DNA of 50,897 nucleotides. It comes from Gammaproteobacteria bacterium. Its GTDB lineage: Bacteria > Pseudomonadota > Gammaproteobacteria > GCF-002020875. The position numbers and the translations under genes were made by a program. Where the stretch lies: assembly GCA_013349825.1 (NCBI GenBank), contig DUYW01000002.1, forward strand, positions 5 to 50,901. The letters are read 5' to 3'. Positions 1 to 50,897 of the stretch are shown in pieces; the first letter of the stretch is position 1; the number at the start of each line of letters is the position of its first letter. The notes under the pieces were generated by a model that searched no databases, was not told the origin of the DNA, and saw only the letters and a program-made list of their open reading frames with translations.

Positions 1-49
1 ATGTCGCTCTCCAGTGAAATTTGGAGAGCATTGAATCAGATCAGGCTGC

Positions 50-2149
50 TTGTGTCCAGTACTTTATGCTGGGCGGGAGAATTGGGTAACGATATGGCTT
101 ATGGGGGTGCCGCTTTTTTCACAGTTTGGGGGAGATGAGTCAACCATGGTGGGTTTGCTGGTACGTCCCTTTCCCCTGGAGCGGATTCATAAACTGCTTA
201 GAAGCTATAGTGGTCTTGGGGAGACCGGTGAGGTTGTTATTGCGCAGCGGCGTAGCATGGGAGATCGGGATGGGCTTAATTTTATCAGCCAATTCCGTAA
301 AGACCGTCAGCCGGATGCTGCATGCCTTCAGTTAAGAATGACCTCATTTGATCTCTTTGGAATGTACTACCCGCTTAATCAGGAAAATGGGTCTGGCTGG
401 CGTTTGGATAATAGCTGTTATATGGGCTATTCTGTCTGGGCATGGATGCCGGAGTTACAGTGGGGAATGCTGGTTAAGCAGGACAGGGATGAGATTATGG
501 CCCCGATTGAAAGTCTGCAGCACAGGCTCCTGTTTGCAAGCCTGTTGTTAATCATTACTCTGCTGTGGGTGGTCCAGCGTCTATCCAAGACCCTGTCGCA
601 GCCTATTGAAGAACTGATTGATTCCGTAGAGCAGGGTGAGTTGGATAACCATCCTCTAAGCCGTGTCAAAGAGGTGAATCACCTCTCTCAAACATTGCAA
701 CGCTCTGTGGCCAGTCTGCAGGAGGCGGTCAAAAGGGCAGACAAGGCCAATCAGGCAAAAGATGAATTTCTTGCATCAATGAGCCACGAGCTACGAACCC
801 CGCTGAGTTCAATTATCGGCAACAGTGATCTGCTTGCAGAACAGATTGGTGATCAGGGCAGTCTTGATATTGTGCGCTCTATTGAAATTGCGGGTCGCAA
901 TCAGCTGGCTTTAATTAATGATATTTTGGACATGTCCAAGATAGAGTCCGGGATGTTCACCATTGAAAAGATTCCCTTTAATTTGTCTCAGTTGCTTAAA
1001 GAGATTGAGCAGATGCTTTCTGCTCAAGCACAAGATGCAGGTCTCGAATTGATGATTCATGAGGGGTCTTGTGGGGAGTTTCTGTTACTGGGAGATGCTC
1101 AGAGAGTTGGCCAAATCTTAATCAATCTGGTCGGAAATGCCATTAAGTTTACCACTTCTGGCAAGGTGACCTTGACGAGCTGGCGTGATGGCGAGAAGAG
1201 TTTTTTCCAGGTGGAAGATACTGGAATTGGTATGTCGCCCGAGGTTATGGAGAGGCTGTTCAAGCGTTTTGAGCAGGCTGACGGATCGATCTCGCGCCGT
1301 TTCGGAGGAAGTGGGCTGGGATTATTTATCTCGTTGAACCTTGCGGAGCTGATGGGGGGAACGATCCATGTATCAAGTGAAGAGGAGGTGGGTTCTACGT
1401 TTCAGTTGATGCTACCACTTTCTCAGAGTGATGTACCACTAGAGCAGCGTGCAGTTGAGCTACAGACTGATTCAGTGCTCAACGAACAGATTTCAGGACG
1501 GGTACTGATTGCAGAAGATACACCTGAGATGCAGATGCTTGAACGCCGTATTCTGGAGAAAATGGGGATCACAGTGACCACTGCGGATAATGGAAAAGAG
1601 GCTGTTGAACTTGCATTGCAAGATGACTTTGACCTGATTTTAATGGATATGCAGATGCCGGTGATGGATGGTATTGAGGCAACCAGAGAGCTGAAAAAAC
1701 AGGGGTGCCGATTGCCGGTTATTGCATTGACTGCCAATGTAATGCAGCGTCACAAGGAGGCATTTCTTGAAGCAGGGTGTGATGGTTTTCTGGCTAAGCC
1801 GATTGACAAGCAGGAGCTCAGAAAGACTTTAAAGCAGCACCTCGGGGCACCTGCACAACAGCGATCTGCAGAGCCTGAATTTCAGGAAATAGATGATGAG
1901 ATGATGGTTATTTTTCGTGAGAGTGCGGTTAAGTACAGGGCTGAGATGATGAAAGCGCTTGCAGATAAGGATTGGGGGCAGGTGAGGGCGACTGCACACA
2001 CCGTTAAAGGGAGTGCGGCATCCTTTGGCTTTCCTGAACTGAGTCGTATGGGTATGGGAATCTGTGATGCATTCGATAGAGGTCAGATGGAGCAGGTACC
2101 TGAAACGGCAATGGATTTAGTGATGGCGCTTGGCAAGGTTACAGCTTGA
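50..2149 (+). CDS. Hybrid sensor histidine kinase/response regulator with Hpt domain (5' end truncated or frameshifted)
   Basis: Membrane-bound hybrid kinase that would pass phosphate His to Asp to His. The visible part starts with the end of a periplasmic sensor region (residues 1-155), then a membrane segment (about 160-177), a short linker, a HisKA domain with SHELRTP (His246), an HATPase domain with NAIKF, DTGIGM and GSGLGLFIS, a receiver with MDMQMP (Asp533) and a conserved Lys in FLAKPI, and a C-terminal Hpt domain with AHTVKGSA (His650). The only start in this frame is a weak TTG right after a stop at 32-34. Frame 1 upstream (bases 4-60) also reads like the beginning of a sensor domain (SSEIWRALNQIRLLVSS), so the gene probably began outside the window and has been shortened by a frameshift or deletion near bases 50-60. 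The kinase core is intact. The signal is unknown. Confidence 0.85.
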   Translation: MCPVLYAGRENWVTIWLMGVPLFSQFGGDESTMVGLLVRPFPLERIHKLLRSYSGLGETGEVVIAQRRSMGDRDGLNFISQFRKDRQPDAACLQLRMTSFDLFGMYYPLNQENGSGWRLDNSCYMGYSVWAWMPELQWGMLVKQDRDEIMAPIESLQHRLLFASLLLIITLLWVVQRLSKTLSQPIEELIDSVEQGELDNHPLSRVKEVNHLSQTLQRSVASLQEAVKRADKANQAKDEFLASMSHELRTPLSSIIGNSDLLAEQIGDQGSLDIVRSIEIAGRNQLALINDILDMSKIESGMFTIEKIPFNLSQLLKEIEQMLSAQAQDAGLELMIHEGSCGEFLLLGDAQRVGQILINLVGNAIKFTTSGKVTLTSWRDGEKSFFQVEDTGIGMSPEVMERLFKRFEQADGSISRRFGGSGLGLFISLNLAELMGGTIHVSSEEEVGSTFQLMLPLSQSDVPLEQRAVELQTDSVLNEQISGRVLIAEDTPEMQMLERRILEKMGITVTTADNGKEAVELALQDDFDLILMDMQMPVMDGIEATRELKKQGCRLPVIALTANVMQRHKEAFLEAGCDGFLAKPIDKQELRKTLKQHLGAPAQQRSAEPEFQEIDDEMMVIFRESAVKYRAEMMKALADKDWGQVRATAHTVKGSAASFGFPELSRMGMGICDAFDRGQMEQVPETAMDLVMALGKVTA

Positions 2150-2154
2150 TCGTT

Positions 2155-2697
2155 TCACTCTTTAGTTCGCTTCAACAATACATAGAGTGCCCCCGTTCCT
2201 CCATCTTTTTGCTTTGCTGAGCAGAAGGCGAGTACTTCAGGCTGCTGCCGAAGCCACTGATTAACAAAACTCTTGAGTACGGGTCTCTGGTCGGAAGAGC
2301 GTCTTCCTTTGCCGTGTATCAGACGAAAGCAGCGTAACCGCTGATGTAATGCATGTTGTAGCAGCTGCTGAAGGGGCTCAATGGCTTGTGCCGTAGTGAA
2401 TCCATGCAGGTCAAATTCCAGATCAGAGCAGAGTGTTCCTCTCTTCAATTTTTGTAGTGTGGTATGAGGCAGCTGGTCTTGTGTATAGAAAAGGACCTCT
2501 TCAGCCTCAACTTCAGCAGTTGCCTGGAGAAGAGGTGTAGGGGCATCGCTCCTTTGAAGGGTCCTTCTTATATCCAGAGTGACTGAAAAGGGTGCTGGTT
2601 TCGGGGCGCATGGCTCTACCCGGTCGGATGGTTGTTGTTTGCGAACACCCTGGTTCATTTCACGAAACAGGGCGATATCTTCATCGCTGATAGTCAT
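2155..2697 (-). CDS. smrA: Smr-domain protein, SmrA type
   Basis: Small MutS-related (Smr) domain protein of 180 residues. The N-terminal 90 residues are a poorly conserved arm. The C-terminal domain carries the LHG motif (DLHGFTTAQA), the HGKG motif (LIHGKGRR) and the GGTGALYV motif that define Smr nuclease-fold proteins. The family includes DNA or RNA endonucleases; the substrate of this protein cannot be told from sequence. It is the last gene of a minus-strand group behind gluQ and a conserved hypothetical, starting 3 bases after that gene's stop. It meets the upstream kinase gene tail to tail with only 5 bases between the stops. Confidence 0.85.
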   Translation of the reverse strand: MTISDEDIALFREMNQGVRKQQPSDRVEPCAPKPAPFSVTLDIRRTLQRSDAPTPLLQATAEVEAEEVLFYTQDQLPHTTLQKLKRGTLCSDLEFDLHGFTTAQAIEPLQQLLQHALHQRLRCFRLIHGKGRRSSDQRPVLKSFVNQWLRQQPEVLAFCSAKQKDGGTGALYVLLKRTKE

Positions 2698-2700
2698 CGC

Positions 2701-3132
2701 TTATGAAAAGAGGTTACGCCACCAGCGTTTGCGGTTGCCGGGAAGAATCTGTACCGGCTGCAGATCGACAGGCAACTCTCTGGAGAGTACCCAGCCGGGG
2801 AGCGGAGGGGTTTCACTCGATCCACATGAGAGGCCAAGGTTGTTAGGATCATAGATCTTGACCATTGTCGGCGTTACCGCATGGTTGGTGTAGACGATGC
2901 CGCAGATATGTTCATCGTGCTCTCTACGCAGTAGCTGATCAATCTCTTGAATAAAGGAGTTGAAGGTATCTGCAGAGGCAGTGGTTGTCGGAGGGGGTTC
3001 ACCAACGGCATAGATATACCACCCATTCTGCTCACCCTGCTCTAGCTGTTTCCAGAATTGGCTCAGGTCATCCCACCGTAAGAGGCTGGAAAAAAGCCCA
3101 TTGAAGCTCTGTTGGTAACTGCTGTTGTTCAT
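2701..3132 (-). CDS. Conserved hypothetical protein, 143 aa
   Basis: Soluble protein without signal peptide or membrane segment. I do not recognise a named domain, but the sequence looks like a family of short proteins conserved next to gluQ or dksA-type genes in Gammaproteobacteria, with a central KIYDPNNLG stretch followed by CGSS and PPLPGWVLSR and a basic, Trp-rich end (RKRWWRNLF). The start codon overlaps the gluQ stop in a TAATG junction, so translation is probably coupled to gluQ. No function is proposed. Confidence 0.75.
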   Translation of the reverse strand: MNNSSYQQSFNGLFSSLLRWDDLSQFWKQLEQGEQNGWYIYAVGEPPPTTTASADTFNSFIQEIDQLLRREHDEHICGIVYTNHAVTPTMVKIYDPNNLGLSCGSSETPPLPGWVLSRELPVDLQPVQILPGNRKRWWRNLFS

Positions 3133-4028
3133 TATCTGAATTCTACCGTAATCATCGGTTGATGTGGCACATGGTCTGCTTTCCAGTTTTCCTCAGCCCA
3201 CTGCCAGAGGGTTGTTAATGAACTCCTCTCAAGATCCTGTGGAGGGTGTTGACCGAGAAACTGGAGTGCCTGAAAGATGTTTTGGGGTGCGGTTGCGCTA
3301 TTGAGCGGTTTGGCAAGATTCTGTTTACTCAGTTTATTACCATTACGCCCCCCCGCAACGGGTAGATGACTGTAGAGAGGGGTTGGATAATCAAGCTTCT
3401 GCTGAAGATAGATCTGCCGGGGGGTTGAATCGAGCAGATCACTACCGCGTACCACGTGGGTGATCTTTTGCAGATAGTCATCAACGACAACAGCCAGTTG
3501 ATAACTGTAGACCCCGTCAGCACGGCGGATGATGAAATCACCAACGGCTTGTTTTAATGGCCACCGTTGCACTCCTTGCCACGGGTCCCGGGTTGACAGT
3601 GTCATTGTCTCAGCCTGTATCCGCACAGCATGGTAATCCAGAGAAAGTGCAGCATTGATGCAGTTGCCCGGATAGAGGCGGTGCTCTTTGAGTTGATTTC
3701 GTGTGCAGTGACAGCCAAACAGGAGGCCAGATGTGGCTAACTGTTTGAGTGCCTGATGATACTGTTTAGTTTGCTTGCTCTGATAGAGGACAGGGTGATC
3801 CCAGTAGAGGTGGTGCTGTTCCAGTGTCTTTAAAATGGCGCTGGAGGCACCTGTAACGACTCTGGGAGGGTCCAGGTCCTCGATACGCAAGAGCCACTCT
3901 CCATGGTGTCGTTTTGCTTCCAGGTAGCTTCCCACTGCGGCAATCAACGAGCCAAAGTGGAGGTCACCAGAAGGGCTGGGTGCAAATCGCCCTCTGTAGA
4001 GTTGGGTGGGTTGATCTTTTGGCAACAT
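3132..4028 (-). CDS. gluQ: Glutamyl-Q tRNA(Asp) synthetase
   Basis: GluQ-RS attaches glutamate to the queuosine base in the anticodon of tRNA(Asp). It is a truncated GluRS paralogue without the anticodon-binding domain, and its 298 residues fit that. The class I signature is at the N-terminus (FAPSPSGDLHFGSL). A zinc site is visible as CHC with a downstream Tyr and Cys (GCHCTRNQLKEHRLYPGNC). The KMSKS-like loop is NKLSKQN. As in many Gammaproteobacteria it lies next to dksA, here with a small divergent DUF3579 gene between them. It leads a three-gene minus-strand operon with the 143-aa hypothetical and smrA. Confidence 0.95.
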   Translation of the reverse strand: MLPKDQPTQLYRGRFAPSPSGDLHFGSLIAAVGSYLEAKRHHGEWLLRIEDLDPPRVVTGASSAILKTLEQHHLYWDHPVLYQSKQTKQYHQALKQLATSGLLFGCHCTRNQLKEHRLYPGNCINAALSLDYHAVRIQAETMTLSTRDPWQGVQRWPLKQAVGDFIIRRADGVYSYQLAVVVDDYLQKITHVVRGSDLLDSTPRQIYLQQKLDYPTPLYSHLPVAGGRNGNKLSKQNLAKPLNSATAPQNIFQALQFLGQHPPQDLERSSLTTLWQWAEENWKADHVPHQPMITVEFR

Positions 4029-4085
4029 ACGTAAATAAATAATTGTTATAATAGGCGAATATTGTTTTTATTTGTTGGGGATATT

Positions 4086-4385
4086 ATGCAGAATCTTGAG
4101 AAGAAAAGAGAAGATTGTCGTACGGTGATTAAAGGAGAGCGGGAGGATGGTGCGCAGTTCCGGCCGAGTGACTGGATTGAACGGATCGCGTCACAGATTG
4201 CGCAGTCCGGACAGGGTAAAAATCTCCGCTACCGGGATTGTGCACGTCCACGTGTGATTAATGGTGAAAAATGTCTGGTAGTTGAGCAGCGTTTGGGAGA
4301 AAAAGATCCGCATGCATTTGCTTTTGTGCAGGAGTTTGCACTGAGTAATCAGCTAAAGGTGGTCGAAGAGTGTGAGAGCACCTAG
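4086..4385 (+). CDS. DUF3579 family protein
   Basis: Small soluble protein of about 99 residues. The pattern EDGAQFRPSDWIERIA, then RYRDCARPRVINGEKCLVV and HAFAFVQEFA, fits DUF3579 proteins, which are of unknown function and mostly found in proteobacteria. I prefer the ATG at 4086, preceded by GGGG about 7 bases upstream, over a TTG 24 bases earlier. The gene is inserted divergently between gluQ and dksA, and ends at a terminator it shares with dksA. Confidence 0.75.
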   Translation: MQNLEKKREDCRTVIKGEREDGAQFRPSDWIERIASQIAQSGQGKNLRYRDCARPRVINGEKCLVVEQRLGEKDPHAFAFVQEFALSNQLKVVEECEST

Positions 4386-4428
4386 CTCCTGCTATAACAC
4401 TGTAGAACTTAAAATCGGTCACCAATAA

Positions 4429-4473
4429 AAAAAGCAGCTACCCAATGACATGATGTATCAGTAGCTGCTTTTT
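4429..4473. terminator. Bidirectional intrinsic terminator between DUF3579 gene and dksA
   Basis: A 13-bp perfect stem AAAAAGCAGCTAC / GTAGCTGCTTTTT encloses a 19-base loop. It has an A tract on the left and a T tract on the right, so it can end transcription from both convergent genes. Confidence 0.85.
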
Positions 4474-4498
4474 AGATTGGGTTACCAAAATCGCTGGA

Positions 4499-4930
4499 TT
4501 AGGTAGATTTCTCTTTGATCTCTTCCAGCTCTTTACAGTCAATACAGAGTGTTGCAGTAGGACGTGCCTCGAGACGGCGGATACCGATTTCGATACCGCA
4601 CGATTCGCAGTAGCCGTACTCTTCTCCTTCGAGGCCATGTAAGGTTTTATCAATCTTACCAATTAATTTGCGCTCACGGTCACGGGTTCTCAGCTCTAGT
4701 GAGAACTCCTCTTCCAGGGTAGCCCTGTCGCTCGGATCGGGTAGATTAGCGGTCTCATCCTGCATGTGGTGAACAGTACGATCAACCTCTTCCATGAGTT
4801 GATGTTTCCAGGCTAGAAGAATTCCTTCAAAATGCTTCTTCTGGTGCTCATTCATGTACTCTTCGCCCTTTTTGGGCTTGTAAGGCGCGATGCCTCCGAA
4901 CAGTGTTGACTGCTTCTTTGCAGTAGCCAT
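4499..4930 (-). CDS. dksA: RNA polymerase-binding transcription factor DksA
   Basis: DksA binds the secondary channel of RNA polymerase and, with ppGpp, lowers rRNA transcription and raises amino-acid biosynthesis genes. The coiled-coil region carries the acidic tip (NLPDPSDRA) and the long helix [16 protein letters not shown]. The C-terminal zinc finger has four cysteines ([10 protein letters not shown] and LCIDC) and the family signature [11 protein letters not shown]. Of two ATG codons 9 bases apart, I favour 4930. AGGAG is only 2 bases from the ATG at 4939 but about 11 from this one. It ends at the shared terminator. Confidence 0.96.
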
Positions 4931-4939
4931 AACGGTCAT

Positions 4940-5271
4940 TACTCCTGACAGCTTTTTGGAAAGGGCGCATTGATACCAGATTGGATGGGTTCTGGCAACA
5001 TCTTCTGCACTGATCTAGTAAAGTTACCTTAAAAAAGGGCTATTTTACAGTATCCACCGGCAGTTCACCGTTCAAACTGATGAAAAATGAGGCAGTGATC
5101 CCGGAGGTTTTGTTCAATGTGGTGAGACAATAGGTTTTGGTAAAATGGGTGAATTTTGAGAGTGTAGTCAGGGTGTTTTTTGTGAGAGCTACCTTTTGAC
5201 CAACTGTTTTACTATACTACTGAAGGATTAAGTTTAGTAACAGTGATTGTAGATAATTAGGAGATGAGTCG
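4940..5271. other. 332-bp intergenic region between dksA and cbbY
   Basis: Divergent upstream region of dksA (minus) and the CbbY gene (plus). It must hold promoters for both, but I could not pick a convincing -35/-10 pair. TTGACC at 5196 and TATACT at 5213 are only 11 bases apart, too close to work together. There is no open frame worth calling and no clear hairpin. Confidence 0.5.
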
Positions 5272-6024
5272 ATGAAGGCATTGATTTTTGATGTAGATGG
5301 AACTTTAGCAGACACCGAACGTGATGGACATCGAGTCGCATTTAATCTGGCCTTTGCAGAAGCAGGGTTGGGCTGGGAGTGGGATGAGGCGCTTTATGGT
5401 GAGTTGTTAGCGGTCACCGGTGGTAAAGAGCGTATTCTCAACTACATCAATACGAATAATCCAGAGCGTCCCGAGGTGGAGGATTTGAGTGCCTGGATTG
5501 CAGCTTTACACGCTTCCAAGACACGTCACTTTGTGACGCTGATGGAGGCGGGCAAGATCCCGCTGCGTAGTGGTGTTCGTCGTCTGCTGACGGAGGCACA
5601 TGATGCGGGGGTACCACTGGCAATTGCCACGACGACGACCCCGCAAAACGTCTCGGCGCTACTGGAAAATGCACTCTTCCCCGGAGCAGAGTCCTGGTTT
5701 GAGGTGATTGGTGCAGGAGACATTGTGCCAGCCAAGAAGCCTGCCCCGGATATCTATACCTATGTGATGGAACAGATGCGGTTAAAGCCAGAAGAGTGTA
5801 TTGCCTTTGAGGATTCATCGAATGGAATCCGCTCTTCGAGGGCTGCAGGGCTAAGGACCATAGTGACTGTGAATGGGTATACAGCAGATGAAGATTTTAG
5901 CGAGGCAGTACTGGTATTGGATCAGATGGGCGAGGCTGCAGATCCATGCCGTGTAATAGCAGGAAAAGAGATGGGGAAGCAGTGTCTTGATCTGGAGTGG
6001 GTACGCGCTCTTTGGGAAGCATAA
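5272..6024 (+). CDS. cbbY: CbbY-type HAD phosphatase
   Basis: HAD-superfamily sugar phosphatase of 250 residues. Characterised CbbY proteins remove xylulose-1,5-bisphosphate, a misfire product that inhibits RuBisCO, and the gene usually sits in Calvin-cycle operons. HAD motif I is FDVDGT (Asp7 nucleophile, Asp9 acid/base), the cap region carries the family-typical LLAVTGGKERI, motif II is AIATTT, motif III the Lys in AKKPAPDIY, and motif IV is FEDSSNG. The start is supported by AGGAG upstream; an earlier ATG in another frame closes at once. No RuBisCO gene is in this window, so the autotrophy inference rests on family knowledge. The aminotransferase gene abuts its stop codon. Confidence 0.88.
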   Translation: MKALIFDVDGTLADTERDGHRVAFNLAFAEAGLGWEWDEALYGELLAVTGGKERILNYINTNNPERPEVEDLSAWIAALHASKTRHFVTLMEAGKIPLRSGVRRLLTEAHDAGVPLAIATTTTPQNVSALLENALFPGAESWFEVIGAGDIVPAKKPAPDIYTYVMEQMRLKPEECIAFEDSSNGIRSSRAAGLRTIVTVNGYTADEDFSEAVLVLDQMGEAADPCRVIAGKEMGKQCLDLEWVRALWEA

Positions 6025-7191
6025 TTGGTGCATTTCTCGAAACGCTCTGAGGAGATTCAACCCTTCCATGTAATGGATATTTTGGCTCGGGCCAGAAAGT
6101 TGGAGCGTGAGGGGCGGAGTGTGATCCATATGGAGATTGGCGAGCCTGACTTTAATACCCCACAACCAATAGTAGATGCAGGGATTGCCGCGCTGCAGAG
6201 TGGTTATCACCACTATACACCAGCATTGGGTCTGCCGGCGCTGCGCAGTAAAATTGCGGCTTACTATAGAGACCAGTATGGTGAGGCCGTCTCCTCCAGT
6301 AGAGTAGCGGTTACTCCCGGCTCTTCTGGTGCGTTACAGCTGTTGATTGCTCTATTGGTTAATCCGGGGGAAGAGGTGTTGATGGGAGATCCCGGTTATC
6401 CCTGTAATCGCCACTTTACCCGACTGTTTGAGGGGCGGGTTGTCTCAATTCCGGTCACTGCAGCAGAGCGTTTTCAGCTGACTGCAAGGCTGGTGGAACA
6501 GCACTGGAGCGATAGGAGTCGTGTGGTGATGATCTCCTCCCCCTCCAATCCAACCGGTACCGTGATTGATGCAGAGGAGCTGGAACGTATTGCTGCTGTG
6601 GTTGCAGAGCGGGGCGGGGCACTGATTGTAGATGAAATCTATCAGGGGCTTGTCTATGGTGATGAGAGTACTACTGCGGTTAATTTGCAGGGGCAGGTCT
6701 ATGTAGTAAACAGCTTCTCTAAATATTACGGAATGACAGGTTGGCGTTTGGGGTGGTTGGTTGCCCCGGAGGTTGCGATGGATGGTCTGGATCGGCTGGC
6801 GCAGAACCTCTTTTTGGCGGCACCGACCCCCTCTCAATATGCGGCCCTAGAGGCGCTTGAACCGGAAACAGCGTTGGTTTTGAAGAAGCGCCGGGATCAA
6901 TTTCAGCAGCGGCGAGACTTCCTCTATTCAGCCTTGATAAAGCTGGGGTTCAAGATTGACCATCTTCCTGAAGGGGCCTTCTACCTCTATGCGGACTGCT
7001 CTAACTTTAGTGAAGACAGTAGCCAGTTTGCAATGGAGTTGCTGGAGCAGGCGGGTGTGGCGATTACCCCAGGTAAAGACTTCTCGACACTAGACCCAGA
7101 CCGCTGGGTCCGTTTCGCCTATACCACCTCACTACAGCAGTTGCAGCAAGGGGTGGATCGAATTGCCCAGTTTGTTGAACCATTGAGGTAA
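6025..7191 (+). CDS. PLP-dependent class I/II aminotransferase
   Basis: Fold-type I aminotransferase of about 388 residues. The PLP lysine is Lys233 in NSFSKYYGMTGWRLGW. The substrate-proline region SSPSNPTGT and the Asp of IVDEIYQGL, which contacts the pyridine nitrogen, are present, as is the C-terminal arginine region (RWVRFAYTT). The sequence belongs to the AspC/AlaT-like group, but specificity cannot be read from it. The start is TTG 6025 or GTG 6028; either lies directly after the cbbY stop, so the two genes are probably co-transcribed. Confidence 0.88.
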   Translation: MVHFSKRSEEIQPFHVMDILARARKLEREGRSVIHMEIGEPDFNTPQPIVDAGIAALQSGYHHYTPALGLPALRSKIAAYYRDQYGEAVSSSRVAVTPGSSGALQLLIALLVNPGEEVLMGDPGYPCNRHFTRLFEGRVVSIPVTAAERFQLTARLVEQHWSDRSRVVMISSPSNPTGTVIDAEELERIAAVVAERGGALIVDEIYQGLVYGDESTTAVNLQGQVYVVNSFSKYYGMTGWRLGWLVAPEVAMDGLDRLAQNLFLAAPTPSQYAALEALEPETALVLKKRRDQFQQRRDFLYSALIKLGFKIDHLPEGAFYLYADCSNFSEDSSQFAMELLEQAGVAITPGKDFSTLDPDRWVRFAYTTSLQQLQQGVDRIAQFVEPLR

Positions 7192-7210
7192 TCATCTTGG
7201 AACAACCATT

Positions 7211-7516
7211 GTGACACTACAACAATTTCGTGCCATTACCTTGCCACCGTCCTTGCAGCGGTTGGGAGAGTGGGTCGGTGGTGGCGGTATGATTTACTGG
7301 TTCTGGTGGGTTTTGGTTGAAAAGGGGGCTTTGAGGTCACTGACGGAAAGCCCGGCTCTACAAGAGATTTTATTGGGGCTGCCATTGATCCTTATTTTGC
7401 CTGCGATCTACTATACAGCGATCTTTTTGTTGTTACGATTTGGGGTGTGGCTGCTGCTCCCCATAGAGAAAAAGCCGATGGATCAGGAGGATCCACCGGC
7501 CTTTTTGGATGATTAA
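7211..7516 (+). CDS. Small membrane protein of unknown function
   Basis: About 101 residues, starting at GTG 7211. Two hydrophobic segments are visible: a short Trp-rich one (about 25-40, MIYWFWWVLV) and a long one (about 52-84). The C-terminus is acidic (MDQEDPPAFLDD). It starts 20 bases after the aminotransferase stop and is probably the last gene of that transcript. Its stop codon lies inside a small AT-rich palindrome (TTAACT-CAAA-AGTTAA, 7513-7528). I do not recognise the family. Confidence 0.55.
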   Translation: MTLQQFRAITLPPSLQRLGEWVGGGGMIYWFWWVLVEKGALRSLTESPALQEILLGLPLILILPAIYYTAIFLLLRFGVWLLLPIEKKPMDQEDPPAFLDD

Positions 7517-7549
7517 CTCAAAAGTTAATTGACTCGGGCTAAATCAGAA

Positions 7550-7885
7550 TTACTTGGCAATTGAAGCGTTATAGGGAGCAATTCCGTAGTATGGGGTTGC
7601 AGAATAGTTCTCAGTGCGCAGATCAGAGATTCCCTTGAAACGGCTGTTCTCAGCCATGTCCATGTCGCTTTCCATGTTTGAGCTACCCTTACCAGAGGCG
7701 TTAACGGTCATGCTGAAGTTACCTTCAGCATCTGCTGCACCTTTGCCGGCACCACGACTTTTTCCATTAAACGCACCATCGGCAGAACCAGTTCCGTAAC
7801 CACTTTGGTTGTCATCACCACTGAAGAAAGCGGAAGCACTAGAGGCAACAGCTGCAAGAGCGATGGCAGCGATAATCTTTTTCAT
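7550..7885 (-). CDS. Sulfur-globule-protein-like secreted protein, paralogue 1
   Basis: Exported protein of 111 residues with a clear Sec signal peptide (MKKIIAAIALAAVASSASA, cut before FFSG). The mature part is low-complexity, rich in Gly, Ser, Ala, Asn and Met. It contains a repeated GxGKG pattern and a tail SDLRTENYSATPYYGIAPY that matches the SDVRHYGDQYNRPYYFGAP stretch of the protein at 10898. This is the composition and layout of envelope proteins of periplasmic sulfur globules, which I infer as its role. I chose ATG 7885, with GGAG 9 bases upstream, over the TTG at 7900. The gene is monocistronic on the minus strand. Confidence 0.75.
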   Translation of the reverse strand: MKKIIAAIALAAVASSASAFFSGDDNQSGYGTGSADGAFNGKSRGAGKGAADAEGNFSMTVNASGKGSSNMESDMDMAENSRFKGISDLRTENYSATPYYGIAPYNASIAK

Positions 7886-7968
7886 TATAATAATCTCCAA
7901 AAAATGTATAGGGTCTGTGGGTGTCTACGGTTGGTAGTTTCACCCACGCGATTAAGTTGATGGCGCGG

Positions 7969-7974
7969 ATTATA
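7969..7974 (-). promoter_or_regulatory. Probable -10 element for the secreted protein gene at 7885
   Basis: A perfect TATAAT on the minus strand sits in a very AT-rich stretch (about 7969-8035), giving a leader of roughly 75-80 bases. No good -35 is visible at the right distance. Confidence 0.4.
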
Positions 7975-8084
7975 TAGATAATAAAGTATATTGCATAATA
8001 CTTATAGTTTATGCGGCATAAGTTTTTTATATTTATGTGAGGGTAATTTTGGGGTCTTGTGGAGGGTTTCATATACTCTGGGTG

Positions 8085-8112
8085 TTGCACCAGATACGGA
8101 TTAGGTTATAGT
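8085..8112 (+). promoter_or_regulatory. Candidate sigma-70 promoter for the gene at 8154
   Basis: TTGCAC (8085-8090) and TATAGT (8107-8112) are separated by 16 bases and lie 42 bases upstream of the start codon, on the correct strand. Confidence 0.45.
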
Positions 8113-8153
8113 GAGGCAGATAGCCCTTAAAACTTGGATGGAGAATAAAAATA

Positions 8154-8543
8154 ATGAAAAAATTGGTGGGAGTGTTGATGTTGGCTTCAGCGGTGACGGT
8201 TCAGGCAGAGACCCATTTGAGTTGTGATATTGATGAGATCGATCAATATACCGGTGAGGTTATACACAGTGATGATGTGAAGGTTGTGGTGCCTGATCAG
8301 AACAGTCGTAAAAAGCATGCGAGTGATGACAAAGAGTTTAAAAGTTATGAGGAGTGGGTGATCAACCCGAAGGCCTCAATCTACCGTTTCCGTGGAAAGC
8401 TTGACGGCGAACTGGTGACATTAGAGAAGAGCATGATTGAGGCGGGTACCGGAATTGTGCGGGGTGAAATTCGTCACAAGGAGTTAGAGGACCGTCCACG
8501 TAAGCAAAGTACGTATGAAGGGCGCTGCTATCTGGATCAGTAA
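8154..8543 (+). CDS. Small secreted protein of unknown function
   Basis: 129-residue protein with a Sec signal peptide (MKKLVGVLMLASAVTVQA, cut before ETHL). The mature part is hydrophilic, with two cysteines, one near each end (LSCDIDE and GRCYLDQ), which could form a disulfide in the periplasm. No known domain was recognised. GGAG precedes the ATG. The gene stands alone between a promoter candidate and a clear terminator, so it is a single-gene unit. Confidence 0.7.
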   Translation: MKKLVGVLMLASAVTVQAETHLSCDIDEIDQYTGEVIHSDDVKVVVPDQNSRKKHASDDKEFKSYEEWVINPKASIYRFRGKLDGELVTLEKSMIEAGTGIVRGEIRHKELEDRPRKQSTYEGRCYLDQ

Positions 8544-8575
8544 GTCAAACGGATCATCATTGAGATCTCAACAAG

Positions 8576-8604
8576 GCCTGCTCCTGAAAAGAGCGGGCTT
8601 TTTT
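8576..8604 (+). terminator. Intrinsic terminator after the gene at 8154
   Basis: An 8-bp stem GCCTGCTC / GAGCGGGC (one T-G pair), a 7-base loop and a run of six T. It lies 32 bases after the stop codon. Confidence 0.85.
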
Positions 8605-8643
8605 GTTGATCTATCTAACATGGAGAAGAGAGTTGTGCGCCGT

Positions 8644-9825
8644 TTAAGTCTGAACCTGAATGGCTTGTACTGCCTGGTTAGCTTTCTCCCTGGCTTGATC
8701 GGTGCTCTCTGCACGGGCCAGGACAACCCCCATGCGCCTGCGTCCGGTGACTTCAGGTTTGCCAAATAGCCGAAGTTGAGTGTCTGGCTCCTGTAAGGCT
8801 GTCTCGATGCAGTTAAAACAGACGTTGTCTGACTCTCCCTCAACCAGCACAACGCTAGAGGCTGAAGGGCCATGTAGATGAATGTTAGGGATTGGAAGAC
8901 CTAAAATGGCTCGGGCATGGAGAGCAAATTCAGAGAGATCTTGCGAGATCAGAGTGACAAGTCCCGTATCATGGGGACGGGGTGAAACCTCGCTAAAGAT
9001 CACCTGGTCCCCCTGTATGAAGAGTTCAACACCAAACAGACCCATGCCACCCAAGGCATCAGTGACCTCTTTAGCGACCTTCTCTGCTGCGGCCAATGCT
9101 GAGGGTGGCATCTGTTGAGGTTGCCAAGACTCTCTGTAATCCCCCTCTTCCTGTCGATGTCCAATCGGTAGACAATAGGAGGTACCGTCTCGATGACGAA
9201 TCGTGAGAAGTGTGATCTCATAATCAAAATCAACGAAACCTTCAATAATGACCCGGCCAGCGCCACTGCGTCCTCCCTGCTGGGCATAGTCCCAAGCGAA
9301 ATCAATGTCGTTGCGGTTATACAGAGTACTCTGCCCTTTTCCTGAAGAGGACATGATCGGTTTGACAATGCAGGGCATTCCAATGGCTTCTATGGCCTCT
9401 AGATATTCAGGTTTTGAGTCGGCAAATCGATAAGATGAAGTTTTGATATTGAGGGTCTCAGCGGCGAGCCGACGGATCCCTTCCCGGTTCATGGTTAATT
9501 GGGCGGCACGTGCCGTGGGTATGACGGTGTACCCCTCCTGCTCCAGCTCAAGCAGAGTATCTGTTGCAATGGCCTCAATTTCAGGAACGATCAGATCAGG
9601 ACTCTCGGTCTCTACAATTTTACGAAGCGCATCCCCATCCAGCATCGAGATGACATGGGAGCGGTGTGCCACCTGCATCGCCGGGGCGTTGGGGTAACGA
9701 TCCACAGCAATCACCTCAACTCCCAATCGCTGTAGCTCTATAGCAACCTCTTTACCGAGTTCACCGCTGCCACAAAGCAGTACACGTGTAGATGAGGAGG
9801 AGAGAGGTGTGCCGATCGTCGTCAT
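8644..9825 (-). CDS. purT: Formate-dependent phosphoribosylglycinamide formyltransferase
   Basis: PurT makes formyl-GAR from GAR, formate and ATP, an alternative to the folate-dependent PurN step of purine synthesis. It is an ATP-grasp enzyme. The N-terminal nucleotide-fold domain has [20 protein letters not shown], followed by the family-typical [15 protein letters not shown] and PEIEAIAT. The ATP-grasp region has [16 protein letters not shown], and the metal-binding end has [17 protein letters not shown] place the start at ATG 9825 ([10 protein letters not shown]); an in-frame ATG at 9909 would add 28 unrelated residues. The protein is 393 residues, normal for PurT. The reverse complement of its 3' end lies 39 bases from the terminator of the gene before it. 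Confidence 0.95.
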
Positions 9826-9941
9826 TGTTTGGTTCCGTGTGGTGTGGTTATTTGTTATTGAGTAGAGGATATCATCTACCAATCTATAGAGTGAGACGAT
9901 AGAATTCATCCATAAATTAAACCGTTTTTTGGAGTATAGGG

Positions 9942-10697
9942 ATGTTAAAAGTAATACGGGTTCTGTTTTTGAGTTTTTTGCTGGCAGGCTGTTCCGACAG
10001 CGGTAATGCAGTGGGTGGTATAGAGGAGGGGTTTGAAGTTACTACATTCGTTCAGGGTAGCGGGAAAGCGGCTGTATTTGGCGATATAGTTTCTGTCCAT
10101 TACACAGGCACCTTAACCGATGGGACAAAATTTGACTCAAGTCGTGATAGAGACAAACCCTTTACCTTTACACTGGGAGCGGGGCAGGTGATCTCTGGTT
10201 GGGAACATGGTGTTAAGGGGATGAAACGTGGAGAGCAACGTAAGCTGGTTGTGCCACCATCGATGGGATATGGTAGCCGTACCGTTTCGGTGATTCCAGC
10301 GAACTCCACACTGCTGTTTGATGTGGAGTTGCTTGATATCCTCTCCTATACCAATATCGATAATGATGAGTTGAATGCACTGCTCAAGGAGGGGGGAGTT
10401 ACACTGGTGGATATCCGTCGACCGGAAGAGTGGAAGCAGACCGGGATTATTGAAGGTTCCGAAATGATCACTGCGTTCACCAAGCGAGGTGGGCTGGATC
10501 CGCAGTTTGGTAAGAAGTTTTTACAGCGTTTTACTGCAGAAGATCGGGTTGTACTTATCTGCAGAACGGGTAATCGTACAGCTCGCCTCTCACAGGCTCT
10601 TATCAAGGAGATGGGTTGGAAGAATGTATATAACGTAGAAAAGGGGATTACTGACTGGATTAAACGAGGTAACCCTGTGGTTCAGCCAGTGGGTTAG
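9942..10697 (+). CDS. Lipoprotein with FKBP-type prolyl isomerase and rhodanese domains
   Basis: 251-residue fusion. A lipobox (LLAGC, Cys17) marks it as an envelope lipoprotein. Residues about 30-130 are an FKBP domain ([56 protein letters not shown]). Residues about 140-245 are a rhodanese domain with the active-site loop CRTGNRT (Cys207) and [16 protein letters not shown] domains catalyse prolyl isomerisation; rhodanese domains carry sulfane sulfur on the active cysteine. The pairing on one lipoprotein is uncommon. In a sulfur-storing bacterium a periplasmic sulfur carrier tied to a folding helper is an attractive but untested idea. It is divergent from purT and apparently monocistronic. 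Confidence 0.88.
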
Positions 10698-10816
10698 TGT
10701 CAGAGATAAGGTTTAAATTTAAGTGCTCAGAAGAGGTTATAGTTTGTAGTCGGAAATTTTCTGTTTTGATCTATTCTCGGATAGCCATCTGACGGTGTTG
10801 CTGTGGTATGGTTGTA

Positions 10817-10845
10817 TTGAGTTTTTAGGTGATGAGTAGTATAAT
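10817..10845 (+). promoter_or_regulatory. Sigma-70 promoter for the sulfur-globule-like gene at 10898
   Basis: TTGAGT (10817-10822), exactly 17 bases, then a perfect TATAAT (10840-10845). It would give a leader of about 45 bases with an AGAGG Shine-Dalgarno region before the ATG. Confidence 0.7.
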
Positions 10846-10897
10846 CGTCAACAATTCCATTGAATAATGATTTATATTTTAGAGGCAGATCTGAATA

Positions 10898-11509
10898 ATG
10901 AAAACGGTAAATAGCGGTGTAATGGCCACAACATTGATAGCTAGCATGGTGCTGGCGAGTTCTGCGTCTGCATTTTGGAATCCCAAGGATTGGGACATGA
11001 AAGATGGGTGGGGAAAAGGTTCAGACCACCCTATGGCGCCGCTTGGTTGGGGCAGTAAAGATGGTAGAGGCCCTTTTGGGGGAGAGAATGGGTGGGGAGC
11101 GGTGGACTCTATGGTGGATAGTATGGGTATGGGAGATGCGATGAGTGATCTCAATACCGATGTGGAGTGGGACCTCAATCTGGATACTCAATTAAAAGGT
11201 AAGGCTCACGGTGAGGGCAAGGGGAGCGGTGAGGGGAAAAATCGAACCCAGTCTCGAGCCCGTTCTGATGTGCGTCACTATGGAGATCAATACAATCGCC
11301 CCTACTATTTTGGGGCACCAGCAGGGCCACAAGGGTATGCACCCTATCCCTACGCTCAACAGCAACCCCAAATGATGGGTGGGGCAGCACCTTTTGCACC
11401 TGCAATGCCTCCGATGATGCCACAACAGATGATGCAGCAGCCAATGGTACAACCGCAGATGATGCAGCCACAAATGATGCAGCAGCCGTACTACCCTAAC
11501 TGGAGGTAG
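10898..11509 (+). CDS. Sulfur-globule-protein-like secreted protein, paralogue 2
   Basis: 203-residue exported protein. The signal peptide ends ASSASA and is followed by FWNPKDW, nearly the same junction as the 111-aa protein at 7885. The mature part has three zones: a Trp/Gly/Asp-rich start, a middle with KGKAHGEGKGSGEGK, and a Pro/Met/Gln/Tyr-rich tail with repeated QPQMM and MQQP units. The SDVR...PYYFGAP stretch aligns with the other paralogue. This kind of low-complexity, signal-peptide-bearing protein is known as the coat of intracellular or periplasmic sulfur globules. Role is inferred from composition, paralogy and probable host physiology. It has its own promoter and terminator, suggesting strong expression. 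Confidence 0.75.
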   Translation: MKTVNSGVMATTLIASMVLASSASAFWNPKDWDMKDGWGKGSDHPMAPLGWGSKDGRGPFGGENGWGAVDSMVDSMGMGDAMSDLNTDVEWDLNLDTQLKGKAHGEGKGSGEGKNRTQSRARSDVRHYGDQYNRPYYFGAPAGPQGYAPYPYAQQQPQMMGGAAPFAPAMPPMMPQQMMQQPMVQPQMMQPQMMQQPYYPNWR

Positions 11510-11531
11510 TCAGGTTCTATTTAAGTGAGTA

Positions 11532-11563
11532 AATCAAAAGCCCTCTGATGAGGGCTTTTGATT
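11532..11563. terminator. Bidirectional terminator between the sulfur-globule-like gene and ppdK
   Basis: A 14-bp perfect stem AATCAAAAGCCCTC / GAGGGCTTTTGATT with a TGAT loop. It lies 23 bases after the plus-strand stop and can also serve the convergent ppdK gene. Confidence 0.85.
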
Positions 11564-11567
11564 ATTA

Positions 11568-11594
11568 GGAAACTCAGAATTATTCAGAGGTTCC
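11568..11594. repeat. 27-bp imperfect palindrome directly after ppdK
   Basis: GGAAACTCAGAAT and ATTCAGAGGTTCC flank a central T and match as inverted repeats at 11 of 13 positions. The right arm, read on the minus strand, is GGAACCTCTGAA, the same 12 bases as at 50785-50796. It may be a remnant of a dispersed element. Confidence 0.5.
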
Positions 11595-14375
11595 TTACCC
11601 GTTTTTTAACTCCGCATGAGCAGCAGCCAGGCGTGCAATCGGTATGCGTGGTGCTGAGCAGGAGACATAATCGAGTCCGATCTGGTTACAGAAGCGGATG
11701 GATGCCGGGTGCCCACCATGCTCACCGCAGATTCCTACCTTGAGATCGGGTTTTACGGCTCGTCCCCATTCGACTGCGAGCTTCATCAGTTTGCCGACAC
11801 CACTGGTGTCGAGAACCTCAAAAGGGTTGTCATGGAGGATCTCATTTTCGTTATACATGGGCAGGAATTTGTTCTCGGCATCTTCACGAGAGAATGAGAA
11901 GGTAGCCTGGGTGAGATCATTGGTACCAAAAGAGAAGAATTCAGCACTCTTTGCCAGTGAATCAGCACGCATACAGGCACGAACGACCTCAATCATGGTA
12001 CCAAATTTAAACTTCAGCTGTACCTTATACTTCTCTTCAACCTGCTGCTGCACCACCTGAACATACTCTTTGATCCGCTCCAGCTCTTTTACTGTGCTGA
12101 CCTGAGGGATCATAATCTCTGGCTCAATTGGGACACCATCCTGTATACAGATTGCAGCTGCTTCAAGAATAGCCTGAATCTGCATACTATAAATCTCCGG
12201 GAAGGTAATTCCCAAGCGAACACCACGATGTCCAAGCATCGGGTTCACCTCATGGAGTGCATTGACCTTGTTGAGCATCGCCTCTTTCTGCTGGATTGCC
12301 TCATCGACAAGGTGCGTCTCGGCAAAGGTTTGTACATTGGGGAGTTGGTCGGCAGGAAAGAGATTTTGTACGGTATCTGCCAGAATGTTCATGCCAGAGA
12401 CGGTACTTCTCAACTGATGAAGTTTGTCGAGATCGTACTGAATATGTTCCTGAGAGGGGAGGAACTCATGGATGGGTGGGTCTAAAAGTCGAATGGTGAC
12501 AGGGCGAGGAGACATGACTCGAAACAGTGCTGAGAAATCATCCCGCTGGATTGGTAGCAGTTTGTTCAGTGCGATTTGCCGCTGCTTCTGATCTTCGGCA
12601 ACAATCATCTCAACAACAATTGGAAGGCGATCTGTGGCATTGAACATGCGTTCAGTACGACAGAGCCCAACCCCCATAGCACCATACTTGAGCGCACGTG
12701 TTCCATCTTCCGGGCTATCGGCATTGGCCATCACTTTCAATCTTGAAACTTTATCAGCCCAGCCGAGTAACTTTTTCAGTGCCTCTGTGAACTCTGCTTC
12801 AACCATCGGTACCTCTCCAATGTAGACACCGCCACTGGTGCCATTGAGGGTAATGGTATCTCCCTCGTAGATGGTGTGTTCTCCAATCGTTGCTTCCCGT
12901 TTACGAACATCGACGGAAATCTCTTCAGCACCAGCGACGCAAGGTTTTCCCATCCCTCTGGCGACCACAGCAGCATGAGAGGTTTTGCCACCACGACTGG
13001 TGAGGATTCCAAGAGAGGCGAAGAAACCGTGGATATCCTCTGGTTTGGTCTCCTCTCGAATTAAAATGACGGGGGTCCCATCGGCACCAATGCGTACTGC
13101 ACGATCAGCATCAAAGACAGCCTGACCACTGGCTGCTCCCGGAGAGGCAGGCAACCCTCGTGCAACAGGTGTTGCATGCGTTGTAGGGTCGATTCTGGGG
13201 AATAGCATCTGTTCCAGCATTTCTGGCTGGACGCGAAGCAGGGCCTGCTCACGGTTGATCAGTTTCTCTTTGACCAGGTCGACAGAGGTTTGAACCATCG
13301 CCTGAGCATTCATCTTACCGTTACGTGTCTGTAGGCAGTAGAGCACACCCTGTTCAATAGTGAATTCAAAATCCTGAATTTCATGGTAGTGCTGTTCCAG
13401 ACGATTACGCAATACCTGTAGTTCTTGATAGAGCCGTGGCATCTCCTGCTCTAGTTCGGCAATTGGTTTGGGGGTACGGATTCCAGCAACCACATCTTCA
13501 CCTTGGGCATTGGTGAGATACTCACCAAACAGCAGATTTTCACCACTGCCGGGGTTGCGGGTAAAGGCAACCCCGGTCGCACTGTCATCTCCACGATTAC
13601 CAAAGACCATGGTACAGATATTGACGGCAGTACCGTTGGCCATCTCTGGAGTGATATTGAATTCCCTGCGATAGTCGACAGCACGCTTGCCAGACCAAGA
13701 TCCAAATACTGCCTTGATTGCGATCTCCAGCTGCTCCATAGGGTCTTGAGGGAAGGGTTCCCCCAGATGTTGTTCAATGATTTGCAGAAAACGGTCACAG
13801 ACCTGTTTTAAGGCACTGCTGTCAAGATCGACATCTTCTTTAATACCTCTGTTGAGCTTGATGGAGTTGAAGGCTTCATCGAAAACCTCATCTGAAATAC
13901 GTAGTGCAACATGACCAAAGAGCTGGATAAAACGGCGATAAGCATCGTAGCTGAAGCGTGCGTCCCCTGTTTGCTGGATGAGGCCTTGTAGTGTCTCTTC
14001 ATTAAGGCCCAGGTTGAGGATGGTATCCATCATTCCGGGCATCGATAAGGCCGATCCGGAGCGGACCGAGACCAGTAGTGGATTGGCGGGGTCCCCCAGC
14101 CCTTTTCCACTCTCCTTTTCAAGCCGGGTAATGGCGCTCTTAACCTCCTTCATCATTGTGTCGGGCAGACGGCGACGCTGGTGAGACTCAGTGCCTGATG
14201 AGAGGTATTCTAGGCAGGCCTCCGTCGTGATGACAAAGCCAGGCGGTACATTGAGGCCAATCTGTGTCATTTCACAGAGGTTGGCCCCTTTGCCACCTAA
14301 AAGCTGTTTATTCTGTCCATCACCATCCGCGAAGGCGTAGACAAACTGTTGGGAGGTCGATTTTATAGGTGCCAT
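11595..14375 (-). CDS. ppdK: Pyruvate, phosphate dikinase
   Basis: PPDK interconverts pyruvate, ATP and phosphate with PEP, AMP and PPi. Its 926 residues fit the bacterial enzyme. In order: N-terminal ATP-grasp domain (LLGGKGANLCEMT; VSVRSGSALSMPGMMDT; FGNRGDDSATGVAFTRNP), the swivelling phosphohistidine domain (SRGGKTSHAAVVARGMGKPCVAG, His467, with Thr465 as the usual regulatory site), and the C-terminal PEP/pyruvate barrel (KYGAMGVGLCRTERMF, MLGHRGVRLG, FSFGTNDLTQ, GICGEHGGHP with its catalytic Cys). Being reversible, it could feed gluconeogenesis towards the neighbouring glycogen genes or save ATP in glycolysis. Start ATG 14375 (MAPIKS) sits 33 bases after the stop of the 318-aa gene, so the two are probably co-transcribed. 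Confidence 0.96.
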   Translation of the reverse strand: MAPIKSTSQQFVYAFADGDGQNKQLLGGKGANLCEMTQIGLNVPPGFVITTEACLEYLSSGTESHQRRRLPDTMMKEVKSAITRLEKESGKGLGDPANPLLVSVRSGSALSMPGMMDTILNLGLNEETLQGLIQQTGDARFSYDAYRRFIQLFGHVALRISDEVFDEAFNSIKLNRGIKEDVDLDSSALKQVCDRFLQIIEQHLGEPFPQDPMEQLEIAIKAVFGSWSGKRAVDYRREFNITPEMANGTAVNICTMVFGNRGDDSATGVAFTRNPGSGENLLFGEYLTNAQGEDVVAGIRTPKPIAELEQEMPRLYQELQVLRNRLEQHYHEIQDFEFTIEQGVLYCLQTRNGKMNAQAMVQTSVDLVKEKLINREQALLRVQPEMLEQMLFPRIDPTTHATPVARGLPASPGAASGQAVFDADRAVRIGADGTPVILIREETKPEDIHGFFASLGILTSRGGKTSHAAVVARGMGKPCVAGAEEISVDVRKREATIGEHTIYEGDTITLNGTSGGVYIGEVPMVEAEFTEALKKLLGWADKVSRLKVMANADSPEDGTRALKYGAMGVGLCRTERMFNATDRLPIVVEMIVAEDQKQRQIALNKLLPIQRDDFSALFRVMSPRPVTIRLLDPPIHEFLPSQEHIQYDLDKLHQLRSTVSGMNILADTVQNLFPADQLPNVQTFAETHLVDEAIQQKEAMLNKVNALHEVNPMLGHRGVRLGITFPEIYSMQIQAILEAAAICIQDGVPIEPEIMIPQVSTVKELERIKEYVQVVQQQVEEKYKVQLKFKFGTMIEVVRACMRADSLAKSAEFFSFGTNDLTQATFSFSREDAENKFLPMYNENEILHDNPFEVLDTSGVGKLMKLAVEWGRAVKPDLKVGICGEHGGHPASIRFCNQIGLDYVSCSAPRIPIARLAAAHAELKNG

Positions 14376-14408
14376 GAGGGTCTCCAGGTTTCTTTGAAAG
14401 TTTTAATA

Positions 14409-15365
14409 TTATGAGATCGTAAGCCATCGGTAAGCCTGCTCAATTTGCTCTTCTGCAGTGGGTGGGCGTTGCCAAAAAAACTGGACCAACATAACCGTCC
14501 AGATACGGCGGTCGGCACCATAAAGATTAACCAGATTAAGAGTCTCCCCCCCCTCAGATGGAGGGCGCTCTATCCCCATTGAATCAATTGAGAGTTGATA
14601 GGGTTCAAGTCGCAGATATTGAGCTGGATCACGCATGATCTGCTCAAAGTGGCCAATGGTATTGTTGATGTCGAGTCGCTGGCTGAGTTCTCGCCACTGT
14701 TTCCAGAGTTGTTCGATTTCACGTTGAGGCTGTTCCCGGTCAGGAGGGTTGGATTGACGCAGCTCGCCCTCCATCTTTTTTCCTTGAAGAAAAAGTTGCT
14801 GTCGCTGCTGCTCAAGAGATTGAATTGATTCACGCACCTCATTGGCGAGTCGTTTTAGAAAATGGTCTTGCAGTAGTTGACGTGCTTCATTCTCTGATGC
14901 CGCAGGAAAGATAAAGGTATGATCTTTGAAATTGATGGCTTGTTGAGGAACATCACTTCTTAATACCCCTCCTTGCTGCTCGATACCATATCGCTGGATA
15001 CGGTCCCAACGTACCCCCATGACAGCAAACATACACTGTTCGCCCGGTTGTGGCGGGGTGTACTGTTTCATTGCGATACTGAGGTGGAGATTTTTTGTCA
15101 GCTCTCTGGCAGATGCAAAAAGTGCATGAACCAGAGGGTTATTGTTAAAGTGTTCATGGGTCATCGCTACCGGGCCGGGTATTTCGGTGGTCAGCGCCTC
15201 TACATACTGGATCGCTTTCTGCATAGCGCTACGGTATTGATTTGGGTAGCCGGCACTCTGTAGTAGCTGCGGATTGATGGCGGAAACAAACTTATGGAGT
15301 TCACGATCCAGATTGGCCCGTGACTCAGACCGGGCTTTCCAACTGTGCCATAACTTTGTAAACAT
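14409..15365 (-). CDS. Conserved hypothetical protein, 318 aa
   Basis: Soluble protein with no signal peptide. Residues about 180-245 are Gln/Glu/Arg-rich and predicted to be helical or coiled-coil (SIQSLEQQRQQLF, EIEQLWKQWRELSQRL). The last 80 residues contain a hydrophobic core with LVNLYGADRRIWTVMLVQF. I do not recognise the family. It precedes ppdK by 33 bases on the same strand, which suggests one transcript, but there is no evidence that it is a PPDK regulator; it lacks the P-loop expected of PDRP. Confidence 0.7.
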   Translation of the reverse strand: MFTKLWHSWKARSESRANLDRELHKFVSAINPQLLQSAGYPNQYRSAMQKAIQYVEALTTEIPGPVAMTHEHFNNNPLVHALFASARELTKNLHLSIAMKQYTPPQPGEQCMFAVMGVRWDRIQRYGIEQQGGVLRSDVPQQAINFKDHTFIFPAASENEARQLLQDHFLKRLANEVRESIQSLEQQRQQLFLQGKKMEGELRQSNPPDREQPQREIEQLWKQWRELSQRLDINNTIGHFEQIMRDPAQYLRLEPYQLSIDSMGIERPPSEGGETLNLVNLYGADRRIWTVMLVQFFWQRPPTAEEQIEQAYRWLTIS

Positions 15366-15526
15366 AGACGTGACTGAACGGTATCCGTTGACTCTTTATT
15401 TGGTGTCATTATGCAGTATTGAGATGAAGGTTGGATGAAATTGTGTGGTCTGTCGTGATCGAATTTGATTATTTGATCAGGTATCATCTATTTAATATTT
15501 TTTAGTTGCAGGAGTCATCACCGCTG

Positions 15527-16954
15527 GTGAAAGTTCTATTTGTTAGTTCAGAGGCCCACCCCTTGGTAAAAACGGGTGGATTAGGAGATGTAGCGGGAGC
15601 ACTACCCCGATCATTGCAAGCGGAAGGGGTCGATGTGCGCTTGTTGCTGCCGGCTTATCGTCATGTTTTGCAGCAGGTAGAATCGACAAAACCACTCTTC
15701 TCAATGGGGGACCTGTTAGGCACCGGTGAGGTGTGGCTATTGCAGGGGTACCACCCGCAGGTGACAGTCCCGATCTGGTTGGTTGATTGTCCTGCGCTGT
15801 TTGATCGACCCGGTGGCCCCTATCAAGATGAGGAGGGGAGCGATTGGGCCGACAATGGAATCCGGTTTTCACTGTTTGCTCGTGCTGCTGCACTGCTGGG
15901 TATTTCAGGTGCCTTAACCGGGTGGCGGCCTGATGTACTCCACTTGAATGACTGGCAGAGCGGTTTTGTACCGCTCTGGCTGAAGCACTGGGGAGCTGAA
16001 CGACCGGCAACTCTGTTTACGGTGCATAATCTGCAGTATCAAGGGGTATTTCCAAAAACGCTATTGAGCGAGGTGGGTTTACCTGAACACTTCTACTCAA
16101 TGCATGGGGTGGAGTATCATCAACAGGTCTCCATGTTGAAGGCGGGCCTCTATTATGCAGATCAGCTCTCTACTGTAAGCCCTACCTATGCCAATGAGAT
16201 TCAATCCACTGAGATGGGAGAGGGGTTAGATGGATTGTTGGCAGATCGCAGTGAACAGTTGAACGGTGTGCTTAATGGTATCGATACTGCGGTTTGGAAT
16301 CCGCAACAGGATGAGTCTATTGCAAAAAAATATAGTCTTGAGACGCTGTCGTCGCGAGCGATCAACAAAGAGCAGCTACAGACCACTCTGGGGGTATCAG
16401 TCAATGATGAGGCTCCTCTGTTTGGCTTGGTGAGTCGCCTGGTCCCCCAGAAAGGGGTTGATCTGCTGTTGACGGTGATTCCTGAGATATTGCAACGTGG
16501 CGCTCAACTGGTTGTGCTGGGAAGTGGGGATAGCGCTCTGGAACAGTGGCTGCTCCACCTTCAACAGCAATGGCCGCAACAAGTCGGGGTGTGGATTGGT
16601 TATAATGAACCATTGGCACATGCAATGATGGCCGGGTCAGATGTTATTTTGGTCCCTTCGCGTTTTGAACCGTGTGGGTTGACTCAGATGTATGCACTCC
16701 GATATGGTGCGCTTCCGTTGGTTCGTCGTACCGGCGGGTTGGCAGATACAGTAGACCAACAGAGTGGTTTTCTGTTTGATGATGTATCCTCTGAAAGTTT
16801 AGCTGTTGTACTGCATGAAGCTGTTGACAGCTACTCAGATCGAAAACTCTGGAAACAGAAACAGCAATACGCAATGAAGCAGGCACTCGGTTGGGAGCGT
16901 TCTGCAAAACATTATATTGAGATTTACCAATCACTGATGCAGGTAGAAGAATAA
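15527..16954 (+). CDS. glgA: Glycogen synthase (ADP-glucose)
   Basis: GlgA (GT5) extends alpha-1,4-glucan from ADP-glucose made by GlgC. The N-terminal KVLFVSSEAHPLVKTGGLGDVAGALP holds the KTGGL ADP-glucose loop, VHNLQYQG and STVSPTYANEI lie in the first Rossmann domain, and the C-terminal domain has GLVSRLVPQKG and VPSRFEPCGLTQMYALRYG followed by RRTGGLADTV. I prefer GTG 15527, which aligns with the family start and has CAGGAG 13 bases upstream. TTG 15506 would add seven residues. Its stop overlaps the glgP start (TAATG), so synthesis and phosphorolysis enzymes are made from one message. Confidence 0.94.
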   Translation: MKVLFVSSEAHPLVKTGGLGDVAGALPRSLQAEGVDVRLLLPAYRHVLQQVESTKPLFSMGDLLGTGEVWLLQGYHPQVTVPIWLVDCPALFDRPGGPYQDEEGSDWADNGIRFSLFARAAALLGISGALTGWRPDVLHLNDWQSGFVPLWLKHWGAERPATLFTVHNLQYQGVFPKTLLSEVGLPEHFYSMHGVEYHQQVSMLKAGLYYADQLSTVSPTYANEIQSTEMGEGLDGLLADRSEQLNGVLNGIDTAVWNPQQDESIAKKYSLETLSSRAINKEQLQTTLGVSVNDEAPLFGLVSRLVPQKGVDLLLTVIPEILQRGAQLVVLGSGDSALEQWLLHLQQQWPQQVGVWIGYNEPLAHAMMAGSDVILVPSRFEPCGLTQMYALRYGALPLVRRTGGLADTVDQQSGFLFDDVSSESLAVVLHEAVDSYSDRKLWKQKQQYAMKQALGWERSAKHYIEIYQSLMQVEE

Positions 16955-19473
16955 TGAGCGATGAGAATTTAAGACAACCGATTGAGCATGTTGCGGCAAG
17001 TTGTCTGGGGGCAGAGCTGGATGAGGATCTGCGCGAGCTACTGCAGGATCCCAAAACGTTACAGGCACAATTAGTGGATGTGATGGTGAAAATTGAGGGT
17101 AAAGACCCTCTGTTCGCAACCTCACGTGACTGGTTCTATGCACTTGCCTACCTGCTTCGGGGGGCAATGAATCAGCTGTTTATCCGTTCAGCGCGTCATC
17201 ATCATCGCCTTGATGTGCGTCGAGTCTACTATCTCTCTCTTGAATATCTTCCCGGTAGACTGCTCTACAAAACCTTGTTGGATCTCTGTCTGTTGGACAG
17301 CGCAAAGGCTGCAATGGAGGAGATGGGGGTTAACTTGGAATCCTTGAAGGACGAAGAGGTCGATCCTGCATTGGGTAATGGAGGATTGGGCCGTTTGGCG
17401 GCCTGTTTTCTCGATAGTTTGGCTACACACAGCTATGCCGGTTATGGGTATGGTATCCGTTACGAGTATGGACTATTTCGTCAAAAGATCGATAAGGGCG
17501 AACAGCACGAGCAGCCTGAGCATTGGCTCCGGTATGGTTCACCATGGGAATATGCGCGCCCCAGTACCCTCTATTCGATCCGTTTTTATGGTCACGTGAC
17601 TCACTACCAGAACGAAGAGGGTAAAGAGGTGAGTCGTTGGGTAGAGACACAAGATTTGATTGCGATGGCCTTCGATAACCTGATCAGTGGTTATCGATCA
17701 GAGACCGTAGGCAACCTGAGACTCTGGTCTGCACGTGCTTCGCGTGACTTTGATCTGAGTACCTTTAATCAGGGTAACTATATGGATGCGGTAAAAGAGA
17801 AGACCACCAGTGAAAATCTGGCTAAGACCCTCTACCCCGATGACAGTACCTTTGTGGGTCAGGAGTTGCGCCTGAAACAGGAGTACTTTTTTGTCAGTGC
17901 ATCACTGCAGGATATTGTCTCCCGACACCTGCGTGACCACCACACACTGGATGAGCTGGCTGAAAAGGTGGTTATTCAGCTTAATGACACTCATCCTGCA
18001 TTGGCGGTACCGGAGATTCTCCATATCCTGATCGATCAACATAAGTATGAGTTTGATGCTGCCTGGGCACTGACCAAGAAGTTGTTCTGTTATACCAACC
18101 ATACACTGCTCTCAGAGGCGTTGGAGAGCTGGCCGGTGTGTATGTTGGAGACATTACTGCCACGTCATATGGAGTTGATTTTCCACATCAATGAGGTCTT
18201 TCTGGAGGAGGTGAGGCACTACTTCCCCGGTGACTTGGGTAAATTGGGGGCACTCTCATTGATTGATGATGATAACCATCGTGTGCGCATGGCACACCTT
18301 GCAATTGTTGGAAGTCAACGTGTGAATGGGGTTGCAAAATTGCATACCGAGCTACTTCGTACACAGCTCTTCTCTGACTTTGATGCGCTCTATCCGGAGC
18401 GTTTTATCAATGTGACCAATGGCATTACACCGCGTCGCTGGTTATTGGAATCCAATAGCGGGTTGACTGAGCTGTTGGCGAACCATTTAGGAGAGGGTTG
18501 GGTGCGTGACTTGGGGCAGTTAGCGCGTCTGGCTAAAATGAGTGAAAAGAAGAAGTTCCGCACCGATTTTCTTGCACAACTACAGCAGGTGAAGTTGGAG
18601 AATAAGCAGCGCCTGGTTGAAATGGTGCAGCAGCGTGTGGGGATTGATATTTCTGATCAGGCTCTGTTTGATGTGCAGGTGAAACGGTTGCATGAATATA
18701 AACGACAGCTACTCAATTTGCTTCATGTGGTGGCTCGTTATCAGAAAATTCGTGCTGGTGATACAGCAGAGTTGGTGCCCCGAGTCATCATCTTTGCCGG
18801 CAAGGCGGCACCTGGCTACTACATGGCTAAGCAGATCATTCGTCTGATCCATGATGTTGCCGATGTGGTCAACTTTGATCCTGTAGTGGGTGACCTGCTT
18901 AAAGTGGTCTTTATACCGGATTATAAAGTCTCTGATGCCCAGATCATCATTCCCGCAGCCGATCTCTCTGAGCAGATCTCAACAGCAGGTATGGAGGCCT
19001 CAGGTACCGGTAATATGAAATTAACGCTGAATGGTGCGTTGACCATTGGTACACTGGATGGGGCCAATATTGAGATTCGAGAGATGGTTGGAGAGGATAA
19101 CTTCTTCCTCTTCGGACACACAACAGAAGAGGTGCAGGGGTTAAGGCAACATGGCTATGAGTCTGCTCGCTATTACCATGAGAATGAAACCCTGCGTACA
19201 GCATTAGATGCAATTGCAGGTGGCTTCTTCTCGCAAGGAGACCCTTGTCGCTACCAAGGGTTAGTCGATAGTCTGTTGCACGGAGACTTCTTTATGGTGC
19301 TGGCCGATTTCCAGAGCTATATTGATGAACAGGCACGTGTTGATGAGGTTTATCGTGATCAGCAGGAGTGGAATCGACAGGTGCTGCAGAATATTATTGG
19401 TGTCGGTTACTTCTCTTCAGACCGTGCGATACATCAATATGCTTCTGAAATTTGGGGGATCACCCCCGTTTAA
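16954..19473 (+). CDS. glgP: Glycogen phosphorylase
   Basis: GT35 phosphorylase that releases glucose-1-phosphate from glycogen. The length of 839 residues is normal. Visible signatures are LEYLPGRLLYKTLLDL, DPALGNGGLGRLAACFLDS, YGIRYEYGLFRQ, QLNDTHPALAVPE, NVTNGITPRRWL and the PLP-lysine region EASGTGNMKLTLNGALTIGTLDGANIEI, with Lys689 as the PLP anchor. The start overlaps the glgA stop by one base. The gene ends 8 bases before the stop of the convergent gene at 19481 with no terminator between them. Confidence 0.96.
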   Translation: MSDENLRQPIEHVAASCLGAELDEDLRELLQDPKTLQAQLVDVMVKIEGKDPLFATSRDWFYALAYLLRGAMNQLFIRSARHHHRLDVRRVYYLSLEYLPGRLLYKTLLDLCLLDSAKAAMEEMGVNLESLKDEEVDPALGNGGLGRLAACFLDSLATHSYAGYGYGIRYEYGLFRQKIDKGEQHEQPEHWLRYGSPWEYARPSTLYSIRFYGHVTHYQNEEGKEVSRWVETQDLIAMAFDNLISGYRSETVGNLRLWSARASRDFDLSTFNQGNYMDAVKEKTTSENLAKTLYPDDSTFVGQELRLKQEYFFVSASLQDIVSRHLRDHHTLDELAEKVVIQLNDTHPALAVPEILHILIDQHKYEFDAAWALTKKLFCYTNHTLLSEALESWPVCMLETLLPRHMELIFHINEVFLEEVRHYFPGDLGKLGALSLIDDDNHRVRMAHLAIVGSQRVNGVAKLHTELLRTQLFSDFDALYPERFINVTNGITPRRWLLESNSGLTELLANHLGEGWVRDLGQLARLAKMSEKKKFRTDFLAQLQQVKLENKQRLVEMVQQRVGIDISDQALFDVQVKRLHEYKRQLLNLLHVVARYQKIRAGDTAELVPRVIIFAGKAAPGYYMAKQIIRLIHDVADVVNFDPVVGDLLKVVFIPDYKVSDAQIIIPAADLSEQISTAGMEASGTGNMKLTLNGALTIGTLDGANIEIREMVGEDNFFLFGHTTEEVQGLRQHGYESARYYHENETLRTALDAIAGGFFSQGDPCRYQGLVDSLLHGDFFMVLADFQSYIDEQARVDEVYRDQQEWNRQVLQNIIGVGYFSSDRAIHQYASEIWGITPV

Positions 19474-19480
19474 CGGTGTC

Positions 19481-19804
19481 TTAGCAGTCAACAATTTCGT
19501 GGATACGACGACGTACACCATTGAGCTGTTTTAAATTTCTCTCTTGGTAGGCAACAGTGAGCTGGGAGATGAGCGCGTAAAACAGCGTCTGTCTTTTGCC
19601 TCTCAGCCTTTTCTCCTGACACTCCTCTTTATAGAGGATCTTGAGAATGGCAATGCTTTGACTGATGTAAAGTTTAAGCTGCTCCTGGGTCTTTTTTTGC
19701 AGGGCAACTTGCGCATAAGAGAGCATGAAATCTGCGCTCTCCAGTAGCTGCACGGTTCTGCGGTCATAGGAACGGCTGGGGCTGTTTTTCGATTGCTGAT
19801 GCAT
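19481..19804 (-). CDS. Small helical protein of unknown function
   Basis: 107 residues, basic and predicted all-helical, with no signal peptide or membrane segment. The pattern of heptad-like Leu/Ile around YISQSIAILKILYKEECQEK and a final helix ERNLKQLNGVRRRIHEIVD is loosely like FliS-type four-helix chaperones, but the match is too weak to name it. A strong AGGAG lies 8 bases before the ATG. A TATAAA (19849-19854) with TTGGCA 19 bases further upstream could be a promoter, though the spacing is long. It lies between glgP and malQ without obvious functional tie. Confidence 0.6.
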   Translation of the reverse strand: MHQQSKNSPSRSYDRRTVQLLESADFMLSYAQVALQKKTQEQLKLYISQSIAILKILYKEECQEKRLRGKRQTLFYALISQLTVAYQERNLKQLNGVRRRIHEIVDC

Positions 19805-19896
19805 GATCTTTCTCCTGTTATGTTGACGCTCTTTTGTCGGTGAGCGGCTTTATAGAAGAAAAAGCATAAAATATGCCAATCTGTAAATGAGTCCTT

Positions 19897-21966
19897 TTAA
19901 TTCGCTCTCTCTGCCTGTAGAGCTTCTGTTGCCTTGATCCAGCCCGGTTGCTGAGAGAGCAGCTCCAGCGCAGTAGCAATTCTGCGTCGCCAGTTGGGAC
20001 GCTGGTCCGGAGTGCCTGGTTGGTTGATGGGGAGTGGTTCCAGCAGCAGATCATCCAGATTAACCATCATTAATCGTGCAGGAGTTCTGGCAATAAAGGT
20101 CTGTAGCGCAACCATGATAGCCAATAGCTGTTGCGGCGAATCCTGACTATCGCCGGGCTCATCTCTCCATAGCTGTTGGTCGGTGAGCGCAGCGAGCAGA
20201 ACCTCTCGCTCTTCTGCAGGGGCATTTTTCCAGAAACCGGCAAAGGTGTGCAGGTCATGAGAGGAGAGAGTTGCCAGAGCAACCTCCTTCCAGAGTTCAG
20301 GGCGTATATAGAGGCCACTGGGATATCGCTGAAACCAGAATAGCTGGTAGGAGAGAAAATGAATCTGGTTGATCTCCTCACTAAACCCTTCGGGTACCGT
20401 TCCAAGGTCTTCCCCGATAATCATGCACTGGTTACGCTGACTCTCCAATTTTAAAATTGCGAACAGCTCCTGTTGCGGATAGTGCACATAGGTCCCATTG
20501 GTTGCATTTAAACCAGCATTCATCCAATAGAGTCGGGTGAGTGACATTACATGGTCTATGCGCAAGGCACGGGCATACTGCATATTTGAACGCACCATCT
20601 CAATAAAAGGGTGGTAGTGGTGCTCTCGCAGTGTAAGGGGGTTAAAGGGAGACATACTCCAGCACTGCCCTTCTGGGGCAAATTGATCCGGGGGGGCACC
20701 AAATTCGATATCTTCAGCGTAGTATTCACGATCCATCCAGCTGTCAGCCCCTTGCGGACTTGACCCTGTAGCGAGGTCAAGATAGAGCATTCCGCTGGCA
20801 GAACGTTCCAGTTGTTGGTGACACTCCCACTGTAAAAATAGATGGAACGCAATTTTATCTCGATATTTCCCAGAGAACCGCTGAACAGCCTCAGAGTGAT
20901 AAAACTGCAGTTCGGCAGGCCAGGTTTTCCACTCTGCAGAACCGTAGACTTCAGCTAGTGCACAGTAGAGTGCATAGCGCCAGAGGGGGTGTTGGTGTTG
21001 TGAAAGTTCATCATAAAATTGGTTGAACTGCTTCAGGCGAGATTGTTCTCCATGCTGTAAAAGGGTAAACAGTGCCCTGAACTGCGGCCATTTGAATGCG
21101 GCGACCCCACTATAATCGACCCAGTCACCACTGCGAAGCTGCTCCAGAGTGTGTTGAGTCTTCTTGCTAAAATAGGCTGTACGCAGCTTTCCCGCCTGCT
21201 TGGAGGTTTCAGAAAATTCTGGGAATGAGGCGACACGCAGATAGAGGGGATTGAGTGCCTTGCGGCTGGAGGGGTAGTAGGGGCTAGCCTGCTCAGGGTA
21301 TTCAGGAAAGAGTGCATGGAGTGGGTTGACACCTACAAGATGGGCGCCGGCCTGTTGTGCGAGGTGGACCACCCCTGAAAGGTCTGTCAGGTCACCAATC
21401 CCCTCATTGTTATCGCTACGTAGTGTATAGAGATGGATCTGTATACCCCACGCTCTCTTCTGTTCAAGGCTCCAGCCCGAAGCAGGTGCAACAATGACCA
21501 TGGATTCAGCAAGCAGAGTTTTTTGTGTTGAATGAGCGCTCTGTTTGATAGTGAGGGTGTGATAGCCGAGTGTTAAAGGCAGTGATAGCTCAATGGGGTA
21601 GGACTGATAAAGGGTATCATGGATAATCTGCTCATTTATCGCTGTAGCTTCAGCTGGTGGGAGCACACCTTCAATGTTCTCACCAGATTCACTGCTGAAA
21701 TGCCACTGCAGTGGTTCACCCCATAGCGTATGGGGTAACGTAAGGTTGAAGCAGAGAGGTTGATGTTCTGCTGCAGTCAGTGTTGGTGGCAGAGGTGTCT
21801 GCCATGCAAGCAACTCCATCTCATCCAGTGTCTGTAGTTGGGTGATTTGTTGCAGAATAGTGAACTGATGTTCATCGGCGAGAGGGTGCCAGTGGCCCTG
21901 AATATCCCAGTAGCCAGAATCTACACCGTACAGTTCAGCAACCCGCTGTAGCTGTTCATGGTTCAT
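19897..21966 (-). CDS. malQ: 4-alpha-glucanotransferase (amylomaltase)
   Basis: GH77 enzyme that transfers maltosyl units between maltodextrins, recycling the short chains left by GlgP and GlgX. An N-terminal beta-rich extension (to about residue 150) precedes the catalytic domain, as in enterobacterial MalQ. The catalytic domain shows GIGDLTDL, VGVNPLHALFP, SPYYPSSRKALNPLY, nucleophile Asp471 in ALRIDHVMSL, acid/base Glu519 in IIGEDLGTVP and Asp571 in SSHDLHTFAGFW. The last motif usually reads THDLPT, so Leu-His here is a small change. I prefer ATG 21966 over TTG 21993. It overlaps the end of glgX by 11 bases, consistent with translational coupling. Confidence 0.93.
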   Translation of the reverse strand: MNHEQLQRVAELYGVDSGYWDIQGHWHPLADEHQFTILQQITQLQTLDEMELLAWQTPLPPTLTAAEHQPLCFNLTLPHTLWGEPLQWHFSSESGENIEGVLPPAEATAINEQIIHDTLYQSYPIELSLPLTLGYHTLTIKQSAHSTQKTLLAESMVIVAPASGWSLEQKRAWGIQIHLYTLRSDNNEGIGDLTDLSGVVHLAQQAGAHLVGVNPLHALFPEYPEQASPYYPSSRKALNPLYLRVASFPEFSETSKQAGKLRTAYFSKKTQHTLEQLRSGDWVDYSGVAAFKWPQFRALFTLLQHGEQSRLKQFNQFYDELSQHQHPLWRYALYCALAEVYGSAEWKTWPAELQFYHSEAVQRFSGKYRDKIAFHLFLQWECHQQLERSASGMLYLDLATGSSPQGADSWMDREYYAEDIEFGAPPDQFAPEGQCWSMSPFNPLTLREHHYHPFIEMVRSNMQYARALRIDHVMSLTRLYWMNAGLNATNGTYVHYPQQELFAILKLESQRNQCMIIGEDLGTVPEGFSEEINQIHFLSYQLFWFQRYPSGLYIRPELWKEVALATLSSHDLHTFAGFWKNAPAEEREVLLAALTDQQLWRDEPGDSQDSPQQLLAIMVALQTFIARTPARLMMVNLDDLLLEPLPINQPGTPDQRPNWRRRIATALELLSQQPGWIKATEALQAERAN

Positions 21967-24028
21967 CGATGACTGACTCTTGAAGCAGGGCAATGCTTTC
22001 AGCCCTTAAAAGTATATTATTGCTACTGGATGGAGGGTCAAAAGAGTGGTTTGAATGCCTTGGGTTGGCACTGTCAATAAGTGTTTTCCACTGTTTTTCT
22101 TGGGTGGGGGAGGGGAGTTTGAACTGTTGCTGCGTGTGGCTGCCATTGATGATCAGGGCGACCTTTCCGGTATCGGGGGCCGGTGTACAGCAGAGCATAA
22201 TCAATGTCTTGGAGAGAGGGTCATTCCAGTGGTGAGGTTCCATCAGAATGCCTTCTTGGGTAAGCCAGTTGAAGTGTATCTTGCGGTACTGAGAGGAGTG
22301 AAACAGATGGTGGAGCTGAAAGTGGGGGATCTGGTTACGAATTTTGCTCAGATGACAGACATATTCGAGAAGGCTTTGGTTTTCAGGCTGTTTTAGCCGT
22401 GACCAGTCGATCCAGCTCATTGTTGTATCTTGACAGTAGCTATTGTTGTTGCCCTGTTGGCTGTTGCCCATCTCATCCCCGGAGAGCAGCATCGGTACCC
22501 CTTGAGAGAAGAATAGGGTGGTGAGCAGATTGCGTTTGTGTTGGTTACGATAGAAGTTTATCTCACCGTTATCGGTCTCCCCCTCTACACCATGATTGCA
22601 GCTTAGATTATGGTTGGTGCCATCCCGGTTGTCCTCGCCATTATCAAGATTGTGCTTTTGTTCATAACTGACCAGATCATGTAACGTAAATCCATCATGT
22701 GCAGTGATAAAATTGATAGAGGATTGTAGCGTACGTCCACGATCACCGAAAAGATCCTCAGAGGCGGTCAGACGTTGTCCGAGTGAGCCTAACCCGTTGT
22801 TGTCACCATTCCAGAAAGCGCGCAGATCATCACGAAAACTGTCATTCCACTCACGCCAGCCTGAAGGGAAGTTCCCGGTCTGATAACCATTGGTACCGAG
22901 ATCCCAGGGTTCAGCAATCAGTTTTTGGCGGGAGAGGATGCTGTCCTGTTGGATTGCAGCAAGCAGGGCACTGTGTTGTGTGTACTGGTTAGATTCATTG
23001 CGTGCCAGAGTGGTCGCCAGATCAAAGCGGAAACCATCCACCTCCATCTCCTGACTCCAGTAGCGCAGTGAGTCGGTGACCAACTGTATAACCCGTGGAT
23101 GAGAGAGGTTGAGGGTGTTGCCGCACCCTGCATCGTTGATATATTGATCAGGATGACCATCAGGATGTCTGTAGTAACTGAGGTTATCGATTCCTTTCAG
23201 AGAGAGAGTAGGCCCCAGTGCATCACCCTCACCACTATGGTTAAAGACTACATCCAGTATCACTTCAATGCCGGCATCATGGAGCTTGCGAACCATGTTA
23301 CGGAACTCCTGTATTGCCGTGGGTTGGTTGAGATAGCGTGGGTCAGGGGCAAAGAAATTGAAGGGGTTATAGCCCCAGTAATTTGTCAGGTTATGTTGCT
23401 GCAGATGTTGCTCATCGGCAAAGGCGAATACGGGAAGCAGCTCAACGGCAGTGACCCCCAAGGCCTTAAGATGTTTAATGACCGGTGCAGATGCGAGTCC
23501 CTGAAAGCGACCTCTCCGGGATGCAGGGATATCAGGGTGCTGTTGAGTAAACCCTTTGACATGGAGTTCATAGAGTAATGTCTCATGCCAGGGTGTCTCC
23601 AGTTTTGGAGTCTTTGAGAGTGGCTTGGTGGCGGTAACAACCCCCTTGGGGATCCATTGCTGGTTATCACTGTTTCTGGGGGCTTCACCGCAATCATAGT
23701 GGCTTTGGTGATGCTGTAGTGATCCGCTGAGTGCTTTGGCGTAAGGGTCAATCAGCAGGTTGTTGGCATTGAAGAATAGCCCCTGTTGTGGGTCCCAAAC
23801 ACCATGGACACGGTAGCCATACTGTTGGCCTGGAGAGATACCGGGTAGATAACCATGCCAAATCTGATTCTCTTGATAAAGCGGGTAGCGATGCTCCTTT
23901 CCATTATTGAACAGACAGAGTTCAACCGCTTCGGCATGTGCAGAAAATAGAGAGAAGTGGGTGCCTTCACCATCCCAATGGGCTCCAATGGTAAAGAGAT
24001 CACCTGGGAGAATCTTTTGGGTACTCAT
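21956..24028 (-). CDS. glgX: Glycogen debranching enzyme GlgX (isoamylase type)
   Basis: GH13 debranching enzyme that cleaves alpha-1,6 links of limit dextrins. An N-terminal CBM48-like domain ([18 protein letters not shown]) precedes the barrel. Conserved regions are [23 protein letters not shown], nucleophile Asp336 in [14 protein letters not shown], acid/base Glu373 in LIAEPWDLG and Asp445 in [21 protein letters not shown]. The length of 690 fits. The start codon overlaps the glgB stop in an ATGA junction and the stop overlaps malQ, making a glgB-glgX-malQ block. Confidence 0.94.
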
Positions 24029-25965
24029 GAATCAAATTGCAGAATCAGGCAGCCAAGAGGGGGGATAGTCAGTGACAGGCTGCAACGTTGACCATGAAAA
24101 GGGGTTGGATGTGATTGGACTGTGCCACTGTTTCCACAGTTACTTCCACCATAGCTGGCTGCGTCAGAGTTGAGAATTTCCTGGTAGAGTCCCTCTTCAG
24201 GTACACCGATTTGATACTGTTCACGCACGATAGGGGTGAAGTTACAGACTACAACAACCGCTGAGCCCGCTCTATCTTTACGTAAAAAAGAGATAATGCC
24301 TTGTTGGTGATTATTGCAGTCGATCCACTCAAATCCATCTGATTCATGGTCGAGTTGGTGGAGTTGGTGGAGGGTTCGGTAGAGGTGGTTAAGATCGCCG
24401 ACAAGATACTGCACACCACAGTGGAGGTGATGATTCGGGTTATGTTGCTCGGTTAGGTGCCAGTCCAGACTCTGTTGATGATTCCATTCGTTGATTTGAC
24501 CAAACTCGCCTCCCATAAAGAGCAGCTTCTTGCCGGGGTGAGCAAACATCAAGGAGAGATAAAGTCTGAGGTTGGCAAACTTCTGCCATAGATCTCCAGG
24601 CATTTTCTCCACTAAGGAGCGTTTTCCATGAACCACCTCGTCGTGAGAGAGAGGGAGCATAAAATTTTCCTGGAAGGCATAGAGCAATCCAAAGGTGATC
24701 TCAGTTTGATGAAAAGCACGGTGTATACTGTCTCGTGCAATAAAGCGAAGGGTGTCATTCATCCAGCCCATGTTCCACTTATAGCCAAATCCGAGTCCCC
24801 CCAGATCCGTTGGACGAGAGACCATAGGCCATGAGGTAGACTCCTCTGCAACGGTAAAGGCGTCAGGAAATTGCAGGTAGACCTCTTCGTTGAGTCGCCG
24901 TAGAAAACGGACTGCCTCCAGGTTCTCGTTGCCACCAAAGTGGTTGGGAATCCACTCACCATCCTTGCGGTCATAGTCAAGATAGAGCATTGATGCAACA
25001 GCATCCACTCGCAGGCCATCAATGTGAAACTTGTTCAGCCAGAAGAGGGCATTTGAGATCAGAAAGTTGGAAACTTCCTGTCGCCCATAGTTGTAGATGC
25101 GGGTTCCCCACTCCTGGTGACGTCCTTGGCGAGGGTCTTCATGTTCATAGAGGTGAGTACCGTCAAACTGGTTGAGGCCGTGTTCATCATCGGGGAAGTG
25201 GCCTGCAACCCAGTCCAGAATAACCCCCAATCCTGCCTGATGACAGCGGTCTACAAAGGAGCGGAACTCATCAGGATCACCAAATCGTCGAGTTGCCGCA
25301 AACAGCCCTGTCGGTTGGTAGCCCCAAGAGCCATCAAAAGGGTGTTCGCTAATGGGGAGTAGCTCAATATGGGTAAAACCGAGTGATTTGACATAGGGGA
25401 TTAAACGGTCCCCTAGCTCTTGATAGCTGAGTGGCCGGTTACTCTCTTCAGGAATTTTACACCAAGAGCCAAGGTGGACCTCATAGATAGAGATTGCCAC
25501 ATCTCGTTGGTGTTGTGAGTGGCGATGTTCCATCCACTGCTGGTCATTCCACTGGTACTGTTCAAGGTCATAGACCTGAGAGGCAGTGCCTGGAGGGTGC
25601 TCACATTGAAAGGCAAAGGGGTCACTCTTGAGGGGTAAGCGGTGATTTTGGGTATTGATCAGCTCGTATTTGTAGAGTGTTCCACTCTCCAGTCCGGGGA
25701 TAAACAGCTCCCACACGCCACATCCTGGGTATAGATGCATCGGATTGAGGTCGCCATTCCATCGGTTAAAGTGGCCAATGACACTGACACGTTGAGCATT
25801 GGGAGCCCACACAGCAAAGTGGACACCTTGAACACCATCGACCTCTGTGGGGTGTGCCCCTAACTTCTCATAGAGTCGATAGTGATTGCCTTCAGAGATT
25901 AGATGTTGATCAACCTCACCAATAAATGGAGTGGTGTCTGCAGCGGGTGTGGGGTTGAGGGCCAT
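24025..25965 (-). CDS. glgB: 1,4-alpha-glucan branching enzyme
   Basis: GH13 branching enzyme that cuts alpha-1,4 chains and rejoins them as alpha-1,6 branches. Residues about 25-125 are the CBM48 domain ([20 protein letters not shown]). The barrel has the branching-enzyme signature [16 protein letters not shown], nucleophile Asp321 in [10 protein letters not shown], acid/base Glu374 in [10 protein letters not shown] and Asp442 in [13 protein letters not shown]. At 646 residues it lacks the extra N1 domain of the roughly 730-residue E. coli enzyme, which tends to alter branch-chain length. It begins 2 bases after the stop of the DUF2934 gene and shares an ATGA overlap with glgX. Confidence 0.95.
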
Positions 25966-25967
25966 CG

Positions 25968-26333
25968 TTAGCTACGGCGAGTTGTTTTCTTCTTTGCGGC
26001 TCTCTTTTTGGTTGCAGATTTCTTCACGACAGCCTTTACTGTAGCCTTTTTTGTAGCTACTTTTTTGGGAGCCACTTTTTTCTTCGCGACACTCTTTTTA
26101 GGTGCGACGACTTTTTTCTTGCTGGCACTCTTCTTTTTTACAGCACTCTTCTTCACGACAGGCTTCTTATCGACAGACTTCAGCTGCTTGCGCTCTTCCT
26201 GCTTGGATAATTCAGCCAGTACAATGGCTTCCGCTTTTAGCCAGTGAGAAAAATCCTGTCCCAGAGGTTCTCCCTCCTCTTTCCAGAGTAGGTAGGCCTG
26301 TCGTTGGATGAGTGCAGTGAGTTCTTTGTTCAT
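25968..26333 (-). CDS. DUF2934-domain protein with lysine/alanine-rich tail
   Basis: 121 residues in two parts. Residues 1-45 ([31 protein letters not shown]) match the short DUF2934 helix pair. From about residue 53 on, it is almost wholly Lys, Ala, Val, Ser and Thr, with repeats such as KKSAVKKK and KKVAPKK, like bacterial histone H1-type tails. The tail would bind nucleic acid or other polyanions. It leads the glgB-glgX-malQ operon, with glgB starting 2 bases after its stop, so it is expressed with branching enzyme. Some DUF2934 proteins occur beside glycogen and trehalose genes, but no function is established that I know of. Confidence 0.82.
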
Positions 26334-26375
26334 GGGTTGGTATCTCCAAAATAGTGTTATATAACGATGAAAATT

Positions 26376-26440
26376 GTCTGTTGCTAATGTCTGTTGCTAA
26401 TGTCTGTTTCTAAAGTCTATTTCTAATGTCTATTTCTAAA
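26376..26440. repeat. Five tandem copies of a 13-bp repeat
   Basis: Units start at 26376, 26389, 26402, 26415 and 26428 and fit GTCTRTTKCTAAW. Copies 1 and 2 are identical; the others differ at one to three positions. It lies between the pgi stop (26452) and the start of the DUF2934-glgB operon (26333), so it falls in that operon's upstream region. Confidence 0.9.
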
Positions 26441-26451
26441 GAGGTTATTTA

Positions 26452-28116
26452 CTATCTCTTCTGAAGATATAAGTTGATCAGATTACGTGTTGAGCTGTCA
26501 TGCAGAGGTGTGGATTGGTCCAGTTCACCCCGTTCCAACTCATGCTGGATTCGTTTGGCAAGTGCTTTACCCAACTCTACACCCATTTGATCAAAAGAGT
26601 TCAGGTTCCAGATGATACCTTGGGTGAAAATTTTATGTTCATAGAGTGCAATCAGAGAACCCAGTGTTCTGGGGTTGAGGTGATCCAGTAGTAACAGGTT
26701 AGAAGGGGTGTTGCCGGGAAAAGTCTTGTAGCTGGCAAGCTGGGCATCAGCATCTGCTGGCAGATCTGCTGTTGCTTCATCCAGGCTCTTGCCATTCATT
26801 AGAGCCTCTGCCTGCGCCAGCATATTCGCAGTGAGGCCATCATGGTGGAAATCAAGCGAATGCTGTGGCTTGATGCTGCCAATAAAATCGACCGGTACGA
26901 CCGTCGGACTTTGGTGCAGGAACTGGAAAAAGGAGTGTTGACCATTGGAACCCAGTTCACCCCATAGTAGTGGTGAGGTAAGGTAGTCGACATGACAGCC
27001 ATCGCGGTCTATCGATTTACCGTTACTCTCCATGTCGAGTTGTTGGAGGTAGGCTGGGAAGAGTTCCAGAGCGGCTTCATAGGGGAGTACCGCATGGCTT
27101 TCTGCCTTCAGGAAATTACGGTTCCATACCCCGATCATTGCGAGTAGAACCGGAAGGTTCTGCTCCATTGGGGCTGTACGGAAATGGGTATCCATCGCAT
27201 GGGCACCGGCCAACAGTTCACGAAAACGCTCCATACCGATGGCGAGTGCAATGGAGAGTCCGATAGCGGACCATAAAGAGAGACGGCCCCCGACCCAATC
27301 CCAAAATGCAAAAACGTTTTCTGGCGCGATACCAAATGCTGCGGTCTTATCAAGAGCCGTTGAGATGGCAATGAAGTGTTGTTGAATCGACTCTTCACCT
27401 TTGCCAGATTCATGGCACGCTTGCAGGAACCATTTACGTGCACTATTTGCATTGGTAATGGTCTCCAGTGTGGTGAAAGTTTTGGAGGCGATCACAAACA
27501 GCGTGGTGTCTGCTGCAACAGACCGCAACACAGTGTCCAGCTCACGACCATCCAGGTTGGAGACGAAGTGGGAACGGATACCAGGATGCTGCCATGGATG
27601 TAGCGCATCGACCACCATTCTTGGGCCGAGGTCTGAACCCCCAATGCCAATATTGATAATGTCAGTGATCGGCTTGCCACTAAACCCAAGCCACTTGCCT
27701 TGATGAACCTTTTCGATAAAGTGGCCCATCTGCTCCAAAACCTGGTGAACCATGGGGATGGCATCCAGGTCATCAATTTGGAGTGTTTCTGAGGCGGGGC
27801 TACGCAGTGCTGTGTGTAGAACCGCGCGCTCTTCAGTATGGTTGATCTTTTCGCCGCTGAACATCCGTTCACGCCACTGAGTTAGCTCTGCCTCCTCAGC
27901 GAGTTGTAATAGCAGGTTACGTGTTTCTGTTGTCAGACGGTTCTTGGAGTAGTCAAGCAGTATGCCTTCAAAGGCCGTTGAAAAGTGGTCAAAACGATTC
28001 GGGTCATCTGCAAACAGTGTAGTCAGATGTTGGTGTTGAATCTGTGCTGCGTGTGCCTCCAGTTTCGACCATGCAGGGAGTGTTTTTGTATGTTGGGCGA
28101 GAGGTAATCCTTTCAT
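26452..28116 (-). CDS. pgi: Glucose-6-phosphate isomerase
   Basis: Pgi interconverts glucose-6-phosphate and fructose-6-phosphate. The 554-residue protein has the sugar-phosphate loop (NIGIGGSDLGPRMV), FVIASKTFTTLET, the VGGRLSLWSAIGLSIAL signature with the substrate Arg, the catalytic Glu region around GQHSFFQFLHQ, and the C-terminal Lys region SFDQMGVELGKALA. It is placed between the glgC gene (divergent) and the glgB operon (same strand, after the 13-bp repeats). Its location ties Calvin-cycle or gluconeogenic fructose-6-phosphate to glucose-1-phosphate and glycogen; a phosphoglucomutase gene is not in the window. Confidence 0.96.
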   Translation of the reverse strand: MKGLPLAQHTKTLPAWSKLEAHAAQIQHQHLTTLFADDPNRFDHFSTAFEGILLDYSKNRLTTETRNLLLQLAEEAELTQWRERMFSGEKINHTEERAVLHTALRSPASETLQIDDLDAIPMVHQVLEQMGHFIEKVHQGKWLGFSGKPITDIINIGIGGSDLGPRMVVDALHPWQHPGIRSHFVSNLDGRELDTVLRSVAADTTLFVIASKTFTTLETITNANSARKWFLQACHESGKGEESIQQHFIAISTALDKTAAFGIAPENVFAFWDWVGGRLSLWSAIGLSIALAIGMERFRELLAGAHAMDTHFRTAPMEQNLPVLLAMIGVWNRNFLKAESHAVLPYEAALELFPAYLQQLDMESNGKSIDRDGCHVDYLTSPLLWGELGSNGQHSFFQFLHQSPTVVPVDFIGSIKPQHSLDFHHDGLTANMLAQAEALMNGKSLDEATADLPADADAQLASYKTFPGNTPSNLLLLDHLNPRTLGSLIALYEHKIFTQGIIWNLNSFDQMGVELGKALAKRIQHELERGELDQSTPLHDSSTRNLINLYLQKR

Positions 28117-28290
28117 TGAGCAAGACCTGTAGGTTCAAAATAGTAATGTGAGAAAATCATATAGAGAGAGCAGTCTGTATGCCACTATTTTTCAGGTGAT
28201 TCATTAAAAAATTAATGACTGTTTGTTTCTGTTCCCTGTTATGATTTTCAACCATTGGATCAGCGTGGTTTTTGCAGAGGATGAGATGCG

Positions 28291-29562
28291 ATGTCGATTA
28301 TAGAAGATGAGTTAAGGCACACTTTGGCAGATGAGTTGAGACACACCTTGGCATTAGTCTTGGCGGGAGGAAGAGGGAGCCGTTTAAAACAGTTAACGGA
28401 AAAAAACTCCAAACCAGCAGTCCCTTTTGGAGGGAAGTTCCGGATTATCGATTTTCCACTCTCTAACTGTGTAAACTCAGGAATCAAGAAGATCGCGGTG
28501 CTGACGCAATATCGTGCGCACTGGTTGATTCTGCACCTGCAACGAGGGTGGAATTTTCTACGTCCGGCAATGAAGGAGTTTGTTGAAATTTGGCCGGCAC
28601 AGCAGCAGACCAACAAGGAGAGCTGGTATCTCGGTACTGCAGATGCAGTCTCCCAAAATATGGAGGCAATCACCTATCACCGACCACGTTATGTGCTGAT
28701 TCTGGCGGGCGATCATATCTATAAGCAGGACTATGCCCGTATGCTGGCAGAGCATGTGGATAATGGGGCAGATGTAACGGTCTCTTGTTTGGAAGTGAGT
28801 TGCAACGAGGCAACTGCATTTGGAGTAGTGGATGCAGATAATGATGAGCAGATTATAGGTTTTGTTGAAAAACCGGAAGATCCACCGACCATACCAGGGG
28901 ATCCTGACCACTCCTTCGTGAGCATGGGGATCTACATCTTCAATTACGAAATCTTGATGGAGGCACTACAACAGGATGATATGGATGCGGGATCCAGTCA
29001 TGATTTTGGAAAAGATATTATTCCCCGTCTGGTCACCAAATGTAAAGTGATGGCGCACCGTTTTGAGCGTAGCTCAGTCTCTGAGTCGGGTCCTTACTGG
29101 AGAGATGTGGGTACCCTGGATGGTTACTGGGAAGCCAATATTGATCTGACGACCATCAGCCCTGAGCTGGATCTCTATGATATGGAGTGGCCGATCTGGA
29201 CCTATCAACGCCAATACCCAGCTGCAAAGTTTGTTTTCAATAGAGAGGATCGTAGAGGTTATGCAGTGGATAGTCTGGTCTCAGCTGGCTGTGTGATTTC
29301 AGGTGGTGTGGTGGATAATTCACTGCTATTTACCGATAGTCGGGTCAACTCTTATAGTCAAGTGACCGATTCACTACTCTTACCTCACTCCAGTGTTGGA
29401 AGAAATAGCCGAATCAACAAAGCGGTCATCGGCTTTCGCTGCCACCTACCGGAAGGGTTGGTGGTCGGTGAAGATGCTGAGGCGGACTCTGAGCGCTTTT
29501 ATCGTAGTGAGAGTGGTATCACCCTGATTACGGCCTCGATGCTGGAGGATCTGAAGTTGTAA
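28291..29562 (+). CDS. glgC: Glucose-1-phosphate adenylyltransferase
   Basis: GlgC makes ADP-glucose from glucose-1-phosphate and ATP, the committed and allosterically controlled step of glycogen synthesis. The 423-residue protein has LVLAGGRGSRLKQLT, PAVPFGGKFRIIDFPLSNC, YLGTADAV, LILAGDHIYKQDY, FVEKPEDPP and GPYWRDVGTLDGYWEAN, followed by a left-handed beta-helix domain. The N-terminus is odd: residues 6-13 and 14-21 are the same octapeptide DELRHTLA, encoded by an imperfect 24-bp tandem duplication. The N-terminal segment in this family contributes to allosteric control. The gene is divergent from pgi with 174 bp between them. Confidence 0.96.
   Translation: MSIIEDELRHTLADELRHTLALVLAGGRGSRLKQLTEKNSKPAVPFGGKFRIIDFPLSNCVNSGIKKIAVLTQYRAHWLILHLQRGWNFLRPAMKEFVEIWPAQQQTNKESWYLGTADAVSQNMEAITYHRPRYVLILAGDHIYKQDYARMLAEHVDNGADVTVSCLEVSCNEATAFGVVDADNDEQIIGFVEKPEDPPTIPGDPDHSFVSMGIYIFNYEILMEALQQDDMDAGSSHDFGKDIIPRLVTKCKVMAHRFERSSVSESGPYWRDVGTLDGYWEANIDLTTISPELDLYDMEWPIWTYQRQYPAAKFVFNREDRRGYAVDSLVSAGCVISGGVVDNSLLFTDSRVNSYSQVTDSLLLPHSSVGRNSRINKAVIGFRCHLPEGLVVGEDAEADSERFYRSESGITLITASMLEDLKL
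28306..28353 (+). repeat. 24-bp tandem duplication inside glgC
   Basis: Two 24-base units (28306-28329 and 28330-28353) match at 21 of 24 positions. All three differences are synonymous, so both encode DELRHTLA. Confidence 0.9.
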
Positions 29563-29664
29563 CGGTCTGAGGGGAAAATGGACGTAACTGTTTTGAGGCG
29601 GTATGCTTCGTGGTCTGCAAAATCCCTCTTTTTGAAACCGCTCAGTGATTGATTTCGTAATCTT

Positions 29665-30171
29665 ATGTTTGTTTTTGTAGCCTTGATGGTGATATGGATT
29701 CTGTTGACCGGCTCGTTACAGTTGGATGAACTTGCAGCCGGAGTATTTGCCGTGACGGCTGTGTCTGTAGTCATGCGGATGTTGATGGGCAGAGCGACGA
29801 CCCCTCCCATCCGTTTTACGCCGATGGCTGTGATTGCACTGATGCGATATCTCTACACCTTTACCATTGCGCTGTTGCGGGCCAATTTGGATATGGCACG
29901 ACGGGTACTGGACCCGCTGCTTCCAATCCATCCTGTTGTCGTGGAAGTTGAGACTTCGCTTCAATCACAGTTAGGACGTTTAATGCTTGCCAATAGTATT
30001 ACCTTGACTCCCGGTACCCTGACGGTTGATTTGAAAGGTGACCGGCTTCTGGTTCACTGGATTGATGGCTCTTCACTCCCCGCAGATCTCACCCCTGAGG
30101 CGCGTTGTCAGCAGGCAACGGAAGAGATTGCGGCACAATTTGAGCGTCATTTAAAAGGTTTTATAAAATGA
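29665..30171 (+). CDS. mrpE: Mrp-type cation antiporter subunit E (MbxA/MbhA-like)
   Basis: 168-residue subunit E of Mrp antiporters, homologous to the first subunit of archaeal Mbh/Mbx complexes. Two hydrophobic segments lie at about 2-40. The family-typical region LMLANSITLTPGTLTVDL is followed by a soluble C-terminal domain (LLVHWIDG...). First gene of the long cluster ending at 41210. Its stop overlaps mrpF by 4 bases (ATGA). Only 102 bp separate it from glgC. No strong promoter or Shine-Dalgarno sequence is evident there. Confidence 0.9.
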   Translation: MFVFVALMVIWILLTGSLQLDELAAGVFAVTAVSVVMRMLMGRATTPPIRFTPMAVIALMRYLYTFTIALLRANLDMARRVLDPLLPIHPVVVEVETSLQSQLGRLMLANSITLTPGTLTVDLKGDRLLVHWIDGSSLPADLTPEARCQQATEEIAAQFERHLKGFIK

Positions 30172-30452
30172 GTTTTTCACTGCTGCAGATGGTTGCACTG
30201 TTGCTGCTGGGTATGGCAGTAATACTGTCTGTGATCCGTTTCCTGATCGGACCCACTACGGCAGACCGTATTGTTGCAGCAGACACGGTTGCAGTGATTG
30301 CGACCGGAGGTATTGTGATGTTAACTCTGATGTTGGAAAGCGCTCTCTATCTGGATCTGGCGTTACTGTTTGGCATGCTCTCATTTATTGGCGTGGTGGT
30401 GCTGGCCCAGGTGATTACAGCGCCAGAGCAAGATCAGCAGGAGACCTCATAA
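30168..30452 (+). CDS. mrpF: Mrp-type cation antiporter subunit F
   Basis: 94 residues with three membrane segments, typical of MrpF/MnhF. The signature RFLIGPTTADRIVAADTVAV is complete. It is a small structural subunit of the ion-translocating module. It overlaps mrpE by 4 bases and ends directly before the GTG of the next gene. Confidence 0.92.
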   Translation: MSFSLLQMVALLLLGMAVILSVIRFLIGPTTADRIVAADTVAVIATGGIVMLTLMLESALYLDLALLFGMLSFIGVVVLAQVITAPEQDQQETS

Positions 30453-30746
30453 GTGAACTTTGTGGGAGATCTTTTCTTGCTGTTAGGGGCACTGTTTACC
30501 TTTCTGGGGGCCATGGGGCTGATTCGCATGCCGGATGTCTATAGTCGGATTCAGGCAGGTACCAAGGCAGTAACTCTGGGGTTGTTGTCGATTTTATTGG
30601 GTGTAGCTCTGCATCAGCCTGAGTGGATTCCAAAGTTACTGATCATCGCCCTCTTTGTGCTGTTGACCAATCCGGTGGGCTCCTCTGTATTGGCCCGTGC
30701 CTTTCTTCGTTCCGGTATCAAGCCGGTTAAAGGCGAGGAGAGATAA
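30453..30746 (+). CDS. mrpG: Mrp-type cation antiporter subunit G
   Basis: 97 residues with three membrane segments. The family signature GLIRMPDVYSRIQAGTKAVTLG is clear, followed by LLTNPVGSSVLARA. Start is GTG 30453, immediately after the mrpF stop. Corresponds to the third subunit (C) of archaeal Mbh/Mbx complexes. Confidence 0.92.
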   Translation: MNFVGDLFLLLGALFTFLGAMGLIRMPDVYSRIQAGTKAVTLGLLSILLGVALHQPEWIPKLLIIALFVLLTNPVGSSVLARAFLRSGIKPVKGEER

Positions 30747-30750
30747 CTGA

Positions 30751-31035
30751 ATGGATGGTTCTCTTTTTATGATCCTTGCTGCACTGCTATTGGTGGTGGT
30801 GATGTTAACTGCTGCGTTGGCAGCCCTGTTGTCAGAGAGTCATCTTGTGGCTGTGGTTTCCCTCTCTATTCTTTCATTGGGGTTGACGTTGCTTTTTGTT
30901 TTATTGAGAGCGCCCGATGTGGCGATGACTGAAGGGGTTGTGGGAGTTGGGCTTAGTAGCCTTATTTTTGCCCTTGCTCTGAAACGATTACGGCTCTATC
31001 GTTCTTCCACTCCTGCAGAGTCATGTGATGAGTAG
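30751..31035 (+). CDS. MbhD-like subunit (MrpA C-terminal piece, DUF4040)
   Basis: 94-residue membrane protein with three hydrophobic segments. LRAPDVAMTEGVVGVGLSS matches the MbhD/DUF4040 region found near the C-terminus of full-length MrpA. Here it is a separate gene, as in archaeal Mbh and Mbx operons. A large MrpA with its NuoL-like N-terminal part is absent, which argues that this cluster is an Mbh/Mbx-type complex rather than a plain Mrp antiporter. It overlaps the next gene by 8 bases. Confidence 0.88.
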   Translation: MDGSLFMILAALLLVVVMLTAALAALLSESHLVAVVSLSILSLGLTLLFVLLRAPDVAMTEGVVGVGLSSLIFALALKRLRLYRSSTPAESCDE

Positions 31036-31744
31036 ATCCAGCCGCTCCATGGAGTGGACTCCTCTGCTGTTTAGCGGGGGGCTGGCGTTCTTCCTGTTTG
31101 CCTTGTTTGCAGTGATTCCTTTTGGTGACACGGCCATGAAAGTGGGGACAATGATTCATCAGCAGGGAGGGGAGTTGGGCGCGGCCAATTTGGTGACTGC
31201 GGTTGTTTTAGGGTATCGGGGGCTGGATACGCTGGGAGAGCTGGCAATTCTGTTTGCCGCAGCAACCTCTGCGGGTCTGGTGCTCTCCAATACCCGGCAG
31301 CGCACAAGAAGTATAAAAAATAAGGGGTTGGGTGAGCTGTTTGAGTCGGCAATCTCTCTATTGATGCCACTGTTACTGTTGGTGGGGGTCTATATTGTCC
31401 TGCATGGTCATCTGACTCCTGGAGGTGGATTTCAGGGGGGGGTAGTGATTGCAGTAGCGCTCTTTCTACCGACACTGGCACGCGGTGAAATGGTCATCAA
31501 CCACCACTTGATCCAGTGGATTGAAGGGGGGGCGGGCGCACTGTTTATCTTGATTGGTGTTGCAGCCTTGATACAGGGGGCTGCATTTCTTCAACCGTTG
31601 ATGGCGGCGGGTGAAGTAGGGCGATTTCTCTCTGCCGGGACACTGCCGGTACTCTATCTATTGGTAGGACTCAAAGTAGGTGCAGAACTTGCTGCGTTGC
31701 TGGGTCACCTTGTGGAGGATGATGAGCCGGGAGTGCAGCAGTAG
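31028..31744 (+). CDS. MbhE-MrpB fusion subunit
   Basis: 238 residues. The N-terminal half resembles MbhE, the last part of MrpA (NLVTAVVLGYRGLDTLGELAIL). The C-terminal half is an MnhB/MrpB domain (LLLLVGVYIVLHGHLTPGGGFQGGVV). In archaeal Mbx/Mbs operons these are usually two neighbouring subunits (E and F), so a fusion is notable, although MrpA/B joins occur elsewhere. About six to seven membrane segments. I use ATG 31028 rather than GTG 31025. It ends in a one-base overlap with the next start. Confidence 0.85.
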   Translation: MSRSSRSMEWTPLLFSGGLAFFLFALFAVIPFGDTAMKVGTMIHQQGGELGAANLVTAVVLGYRGLDTLGELAILFAAATSAGLVLSNTRQRTRSIKNKGLGELFESAISLLMPLLLLVGVYIVLHGHLTPGGGFQGGVVIAVALFLPTLARGEMVINHHLIQWIEGGAGALFILIGVAALIQGAAFLQPLMAAGEVGRFLSAGTLPVLYLLVGLKVGAELAALLGHLVEDDEPGVQQ

Positions 31745-32196
31745 TGTTGGCCGCCATTCTCTATGTAGGTGCAGTTAGTCTGCTGGTCATTGGCTTGGCC
31801 GGCATGTTGCTTTCAAGTCACCTGTTTAGAATGTTATTAGGGTTGGTGATCGCTGAGGCGGGTGCCAATTTACTGTTGGTGTTGGCTGGGTATCGTTGGG
31901 AGTCGGCAGCACCCATTTGGGAGAGTGGTGCCTATCCGCAGCTGATGGTCGATCCAGTCCCGCAAGCGATGGTGTTGACGGCCATTGTTATTGGTGTCGG
32001 CATTCAGGCACTGGCAATCGCATTACTGGTACGTATTCGGCAACAGACTGGTTCACTGCAACGCGATATCGTACGAGAGCAGTTGGAGCAGGACCTTGAT
32101 CTTGAATTGGGGGTCAAATTGCCAAGTTCAATGCACGCCCCGTCAGGAGAAGGGCCGCTGCTGAGCGGGACAAGAGGGGCTGGTAATGAGCAATAG
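31744..32196 (+). CDS. mrpC: Mrp-type cation antiporter subunit C (NuoK-like)
   Basis: 150-residue NuoK-like subunit with three membrane segments and a cytoplasmic tail. Family features are SSHLFRMLLGLVIAEAGANLLL with the membrane Glu in LVIAEAG, and DPVPQAMVLTAIVIGVGIQALAIALLVRI. The start is GTG 31744 overlapping the previous stop by one base (TTG 31747 is possible). Corresponds to subunit G in archaeal Mbh/Mbx. It overlaps mrpD by 11 bases. Confidence 0.9.
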   Translation: MLAAILYVGAVSLLVIGLAGMLLSSHLFRMLLGLVIAEAGANLLLVLAGYRWESAAPIWESGAYPQLMVDPVPQAMVLTAIVIGVGIQALAIALLVRIRQQTGSLQRDIVREQLEQDLDLELGVKLPSSMHAPSGEGPLLSGTRGAGNEQ

Positions 32197-33643
32197 CCTG
32201 GCCTTGGTGATTGCGCTACCACTGCTTGCGGCATTCCTGCTCCAGCCGTTGGCACAACAGTTGGGTGTTGGACGTGAACAACGTTCTGTAGCGATTCAGT
32301 TGTATGCGCAGCTGACAATTGCGGTGACCTTATGGATTACATTGATGTTAGGCAATGGTGTTGAGCAGCAGCCGCTCTCTGTGATGATGGGTGGCTTTTC
32401 AGCCCCGATGGGGATCAATCTCTACCTTGATCGTCTGAGCCTGCTGTTACTGGTTGCAACACAGTTGGCGTTGCTGTTGTTATGGCCGGCTGATGCAACG
32501 CCCCGTATTCATGCATTAATGTTGCTGTTATCAGCCTCCTCTATGGGGCTGGCGCTCTCAGGAGACCTCTTTAATCTCTATGTATTCTATGAACTGCTTG
32601 CGGTCGCAACTTTTGGTCTGGTGGCTGCTAACAGCAGCCGTTCAGCCCCCCTGATCTCATTTCGTTATCTGTTAATCAGTGGGCTGGGGTCGGTCCTGGC
32701 CCTGAGCGGAATTGCGCTGATCTATAGTCATACAGGTAGCCTTAACCTGGCAGATATTTCAGCAACCTTGCAGCATGGAGACGCAGAGTTGCCACTGGCG
32801 GCCTTCATACTGATTCTGTTGGGTATTGGAGTTAAGGCAGAACTGTTTGCAGTTAATGGCTGGGTACCAGAGGTTTATGCCATTATCTCACCCCGGCTTT
32901 CAGCGTTGCTGGCGGGGGTGGTTTCCAAGCTTGCTGTGGTGGTGATTGTTCGCGTGTTATTGATGTTGTTTCCGCATCCTGAGGCCGCACAGGTACTGTT
33001 GGTACTAGGTATTTTGGGTGTGATCAGCGGTGAGCTGGCCGCGTGGAGGGCACAGGATCTGCGTCGTATGTTGGCCTACTCATCGATTGGACAGCTGGGG
33101 ATGATCTTTATTGCCTTCTCTCTCTCTCTGGAATTTGGAATGCTGATGGGGCTGTTGCTCAGTCTGCACCATATGGTGGTCAAGCCCGGACTGTTTATGT
33201 TAACAGCAGGCAAGTCGAAACGTTGGCATATGGCCCTTTTTGTCCTCTTTGCCCTCTCTCTGGTTGGTGTTCCTCCTCTGCCCGGTTTTTGGGTCAAACT
33301 CTCTTTGTTGACGGGGCTGGTCGAGGCGGGGGGGGCGTTGAATCAGTTGGCGCTGATTGTCTTCCTGGGCGCAACGGTGATTGAGGCAAGTTATCTGTTT
33401 CGAGTGTTGCAAAATACACTACCCAATCCACCAGCGGTTGATGAGGGTCATTTGACGGTGGGCTGGAATGGTCTGGTTGGAGTGCTGCTCGGAGGGGTGT
33501 TGGTTGTGACGACCTTGTCAGTTGATCCCGTATTGGAACAGTTAAAACAGATTTCATCTCAGGCCGGGGATCGAAACCTGTTGATTTCAAGCGTCGTTAC
33601 TCCATCCGCTGAACAACAGATGGTTGTGGAGAGAGACAAGTAA
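32186..33643 (+). CDS. mrpD: Mrp-type antiporter subunit D (NuoM/N-like)
   Basis: 485-residue antiporter-like subunit with about fourteen membrane segments. Ion-path residues are visible: Glu in NLYVFYELLAVATFG, Lys in GIGVKAELFAVNGWVPEVY, the YSSIGQLGMIF helix, and the His-Lys pair in LHHMVVKPGLF. It keeps the full set expected for a proton- or sodium-conducting subunit. Corresponds to subunit H of Mbh/Mbx. The stop overlaps the next start in a TAATG junction. Confidence 0.92.
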   Translation: MSNSLALVIALPLLAAFLLQPLAQQLGVGREQRSVAIQLYAQLTIAVTLWITLMLGNGVEQQPLSVMMGGFSAPMGINLYLDRLSLLLLVATQLALLLLWPADATPRIHALMLLLSASSMGLALSGDLFNLYVFYELLAVATFGLVAANSSRSAPLISFRYLLISGLGSVLALSGIALIYSHTGSLNLADISATLQHGDAELPLAAFILILLGIGVKAELFAVNGWVPEVYAIISPRLSALLAGVVSKLAVVVIVRVLLMLFPHPEAAQVLLVLGILGVISGELAAWRAQDLRRMLAYSSIGQLGMIFIAFSLSLEFGMLMGLLLSLHHMVVKPGLFMLTAGKSKRWHMALFVLFALSLVGVPPLPGFWVKLSLLTGLVEAGGALNQLALIVFLGATVIEASYLFRVLQNTLPNPPAVDEGHLTVGWNGLVGVLLGGVLVVTTLSVDPVLEQLKQISSQAGDRNLLISSVVTPSAEQQMVVERDK

Positions 33644-35508
33644 TGGAGATCAATACGCTCGATTTGTTGGCTCTGATCTCCCTGGTTACCGTAGCAACGG
33701 CACTATTAGTGGGTGGTCAGGGGCGGGGAGGGTGGCAGTTGTCGCTGCTTTATCTGCTGCAATTAGTCGTTGTAGCCTCAATGGTGATGATGGCTGGTGG
33801 TGAAGGGATCATCTCTACACTACAGTTTTCAACTGTTGGAGAATCGATTGGCTGGAGACTGGATGGGCTGGGGCTCTATTTTCTGTTAATTACTGTGGGT
33901 ACAGCGGCTTTTGTCTCATTCTACATGGCCGGTCCCTGGGGGGAGGCGTATCAGCGTGATGGAGGCTCCCTGCGCTGGTTACAGGTAGCGCTAGCGACCA
34001 ATGTATTTACCATGTTGTTACTACTGGCCAGCGGTGATCTGCTCTCACTCTTTATTGGTTGGGAATTGGCGAGTTGGGCAGCCTTCTGGATGATGGCGTT
34101 GGCGGGAGGAATAGCACTGAAGGTGGCTCTGCGCTACCTGATCTATGCAATGGTGGGTGCGATGATGGTATTTGCACTGATTGTGATTCTGTATGGTCAA
34201 GCAGGATCTTTTGGTTTTGATGAGATACGTGAAGCCTCTGTACAGATGGAGCGTGGTACCACAATTCTTGTATTGCTACTGACTGTTGCAGGTTTTGGTA
34301 TCAAAATGGGGCTGCTCCCCTTTCATCTGTGGCAGGCTCCGGCATATGCGGAGACACCGGGACCCGGTTCCGCTTTTTTAGGAGCAATCTCCTCCCGCCT
34401 AGGGCTGTTTGCCATTCTTCTGGTGTTGTTTAGGGTGGTTGATGGGGCCTGGATTGAGCTCTATCTGGGCTTTATGAATCCACAGACGCTACTGGCCTGG
34501 ATTGCGGTAGCAACCATTATCTTCCCAACCTTTACTGCGATGCGCCAGAATGATGCACGTCAGTTGCTGGCCTGGCACGGGATTGGTCAGGGTGGTTATA
34601 TGCTGCTCGGTATTGCGATGATGGATCCGTTGGGGGTGGCGGGAGGGATGCTCCATATCTTCAACCATGCAACCTATCAGGCAGCCCTTTTTCTGGCGGT
34701 GACAGCGGTGATCTACCGTACTCAAACTTCGGATTTGAACCACCTTGGAGGGTTGGTGGTGCGTATGCCGCTGACGTTTGCAACCATGCTGGTGGGGATT
34801 ATCGGCCTTGCAGGGTTGCCACCAATGAATGGTTTTGTCTCAAAATGGTTGGTCTACCGCTCTCTTTTGGAGCAGGGGGAGGTGCTGCTGTTTGTCGGTG
34901 CGGTGATTGGAACGCTGGGTACCATTCTGTCGGTCTATAAATTACTTCACAACACCTTCCTCGGCTCTCTTCGTCTGGAACATCAAGCGGTACGTGAAGT
35001 CCCCATCACTATGTGGATGCCCATGATTCTGCTCTCAGGACTGATTCTGTTGACCGGTATCTTCCCCGGAGTCCCATTGCAGTGGGTTGCGGAGGCCGCA
35101 GCGTCAATTGGGTTGCCAATGCCGCAGTTCAATCTGGGCGGAGTGATTGCTGAGGGTGGCAGTCTCGATATGCGGGTTATTAGCGGTGTACTGTTGAGTG
35201 GCTTTGCCATTGCCGCGCTGATTTTCTATGGCGCAGGTTCAAGTCGTCGTGTGAATCCACTGGATAATTATGCAGGAGGACACTTCCTCTATGCGAGTAA
35301 CCGCTACCACTACAGCAATAATTTTTACGCAGGGTTGATGCATTTGATCAAGCCTTGGTACCGGGGGATTTTTGAGCGACTAGAACAGATTATACTGCTG
35401 TTATTGGCCGTTATCGCCGATCTGCTACAGGGGCTCTATCTACAGCGACAACCGGGGAGAGTGGCTCTGGTTGTGTTGGTGCTGCTACTCTGGTGGAGCA
35501 CACTATGA
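33643..35508 (+). CDS. Second antiporter-like subunit (MbxH'/HyfB-like)
   Basis: 621 residues with about fifteen membrane segments, related to NuoL/M and to the second MrpD-like subunit of archaeal Mbx/Mbs complexes. Conserved sites are Glu in SLFIGWELASWAA, Lys and His in GIKMGLLPFHLWQAPAYAETPGP, and WHGIGQGGYML. In the broken helix where most relatives have HAxxKAxLF it reads NHATYQAALF, so the ion-path lysine is Gln. A long C-terminal region (from about 540) carries RVNPLDNYAGGHFLYASNRYHYSNNF, as in Mbh-type subunits next to the NuoH-like protein. ATGA overlap with the next gene. Confidence 0.88.
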   Translation: MEINTLDLLALISLVTVATALLVGGQGRGGWQLSLLYLLQLVVVASMVMMAGGEGIISTLQFSTVGESIGWRLDGLGLYFLLITVGTAAFVSFYMAGPWGEAYQRDGGSLRWLQVALATNVFTMLLLLASGDLLSLFIGWELASWAAFWMMALAGGIALKVALRYLIYAMVGAMMVFALIVILYGQAGSFGFDEIREASVQMERGTTILVLLLTVAGFGIKMGLLPFHLWQAPAYAETPGPGSAFLGAISSRLGLFAILLVLFRVVDGAWIELYLGFMNPQTLLAWIAVATIIFPTFTAMRQNDARQLLAWHGIGQGGYMLLGIAMMDPLGVAGGMLHIFNHATYQAALFLAVTAVIYRTQTSDLNHLGGLVVRMPLTFATMLVGIIGLAGLPPMNGFVSKWLVYRSLLEQGEVLLFVGAVIGTLGTILSVYKLLHNTFLGSLRLEHQAVREVPITMWMPMILLSGLILLTGIFPGVPLQWVAEAAASIGLPMPQFNLGGVIAEGGSLDMRVISGVLLSGFAIAALIFYGAGSSRRVNPLDNYAGGHFLYASNRYHYSNNFYAGLMHLIKPWYRGIFERLEQIILLLLAVIADLLQGLYLQRQPGRVALVVLVLLLWWSTL

Positions 35509-36401
35509 TGGTTGTCGATCTGTTGATTGAGCTATTGCTGATGCCGTTGGTCGCTTTTCTGGTTGGCTTGGTGATGGTGTTATGGATGCGTCGTTTGGGA
35601 GCCAGGATTCAACGCCGGGTAGGACCTCCGTTTTTACAGCCACTCTATGATGTGGTGAAACTGTTTGGCAAAGAGACGCAGATTTCTCATGGCGTACTGC
35701 ATGATATTGGCATCATTATGGCGATGGGTGGCTATATTGCAGCGGAGACCCTGTTGCCGGTGCCTGGAATGGATGGTGTGGCCGCCTATGGAGGCATCAT
35801 TACCCTCACCTATCTGATGATGATCCCATCCTTAGGGCTTGCGTTGGGCGTTGGGCAGTGCGCCAACCCGAATGGTTCAATCGGTATCTCACGTGCATTG
35901 ACTGCGATGCTCGCTTATGACGTTCCATTCGTGATTGTGGTTTTTGGTGTGGCTTATCACGCAGGAAGCGCTAATCTGATTGAGATTATCGATGGGCAGC
36001 AGCAGGCGGGGGTTGCAGGGTGGGGGCTGTTTGAGATGCCGCTATTGGCAATTGCCGGACTGATTACGCTGCAAGGATCACTGGGTAAACAGCCTTTTGA
36101 GGTCTATGTGGCCCCGGCGGAGATTGCAACCGGGCCAATGGTGGAGATGGGGGGGAAATATCTAGGGGGGCTGTTTGTGATGCAGGCCTTCCAGTTCTAT
36201 ACGGCAACAGTTTTATATGTATCGCTGTTTCTGGGCGGAGGAACAAACTGGATTGATCTGCTGTTGAAAAGTTTTCTGGTACTCACCATTCCGGTGAGTG
36301 TTGCCTACCTGTTTCCCCGGTACCGCACTGAGGATCTGGTAAGGCTGCTTTGGAAGTGGCCGGTTATGATTGGATTATTGGGGGTGGCATTTGTCGTCTA
36401 G
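35505..36401 (+). CDS. NuoH/HycD-like membrane subunit (MbxM-like)
   Basis: 298-residue subunit with about eight membrane segments, the link between membrane arm and peripheral arm in complex I and group 4 hydrogenases. RRLGARIQRRVGPPFLQPLYDVVKLFGKE is the signature first loop; the conserved acidic loop reads KQPFEVYVAPAEIATGPMVE. It is closer to HycD/MbhM (about 300 residues) than to NuoH in length. ATG 35505 gives an ATGA overlap with the previous stop and has GGAG upstream. A GTG at 35493 is also in frame. Confidence 0.9.
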   Translation: MMVVDLLIELLLMPLVAFLVGLVMVLWMRRLGARIQRRVGPPFLQPLYDVVKLFGKETQISHGVLHDIGIIMAMGGYIAAETLLPVPGMDGVAAYGGIITLTYLMMIPSLGLALGVGQCANPNGSIGISRALTAMLAYDVPFVIVVFGVAYHAGSANLIEIIDGQQQAGVAGWGLFEMPLLAIAGLITLQGSLGKQPFEVYVAPAEIATGPMVEMGGKYLGGLFVMQAFQFYTATVLYVSLFLGGGTNWIDLLLKSFLVLTIPVSVAYLFPRYRTEDLVRLLWKWPVMIGLLGVAFVV

Positions 36402-37050
36402 TAATGGAAATATTTTGGCGCGCGTCTTTGATGAGTTGACCCGCTTCTGTCAGGCGCGTTCACTTTTTATCCTCCACTACTGTACGGGGTGTGGTGCGAT
36501 TGAATTGCCTCCTGTGATGACCTCGCGCTTTGATATGGAGCGACTCGGGGTCTCACCGATGGTGACACCCCGTCAGGCAGATATTCTGCTGATCACCGGA
36601 TATGTCTCGATCAAGACCTTGAAACGGGTCATGCTCACTTATGAGCAGATGGGTAGTCCCAAATATGTGATTGGGATCTGCTCTTGTACCGTCAATGGTG
36701 GAATGTATTGGCAAAGCTATGCTACAGCCAAGAAGCTGGATGAGTATCTTCCGGTGGATCTCTATATTGCAGGTTGCATGCCTCGTCCGGAGGCGGTGAT
36801 CAGTGGTCTGAGAACGTTAATGGGCAGGATTGAGCGAGGAGAGGCGGAGAGCTGGAAAGAGTATTATCAAAATTATGATTACTATCTGGGTAATCAGCAG
36901 AAACTGTTTGGTGATCAGTGGCAGACTCCGGTTGATGTGATTGGCGAAGCAGAACAGTATCAGTTGCTGGGGCCGGGTACCCTGGGTGAACATACCGAGT
37001 TATTGGTCAAGGCACAGCACCCTCTGCAGCCACTGGAGATGCGGTTATGA
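36391..37050 (+). CDS. NuoB/MbxJ-like iron-sulfur subunit
   Basis: Small [4Fe-4S] subunit (about 219 residues) that holds the proximal cluster, N2 in complex I. Cysteines are placed as in group 4 hydrogenases: HYCTGCGAIELPP (CxxC, unlike the adjacent CC of true NuoB), GICSCTVNGGM and AGCMPRPEAVISGL. The cluster is thus probably bound. A C-terminal extension of about 60 residues (from YYQNYDYYLGNQQKLFGDQ) is unusual for the family. The most likely start is TTG 36391, with GGGGGTG upstream, which overlaps the previous stop; TTG 36370 is also possible. ATGA overlap with the next gene. Confidence 0.85.
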   Translation: MSSSNGNILARVFDELTRFCQARSLFILHYCTGCGAIELPPVMTSRFDMERLGVSPMVTPRQADILLITGYVSIKTLKRVMLTYEQMGSPKYVIGICSCTVNGGMYWQSYATAKKLDEYLPVDLYIAGCMPRPEAVISGLRTLMGRIERGEAESWKEYYQNYDYYLGNQQKLFGDQWQTPVDVIGEAEQYQLLGPGTLGEHTELLVKAQHPLQPLEMRL

Positions 37051-37691
37051 GTCTGGATGGTTTTACCCCCTGGTTACAGGCCTTGACGCAACGTATCGAG
37101 GGGTTGGTGATCAGCGGCTCAGATCTGGAGAAGCGTCGTACCCGGATTGATCTGCCTGCGGATCACCTGTCGAGCTTGTTGGAGGCGGCAAAAGGGGAGT
37201 TTGGCTTTGTCCATCTCTCGGCAATCTCCTGTGTGGACTGGATTGATGTGGGGGAGTTTGAGTTGGTTTACCACCTCTGGTCCTATGAGCAGAACCAATT
37301 ACTCTCGATCCATATTCGTGTGCCCAGAGAACCGGGACGTTACCAGTCCGTGGTGGATCTCTATCGTCCTGCCGGTTTCTTTGAGCGGGATATTCATGAG
37401 ATGTATGGCCTCTACTTTGAGGGGGCACTCGATATGGAGAAATTTATCCTGACCGAGTGGAACGGACCACCACCGATGCGTAAAGAGTTTGATAGTGAAG
37501 CCTTTGTTGAAGAGACCTTTAGCTGGCAGGAATACAATCCGCAATGGTTGCAAGAGATTGTTGCAGCAGGTGGTGGAGTCGTCACACCGCCTTCACAACA
37601 GCGCTTCAGTCAGCGTAAAGGCATAGAGGCACCCTGGGGCGCCGAAGCGAGACGTCCATTGAGTGATGAAAATACGGAGGATCAGCGGTGA
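37047..37691 (+). CDS. NuoC/MbxK-like subunit
   Basis: 214-residue peripheral-arm subunit of the 30-kDa NuoC family, which scaffolds the NuoB- and NuoD-like proteins. FVHLSAISCVDWIDVGEFELVYHL matches the usual fold start, and YRPAGFFERDIHEMYGLYFEG is the family signature (normally ANWxERExxDxxGxxF). A C-terminal tail of about 50 residues is variable. ATGA overlap with the previous gene; GTGA overlap with the next. Confidence 0.88.
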   Translation: MSLDGFTPWLQALTQRIEGLVISGSDLEKRRTRIDLPADHLSSLLEAAKGEFGFVHLSAISCVDWIDVGEFELVYHLWSYEQNQLLSIHIRVPREPGRYQSVVDLYRPAGFFERDIHEMYGLYFEGALDMEKFILTEWNGPPPMRKEFDSEAFVEETFSWQEYNPQWLQEIVAAGGGVVTPPSQQRFSQRKGIEAPWGAEARRPLSDENTEDQR

Positions 37692-38830
37692 GAGCAGAAA
37701 ATTACCAGGCGATCAACCATCCACCGAGTCACGCCTTTGAACTCAATTTTGGCCCCAACCATCCGGGTATTGAAGGCAATTATGCGCTGCAGGTGAAGGT
37801 AGAGGGGGATACCGTGGTGCAGGCTCATGCCGATGGGGGATACCTCCACCGCGGATTTGAAAAGTTGATGGAGCAGCGACTGTGGATCCAGAATATTGCA
37901 CTGGTTCCACGGATCTGTGTACCCGACCCCTCTCCTATGGAGGTCTGCTACTCGATGGCAGTGGAACAGATTGCAGATATCGAGGTGCCAGAACGGGCGC
38001 AGTGGGTGCGAGTGCTGCAGCTGGAACTTTCGAGGATTGCGGCTCATCTATTCACCTTTGGTGGACATGCGGCAACCACGGGGATGTACAGTCCAATGTT
38101 CTGGGGAGTGGCAGATCGAGACCTGATTCTGGATCTGTTTGAGGAGTTTACCGGGGGGCGTGTCTACAGTATCTATAACCTTCCGGGAGGTGTGCGGCGT
38201 GAATTACCGGAAGGTTTTTTGCAACGGGTAAGCAAGATGATGGACTATATTGAGTCTCGTCTTCAGGATTATGATGACCTCTTCTTTGCCAACCGGGTCT
38301 TTGTGCGTCGAGCCAAGGGGGTGGGAGTTCTGCAGCAGGCAGAGGCGCTGGAGATGGGGGTCACCGGCCCTAATCTGCGAGCGACCGGACTGCCCTTTGA
38401 TGTGCGCAGAGATGACCCCTACCTGGTTTACGAACAGCTTGATTTTGAAGTTCCGGTTGAAGAGGCGGGAGATGCCTGGGCGCGAACTCTGGTGCGCCGT
38501 GCGGAGTTGGTCGAGAGTCTTAAAATTGTACGTCAAGTGGTCAAGGCACTGCCCGATATTGGTGGAGCACTGCGTAGTGAAATACCCAACCCTCTGGCGT
38601 GGAATGTTCCTGCCGGTGAAAGCTATGCACGGGTGGAATCCTCTAAAGGGGAACTGGGCTACTATGTGGTATCGGATGGTGGTGAAAAGCCATGGCGCGT
38701 CCATGTTCGTGGCCCCTCATCGATGCATGCGGTACAGGTGCTGGAGTCACTGGTCACTGGAGGACGGATTGAGGATGTGGCGCAGACCATGTTCTCGTTA
38801 GATGCCTGTCCTCCGGAGGTAGACCGGTGA
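37688..38830 (+). CDS. NuoD/MbxL-like large subunit with half-lost NiFe motifs
   Basis: 380-residue catalytic-type large subunit. FGPNHPGIEGN, GYLHRGFEKLMEQR and the RIAAHL helix place it in the NuoD/NiFe large-subunit superfamily. The two NiFe sites are each half kept: Cys77 in PRICVPDPSPMEVCYS (first position of RxCxxC, with Asp80 in the second), and Cys374 in SLDACPPEVDR (first position of DxCxxCxxR, with Glu377 in the second). A functional NiFe centre needs four cysteines, so hydrogenase activity is unlikely. True NuoD proteins normally lack both cysteines, so this is nearer the Mbx/Mbs/Ehr groups. Start GTG 37688, with GGAGG upstream. Confidence 0.9.
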   Translation: MRAENYQAINHPPSHAFELNFGPNHPGIEGNYALQVKVEGDTVVQAHADGGYLHRGFEKLMEQRLWIQNIALVPRICVPDPSPMEVCYSMAVEQIADIEVPERAQWVRVLQLELSRIAAHLFTFGGHAATTGMYSPMFWGVADRDLILDLFEEFTGGRVYSIYNLPGGVRRELPEGFLQRVSKMMDYIESRLQDYDDLFFANRVFVRRAKGVGVLQQAEALEMGVTGPNLRATGLPFDVRRDDPYLVYEQLDFEVPVEEAGDAWARTLVRRAELVESLKIVRQVVKALPDIGGALRSEIPNPLAWNVPAGESYARVESSKGELGYYVVSDGGEKPWRVHVRGPSSMHAVQVLESLVTGGRIEDVAQTMFSLDACPPEVDR

Positions 38831-38878
38831 ACAGGTTGTGTAAGTGCTTTGGTGCGATTATCTGTTCAGGAGGACGCT

Positions 38879-40693
38879 ATGGTTAAGTATGATGATGAAG
38901 GTAGCCTGCTGCGTCCCCTGCGTGCGCTCTCCTTTCTGACAAAACCTGCAATCACTGAGCCATTGGTACCTCGTCCGGCAGCAGAAGGCTATCGTGGTTT
39001 TCACCTCAATGAACATCAGCGCTGTGTAGGTTGCAGTAGCTGCCAGAAGATCTGTGATAATGCTGCGATTACCATGATCGAAGTCAGTGAGTTAGCGAAT
39101 GATAAACTCAACGGTATTCGCAATCTGCGTCCAGCAATTGACTATGGTCGCTGTTGCTGGTGCGCACTCTGTGTTGATATCTGTCCAACCGGATCGTTGT
39201 CACTCTCCAAGGAGTATGTCCACACCTGTACTCAAGAGGATATTGATAGTTATTTTATGATGCCTGGTGAGGTGGGGATGCATGGCACCTTTGTTGGCAA
39301 AGGGTGGCAGAAGAGTGAAACCTCTGACCTGCTGGACCTGCAGCGCAAACCGATGGGTGAACGTCCGGCAGCGCAGCGTATCGATAGTTTTGATGAAATT
39401 GTTAATGGGTTTAGCGCACAACAGGCGGAGGCAGAGGCCTCACGTTGTGTACAGTGCGGCATGTGCCATGATGCCTGTCCGACCGGGATGGATGCACCTG
39501 AGTATATTCGCTCTATTTTTGAGGGTGAACTGGAGCAAGCGGTACGTTGGATCTATCAGACCAACCCCTTCTCTCATGTCTGTGGCAGAGTTTGTACCCA
39601 CCGTTGTGAAGATGCCTGTTCAATCGGAGTGCGAGGGACTCCATTGGCTATCCGTTGGCTCAAGCGGTATGCGATGGATCATGTCTCCCATCAGCGTGTT
39701 TTACAGATTACTCAAGAGCAGAAACCCTCTCACTTATCCGCGCGCAAGATTGCTGTAGTGGGTGCAGGCCCTGCGGGACTGACTGCTGCGTGGGATCTGT
39801 CGCGTATGGGGCACCAGGTGGTGGTTTTCGAGGCCCGTAAAAATCCTGGAGGGATGCCACGTTATGGGATTCCGGAATACCGACTTCCTTATGAGATGCT
39901 GGATCGGGATATCGAGGTGATTACAGCGATGGGGGTGGAGATCCGTTGTGGTGTAGAGATTGGTAGTGAAATCACGGTGGATCAGCTGCATCAAGAATAT
40001 GATGCTGTGGTGCTGGCGATTGGCCTTCATCTGGGACGCTCCACCCGCATACCCGGTTCAGACCATGAACATGTGAAAAAAGCGGTGGATCTACTGCGTC
40101 AGGTTACCGATGAGGGGAGTATTGAGGTACCTCAGGAGGTGGTGGTGATTGGGGGGGGGAATGTGGCGATGGACATTGCCCGAACCGTTGCACGGATGCA
40201 GAAGCAGCAGTGGGGTGAGGTACGCACAGTGGTAACTGCATTGGAGGATCAAGAGAATTTTCTGGCAGACCCGGAAGAGGTTCGAGAGGCTGCTGAAGAG
40301 GGGGTGCTGATCTGCCCGTCTCGGGGACCTCAGGCCTGTGTGATCGAAAATGGCCAATTGCAGTCACTGAAAACCTGGGGAGTCTGCTCAATCTTTGATG
40401 AGTCAGGTCGTTTTGCGCCCCACTTTGATGAAAACGATGAGCAGTGCCATGCAGCGGGAATGGTGATTGAGGCAATTGGTCAAATGGCTGATTCAGAAAT
40501 TCTGCTGGGAGATGAAATTACAGAGAGACTGGAGTGGAATCGAGGTCGATTGCAGATTGATGAAAATTGCAGAACTTCAGAGTCTTGGCTATGGGCCGCA
40601 GGAGACTGTGTGAATGGGCCTGATGTGGTCCATGCAGTTGCCGACGGACATCGAGTAGCATCCAGTATTGATGAGGTATTGAAACATGCGTGA
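38879..40693 (+). CDS. Ferredoxin-flavoprotein fusion: NuoI/MbxN-like plus GltD/SudA-like oxidoreductase
   Basis: 604 residues, from an ATG with a strong AGGAGG upstream. Residues about 40-110 hold two [4Fe-4S] sites of NuoI/MbxN type (Cys49-52-55-59 and Cys92-95-98-102). Residues about 180-250 are the dicluster domain that precedes GltD-type flavoproteins (Cys190-193-196-200; Cys235-239-243-247). From about 290 there is an FAD fold (AVVGAGPAGLTAAWDL), the GGMPRYGIPEYRLP segment, an NAD(P) fold (VVVIGGGNVAMDIA, near 425) and the closing FAD motif LWAAGDCVNGPDVVHAVADG. GltD, NfnB and SudA use such domains to move electrons between NAD(P)H and ferredoxin or sulfur compounds. Here it replaces the ferredoxin subunit of an Mbx-type complex, so NAD(P)H is a likely partner. 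Confidence 0.92.
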   Translation: MVKYDDEGSLLRPLRALSFLTKPAITEPLVPRPAAEGYRGFHLNEHQRCVGCSSCQKICDNAAITMIEVSELANDKLNGIRNLRPAIDYGRCCWCALCVDICPTGSLSLSKEYVHTCTQEDIDSYFMMPGEVGMHGTFVGKGWQKSETSDLLDLQRKPMGERPAAQRIDSFDEIVNGFSAQQAEAEASRCVQCGMCHDACPTGMDAPEYIRSIFEGELEQAVRWIYQTNPFSHVCGRVCTHRCEDACSIGVRGTPLAIRWLKRYAMDHVSHQRVLQITQEQKPSHLSARKIAVVGAGPAGLTAAWDLSRMGHQVVVFEARKNPGGMPRYGIPEYRLPYEMLDRDIEVITAMGVEIRCGVEIGSEITVDQLHQEYDAVVLAIGLHLGRSTRIPGSDHEHVKKAVDLLRQVTDEGSIEVPQEVVVIGGGNVAMDIARTVARMQKQQWGEVRTVVTALEDQENFLADPEEVREAAEEGVLICPSRGPQACVIENGQLQSLKTWGVCSIFDESGRFAPHFDENDEQCHAAGMVIEAIGQMADSEILLGDEITERLEWNRGRLQIDENCRTSESWLWAAGDCVNGPDVVHAVADGHRVASSIDEVLKHA

Positions 40694-41210
40694 AGGGGAT
40701 TCCGATAAGAGAGAACGCCTGCAGCAGGCGAAGAGTTTGGCTGAGGTATTGGAAGTTGCGATCCTGTTTGAAGAGGCAGCGGCCAATTTCTATCAACTGC
40801 AATTGGAGCGGGTGAGTAAACCACTGCGTTGGCTGTTGGAGTCCTTGGTGGATGAAGAGCGTCAACACAGTGCGAAATTGCAGGCACTGCGTGATGATCC
40901 TGTATTCGAAGAGCAGCTGGAGACACGTATAGAGGTGTCTCCAGTTGATCCTCAATTTTCAGATGCGATACAGATTCAAGCACTGGATGAAATAGTCGAT
41001 GACCAGGCAATTTTACAATACGCTCTGGGGCGGGAACAGTTGGCAATGGATCAATACCGAAAACTGGCTGAAATGACCGAGGAAGGCGTCATACAACAGC
41101 TATTTCAGTGGTTGGCGGATGAAGAGTTGCACCATAAAGGGTATTTGGAACGGCGCTACTATGAGTTGGTGCATCGTGGAGGTGGAGCTTCCTCTCGCTA
41201 CGACTTCTGA
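40686..41210 (+). CDS. Ferritin-like diiron protein (rubrerythrin type)
   Basis: 174-residue four-helix protein with the ligands of a diiron site: Glu29/30 in LFEEAAANFY, Glu58xxHis61 in DEERQH, Glu117 in GREQLAMDQY and ExxH in DEELHH (146-150). There is no rubredoxin CxxC domain, so it is an erythrin-like variant. Such proteins reduce peroxide or respond to oxygen. Its ATG lies 8 bases inside the end of the flavoprotein gene, so the two are coupled and it is the last gene of the complex operon. It may protect the oxygen-sensitive clusters; this is inference. Confidence 0.85.
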   Translation: MREGDSDKRERLQQAKSLAEVLEVAILFEEAAANFYQLQLERVSKPLRWLLESLVDEERQHSAKLQALRDDPVFEEQLETRIEVSPVDPQFSDAIQIQALDEIVDDQAILQYALGREQLAMDQYRKLAEMTEEGVIQQLFQWLADEELHHKGYLERRYYELVHRGGGASSRYDF

Positions 41211-41247
41211 GCCCGGACAAGCTCCCGGCCTTTTGCTCTTGATGGTT

Positions 41248-41454
41248 CTATTCAGTGTTGCTCTGATTTGAGGTGCGTTCATAACCCCTTTTTTTGGGTC
41301 CAGAAGGGCTGTTCTTATCTGCACTGCTGAAGCGGAAGCGCCCAGCCAGCACACACCCTTTCATGCCGGGGTCACACAACACCTCAGGAGTCGAAGCTTG
41401 AGTAATCTTCTGACAGACTCCGTTGGCATCATGTGGGCAGCCCCAGCCCCCCAT
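41248..41454 (-). CDS. Small four-cysteine protein coupled to a secreted low-complexity protein
   Basis: 68 residues, no signal peptide. The first half carries WGCPHDANGVCQK and VLCDPGMKGCVLAGRFRFS, with Cys6, Cys14, Cys27 and Cys34, a spacing that could bind a metal or FeS cluster. The second half is basic and disordered-looking. I recall similar CPH...CDPGMKGC proteins in sulfur-oxidising and related proteobacteria, without a known role. The ATG overlaps the stop of the gene at 41454 (TAATG), which supports that it is real. Confidence 0.65.
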   Translation of the reverse strand: MGGWGCPHDANGVCQKITQASTPEVLCDPGMKGCVLAGRFRFSSADKNSPSGPKKRGYERTSNQSNTE

Positions 41455-42179
41455 TACTGTTCGTTCTGGAAGTACTTACGGTAGCGTTTCGGACGTTTCT
41501 TGTCACGCATCTTGAAATTTTCAGGTAATAACCAGCTCTGGTCACCAACCTGTTCACCAATTTCGAAGGGGCTTGGCATAGAGATGTTAGGAAGTTCCCA
41601 GCCACCCGGCATTCTCGGGGCATCGGCCAGGAAATCTTCGGCCTCATGGAAGGCTTCGTCGGGTGGGTCAGAGAACTTGCCGGAGTCACCCCAGGGTGCG
41701 CCAGGCTCCCAAGGCTTGTAGTGCCATGGATTGCCGGTGCCAGGCACTGGCCAAAACTTCATGGGACTCATATCAAGGTTTTTATTATTTCCCCAAGGTG
41801 GCTCCATAGAGGGCGGATTGAAAGAGGGGTTAAAGGAAGGGGCATTATATTGGTTAGAGCCAAACTGTGGTGCCTGATAACCCATCGGTGGGCCATAGGG
41901 GTTTGCACCGGGCATTCCATAAGGCGCTCCATAAGGTGTTCTGTTTTGTGGTGGGGCCATACCATAAGGGTTTGGCCCATAGGGCATGCCACCCTGCTGA
42001 GGCATCATTCCATAGGGAGAGGGCATCATTGCCGGGTTAAAAGGCATTGGAGCAGACTGCTGCGGTGGCCTTTGTTGAGAGGCAGGGTTATTGTACCCCA
42101 TATTATCGGCTGCAATTGCAGGGCTACAAGCAGAGAGAACCACTGCGGCAAATGCAATTTTATTGTATGTTTTATTCAT
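41454..42179 (-). CDS. Pro/Met/Tyr/Gly-rich secreted protein, sulfur-globule-envelope-like
   Basis: 241 residues. A signal peptide ends SPAIA before ADNMGYN; an alternative lipobox LSAC (Cys18) within it could make this a lipoprotein. Residues 24-125 are repeats of YG, PYG and MP units (MMPQQGGMPYGPNPYG, GMPGANPYGPPMGYQ). Residues 125-240 are more globular with Trp-rich patches (PVPGTGNPWHYKPWEPGAPWG) and a basic end. The repeats look like the coat proteins of sulfur globules, but it is not a close paralogue of the genes at 7885 and 10898. A promoter is visible upstream, and translation continues into the small Cys-rich gene. Confidence 0.75.
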   Translation of the reverse strand: MNKTYNKIAFAAVVLSACSPAIAADNMGYNNPASQQRPPQQSAPMPFNPAMMPSPYGMMPQQGGMPYGPNPYGMAPPQNRTPYGAPYGMPGANPYGPPMGYQAPQFGSNQYNAPSFNPSFNPPSMEPPWGNNKNLDMSPMKFWPVPGTGNPWHYKPWEPGAPWGDSGKFSDPPDEAFHEAEDFLADAPRMPGGWELPNISMPSPFEIGEQVGDQSWLLPENFKMRDKKRPKRYRKYFQNEQ

Positions 42180-42252
42180 GATGGCCTTAGTGTGTTGAGG
42201 GTAAATATTTTATGGTCTAATGCATCTGTTTTATACCATTAATAAAGCGCAC

Positions 42253-42281
42253 AATATAGCATGTAATCAGATAAGATACAA
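42253..42281 (-). promoter_or_regulatory. Candidate promoter for the secreted protein gene at 42179
   Basis: On the minus strand TTGTAT (42281-42276), exactly 17 bases, then TATATT (42258-42253). It gives a leader of about 65 bases. Confidence 0.55.
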
Positions 42282-42326
42282 TTCAATTGATTTATTGAGT
42301 GGGTGTTTTGTAGAGGACTATTTAGA

Positions 42327-42737
42327 GTGAGGAAGCCAACTGTTTTTCAGGAATACCATTTTGAGGTTAAACCTTCATCCGTTCCAGAGTGTGGTCTGGG
42401 GTTGTTTACAACGATAGCCTTGAGAAAAGGAGATACTGTTGGCCCTTATCTGGGGCAGATTATTAGCGACGCGCAGTCTGAAACGGAACCCTATATCGAT
42501 TCACACTACCTGCTTTGGCTCTGCACAGATTATTTGATTGTAGGAGAGAACTACACCCGATACATCAACCATGCGGCAGAGCCTAACGTACAGTTTGTAG
42601 TCTCCACACGTTGGAAAAAGGCCCGTGTTGAAGTGTTGAATGAGATTGCACCAGGGAGTGAGATTTTTCTCGATTATGGCCCGGATTTTTGGGAAATGGC
42701 AGATATCGCCTGTATCAGTTCCAGCCCCTCTGAGTAA
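42327..42737 (+). CDS. SET-domain protein
   Basis: About 136 residues forming a single minimal SET domain, the fold of protein lysine methyltransferases. Motifs are GLGLFTTIALRKGDTVGPYLG at the start, RYINHAAEPNV (the usual NHxCxPN), then EVLNEIAPGSEIFLDYGPDFW (the usual GEELxxDY). The residues that bind AdoMet are recognisable. There are no pre- or post-SET cysteine clusters. Bacterial SET proteins of this size are scattered and often acquired; their targets include small basic or ribosomal proteins. I chose GTG 42327, with AGAGGA upstream, over GTG 42303. Confidence 0.82.
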   Translation: MRKPTVFQEYHFEVKPSSVPECGLGLFTTIALRKGDTVGPYLGQIISDAQSETEPYIDSHYLLWLCTDYLIVGENYTRYINHAAEPNVQFVVSTRWKKARVEVLNEIAPGSEIFLDYGPDFWEMADIACISSSPSE

Positions 42738-42762
42738 AGAGCTGGAACAGTTTAGTTATTCC

Positions 42763-43410
42763 TTAGTCGAGCGTGACATTGATCACAACGGCCCCCATCA
42801 ACTCATCCATTTTGAATACTTTGCCAGAATCAATGCCATCTGCGGAGCGTTGTTTTTTGATTGAGGCGCGTTTCTCCCAAGCGTTGTGACAAGTGACACA
42901 AGGGGCAACAGAGCCAACATCAGCACTGAAATAGCGTAAGGTTTCTTTACCATCGATGGTTTCAGTTTGTGTGTAAGGCCTCCAGGGGATGGCTTTGAGG
43001 TCTCCGCTCCAGCTGTTCTGCTGATTAACAAGAGAGTCCCAACCGGCACGCTCAAAATCATCTTGCAACCCCTGATTCGGATTGAGATTCCAAAGACTGC
43101 GAAGCCCTACCGTAAAGCGACCTTTGGCATCTTTGGGTTGTATGGCATCGACTTTTTCAGAGATATGGGTCACAAACTGTGCTGGAAGTGGGACAAAACC
43201 CTTTAATTTATGGCTGTTCTGTTTGGCGCCTTTACCATCTTTCTTCAGTTTTTTGACGACTTTTCCGGTATACATGGAACGGGTTGCTCGAATCATCAAA
43301 TCAACAGCCTTGGCAACAGCTGTTGCCTTGTCGACGCTGGCAGGCTCAACGGCGTGTAGAGGGGATGAGGTCAGAGCAATAACAATAGTCAGTAAAGTAA
43401 TTCTCTTCAT
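42763..43410 (-). CDS. Periplasmic haem-binding DUF3365 (Tll0287-like) protein
   Basis: 215 residues with a signal peptide (MKRITLLTIVIALTSSPLHA). The rest fits the DUF3365/Tll0287-like domain, a PAS-like fold with one c-type haem. The haem site is CVTCH (Cys171, Cys174, His175), and the GLRSLWNLNPNQGLQDDFE and ETLRYFSADV segments are typical. Such proteins are thought to sense redox state or gases, either alone or as parts of kinases; here it stands alone. AAGGAGAG precedes the ATG. It converges on the SET gene with 25 bases between stops. Confidence 0.85.
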   Translation of the reverse strand: MKRITLLTIVIALTSSPLHAVEPASVDKATAVAKAVDLMIRATRSMYTGKVVKKLKKDGKGAKQNSHKLKGFVPLPAQFVTHISEKVDAIQPKDAKGRFTVGLRSLWNLNPNQGLQDDFERAGWDSLVNQQNSWSGDLKAIPWRPYTQTETIDGKETLRYFSADVGSVAPCVTCHNAWEKRASIKKQRSADGIDSGKVFKMDELMGAVVINVTLD

Positions 43411-43871
43411 GTGGGGTGCTCTCCTTAAGGTAAATAAAATGGGTGGCTTTTTGTTCTATGGTTAGGGGCGATCAGAAAAAGTCTATGCGAATGGGGCTAA
43501 AAGACCGCGATGGACGGTCTGTTCATTGTAAGACTTTCAGCCGATGCACGAGATTGTGCAATGAAGATGTCGGTCATTACGGCTGCGAGACTGTCGTGCA
43601 TGGCTTGTCCAGAGTTCCCATTGTTGTTGTACTGCTTGTTAAGTCTATGTGACTGTGAAACTATTAGCAAAAATTTATAGTGTTATAGGAGTTACTGTTT
43701 GGTTTGTGCTACATCCTGTAACAAATAGGGGGTCTCTAGGGTAAGCTCCTGGAGGTGCAATCAAGAAGGTGTGTGTGGCTGGCGTTCAGTAGAATTGATC
43801 GCTGAAGCAGTTATTTGGGAGTGCTGCTTCAGGGATGTCCAGCTGCAACTATTTCTGGAAAAACAATAATT
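43411..43871. other. 461-bp intergenic region before the chemoreceptor gene
   Basis: Divergent upstream region of the DUF3365 gene and the chemoreceptor operon. A 69-codon frame on the plus strand (43443-43652) has no convincing start signal or protein character. Two short hairpins are visible: AGACCG / CGGTCT (43502-43520) and GCAC / GTGC just after it. I saw no flagellar sigma-28 motif and no firm promoter. A small RNA here cannot be excluded. Confidence 0.4.
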
Positions 43872-46800
43872 ATGAAAAAGAATTTACCGGTTACCCAGCA
43901 AGCTATTTCTATGAATCCTGATCTGGTGATTGTGAGCCATACAGACCTGAAGGGGATGATTACCTACGCAAACCGTGCCTTTACAGAAGTGAGTGGTTAC
44001 AGTGTTCAGGAGTTGATAGGGGTCAACCATAATATGGTCCGTCACCCGGATGTGCCATCCGCTTTTTTTGAAGATCTTTGGAGCACGATTCAGGCTGGGC
44101 AGCCCTGGACTGGTATTGTCAAGAACCGGGCCAAAAATGGAGATCACTACTGGGTGGTCGCAAATGTAGCCCCTTTTTATGAAAATGGTGAGATCACCGG
44201 GTATATCTCTGTTCGCAAACCGGCATCGGCAGAACAGATCGTTTTGGCAGAGGAGCTTTATGGTAAGGCAGATGCTGGTGAAATCGGTATAACAGCAGGT
44301 ATTGTTTACGCAGGCTTGCGAGGTCGGATTGATCGAATCAATCCCGTTCACAGACTAGGCGTCCGTACTAAATTAGTGGCACTGTTTTTGATGCTCTCTT
44401 TGGTGCCTCTGGCTATCTTCGGTTCGCTTGCTGATCAGGGGTCAAGGTCTGCGCTTGAAGAGCAGACAATGGCAAAACTGGAGTCAGTGGCGGCCAATAA
44501 GCGGGCAGGTATTGAGCGTTATTTCAAGACTATTCATGATCAGATTCGTACCTTTGCGGAAGATCGTATGGTGGTGGATGCGATGCTGCAATTCAGGGAG
44601 ATGTTTCCCAGCTATCGGGACGAAATTGGTGTTGATTCAGAAGTGATTAATTCAATGCGTCCTGGTCTTGTAAGTTACTACAAAGATCAATTTGCAGCAG
44701 AGTACCTGAGCCAAAATGGCAAGCTTGTTGAGGTTGATCCGCTCATCACGATGTTAGATGATGATTCCATTGCAATGCAATATAATTTTATTAGCAATAA
44801 TGAGCACTCTTTAGGAGACAAGCATCAGCTGGATAACCCCGGTGATGACTCAACCTATTCCCAGATCCACGCAATTATCCACCCGGTTATCCGCAACTTC
44901 CTGGAAACTTTTGGCTACTACGATATTTTTCTGGTAGATCCGGATAGTGGCGATATTATCTATTCAGTCTTTAAAGAGCTTGATTTCTCGACTTCGCTTC
45001 TGGATGGACCATACGCGGAAACTAATTTTGGTGAGGTTTTCCGAAAAGCGAATACGATGGCAGCCGGTCAGATTGCATTTTCTGACTATAGGCAATATGT
45101 CCCCTCCTATGATGCGCCAGCCAGTTTTATAGGCTCTCCAATCTATGATGATGATCAGAAAATAGGTGTGCTGATTTTTCAGATGCCTCTTGATCGAATC
45201 ACTGAGGTGATGGCTGTGCGTGATGGTCTGGGAGAGAGCGGTGAATCCTATCTGGTCGGCATGGACCATTTGATGCGCTCGGATGCGTTTTTGGATGAGA
45301 ACCATTCTGTGGTGAACTCCTTCAGAAACCCGGAAAAAGGAGAGCTACACAATCCGGCAATTGATGAGGCATTGATCGGAAACAGCGGCATAATGACGAC
45401 CTCGGATTATCGTCAGGTGAGCGTTCTTTCAGCCTATATGCCGGTCAATATTAGTGAAGGCGTGGTGTGGGGAATGGAGGCCAAAATAGACGTTGAGGAA
45501 GCTTTTGCCTCTATTGATGCTTTGGCACTCAAAGAGCTGGTGTTGTCAGCAGTCATCATGTTGGTTGTCTTGCTACTTTCGACCATTGCATCACAGTTTA
45601 TTGCAGGATCGATGAGAGATGTGGTGATGCTGCTATCAAGAATCCGTGAGGGGAAACTGGATAACAGTATTGTCATCAAAGGAGAAGATGAGATTCAGCA
45701 GATGCGTGCTGCACTTCAGATTACCCAGGTCAAACTGGGGTCAGATCTGGATCAGATCCAGAGTCAGGCGGAAGATGCGACTCGGGTCAAGGTGGCGCTG
45801 GATCATGTTAGTACCAATGTAATGGTGGCTGATCGTGAGCGAAATATTATTTATACCAACTACTCTGTGATCGAGATGTTGCGGCACAATGAAAAAGAGC
45901 TGCAGAAGGTATTGCCTCACTTCAGTGCGGAAGGGTTGGTGGGTAAAAATATAGATATTTTCCATCAGCGGCCGGAACACCAGGCAGCTCTCCTGGAGAA
46001 GCTGACTGCTCTCTATGAGTCCCGTATTGAGGTTGGACCACTCTTCTTTGACTTGAAGGCATCTCCTGTCATTGATAAACAGAGGGGGCGTTTAGGCACC
46101 GCTGTTGAGTGGAAGGATGTGACTGAGCAAGTCAATGCCGAGAAACAGTTAGAGTCACTGGTATCCGGGGCAACACAGGGACAGTTGGGCAACCGTCTGG
46201 ATTGTGAAAGCTATGAAGGCTTTATGAAGAGTCTTGGTTGTGGTATCAATCAGATGATGGATGCCATTGAGCAACCGGTATCCGAGGTTGCAGAAATGGT
46301 GGGTAAATTGGCACAAGGTGAACTTCGACACACAATGGAGGGGGAGTATGCAGGACAGTTTAAGGTATTACAGGAAGACATCAATGCTATGACCCGGAGT
46401 TTGAACGGGGTTATTCAGGAGGTTATTCAATCAACGAATAAGATCTCTCAAGGTGCAAATGAGATCTCTCAGGGGAGTGCCAACTTAAGTGATCGTACCC
46501 AGAATCAGGCGGCATCGGTTGAAGAGACTGCGGCAAGCATGGAGGAGATGACAGCAACGGTGGACCAGAATAGTGGCAATGCATCTCGTGCCAATGAGTT
46601 ATCCAGAGAGGCACGTCAGCTTGCGGAGCAGGGAAGCGAGGTTATGGCAGGAGCCGTCTCCTCAATGAAAGAGATGCATGAAGCAAGTGCCAAAATTGCG
46701 GATATCATCTCAACCATTGATGGAATATCATTCCAAACCAATCTGTTGGCATTGAATGCGGCTGTTGAGGCAGCCAGAGCCGGTGATCATGGACGAGGTT

Positions 46801-47168
46801 TTGCGGTTGTTGCTGGAGAGGTTCGAAGTCTTGCTCAGCGTAGTGCCGAGTCAGCTAAAGAGATTAAGAGTCTGATTGAAGATAGTATTGATAAAATTGA
46901 ACAGGGTACCAGTCAGGTCAATAATGCAGGAGATAGTTTGAGTAAAATTGTTACATCTGTTCAGCAGGTTAGTGCTATTGTTGGAGAGATTGCAGAAGCA
47001 AGTTCAGAGCAGGCAGATGGAATCAGCCAGGTAAACCGAGCGGTCTCTGAGCTGGATAACACAACACAACAAAATGCTGCTCTGGTAGAGGAGACAGCAG
47101 CATCCAGTGAAGATATGAGTCACCATGCAAATGCTCTTCGTGACCGGGTAAAATATTTTAAAGTCTAA
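43872..47168 (+). CDS. Methyl-accepting chemotaxis protein with two PAS domains
   Basis: 1098 residues from ATG 43872. Residues 10-115 are an Aer-like PAS domain ([45 protein letters not shown]), which in Aer binds FAD. A membrane segment (about 167-185), a large periplasmic sensor of some 360 residues and a second membrane segment (about 554-578) with HAMP follow. A second PAS (about 640-750), a HAMP-like stretch, and the signalling domain with [17 protein letters not shown] and [22 protein letters not shown] at the tip come last. There is no C-terminal NWETF-type CheR tether. Two cytoplasmic PAS domains around a periplasmic sensor suggest combined redox and ligand sensing. The stop overlaps the next start (TAATG). 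Confidence 0.92.
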
Positions 47169-49255
47169 TGAATAGTAGAATTTTAGTAATAGATGATGAT
47201 CAGCAGGTCATAGAGACCTATCAAGAAATTTTTGAACCTGGGGTTGATGAGATAGACATTCTGGCAGATGTTGTCGGAGTCTCTATGGATGAGGGGGTAG
47301 GCAGCCAGAAATTTCCTTTCCGGGTCTCTAGTGCGACACAGGGAGAGGAAGGGGTTCAACTGGCCAATATGGCCTGTGAAATGGGGCAGCCATTTGCTGT
47401 TGCGATGGTTGACATGCGCATGCCACCTGGCTGGGATGGCTTACGTACTGCGGAAGAGCTGCGTAAGATTGATGAGAATATTTATATTATTATTGTCACA
47501 GCCTACACTGACCGGAGTGTTGAGGAGATCCACGGAATTCTGAAACGAGATGCGTTGTTAATCTACAAACCGTTTACCAGTGATGAAATCTATCAGCTTG
47601 CGCGTACTCTCTGCATTAGCTGGAATGACCGGCAAGACAAGTGTGATGCCTTTGAAGAGGTAGAACGTCTGGCCTCCTACCCGGAAGAGAGTCCCGGTCC
47701 GGTGCTCCGATACAGTAGCCAGGGAGAGTTACTGTATGCCAACCATAATAGCGATTCTATACTCTCCATGATGGGTGCTTTGGAAGTAGGTGATGTGCTG
47801 GTGGGAGCCTGGTTGAAACGGATCAAGTCAGTCTATGAAGATGGCAGAATGGTTGAGATTGAGGCAGCCAGTGGTAGTCAGTTTTTTCTCTTTACCTTGG
47901 CACCTATTCCAGCAAAAGGATATGTTAACTGTTATGCAAAAAATGAGACACGACGTTATCTACTGACTCGTCAACTCACTTACCAGGCACGCCATGATTC
48001 ATTGACTGGATTGATTAATCGAGGGGAGTTTATTCGTAAACTAAACCTCGTTTTACGACGTATTCGAGCCCAGAATGAGGCACACGCACTGCTCTATCTG
48101 GATATGGAACATTTTAAAGAGATTAACGATACTTCAGGCCATATTGCAGGTGATCACGTGTTGCAAGAGCTCTCCAATATGTTGTTGAATGAGGTAAAGG
48201 ATGGTGATGTGCTCTCTCGTATTGGTGGTGACGAGTACGCTATGCTGGTCTATAACGTAAACTCAGATCAGGCCCGGTCTGTCGGGGGAAGAATCAATCG
48301 GGCTGTGGAGAAACAGATTTTCCGTTGGAAGGGTGAAGAGTTTCGTCTTGGGGGGAATATCGGTGTAGCAATGATTGACCAGAATAACCTAGGAGATGCA
48401 CAAGAGTTACTGAATCGAGCAGATCAGGCCTGTTATGCGGCCAAAGAGCTGGGTGGTGATCATGGAAATATCTATGTGTATGATTTGGATCGATCCGTTT
48501 CCGAACAGAGAAGTGAGGCGATTGAGCTGGCGAATGAGGTTCAGGAGGCAATTCATAAGCACAATTTTCAGCTCTATCTTCAACCATTACTTTACACCGG
48601 AGTACAACAGCAGGGTGAGATGCGCTATGAAGTTCTGTTGAGAATGGAAAATAGCAGTGGAGAGCTAGTAAATCCAGCGCTGTTTATTCCGGAGAGTGAA
48701 CGTTTTGATTTGGCGGCACAACTGGACTACTGGGTGATTGAAAATGGCTTCAAGCGAATTGCTGAAAAGAGTGAAGATCAGAGTGTCTATATCTTCAAGA
48801 TTTCTGAGTCGACGCTGATTGAGGAGGGCTTTGAACTTTTTGTACGGGATCAGATCGAATCCCTAGGGGTCGATCCTGCACATCTGATTTTTGAGATTAC
48901 TGAAGAGGTCGCTTATACCCATATGATGGTGTTTCAGCACTTTATTCAAGAGATGCGCAGACTCAAGGTGCGTATTGCAATTGAAGAGTATGGCAGTATT
49001 GATGCCTCATTTACCTCTTTGCAGAAACTACCGGTTGATATGATCAAGATTGATGGTCGTTTGGTACGTGGTGTGATCCACAATCCTGTAGAATACGCCA
49101 TTGTTGAGTCGATCTATCGTGTATCTACAGTATTGGGAATGGAGTGTGTCGCCTTTTCGGTTGAAAACGAGGAGACCAAAACAATGTTGGGTCGTCTTGG
49201 AATTCACTATCTGCAGGGATATCACATTGGGCAGCCGGAGCCATGGTGTGAGTAG
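47168..49255 (+). CDS. REC-GGDEF-EAL protein with degenerate EAL domain
   Basis: 695 residues. The receiver (about 1-150, Asp82 in VDMRMP, Lys in IYKPF) carries an insertion of about 25 residues after its first helix, which pushes the phospho-Asp from the usual position near 54. A PAS-like region follows. The GGDEF domain keeps GGDEY (353-357), so diguanylate cyclase activity is possible. The EAL domain looks inactive: EAL reads EVL (Glu488), the NxS motif reads KISES, and DDFG reads EEYG. It may bind rather than cleave c-di-GMP. It shares a TAATG junction with the chemoreceptor gene. Confidence 0.9.
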   Translation: MNSRILVIDDDQQVIETYQEIFEPGVDEIDILADVVGVSMDEGVGSQKFPFRVSSATQGEEGVQLANMACEMGQPFAVAMVDMRMPPGWDGLRTAEELRKIDENIYIIIVTAYTDRSVEEIHGILKRDALLIYKPFTSDEIYQLARTLCISWNDRQDKCDAFEEVERLASYPEESPGPVLRYSSQGELLYANHNSDSILSMMGALEVGDVLVGAWLKRIKSVYEDGRMVEIEAASGSQFFLFTLAPIPAKGYVNCYAKNETRRYLLTRQLTYQARHDSLTGLINRGEFIRKLNLVLRRIRAQNEAHALLYLDMEHFKEINDTSGHIAGDHVLQELSNMLLNEVKDGDVLSRIGGDEYAMLVYNVNSDQARSVGGRINRAVEKQIFRWKGEEFRLGGNIGVAMIDQNNLGDAQELLNRADQACYAAKELGGDHGNIYVYDLDRSVSEQRSEAIELANEVQEAIHKHNFQLYLQPLLYTGVQQQGEMRYEVLLRMENSSGELVNPALFIPESERFDLAAQLDYWVIENGFKRIAEKSEDQSVYIFKISESTLIEEGFELFVRDQIESLGVDPAHLIFEITEEVAYTHMMVFQHFIQEMRRLKVRIAIEEYGSIDASFTSLQKLPVDMIKIDGRLVRGVIHNPVEYAIVESIYRVSTVLGMECVAFSVENEETKTMLGRLGIHYLQGYHIGQPEPWCE

Positions 49256-49303
49256 CCAGCAAGTTCACAGTTCTGAGAAATACAGCGTTTTTGAGTGCGT
49301 AGC

Positions 49304-50752
49304 ATGAGCCTTACCTTGGAGCAAGCCAAGGATGAAATTGATGCACTCGAAAAAAGTAATCGAGTGTTGAAAGAGCGACTATATCAGCATCAGGAGCGAG
49401 GGATTGGTGACCACTCAATCGTGAGCAACTACCTGGATCAGTTGCATCAGCACCTTCAAGAGGTGAAAGAGCGTGAGGAGAGTTATCGTCAACTCAGCCA
49501 GACACTGCATGAGGCCAATTTCTATACCAAAAGTATTCTGGATTCGATGACTGAGGCACTCTTCGTGACCACCAGTGAAGGGTTTATTGAACAGGTAAAT
49601 CCAGCAGCTGAGCGCCTGCTTGGCTATGGCATGGACGAGATGATTGGCAAGAGCATTGCGGAACTCTTTGTTGAAGAAGAGGCGGAGGAGAGTGATGATC
49701 TCTTCTTCTCGGTCGATAGCCCGCTTGACGAGCTGATTCGTACTGGTAAAGGGGACAAGATTGAGCAATTAATGTTGCATGCAGAGGGGGGGCAGATACC
49801 GGTAATGATCTCGGGAGAAGTTGCTCAACCGAATGAGGTCGAGCGTTATATTGTGGTCGCTGTCCAAGATATGCGTGAGCGTAAAAGGATGGAAGAGCAG
49901 GCGCAGTACAATGCCTTTCAGTCGGGCGTTGCAGAAATGAGTATTACCATTTTGCACAATATTGGTAATGCCGTAACCGGCCTTTATGGCGGATCAACCC
50001 GAATTATCAAGCAGAGTGAGAATATCCGTAGAATTTCTGCGATGCTGGTCGAATCTGCAAGAAAGGTGGCTCCAGAGATTGAGGAGATGCAGGCAAGTGA
50101 GCGGGAGGTTGCTGGAATAGTGGGCAATATTCCCGCTCTTTTGAAACGTTCTGGTGAGTTATTGGATAAGATGGTGGGAGACGAGATTATACCCAGTGCC
50201 CAAGCGGTTGAAGAGGGGGTTAATCACATCTCTGAAATTATCCGTATTCAGAAGAGCTCTGCCGCGATGACACACACGATAACATCGTTTCGTTTGAGTG
50301 AATTGATGCAGAACATAATGGTCATGCAACAGGAGATTATGGAGAAATACTCTGTTGAGGTGTTGATCGATATTGATGCAGTGCCTGGTAAGCTGAATCT
50401 GCCGCGAAATCAATTGATTCAACTGCTGCTGAATCTATTGAAAAATAGTCGTGAAGCTATTATCGAACGCTCTCAAAAAGAGTCTGTTAAGGGCAAAATA
50501 GAGGTGATAGCAAAACCAAAGGGCAAGTTGGAGTTTACCCTCTGTGTGGTTGATAACGGATGTGGTATCCCCAAGGAAAACCTGTCTAAACTCTTTAATC
50601 ATGGCTATACAACCAAAGTGGAGGGGAGTGGATTTGGTCTTCACTCAGCAGCCAATTTTGTCAATAAATTAGGTGGTGAAATGACGGTTGTCAGTGATGG
50701 TATCAATCAAGGTGCGAATATTTGTATGTTATTTCCTTACCGCTCCGAGTAG
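49304..50752 (+). CDS. Soluble PAS histidine kinase of the HNIGN type
   Basis: 482 residues, no membrane segment. An N-terminal coiled coil (about 5-80) leads to a PAS domain (about 80-200; EALFVTTSEGFIEQVNPAAERLLGYG). The phospho-acceptor is His218 in ITILHNIGNAVTGL, a non-standard H-box seen in a subgroup of kinases. The HATPase domain has NLLKNSREAI, DNGCGIP and GSGFGLHSAANF. It starts 48 bases after the REC-GGDEF-EAL gene, so it is a likely phosphodonor to that receiver. A GTG at 49295 is also in frame. ATG 49304 is favoured for its family-like start. Confidence 0.88.
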   Translation: MSLTLEQAKDEIDALEKSNRVLKERLYQHQERGIGDHSIVSNYLDQLHQHLQEVKEREESYRQLSQTLHEANFYTKSILDSMTEALFVTTSEGFIEQVNPAAERLLGYGMDEMIGKSIAELFVEEEAEESDDLFFSVDSPLDELIRTGKGDKIEQLMLHAEGGQIPVMISGEVAQPNEVERYIVVAVQDMRERKRMEEQAQYNAFQSGVAEMSITILHNIGNAVTGLYGGSTRIIKQSENIRRISAMLVESARKVAPEIEEMQASEREVAGIVGNIPALLKRSGELLDKMVGDEIIPSAQAVEEGVNHISEIIRIQKSSAAMTHTITSFRLSELMQNIMVMQQEIMEKYSVEVLIDIDAVPGKLNLPRNQLIQLLLNLLKNSREAIIERSQKESVKGKIEVIAKPKGKLEFTLCVVDNGCGIPKENLSKLFNHGYTTKVEGSGFGLHSAANFVNKLGGEMTVVSDGINQGANICMLFPYRSE

Positions 50753-50784
50753 TGTGTAGTGATGTGACAGGAGTTTGTTGTTAG

Positions 50785-50897
50785 GGAACCTCTGAACAAG
50801 TCTGGGTAATTTGAATTACGTCCATAGCGCCCAAGATCAAGGCGAAGATCGCAGCCAATAGCAGGCTATTAGCAAGGTTTTCAACGAAGATATTGGG
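50785..50897. repeat. Palindromic dispersed-repeat-like sequence, cut by the window end
   Basis: GGAACCTCTGAA (50785-50796) matches the ppdK-side palindrome. GTAATT-TG-AATTAC is a perfect palindrome. From about 50829 on, CCCAAGATC and GATATTGGG at the window end form inverted ends (8 of 9), with the central palindrome AATAGC-AG-GCTATT between them. The layout suggests a MITE, REP-like or insertion-sequence end. No coding frame is visible in it. Confidence 0.5.

Follow-up and report, generated by a model that had tools for sequence, protein, structure and literature searches.

A 14-gene operon in the analysed window, a 50,897-nucleotide stretch of gammaproteobacterial DNA, encodes an ion-translocating complex that is strongly supported as Mbx/Mbs type, a relative of the MBS of Pyrococcus furiosus, based on the large-subunit tree, matches to solved structures and active-site residues. 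Since one of its subunits is a fusion of a NuoI-type arm with a GltD/NfnL-like oxidoreductase, the complex has a pyridine-nucleotide module. In the reading that we prefer, and to which we give about an even chance, the complex would be a reversible, ion-coupled NAD(H):sulfane-sulfur oxidoreductase that mostly reduces stored or cellular sulfur in anoxia.

The 14 genes lie on the forward strand at positions 29665–41210, and neighbouring genes overlap or are spaced by no more than 18 bp in the open reading frame list of the window. By Pfam, the order begins with MrpE (gene 1, 29665–30171, 168 aa; MNHE, 5e-33), MrpF (gene 2, 30168–30452, 94 aa; MrpF_PhaF, 1e-11) and MrpG (gene 3, 30453–30746, 97 aa; PhaG_MnhG, 1.2e-26), the equivalents of MbsA, MbsB and MbsC, respectively. 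These are followed by an MbhD-like equivalent of MbsD (gene 4, 30751–31035, 94 aa; MbhD, 3.4e-18), an MbhE–MrpB fusion (gene 5, 31025–31744, 239 aa; MbhE and MnhB, with a 134-bit match to PDB 6u8y_E over residues 21–232), an MrpC/NuoK-like subunit (gene 6, 31744–32196, 150 aa; Oxidored_q2, 1e-20) and two antiporter subunits. The first of these is the MrpD-type equivalent of MbsH (gene 7, 32186–33643, 485 aa; Proton_antipo_M, 1.6e-37), and the second is an MbsH′ equivalent with a C-terminal extension (gene 8, 33643–35508, 621 aa; top PDB match 6u8y_X, 618 aa). Next come a NuoH-like membrane anchor (MbsM equivalent; gene 9, 35493–36401, 302 aa; top PDB match 6u8y_M at 197 bits, next match at 69), a NuoB-like subunit (MbsJ equivalent; gene 10, 36370–37050; top PDB match 6u8y_J at 226 bits), a NuoC-like subunit (MbsK equivalent; gene 11, 37047–37691, 214 aa; Complex1_30kDa, 1.3e-25) and the NuoD-like large subunit (MbsL equivalent; gene 12, 37688–38830, 380 aa). 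The fusion protein (gene 13, 38849–40693, 614 aa; Fer4_7, Fer4_20 and Pyr_redox_2) and a rubrerythrin/ferritin-like diiron protein (gene 14, 40686–41210, 174 aa; Rubrerythrin, 1.6e-11) complete the set.

An identical gene order is observed in over 20 loci from Gammaproteobacteria and Betaproteobacteria, and also in Spirochaetota, Bacteroidota, Thermotogota and others. This recurrence across many loci and phyla excludes a chance arrangement of the 14 genes, and the operon is real and complete. A preliminary description of this DNA had claimed 14 same-strand genes in the Mbh/Mbx/Mbs order with neither a full MrpA nor NuoE/F/G; the open reading frames and Pfam agree with the order, and both absences are correct for the operon, in which no NuoE/F/G NADH module was found. 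The NuoF of the genome sits with a separate, ordinary nuo cluster (on C34), and nuoA–N-like genes and two Rnf-like clusters are present elsewhere in the genome.

In a maximum-likelihood tree, the large subunit falls inside the Mbx/Mbs clade (support 100/99), which includes P. furiosus MbsL and lies apart from Nuo and from Mbh/Hyc/Hyf. In agreement, MBS (PDB 6u8y) is the top match for each of the six subunits compared with solved structures; for the large subunit, the scores are 396 bits to 6u8y_L versus 266 to NuoD and 134 to MbhL. The two antiporter subunits and Mrp module of Mbx/Mbs complexes are likewise present in the operon. The Mbx/Mbs-like reading of the preliminary description, for which a large-subunit tree had been suggested as a check, is therefore upheld, with the subunit in neither an ordinary NuoD nor a Hyf position.

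The active-site residues follow the same pattern. In the NuoB-like subunit, the proximal 4Fe-4S cluster is ligated by C41, C106 and C136, and G42 replaces the second Cys of complex I. The three ligands are conserved across 82 aligned NuoB-like sequences, 80 of which have Gly at the replaced position (one gap and one Cys make up the rest). In MBS, this cluster is the demonstrated sulfur-reducing site (PMC7684303). An extra Cys residue, C104, is found near the cluster in most sulfur-oxidiser copies and could change its chemistry. The large subunit keeps two of the NiFe cysteines, C77 and C374 (both in 43 of 43 sulfur-oxidiser rows), and has D80 and E377 where the remaining two would be. The quinone-site residues His38 and Tyr87 (Nqo4 numbering) are replaced by E29 and V78. 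The tree and the loss of these quinone-site residues rule out an ordinary complex I, and the tree together with the retention of only two of four NiFe cysteines rules out a Hyf/Hyc/Mbh hydrogenase. Because both quinone-headgroup-binding residues of complex I are missing, the quinol-level donor previously offered as an option is contradicted, and quinol is ruled out as the donor on these residues.

Gene 13, which starts with TTG (an ATG at 38879 is an alternative), had been taken for a ferredoxin-type subunit. This assignment was wrong: Pfam and NCBIfam identify a 614-residue protein in which a NuoI-type arm with two 4Fe-4S clusters precedes a GltD/NfnL-like FAD-NAD(P)H oxidoreductase part with two further 4Fe-4S sites. 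The protein scores 794 bits against NCBIfam PRK13984, below the 946-bit cut-off, and its PDB matches include NfnL (220 bits) and MbsN (70 bits). Among 69 homologues, 16 Cys residues are invariant. Across 369 genomes of the class, the NuoI–GltD fusion and the large subunit are found in precisely the same 17, and throughout bacterial Mbx loci the N subunit is fused to a GltD/NfnL module. A stand-alone MbsN is thus a trait of P. furiosus MBS and does not define the wider Mbx/Mbs clade; the fusion marks a subtype. The arrangement means that a relative of complex I can acquire a link to NADH without the help of NuoE/F/G.

The YRR motif, which sets the choice between NADP(H) and NAD(H) in the related DsrL (PMC7596348), is absent from gene 13, and TALE-like residues occupy its position in sulfur oxidisers. 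Most other lineages with gene 13 homologues carry the NADP(H) signature. As YRR is lost, the module is predicted to be specific for NAD(H) rather than NADP(H). Of the earlier proposal that NAD(P)+ or ferredoxin serves as acceptor, the NAD(P)H partner thus stands through the fused module, with NAD(H) favoured over NADP(H). The loss is not unique to sulfur oxidisers, as it is shared with the Spirochaetota sister clade. In a very improbable alternative, the complex would be a ferredoxin:NAD+ oxidoreductase or a transhydrogenase-like pump in which the GltD module and the NuoI arm pass electrons between NAD(H) and ferredoxin and the proximal cluster is only a redox sensor. NfnL-like modules are able to exchange electrons with ferredoxin. 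MBX was itself first proposed to be a ferredoxin:NADP+ oxidoreductase (PMC3035292, PMC6981617), a proposal that for P. furiosus has been superseded by the MBS work (PMC7684303). The conservation of a catalytic-type three-Cys cluster and of the chamber residues argues against such a pump, as do the two Rnf-like clusters that the genome already has.

The distribution of the complex ties it to sulfur metabolism. All 17 carrier genomes contain dsrA (p = 2e-9), and named carriers include Beggiatoaceae relatives, Chromatiaceae, Thiodiazotropha and tubeworm symbionts. In the host of the present operon, dsrABEFHCM and RuBisCO support a sulfur-oxidising, autotrophic lifestyle. Of the earlier description of the host as a probable sulfur-storing autotroph, the autotrophy is therefore supported, as is the link to sulfur oxidisers made at the outset. 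The same dsrA association, perfect in this sample, favours an unlikely alternative in which the open iron acts on another S–S bond, such as that of glutathione persulfide or a protein persulfide or trisulfide (TusA, DsrC), with a direct tie to the Dsr pathway. Dsr organisms have DsrC and DsrEFH, and MBS chemistry covers disulfide-like bonds in general. However, loci of Bacteroidota, Thermotogota and Spirochaetota have the same core without Dsr, so Dsr proteins cannot be general partners, and the hydrophobic chamber of MBS has been described as a fit for polysulfide (PMC7684303).

The surroundings of the operon are less uniform. No flanking gene is widely shared among the gammaproteobacterial loci, and the glycogen genes that adjoin the operon in the window have no glg counterparts beside it at other loci, leaving a functional tie to them unsupported by conserved neighbourhood. 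FNR-type boxes upstream of mrpE show a weak excess over shuffled sequence. Among dsr genomes, a group 3b hydrogenase is present in 9 of 17 carriers versus 35 of 102 others (p = 0.18, not significant). No homologues were found in viral contigs. Within the operon, the ligand-type residues of gene 14 (E29, E58, H61, E117, E147 and H150) reach 95% conservation or more within the sulfur-oxidiser clade, and the probable role of this ferritin-like protein is to shield clusters that are sensitive to oxygen.

In the preferred mechanism, electrons would pass between NAD(H), FAD and the two 4Fe-4S sites of the GltD part, then through the two clusters of the NuoI part to the three-Cys proximal cluster. 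The open iron of this cluster would exchange electrons with the sulfane sulfur of polysulfide or persulfide in a chamber between NuoB, NuoD and NuoH, and the Mrp module and the two antiporter-type subunits would move H+ or Na+ in step with this transfer. The complex can probably work in both directions. Most likely, its net role would be to respire stored or cellular sulfur in anoxia, with storage compounds as the source of NADH; NAD+ reduction may occur at high ion-motive force and sulfide. With assumed potentials, electron transfer from NADH to S0 leaves 80–170 mV at 10 mM to 10 µM sulfide, enough for about 1–2 ions per 2 electrons. Beggiatoaceae reportedly use their stored sulfur for respiration when oxygen is absent (PMC4959497), a process for which such an NADH- and sulfane-sulfur-linked ion pump would be a concrete candidate, and the mbx genes of T. 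maritima are upregulated with S0 (PMC9431562).

The main competing explanation, a possible but doubtful one, is that electrons from sulfide or persulfide enter at the proximal cluster and are pushed by ion-motive force up to NAD+, so that CO2 fixation would receive reductant independently of the quinone pool. The carriers are dsr-containing sulfur oxidisers, RuBisCO is present in the host of this operon, and reverse flow is energetically easy at 1–2 or more ions per 2 electrons. The NAD(H) signature, where most other lineages have that for NADP(H), resembles that of NAD+-reducing DsrL-1 (PMC7596348), but it is also common to spirochaetes. Moreover, the biochemically tested homologue reduces sulfur (PMC7684303), and the nuoA–N-like and Rnf-like clusters could already carry out this task. 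In the Riftia symbiont, the passages that concern the complex describe it as co-expressed with anaerobic and rTCA functions and not with the Calvin cycle or sulfide oxidation, including Sox and rDsr (PMC11636981). Sulfur reduction in anoxia is considered more likely than reverse electron flow. A slightly less probable evolutionary form of the latter is that a sulfur reductase gained an NAD(H)-specific module and came to run backwards in sulfur oxidisers, passing electrons to NAD+ by way of a site-differentiated FeS cluster. If true, reverse running would be a new entry point of reductant in chemoautotrophs, animal symbionts included. Several observations weigh against NADH-linked sulfur reduction: YRR loss would fit NAD+ reduction too, as in oxidative DsrL-1, and is common to the Spirochaetota sister clade; NADH may give too little drive for forward pumping through two pumps plus Mrp; neither conserved neighbours nor the FNR-type site points to anoxia; glycogen genes are not conserved neighbours; the hydrogenase enrichment is insignificant; and C104 lies near the cluster.

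Compared with known systems, the complex closely follows P. furiosus MBS (formerly MBX), with which it shares the subunit set and order, antiporters H and H′, the MbhE–MrpB fusion (235 aa in MBS chain E, 239 aa here), the three-Cys proximal cluster, the two residual NiFe cysteines and the lack of quinone residues. In contrast, MBS takes electrons from ferredoxin through a 208-aa MbsN, whereas N is here part of a fusion with a GltD-type NAD(P)H module; the operon also has an extra ferritin-like gene, and large-subunit E29 and D80 correspond to Thr and Glu in MbsL. With complex I (Nuo/NDH-1), it shares the NuoB/C/D/H/I core and antiporter subunits, but it lacks NuoE/F/G and the quinone residues and lies outside the NuoD clade. 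DsrL is likewise a GltD-type FeS flavoprotein tied to dissimilatory sulfur metabolism, and its oxidative forms without YRR use NAD(H); however, its ferredoxin domain is C-terminal, behind an N-terminal FeS part followed by the FAD and NAD(P)H parts, whereas that of gene 13 (NuoI) is N-terminal, and it is a partner of DsrAB rather than part of a membrane complex. An MBX linked to an NADPH dehydrogenase was described in 2010 in archaea (Desulfurococcaceae, Thermosphaera aggregans), and that of T. aggregans was proposed to be an NADPH:sulfur or proton reductase (PMC3035292). The likeness, by description only, is an MBX operon with a SudA/NfnL-type NAD(P)H oxidoreductase, there a gene in place of fdhA; here the module is fused to the NuoI arm and predicted to be NAD(H)-specific, and the hosts are sulfur oxidisers. 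For sulfur oxidisers, our literature search for Mbx found only the 2024 paper on the Riftia symbiont Endoriftia, which names a “putative Mrp-Mbx complex” in passing, in passages that mention no NADH module, cofactor switch or wider distribution (PMC11636981). Given the close tubeworm-symbiont orthologues found (L050, L051 and L053), the two complexes are very probably the same. With the Riftia Mrp-Mbx and the archaeal NADPH-dehydrogenase-linked MBX already on record, the present complex is a variant within a known type.

The window contains 14 open reading frames on one strand between positions 29665 and 41210, most of which overlap by a few bases. Pfam domains follow the order MrpE, MrpF, MrpG, MbhD, an MbhE–MrpB fusion, MrpC, MrpD, a second antiporter subunit, NuoH, NuoB, NuoC and NuoD, which confirms the gene order of the preliminary description. 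The large subunit (NuoD-like, 37688–38830) matches P. furiosus MbsL (6u8y_L) at 396 bits, NuoD at 266 and MbhL at 134. For the NuoB-like (36370–37050) and NuoH-like proteins, the second antiporter subunit and the MbhE–MrpB fusion, the top PDB match is an MBS chain. In a 97-row maximum-likelihood tree, the large subunit groups with sulfur oxidisers, adjoining Spirochaetota, in a wider clade that includes P. furiosus MbsL and bacterial Mbx (support 100/99). The own-genome NuoD, Thermus Nqo4, E. coli NuoCD and Mbh/Hyc/Hyf proteins fall outside; this position, apart from both NuoD and Hyf, bears out the Mbx/Mbs-like identity first read from the gene order. The MbsL, MbhL and Nqo4-type references are partial-length sequences from HMMER alignments, and because MbhL, E. 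coli NuoD and MbsL have long branches, exactly where P. furiosus MbsL sits inside this clade is uncertain. In the same tree, the large subunit of homologous locus L103, on a Sulfurovum-labelled contig, groups with Bacteroidota, a conflict that suggests a binning error or transfer.

The thirteenth gene (38849–40693, + strand) encodes a 614-residue NuoI–GltD fusion. Its N-terminal part, matched better by MbsN than by any other NuoI-type PDB chain, carries a NuoI-type pair of 4Fe-4S motifs and is followed by a GltD/NfnL/SudA-family portion made up of a two-cluster domain, an FAD fold and an NAD(P)H fold. All 16 cluster cysteines are invariant in 69 homologues. Of 369 sampled genomes of the same class, 17 encode the fusion (called at E <=1e-110), and these are precisely the ones that contain the large subunit (Fisher p ~1e-29); the fusion therefore very probably belongs to the complex. 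At the NADP-binding loop, homologues from Bacteroidota, Thermotogota, Caldifarciminota and further groups have YRRR, and those of the sulfur-oxidiser and Spirochaetota clades have a TALE/TSLE-like sequence. As kinetics of the related protein DsrL link YRR to NADP(H) and its loss to NAD(H) (PMC7596348), the sulfur-oxidiser fusion is predicted to use NAD(H). The fourteenth gene (40686–41210, + strand) encodes a rubrerythrin/ferritin-like protein, whose diiron-type residues show at least 95% conservation within the sulfur-oxidiser clade.

In MBS, three cysteines hold the proximal cluster, the site of sulfur reduction (PMC7684303). The equivalent residues of the NuoB-like protein, C41, C106 and C136, are kept across 82 aligned sequences, gaps excepted, and the second complex I cysteine position is glycine in 80 of these. 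In the large subunit, C77 and C374 are kept, with D80 and E377 at the other two NiFe positions; with two of four cysteines left, a hydrogenase is ruled out. Where complex I has its quinone-site His38 and Tyr87, the large subunit has E29 and V78, so a quinone reductase is not likely either.

Several loci vary in composition. In a second gammaproteobacterial type and Fermentibacterota (L031, L032, L033, L119, L120), the two antiporter subunits are apparently fused in one 970–1150-residue ORF, and a separate MrpD is missing. The large subunit of the gammaproteobacterial loci of this type has Tyr at the C374 position and mostly Ala at that of C77. The large subunit of L033 (G218:C43) is just 48% identical to that of the window, and its fusion is sulfur-oxidiser-like (693 bits, TAME loop), a combination that points to possible module exchange. 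Downstream of the Mbx operon, L093, L104, L107 and L114 (Thermotogota, WOR-3, uncultured bacterium) have a second, stand-alone NfnL-like gene, joined in all but L114 by an NfnS-like gene. Judged by eye, a putative dihydroorotate dehydrogenase relative lies directly upstream of mrpE in L082, L083, L089 and ten more loci, mainly of Bacteroidota.

In a scan of named genomes, close relatives (64–81% identity) were found in Candidatus Thiodiazotropha, Sedimenticola, Escarpia and Lamellibrachia symbionts, Parasulfuritortus, Hydrogenophilales, Thiohalocapsa, Lamprocystis, Thiomargarita and Parabeggiatoa, with Spirochaetota next. Most of these loci carry the whole operon; it is split in Thiomargarita, Parabeggiatoa and other Thiotrichaceae (L069, L071–L075, L077), where the NuoB-C-D genes are separate from the remainder. 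The 17 carriers in the class sample are distributed over 15 families and all have dsrA, versus 119 of the 369 genomes overall (p=2e-9, in a test that ignores kinship). The own genome has dsrABEFHCM, RuBisCO, an apparently full nuo cluster with nuoF and nuoD, two Rnf-like clusters and two NiFe hydrogenases. Its three dsrA matches (contigs C33, C35, C95) score ~460 bits, versus ~600 in most other carriers, which suggests a divergent, possibly duplicated Dsr. Directly upstream of the operon is a glycogen block (11595–29562: PPDK, glgA, glgP, malQ, glgX, a glgB-like branching enzyme, pgi, glgC), whose neighbourhood with the complex is not conserved in the other loci. A rhodanese domain fused to an FKBP-type isomerase is encoded at 9942–10697.

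Electrons would pass between NAD(H), FAD, the cluster pair of the GltD part, that of the NuoI part, the open proximal cluster and sulfane sulfur, with ion movement through the membrane arm accompanying the transfer. The net direction may be sulfur reduction or reverse flow, with points on either side. Sulfur reduction is favoured by the biochemically tested archaeal homologue MBS, which reduces sulfur (PMC7684303), by the increase of T. maritima mbx with S0 (PMC9431562) and by the reported respiration of stored sulfur in Beggiatoaceae (PMC4959497). The Mrp-Mbx genes of the Riftia symbiont have neighbours in common with rTCA, hydrogenase and sulfur-globule genes, but not with those of the Calvin cycle, Sox or rDsr (PMC11636981), which also favours reduction. 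The complex may instead run in reverse in these hosts, which are sulfur oxidisers and whose fusion has an NAD(H) signature resembling that of oxidative DsrL-1. By our estimate, the NADH to S0/HS− gap of 80–170 mV permits ~1–2 ions per 2 electrons forward, so the energetics leave the direction undecided.

The Riftia symbiont paper (PMC11636981) has already reported a "putative Mrp-Mbx complex", leaving its direction open, and a 2010 archaeal genome paper described an MBX linked to a SudA-type NADPH dehydrogenase (PMC3035292). Open-licence papers yielded no description of four features, although subscription reviews on how Mbx evolved may already contain them: the NuoI–GltD fusion as the usual form in bacteria, the signature shift from NADP to NAD, the ferritin-like protein of gene 14, and the restriction to dsr genomes within the class. 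Around the active site, two differences from P. furiosus MBS are observed: large-subunit residue E29 is threonine in MbsL, and most sulfur-oxidiser NuoB copies have an additional cysteine, C104, two residues N-terminal of a cluster ligand.

Follow-up and report, generated by a model that had tools for sequence, protein, structure and literature searches.

The open reading frame at 37688–38830 (+) of the window, by which we mean the whole 50,897-nucleotide stretch of contig DUYW01000002.1 analyzed here (assembly GCA_013349825.1, a member of the Gammaproteobacteria), likely encodes the large subunit of an MBS/MBX-type complex with a vacated NiFe site and open-cluster sulfane chemistry, in what appears to be a sulfur-oxidizing bacterium. 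The pairing of one cysteine with one acid in each former NiFe motif is an already known mark of the MBS family and not new, since MbsL C85 and C385 of Pyrococcus furiosus have been published as the two cysteines that remain of four NiFe ligands, the other two being absent (PMC7684303, of which we draw on parts). What is newer is an NAD(P)H module built into the complex and a sister lineage that is without the leftover cysteines.

A large subunit with a probably vacated NiFe site

Translation from the GTG start gave 380 residues and no internal stops, with the motifs RIC77VPD80 and DAC374PPE377VDR (residue 77 Cys, 80 Asp, 374 Cys, 377 Glu). An earlier note on this DNA had described both motifs and the replacement of the second cysteine of each CxxC by an acid (residues 80 and 377), and translation together with a check of the individual residues confirmed it on both points. 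The replaced cysteines we take to be those bridging Ni and Fe in hydrogenase numbering, and the two retained ones are presumably the terminal Ni ligands of hydrogenase structures. The two intact NiFe-binding CxxC motifs of group 4 [NiFe] hydrogenases (MBH, Hyc) are not present; as in MBS and MBX, the first cysteine alone is kept in each. MBH and formate hydrogenlyase (6cfw_L, 7z0s_E) share with the window protein the superfamily and the first cysteine of each CxxC, but differ from it in both second cysteines and at the position of Glu21 in MbhL, all of which are replaced in the window protein, so that no NiFe site is expected there.

Among solved structures the protein was most similar to MbsL (6u8y chain L, 396 bits; best complex I subunit 266 bits), and the sulfane-reductase family (MbxL/MbsL), which had been proposed earlier for comparison, proved to be the right place to look. 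The sequence identity is 51% to MbsL (184/364), 41% to Nqo4, 37% to the NuoD of the same genome, 30% to MbhL and 27% to HycE. The MbsL motifs read RICVPEP and LDNCPPDIDR; the acids are Glu then Asp, exchanged relative to Asp then Glu in the window protein. A maximum-likelihood tree (40 rows) placed MbsL, the clade of the window protein (clade I) and a second bacterial clade (clade II) in one group apart from NuoD (100/99); the branching order within it was not resolved, and the tool gave a long-branch warning. The window protein reads Glu29, Val78 and Gly30 in place of the quinone residues His38 and Tyr87 (Nqo4) and of Glu21 (MbhL), all three of which are also reported missing in MBS (PMC7684303).

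The fold is shared with NuoD/Nqo4 of complex I, and both Pfam PF00346 and NCBIfam NF004739 name the protein NADH-quinone oxidoreductase subunit D. When an AlphaFold model (built with 29 sequences) was compared to the PDB, its core aligned with complex I chains and related NDH chains, and 6u8y was not among the 50 matches listed, which does not count for or against an MBS-type identity; the motifs were of low confidence in this model (pLDDT below 50 at residues 46–84 and 358–380), too low for a Cys77–Cys374 distance. It is nevertheless highly improbable that the protein is an ordinary NuoD from a second NADH:quinone oxidoreductase. It missed the cut-off of TIGR01962 (NuoD; 359 vs 459 bits), NuoD has neither cysteine and carries the quinone His38 and Tyr87 that are replaced here, a separate NuoD grouping with complex I is encoded on another contig of the genome, and the partner subunits are of MBS type. 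The earlier description of the pattern as neither hydrogenase nor NuoD stands for the protein itself and for the N-terminal motif, but not for the C-terminal motif, which is set apart from NuoD by its cysteine only, as Asp or Glu occupies the Glu377 position in Nqo4, the Yarrowia 49-kDa subunit and the NuoD of the same genome. An acid at this position was found in all three aligned complex I sequences with a C-terminus, and being common to complex I it is not peculiar to the MBS-type family.

Operon architecture and the fused flavoprotein

Thirteen genes in MBS-like order run head to tail over 29665–40693; most of them overlap, no gap between neighbors exceeds 18 bases, and a ferritin-like gene overlaps the end of the last (Table 1). 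Their content is that of MBS/MBX, comprising an Mrp-like arm, two large antiporter subunits and a NuoH-like anchor, with the small Mrp subunits recognized by order only; the labels MrpC, MrpB/DUF4040 (30751–31035), MrpE, MrpF and MrpG are our assumption from Mrp gene order. For five of the proteins (L, J, H', K and M) the best PDB match was a chain of the MBS structure 6u8y. Compared with the 13 subunits given in the parts of the MBS report used here (6u8y; PMC7684303), the gene content and order are alike, as are the 51% identical large subunit, the cysteine and acid at both motifs, the MbsJ-type cysteines and the absence of quinone and hydrogenase residues. The window operon is unlike MBS in the fusion of NuoI to an NfnL-like flavoprotein, in the ferritin-like gene that follows, and in its hosts, which are dsrA-carrying bacteria.

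Table 1. Genes of the MBS-type operon and its terminal ferritin-like gene, with the basis of each assignment.
Feature	Position	Strand	Basis or remark
MrpE-, MrpF-, MrpG-like	29665–30171, 30168–30452, 30453–30746 (29665–30746)	+	Conserved order
Small membrane subunit, MrpB/DUF4040-like by position	30751–31035	+	Conserved order
MrpB-like	31025–31744	+	Profile search
MrpC-like	31744–32196	+	Position and conserved order
MrpD/MbsH-like antiporter subunit	32186–33643	+	NCBIfam antiporter subunit D, NuoN-type models
Second antiporter-like subunit, MbsH'-like	33643–35508	+	Best PDB match 6u8y_X
MbsM/NuoH-like membrane anchor	35493–36401	+	Best PDB match 6u8y_M
Small subunit, MbsJ/NuoB-like	36370–37050	+	Listed from TTG 36370; TTG 36415 fits MbsJ start better
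MbsK/NuoC-like	37047–37691	+	Best PDB match 6u8y_K
Large subunit, MbsL/NuoD-like, 380 aa	37688–38830	+	Best PDB match 6u8y_L; Cys77, Asp80, Cys374, Glu377
NuoI::NfnL fusion: MbsN/NuoI-like 2x[4Fe-4S] and NfnL/GltD-like flavoprotein	38849–40693	+	FAD, NAD(P)H, two more 4Fe-4S motifs
Rubrerythrin/ferritin-like, operon end	40686–41210	+	Pfam PF02915; paired E and ExxH conserved

The gene order was common to both clades wherever the locus was long enough, with two small Mrp genes swapped in L054. In the operon comparison L053 and L054 showed no ferritin-like gene (L055 ends too early to show it). Promoter-like sites in the operon region numbered six, fewer than the shuffle mean of 11.1, and none is claimed. 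At one locus (L056 of genome G640, 4653–5792) the large subunit gene is interrupted by a single in-frame TAA and the ferredoxin portion of the fusion protein does not align, as would be expected if this copy has decayed or if the assembly is wrong here.

The MbsN-like domain is present in the operon, but as part of a flavoprotein instead of a separate subunit: residues 16–135 of the fusion protein match MbsN (6u8y_N), and most of the remainder corresponds to NfnL/GltD-type flavoproteins. The protein scored approximately 794 bits against NCBIfam NF010590 (PRK13984) over nearly the whole model, below the cut-off of 946, and is, judged by this match, a diverged relative. With an NfnL-like flavoprotein attached to NuoI, the complex probably takes up or releases electrons as NAD(P)H. 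Where the NfnA reference has YRRS..EMPA, clade I and five of the seven compared clade II rows read ALED..F(L/M)ADP or similar, and L053 and L054 keep YRRR..DMPA; given how NADPH is bound in this fold, most members may be NADH-preferring, and these two NADPH-preferring.

MBS homologs have already been recognized in bacteria, in Thermotoga (PMC9431562) and in a deep-branching bacterium (PMC10356935), to go by the parts of these papers considered. The MBX of Thermotoga maritima is compared with the window operon here through the description in that paper (PMC9431562). A further published homolog, the putative Mrp-Mbx of the Riftia symbiont (PMC11636981, in part), has a sulfur-oxidizing gammaproteobacterial host, and the loci compared here include relatives of such symbionts. 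In the passages considered, neither of these two reports speaks of the cysteine pattern or of a flavoprotein fusion. No description of the fused flavoprotein or of the cysteine pattern in gammaproteobacteria was found in the open-licence literature.

Conservation of the leftover cysteines in two clades

The loci compared came from named relatives (16 loci; a frame-broken fragment, L018, was left out) and from scans of the class, phylum and order; one contig scan yielded close relatives, and relatives outside Pseudomonadota entered the comparison through PDB sequences only. In clade I, Cys77 and Asp80 are kept in 37/37 loci, and Cys374 and Glu377 in all 36 that have the C-terminus (35 by pattern plus L048 with TLDACPPEVDR; L073 is cut off). 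The earlier note had made its reading depend on conservation of both cysteines in close relatives, and in clade I this conservation is complete. The codons are mixed, with 20 TGT and 17 TGC at position 77 and 26 TGT and 9 TGC at position 374, so that both cysteines look held by selection and not recently copied. The total conservation within clade I argues for some role of these cysteines.

In clade II (12 loci, 46–51% identical), position 374 is Tyr in 12/12 loci and position 77 is Cys in ten and Ala in two (L053 and L054), whereas Glu is found at both position 80 and position 377 throughout (12/12 each). Taken over both clades, the acids at 80 and 377 are more constant than the cysteines at 77 and 374. 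In the order of genome G218, 15 of 24 genomes hold a copy (loci L065–L078), nine from clade I (one truncated) and six from clade II, and none has both. That members of one family carry either version, never both, suggests that the two are interchangeable, as if one replaces the other.

A probable open proximal cluster and possible roles of the leftover cysteines

The NuoB-like small subunit is closest to MbsJ (6u8y_J, 4.8e-66 in the PDB search) and has the MbsJ-type motif (C25xxC28, C93, C123): numbered from 36370, its Cys38 and Cys41 align to MbsJ C25 and C28, and Cys106 and Cys136 to C93 and C123. The motif YCTGCGA(I/V)E with two downstream cysteines was found in 35/37 clade I loci and not in the available DNA of L056 and L071. 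The first of these cysteines, a non-ligand in MBS, is Gly in clade II in all ten loci in which the motif was found (L074 and L078 excluded), and the three cluster-ligand cysteines are kept in both clades. Variable dispensable thiols next to three constant cluster cysteines match the prediction of the open-cluster model. The loss of Cys374 together with the first NuoB cysteine, which perhaps happened once, is suggestive and does not count as independent statistical evidence.

That model comes from MBS, where the proximal [4Fe-4S] cluster, held by only three cysteines (MbsJ C28, C93 and C123), was proposed as the catalyst because ferricyanide almost abolished activity and iron brought it back (PMC7684303). 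In the parts of this report considered here, three [4Fe-4S] clusters are described and no metal is named at C85/C385, the leftover cysteines lie approximately 12 Å from the proximal cluster, and both the MbsL C85A/C385A and the MbsJ C25A variants show wild-type-like activity with dimethyltrisulfide (PMC7684303). The mutants were assayed as the cytoplasmic subcomplex with dimethyltrisulfide and not with polysulfide and ion pumping (PMC7684303), which still allows a role of the leftover cysteines in binding or coupling. Comparison with MBS makes the open proximal cluster of the NuoB-like subunit the more likely reactive element, sooner than Cys77 and Cys374, and the sister lineage, which lost leftover NiFe cysteines and kept the three-Cys cluster, can be viewed as a natural experiment in line with the MBS open-cluster mechanism.

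The earlier note had offered two roles for the pair of thiols and carboxylates, binding of a different metal or sulfane-sulfur chemistry, and neither is supported. A new metal site (e.g. Fe, Zn or Ni) replacing NiFe could draw on the descent of the four residues from an old metal site, their invariance in clade I and the same kinds of residues in MbsL. We judge it very unlikely in view of the MbsL precedent, with no metal named in the parts of the report considered and an active double mutant (PMC7684303), and of the sister clade, where the same operon is without Cys374 at 12/12 loci and without Cys77 at 2/12; the C-terminal acid is in addition common to NuoD, which has no such thiols. Sulfane-sulfur chemistry at Cys77 and Cys374 is made unlikely by the same active double mutant and clade II losses, and by the three cluster cysteines that are kept. 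Somewhat less improbable than a new metal site, though still doubtful, is that Cys77, Cys374 and small-subunit Cys38 form a persulfide-holding relay needed in vivo and not in the published assay. The three are wholly conserved in clade I and present in MbsL/MbsJ, clade II has lost Cys374 jointly with the NuoB cysteine, and the distance of about 12 Å to the proximal cluster would suit it (PMC7684303); against this, the MBS single mutants and the double mutant retain activity (PMC7684303), the joint loss may be one event, and the occurrence of either clade, never both, in 15/24 genomes suggests interchangeability.

Occurrence in dsrA-carrying bacteria and possible direction

Large-subunit matches at E <= 1e-95 were found in 17/369 genomes of the window's class, 14 of clade I and three of clade II, and at E <= 1e-85 in 6/398 genomes of its phylum. 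The class of G373 had four carriers among 48 genomes, all four already in the set, and the order of G015 is represented by one genome in the sample. A plasmid collection gave only matches below 60% identity to the query, the first-ranked at 38.5%. A dsrA gene above the cut-off is present in 112/369 genomes of the class, in 14/14 clade I carriers and in two of the three clade II carriers, while G264, the remaining one, has a partial hit; the enrichment is significant whether clade I is taken by itself or all carriers are counted (Fisher's exact test, ~3e-8), among genomes that are related. The findings put an MBS-type complex that brings its own NAD(P)H module into sulfur bacteria, with relatives in tubeworm symbionts and in Thiocapsa. 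DsrE is a mark of sulfur oxidizers. In the window's own genome two contigs carry both dsrA and dsrE, with a 663-aa open reading frame nearby that has NfnL-like matches, and RuBisCO is present; together these are consistent with an autotrophic sulfur bacterium of the oxidative kind. This genome (G000) has three dsrA copies above the cut-off, on C33, C35 and C95; on C33 and C35 the dsrA, dsrE and 663-aa NfnL-like frame have equal scores, and these look like redundant assembly contigs.

In the preferred reading, an MBS-type complex with a vacated NiFe site, both bridging cysteines would have become acids and both terminal-ligand cysteines would be left over, probably lying near the hydrophobic chamber without being the catalyst. 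Electrons would pass between NAD(P)H and the proximal [4Fe-4S] cluster, one iron of which lacks a cysteine ligand, by way of FAD and the 4Fe-4S chain. In the hydrophobic chamber this iron would break or make the S-S bonds of polysulfide or persulfide, and the reaction would be coupled to the passage of H+/Na+ through the Mrp-like arm.

In vivo, the complex could either reduce stored sulfur anaerobically or use ion flow to reduce NAD(P)+ with electrons from sulfane sulfur. Run forward, with NADH as donor and sulfane sulfur as acceptor, it would span approximately 60 mV, a small energy step, and could permit O2-free respiration of stored sulfur. For MBS, by comparison, 41 kJ per 2 electrons is given (PMC7684303). 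The reverse would yield NADH cheaply from sulfane sulfur. In the Riftia symbiont the direction is listed as unknown, and the putative Mrp-Mbx genes share network neighbors with the rTCA and not the Calvin cycle, as stated in the part of the study considered (PMC11636981). Speculatively, and with low probability, the complex may run in reverse in dsr-carrying gammaproteobacteria, ion flow through the Mrp-like arm driving electrons taken at the open cluster from sulfane sulfur or sulfide directly to NAD(P)+, bypassing quinones and giving CO2 fixation a low-cost reverse electron transport, with Cys77, Cys374 and small-subunit Cys38 holding a persulfide and the sister clade doing without them. Operation in reverse would, if it occurs, bear on the NAD(P)H supply of sulfur oxidizers.

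Genes flanking the operon

Directly upstream of the operon lies a gene (28291–29562, +) which we take to encode a glucose-1-phosphate adenylyltransferase-like protein of glycogen synthesis; a match was also found beside the operon in L004 and not at the other compared loci. On the downstream side, 41454–42179 (−) encodes 241 residues rich in proline, glycine and methionine and without a Pfam match at 0.001, followed by genes for a SET-domain protein (42303–42737, +) and a Tll0287-like protein (42763–43410, −).
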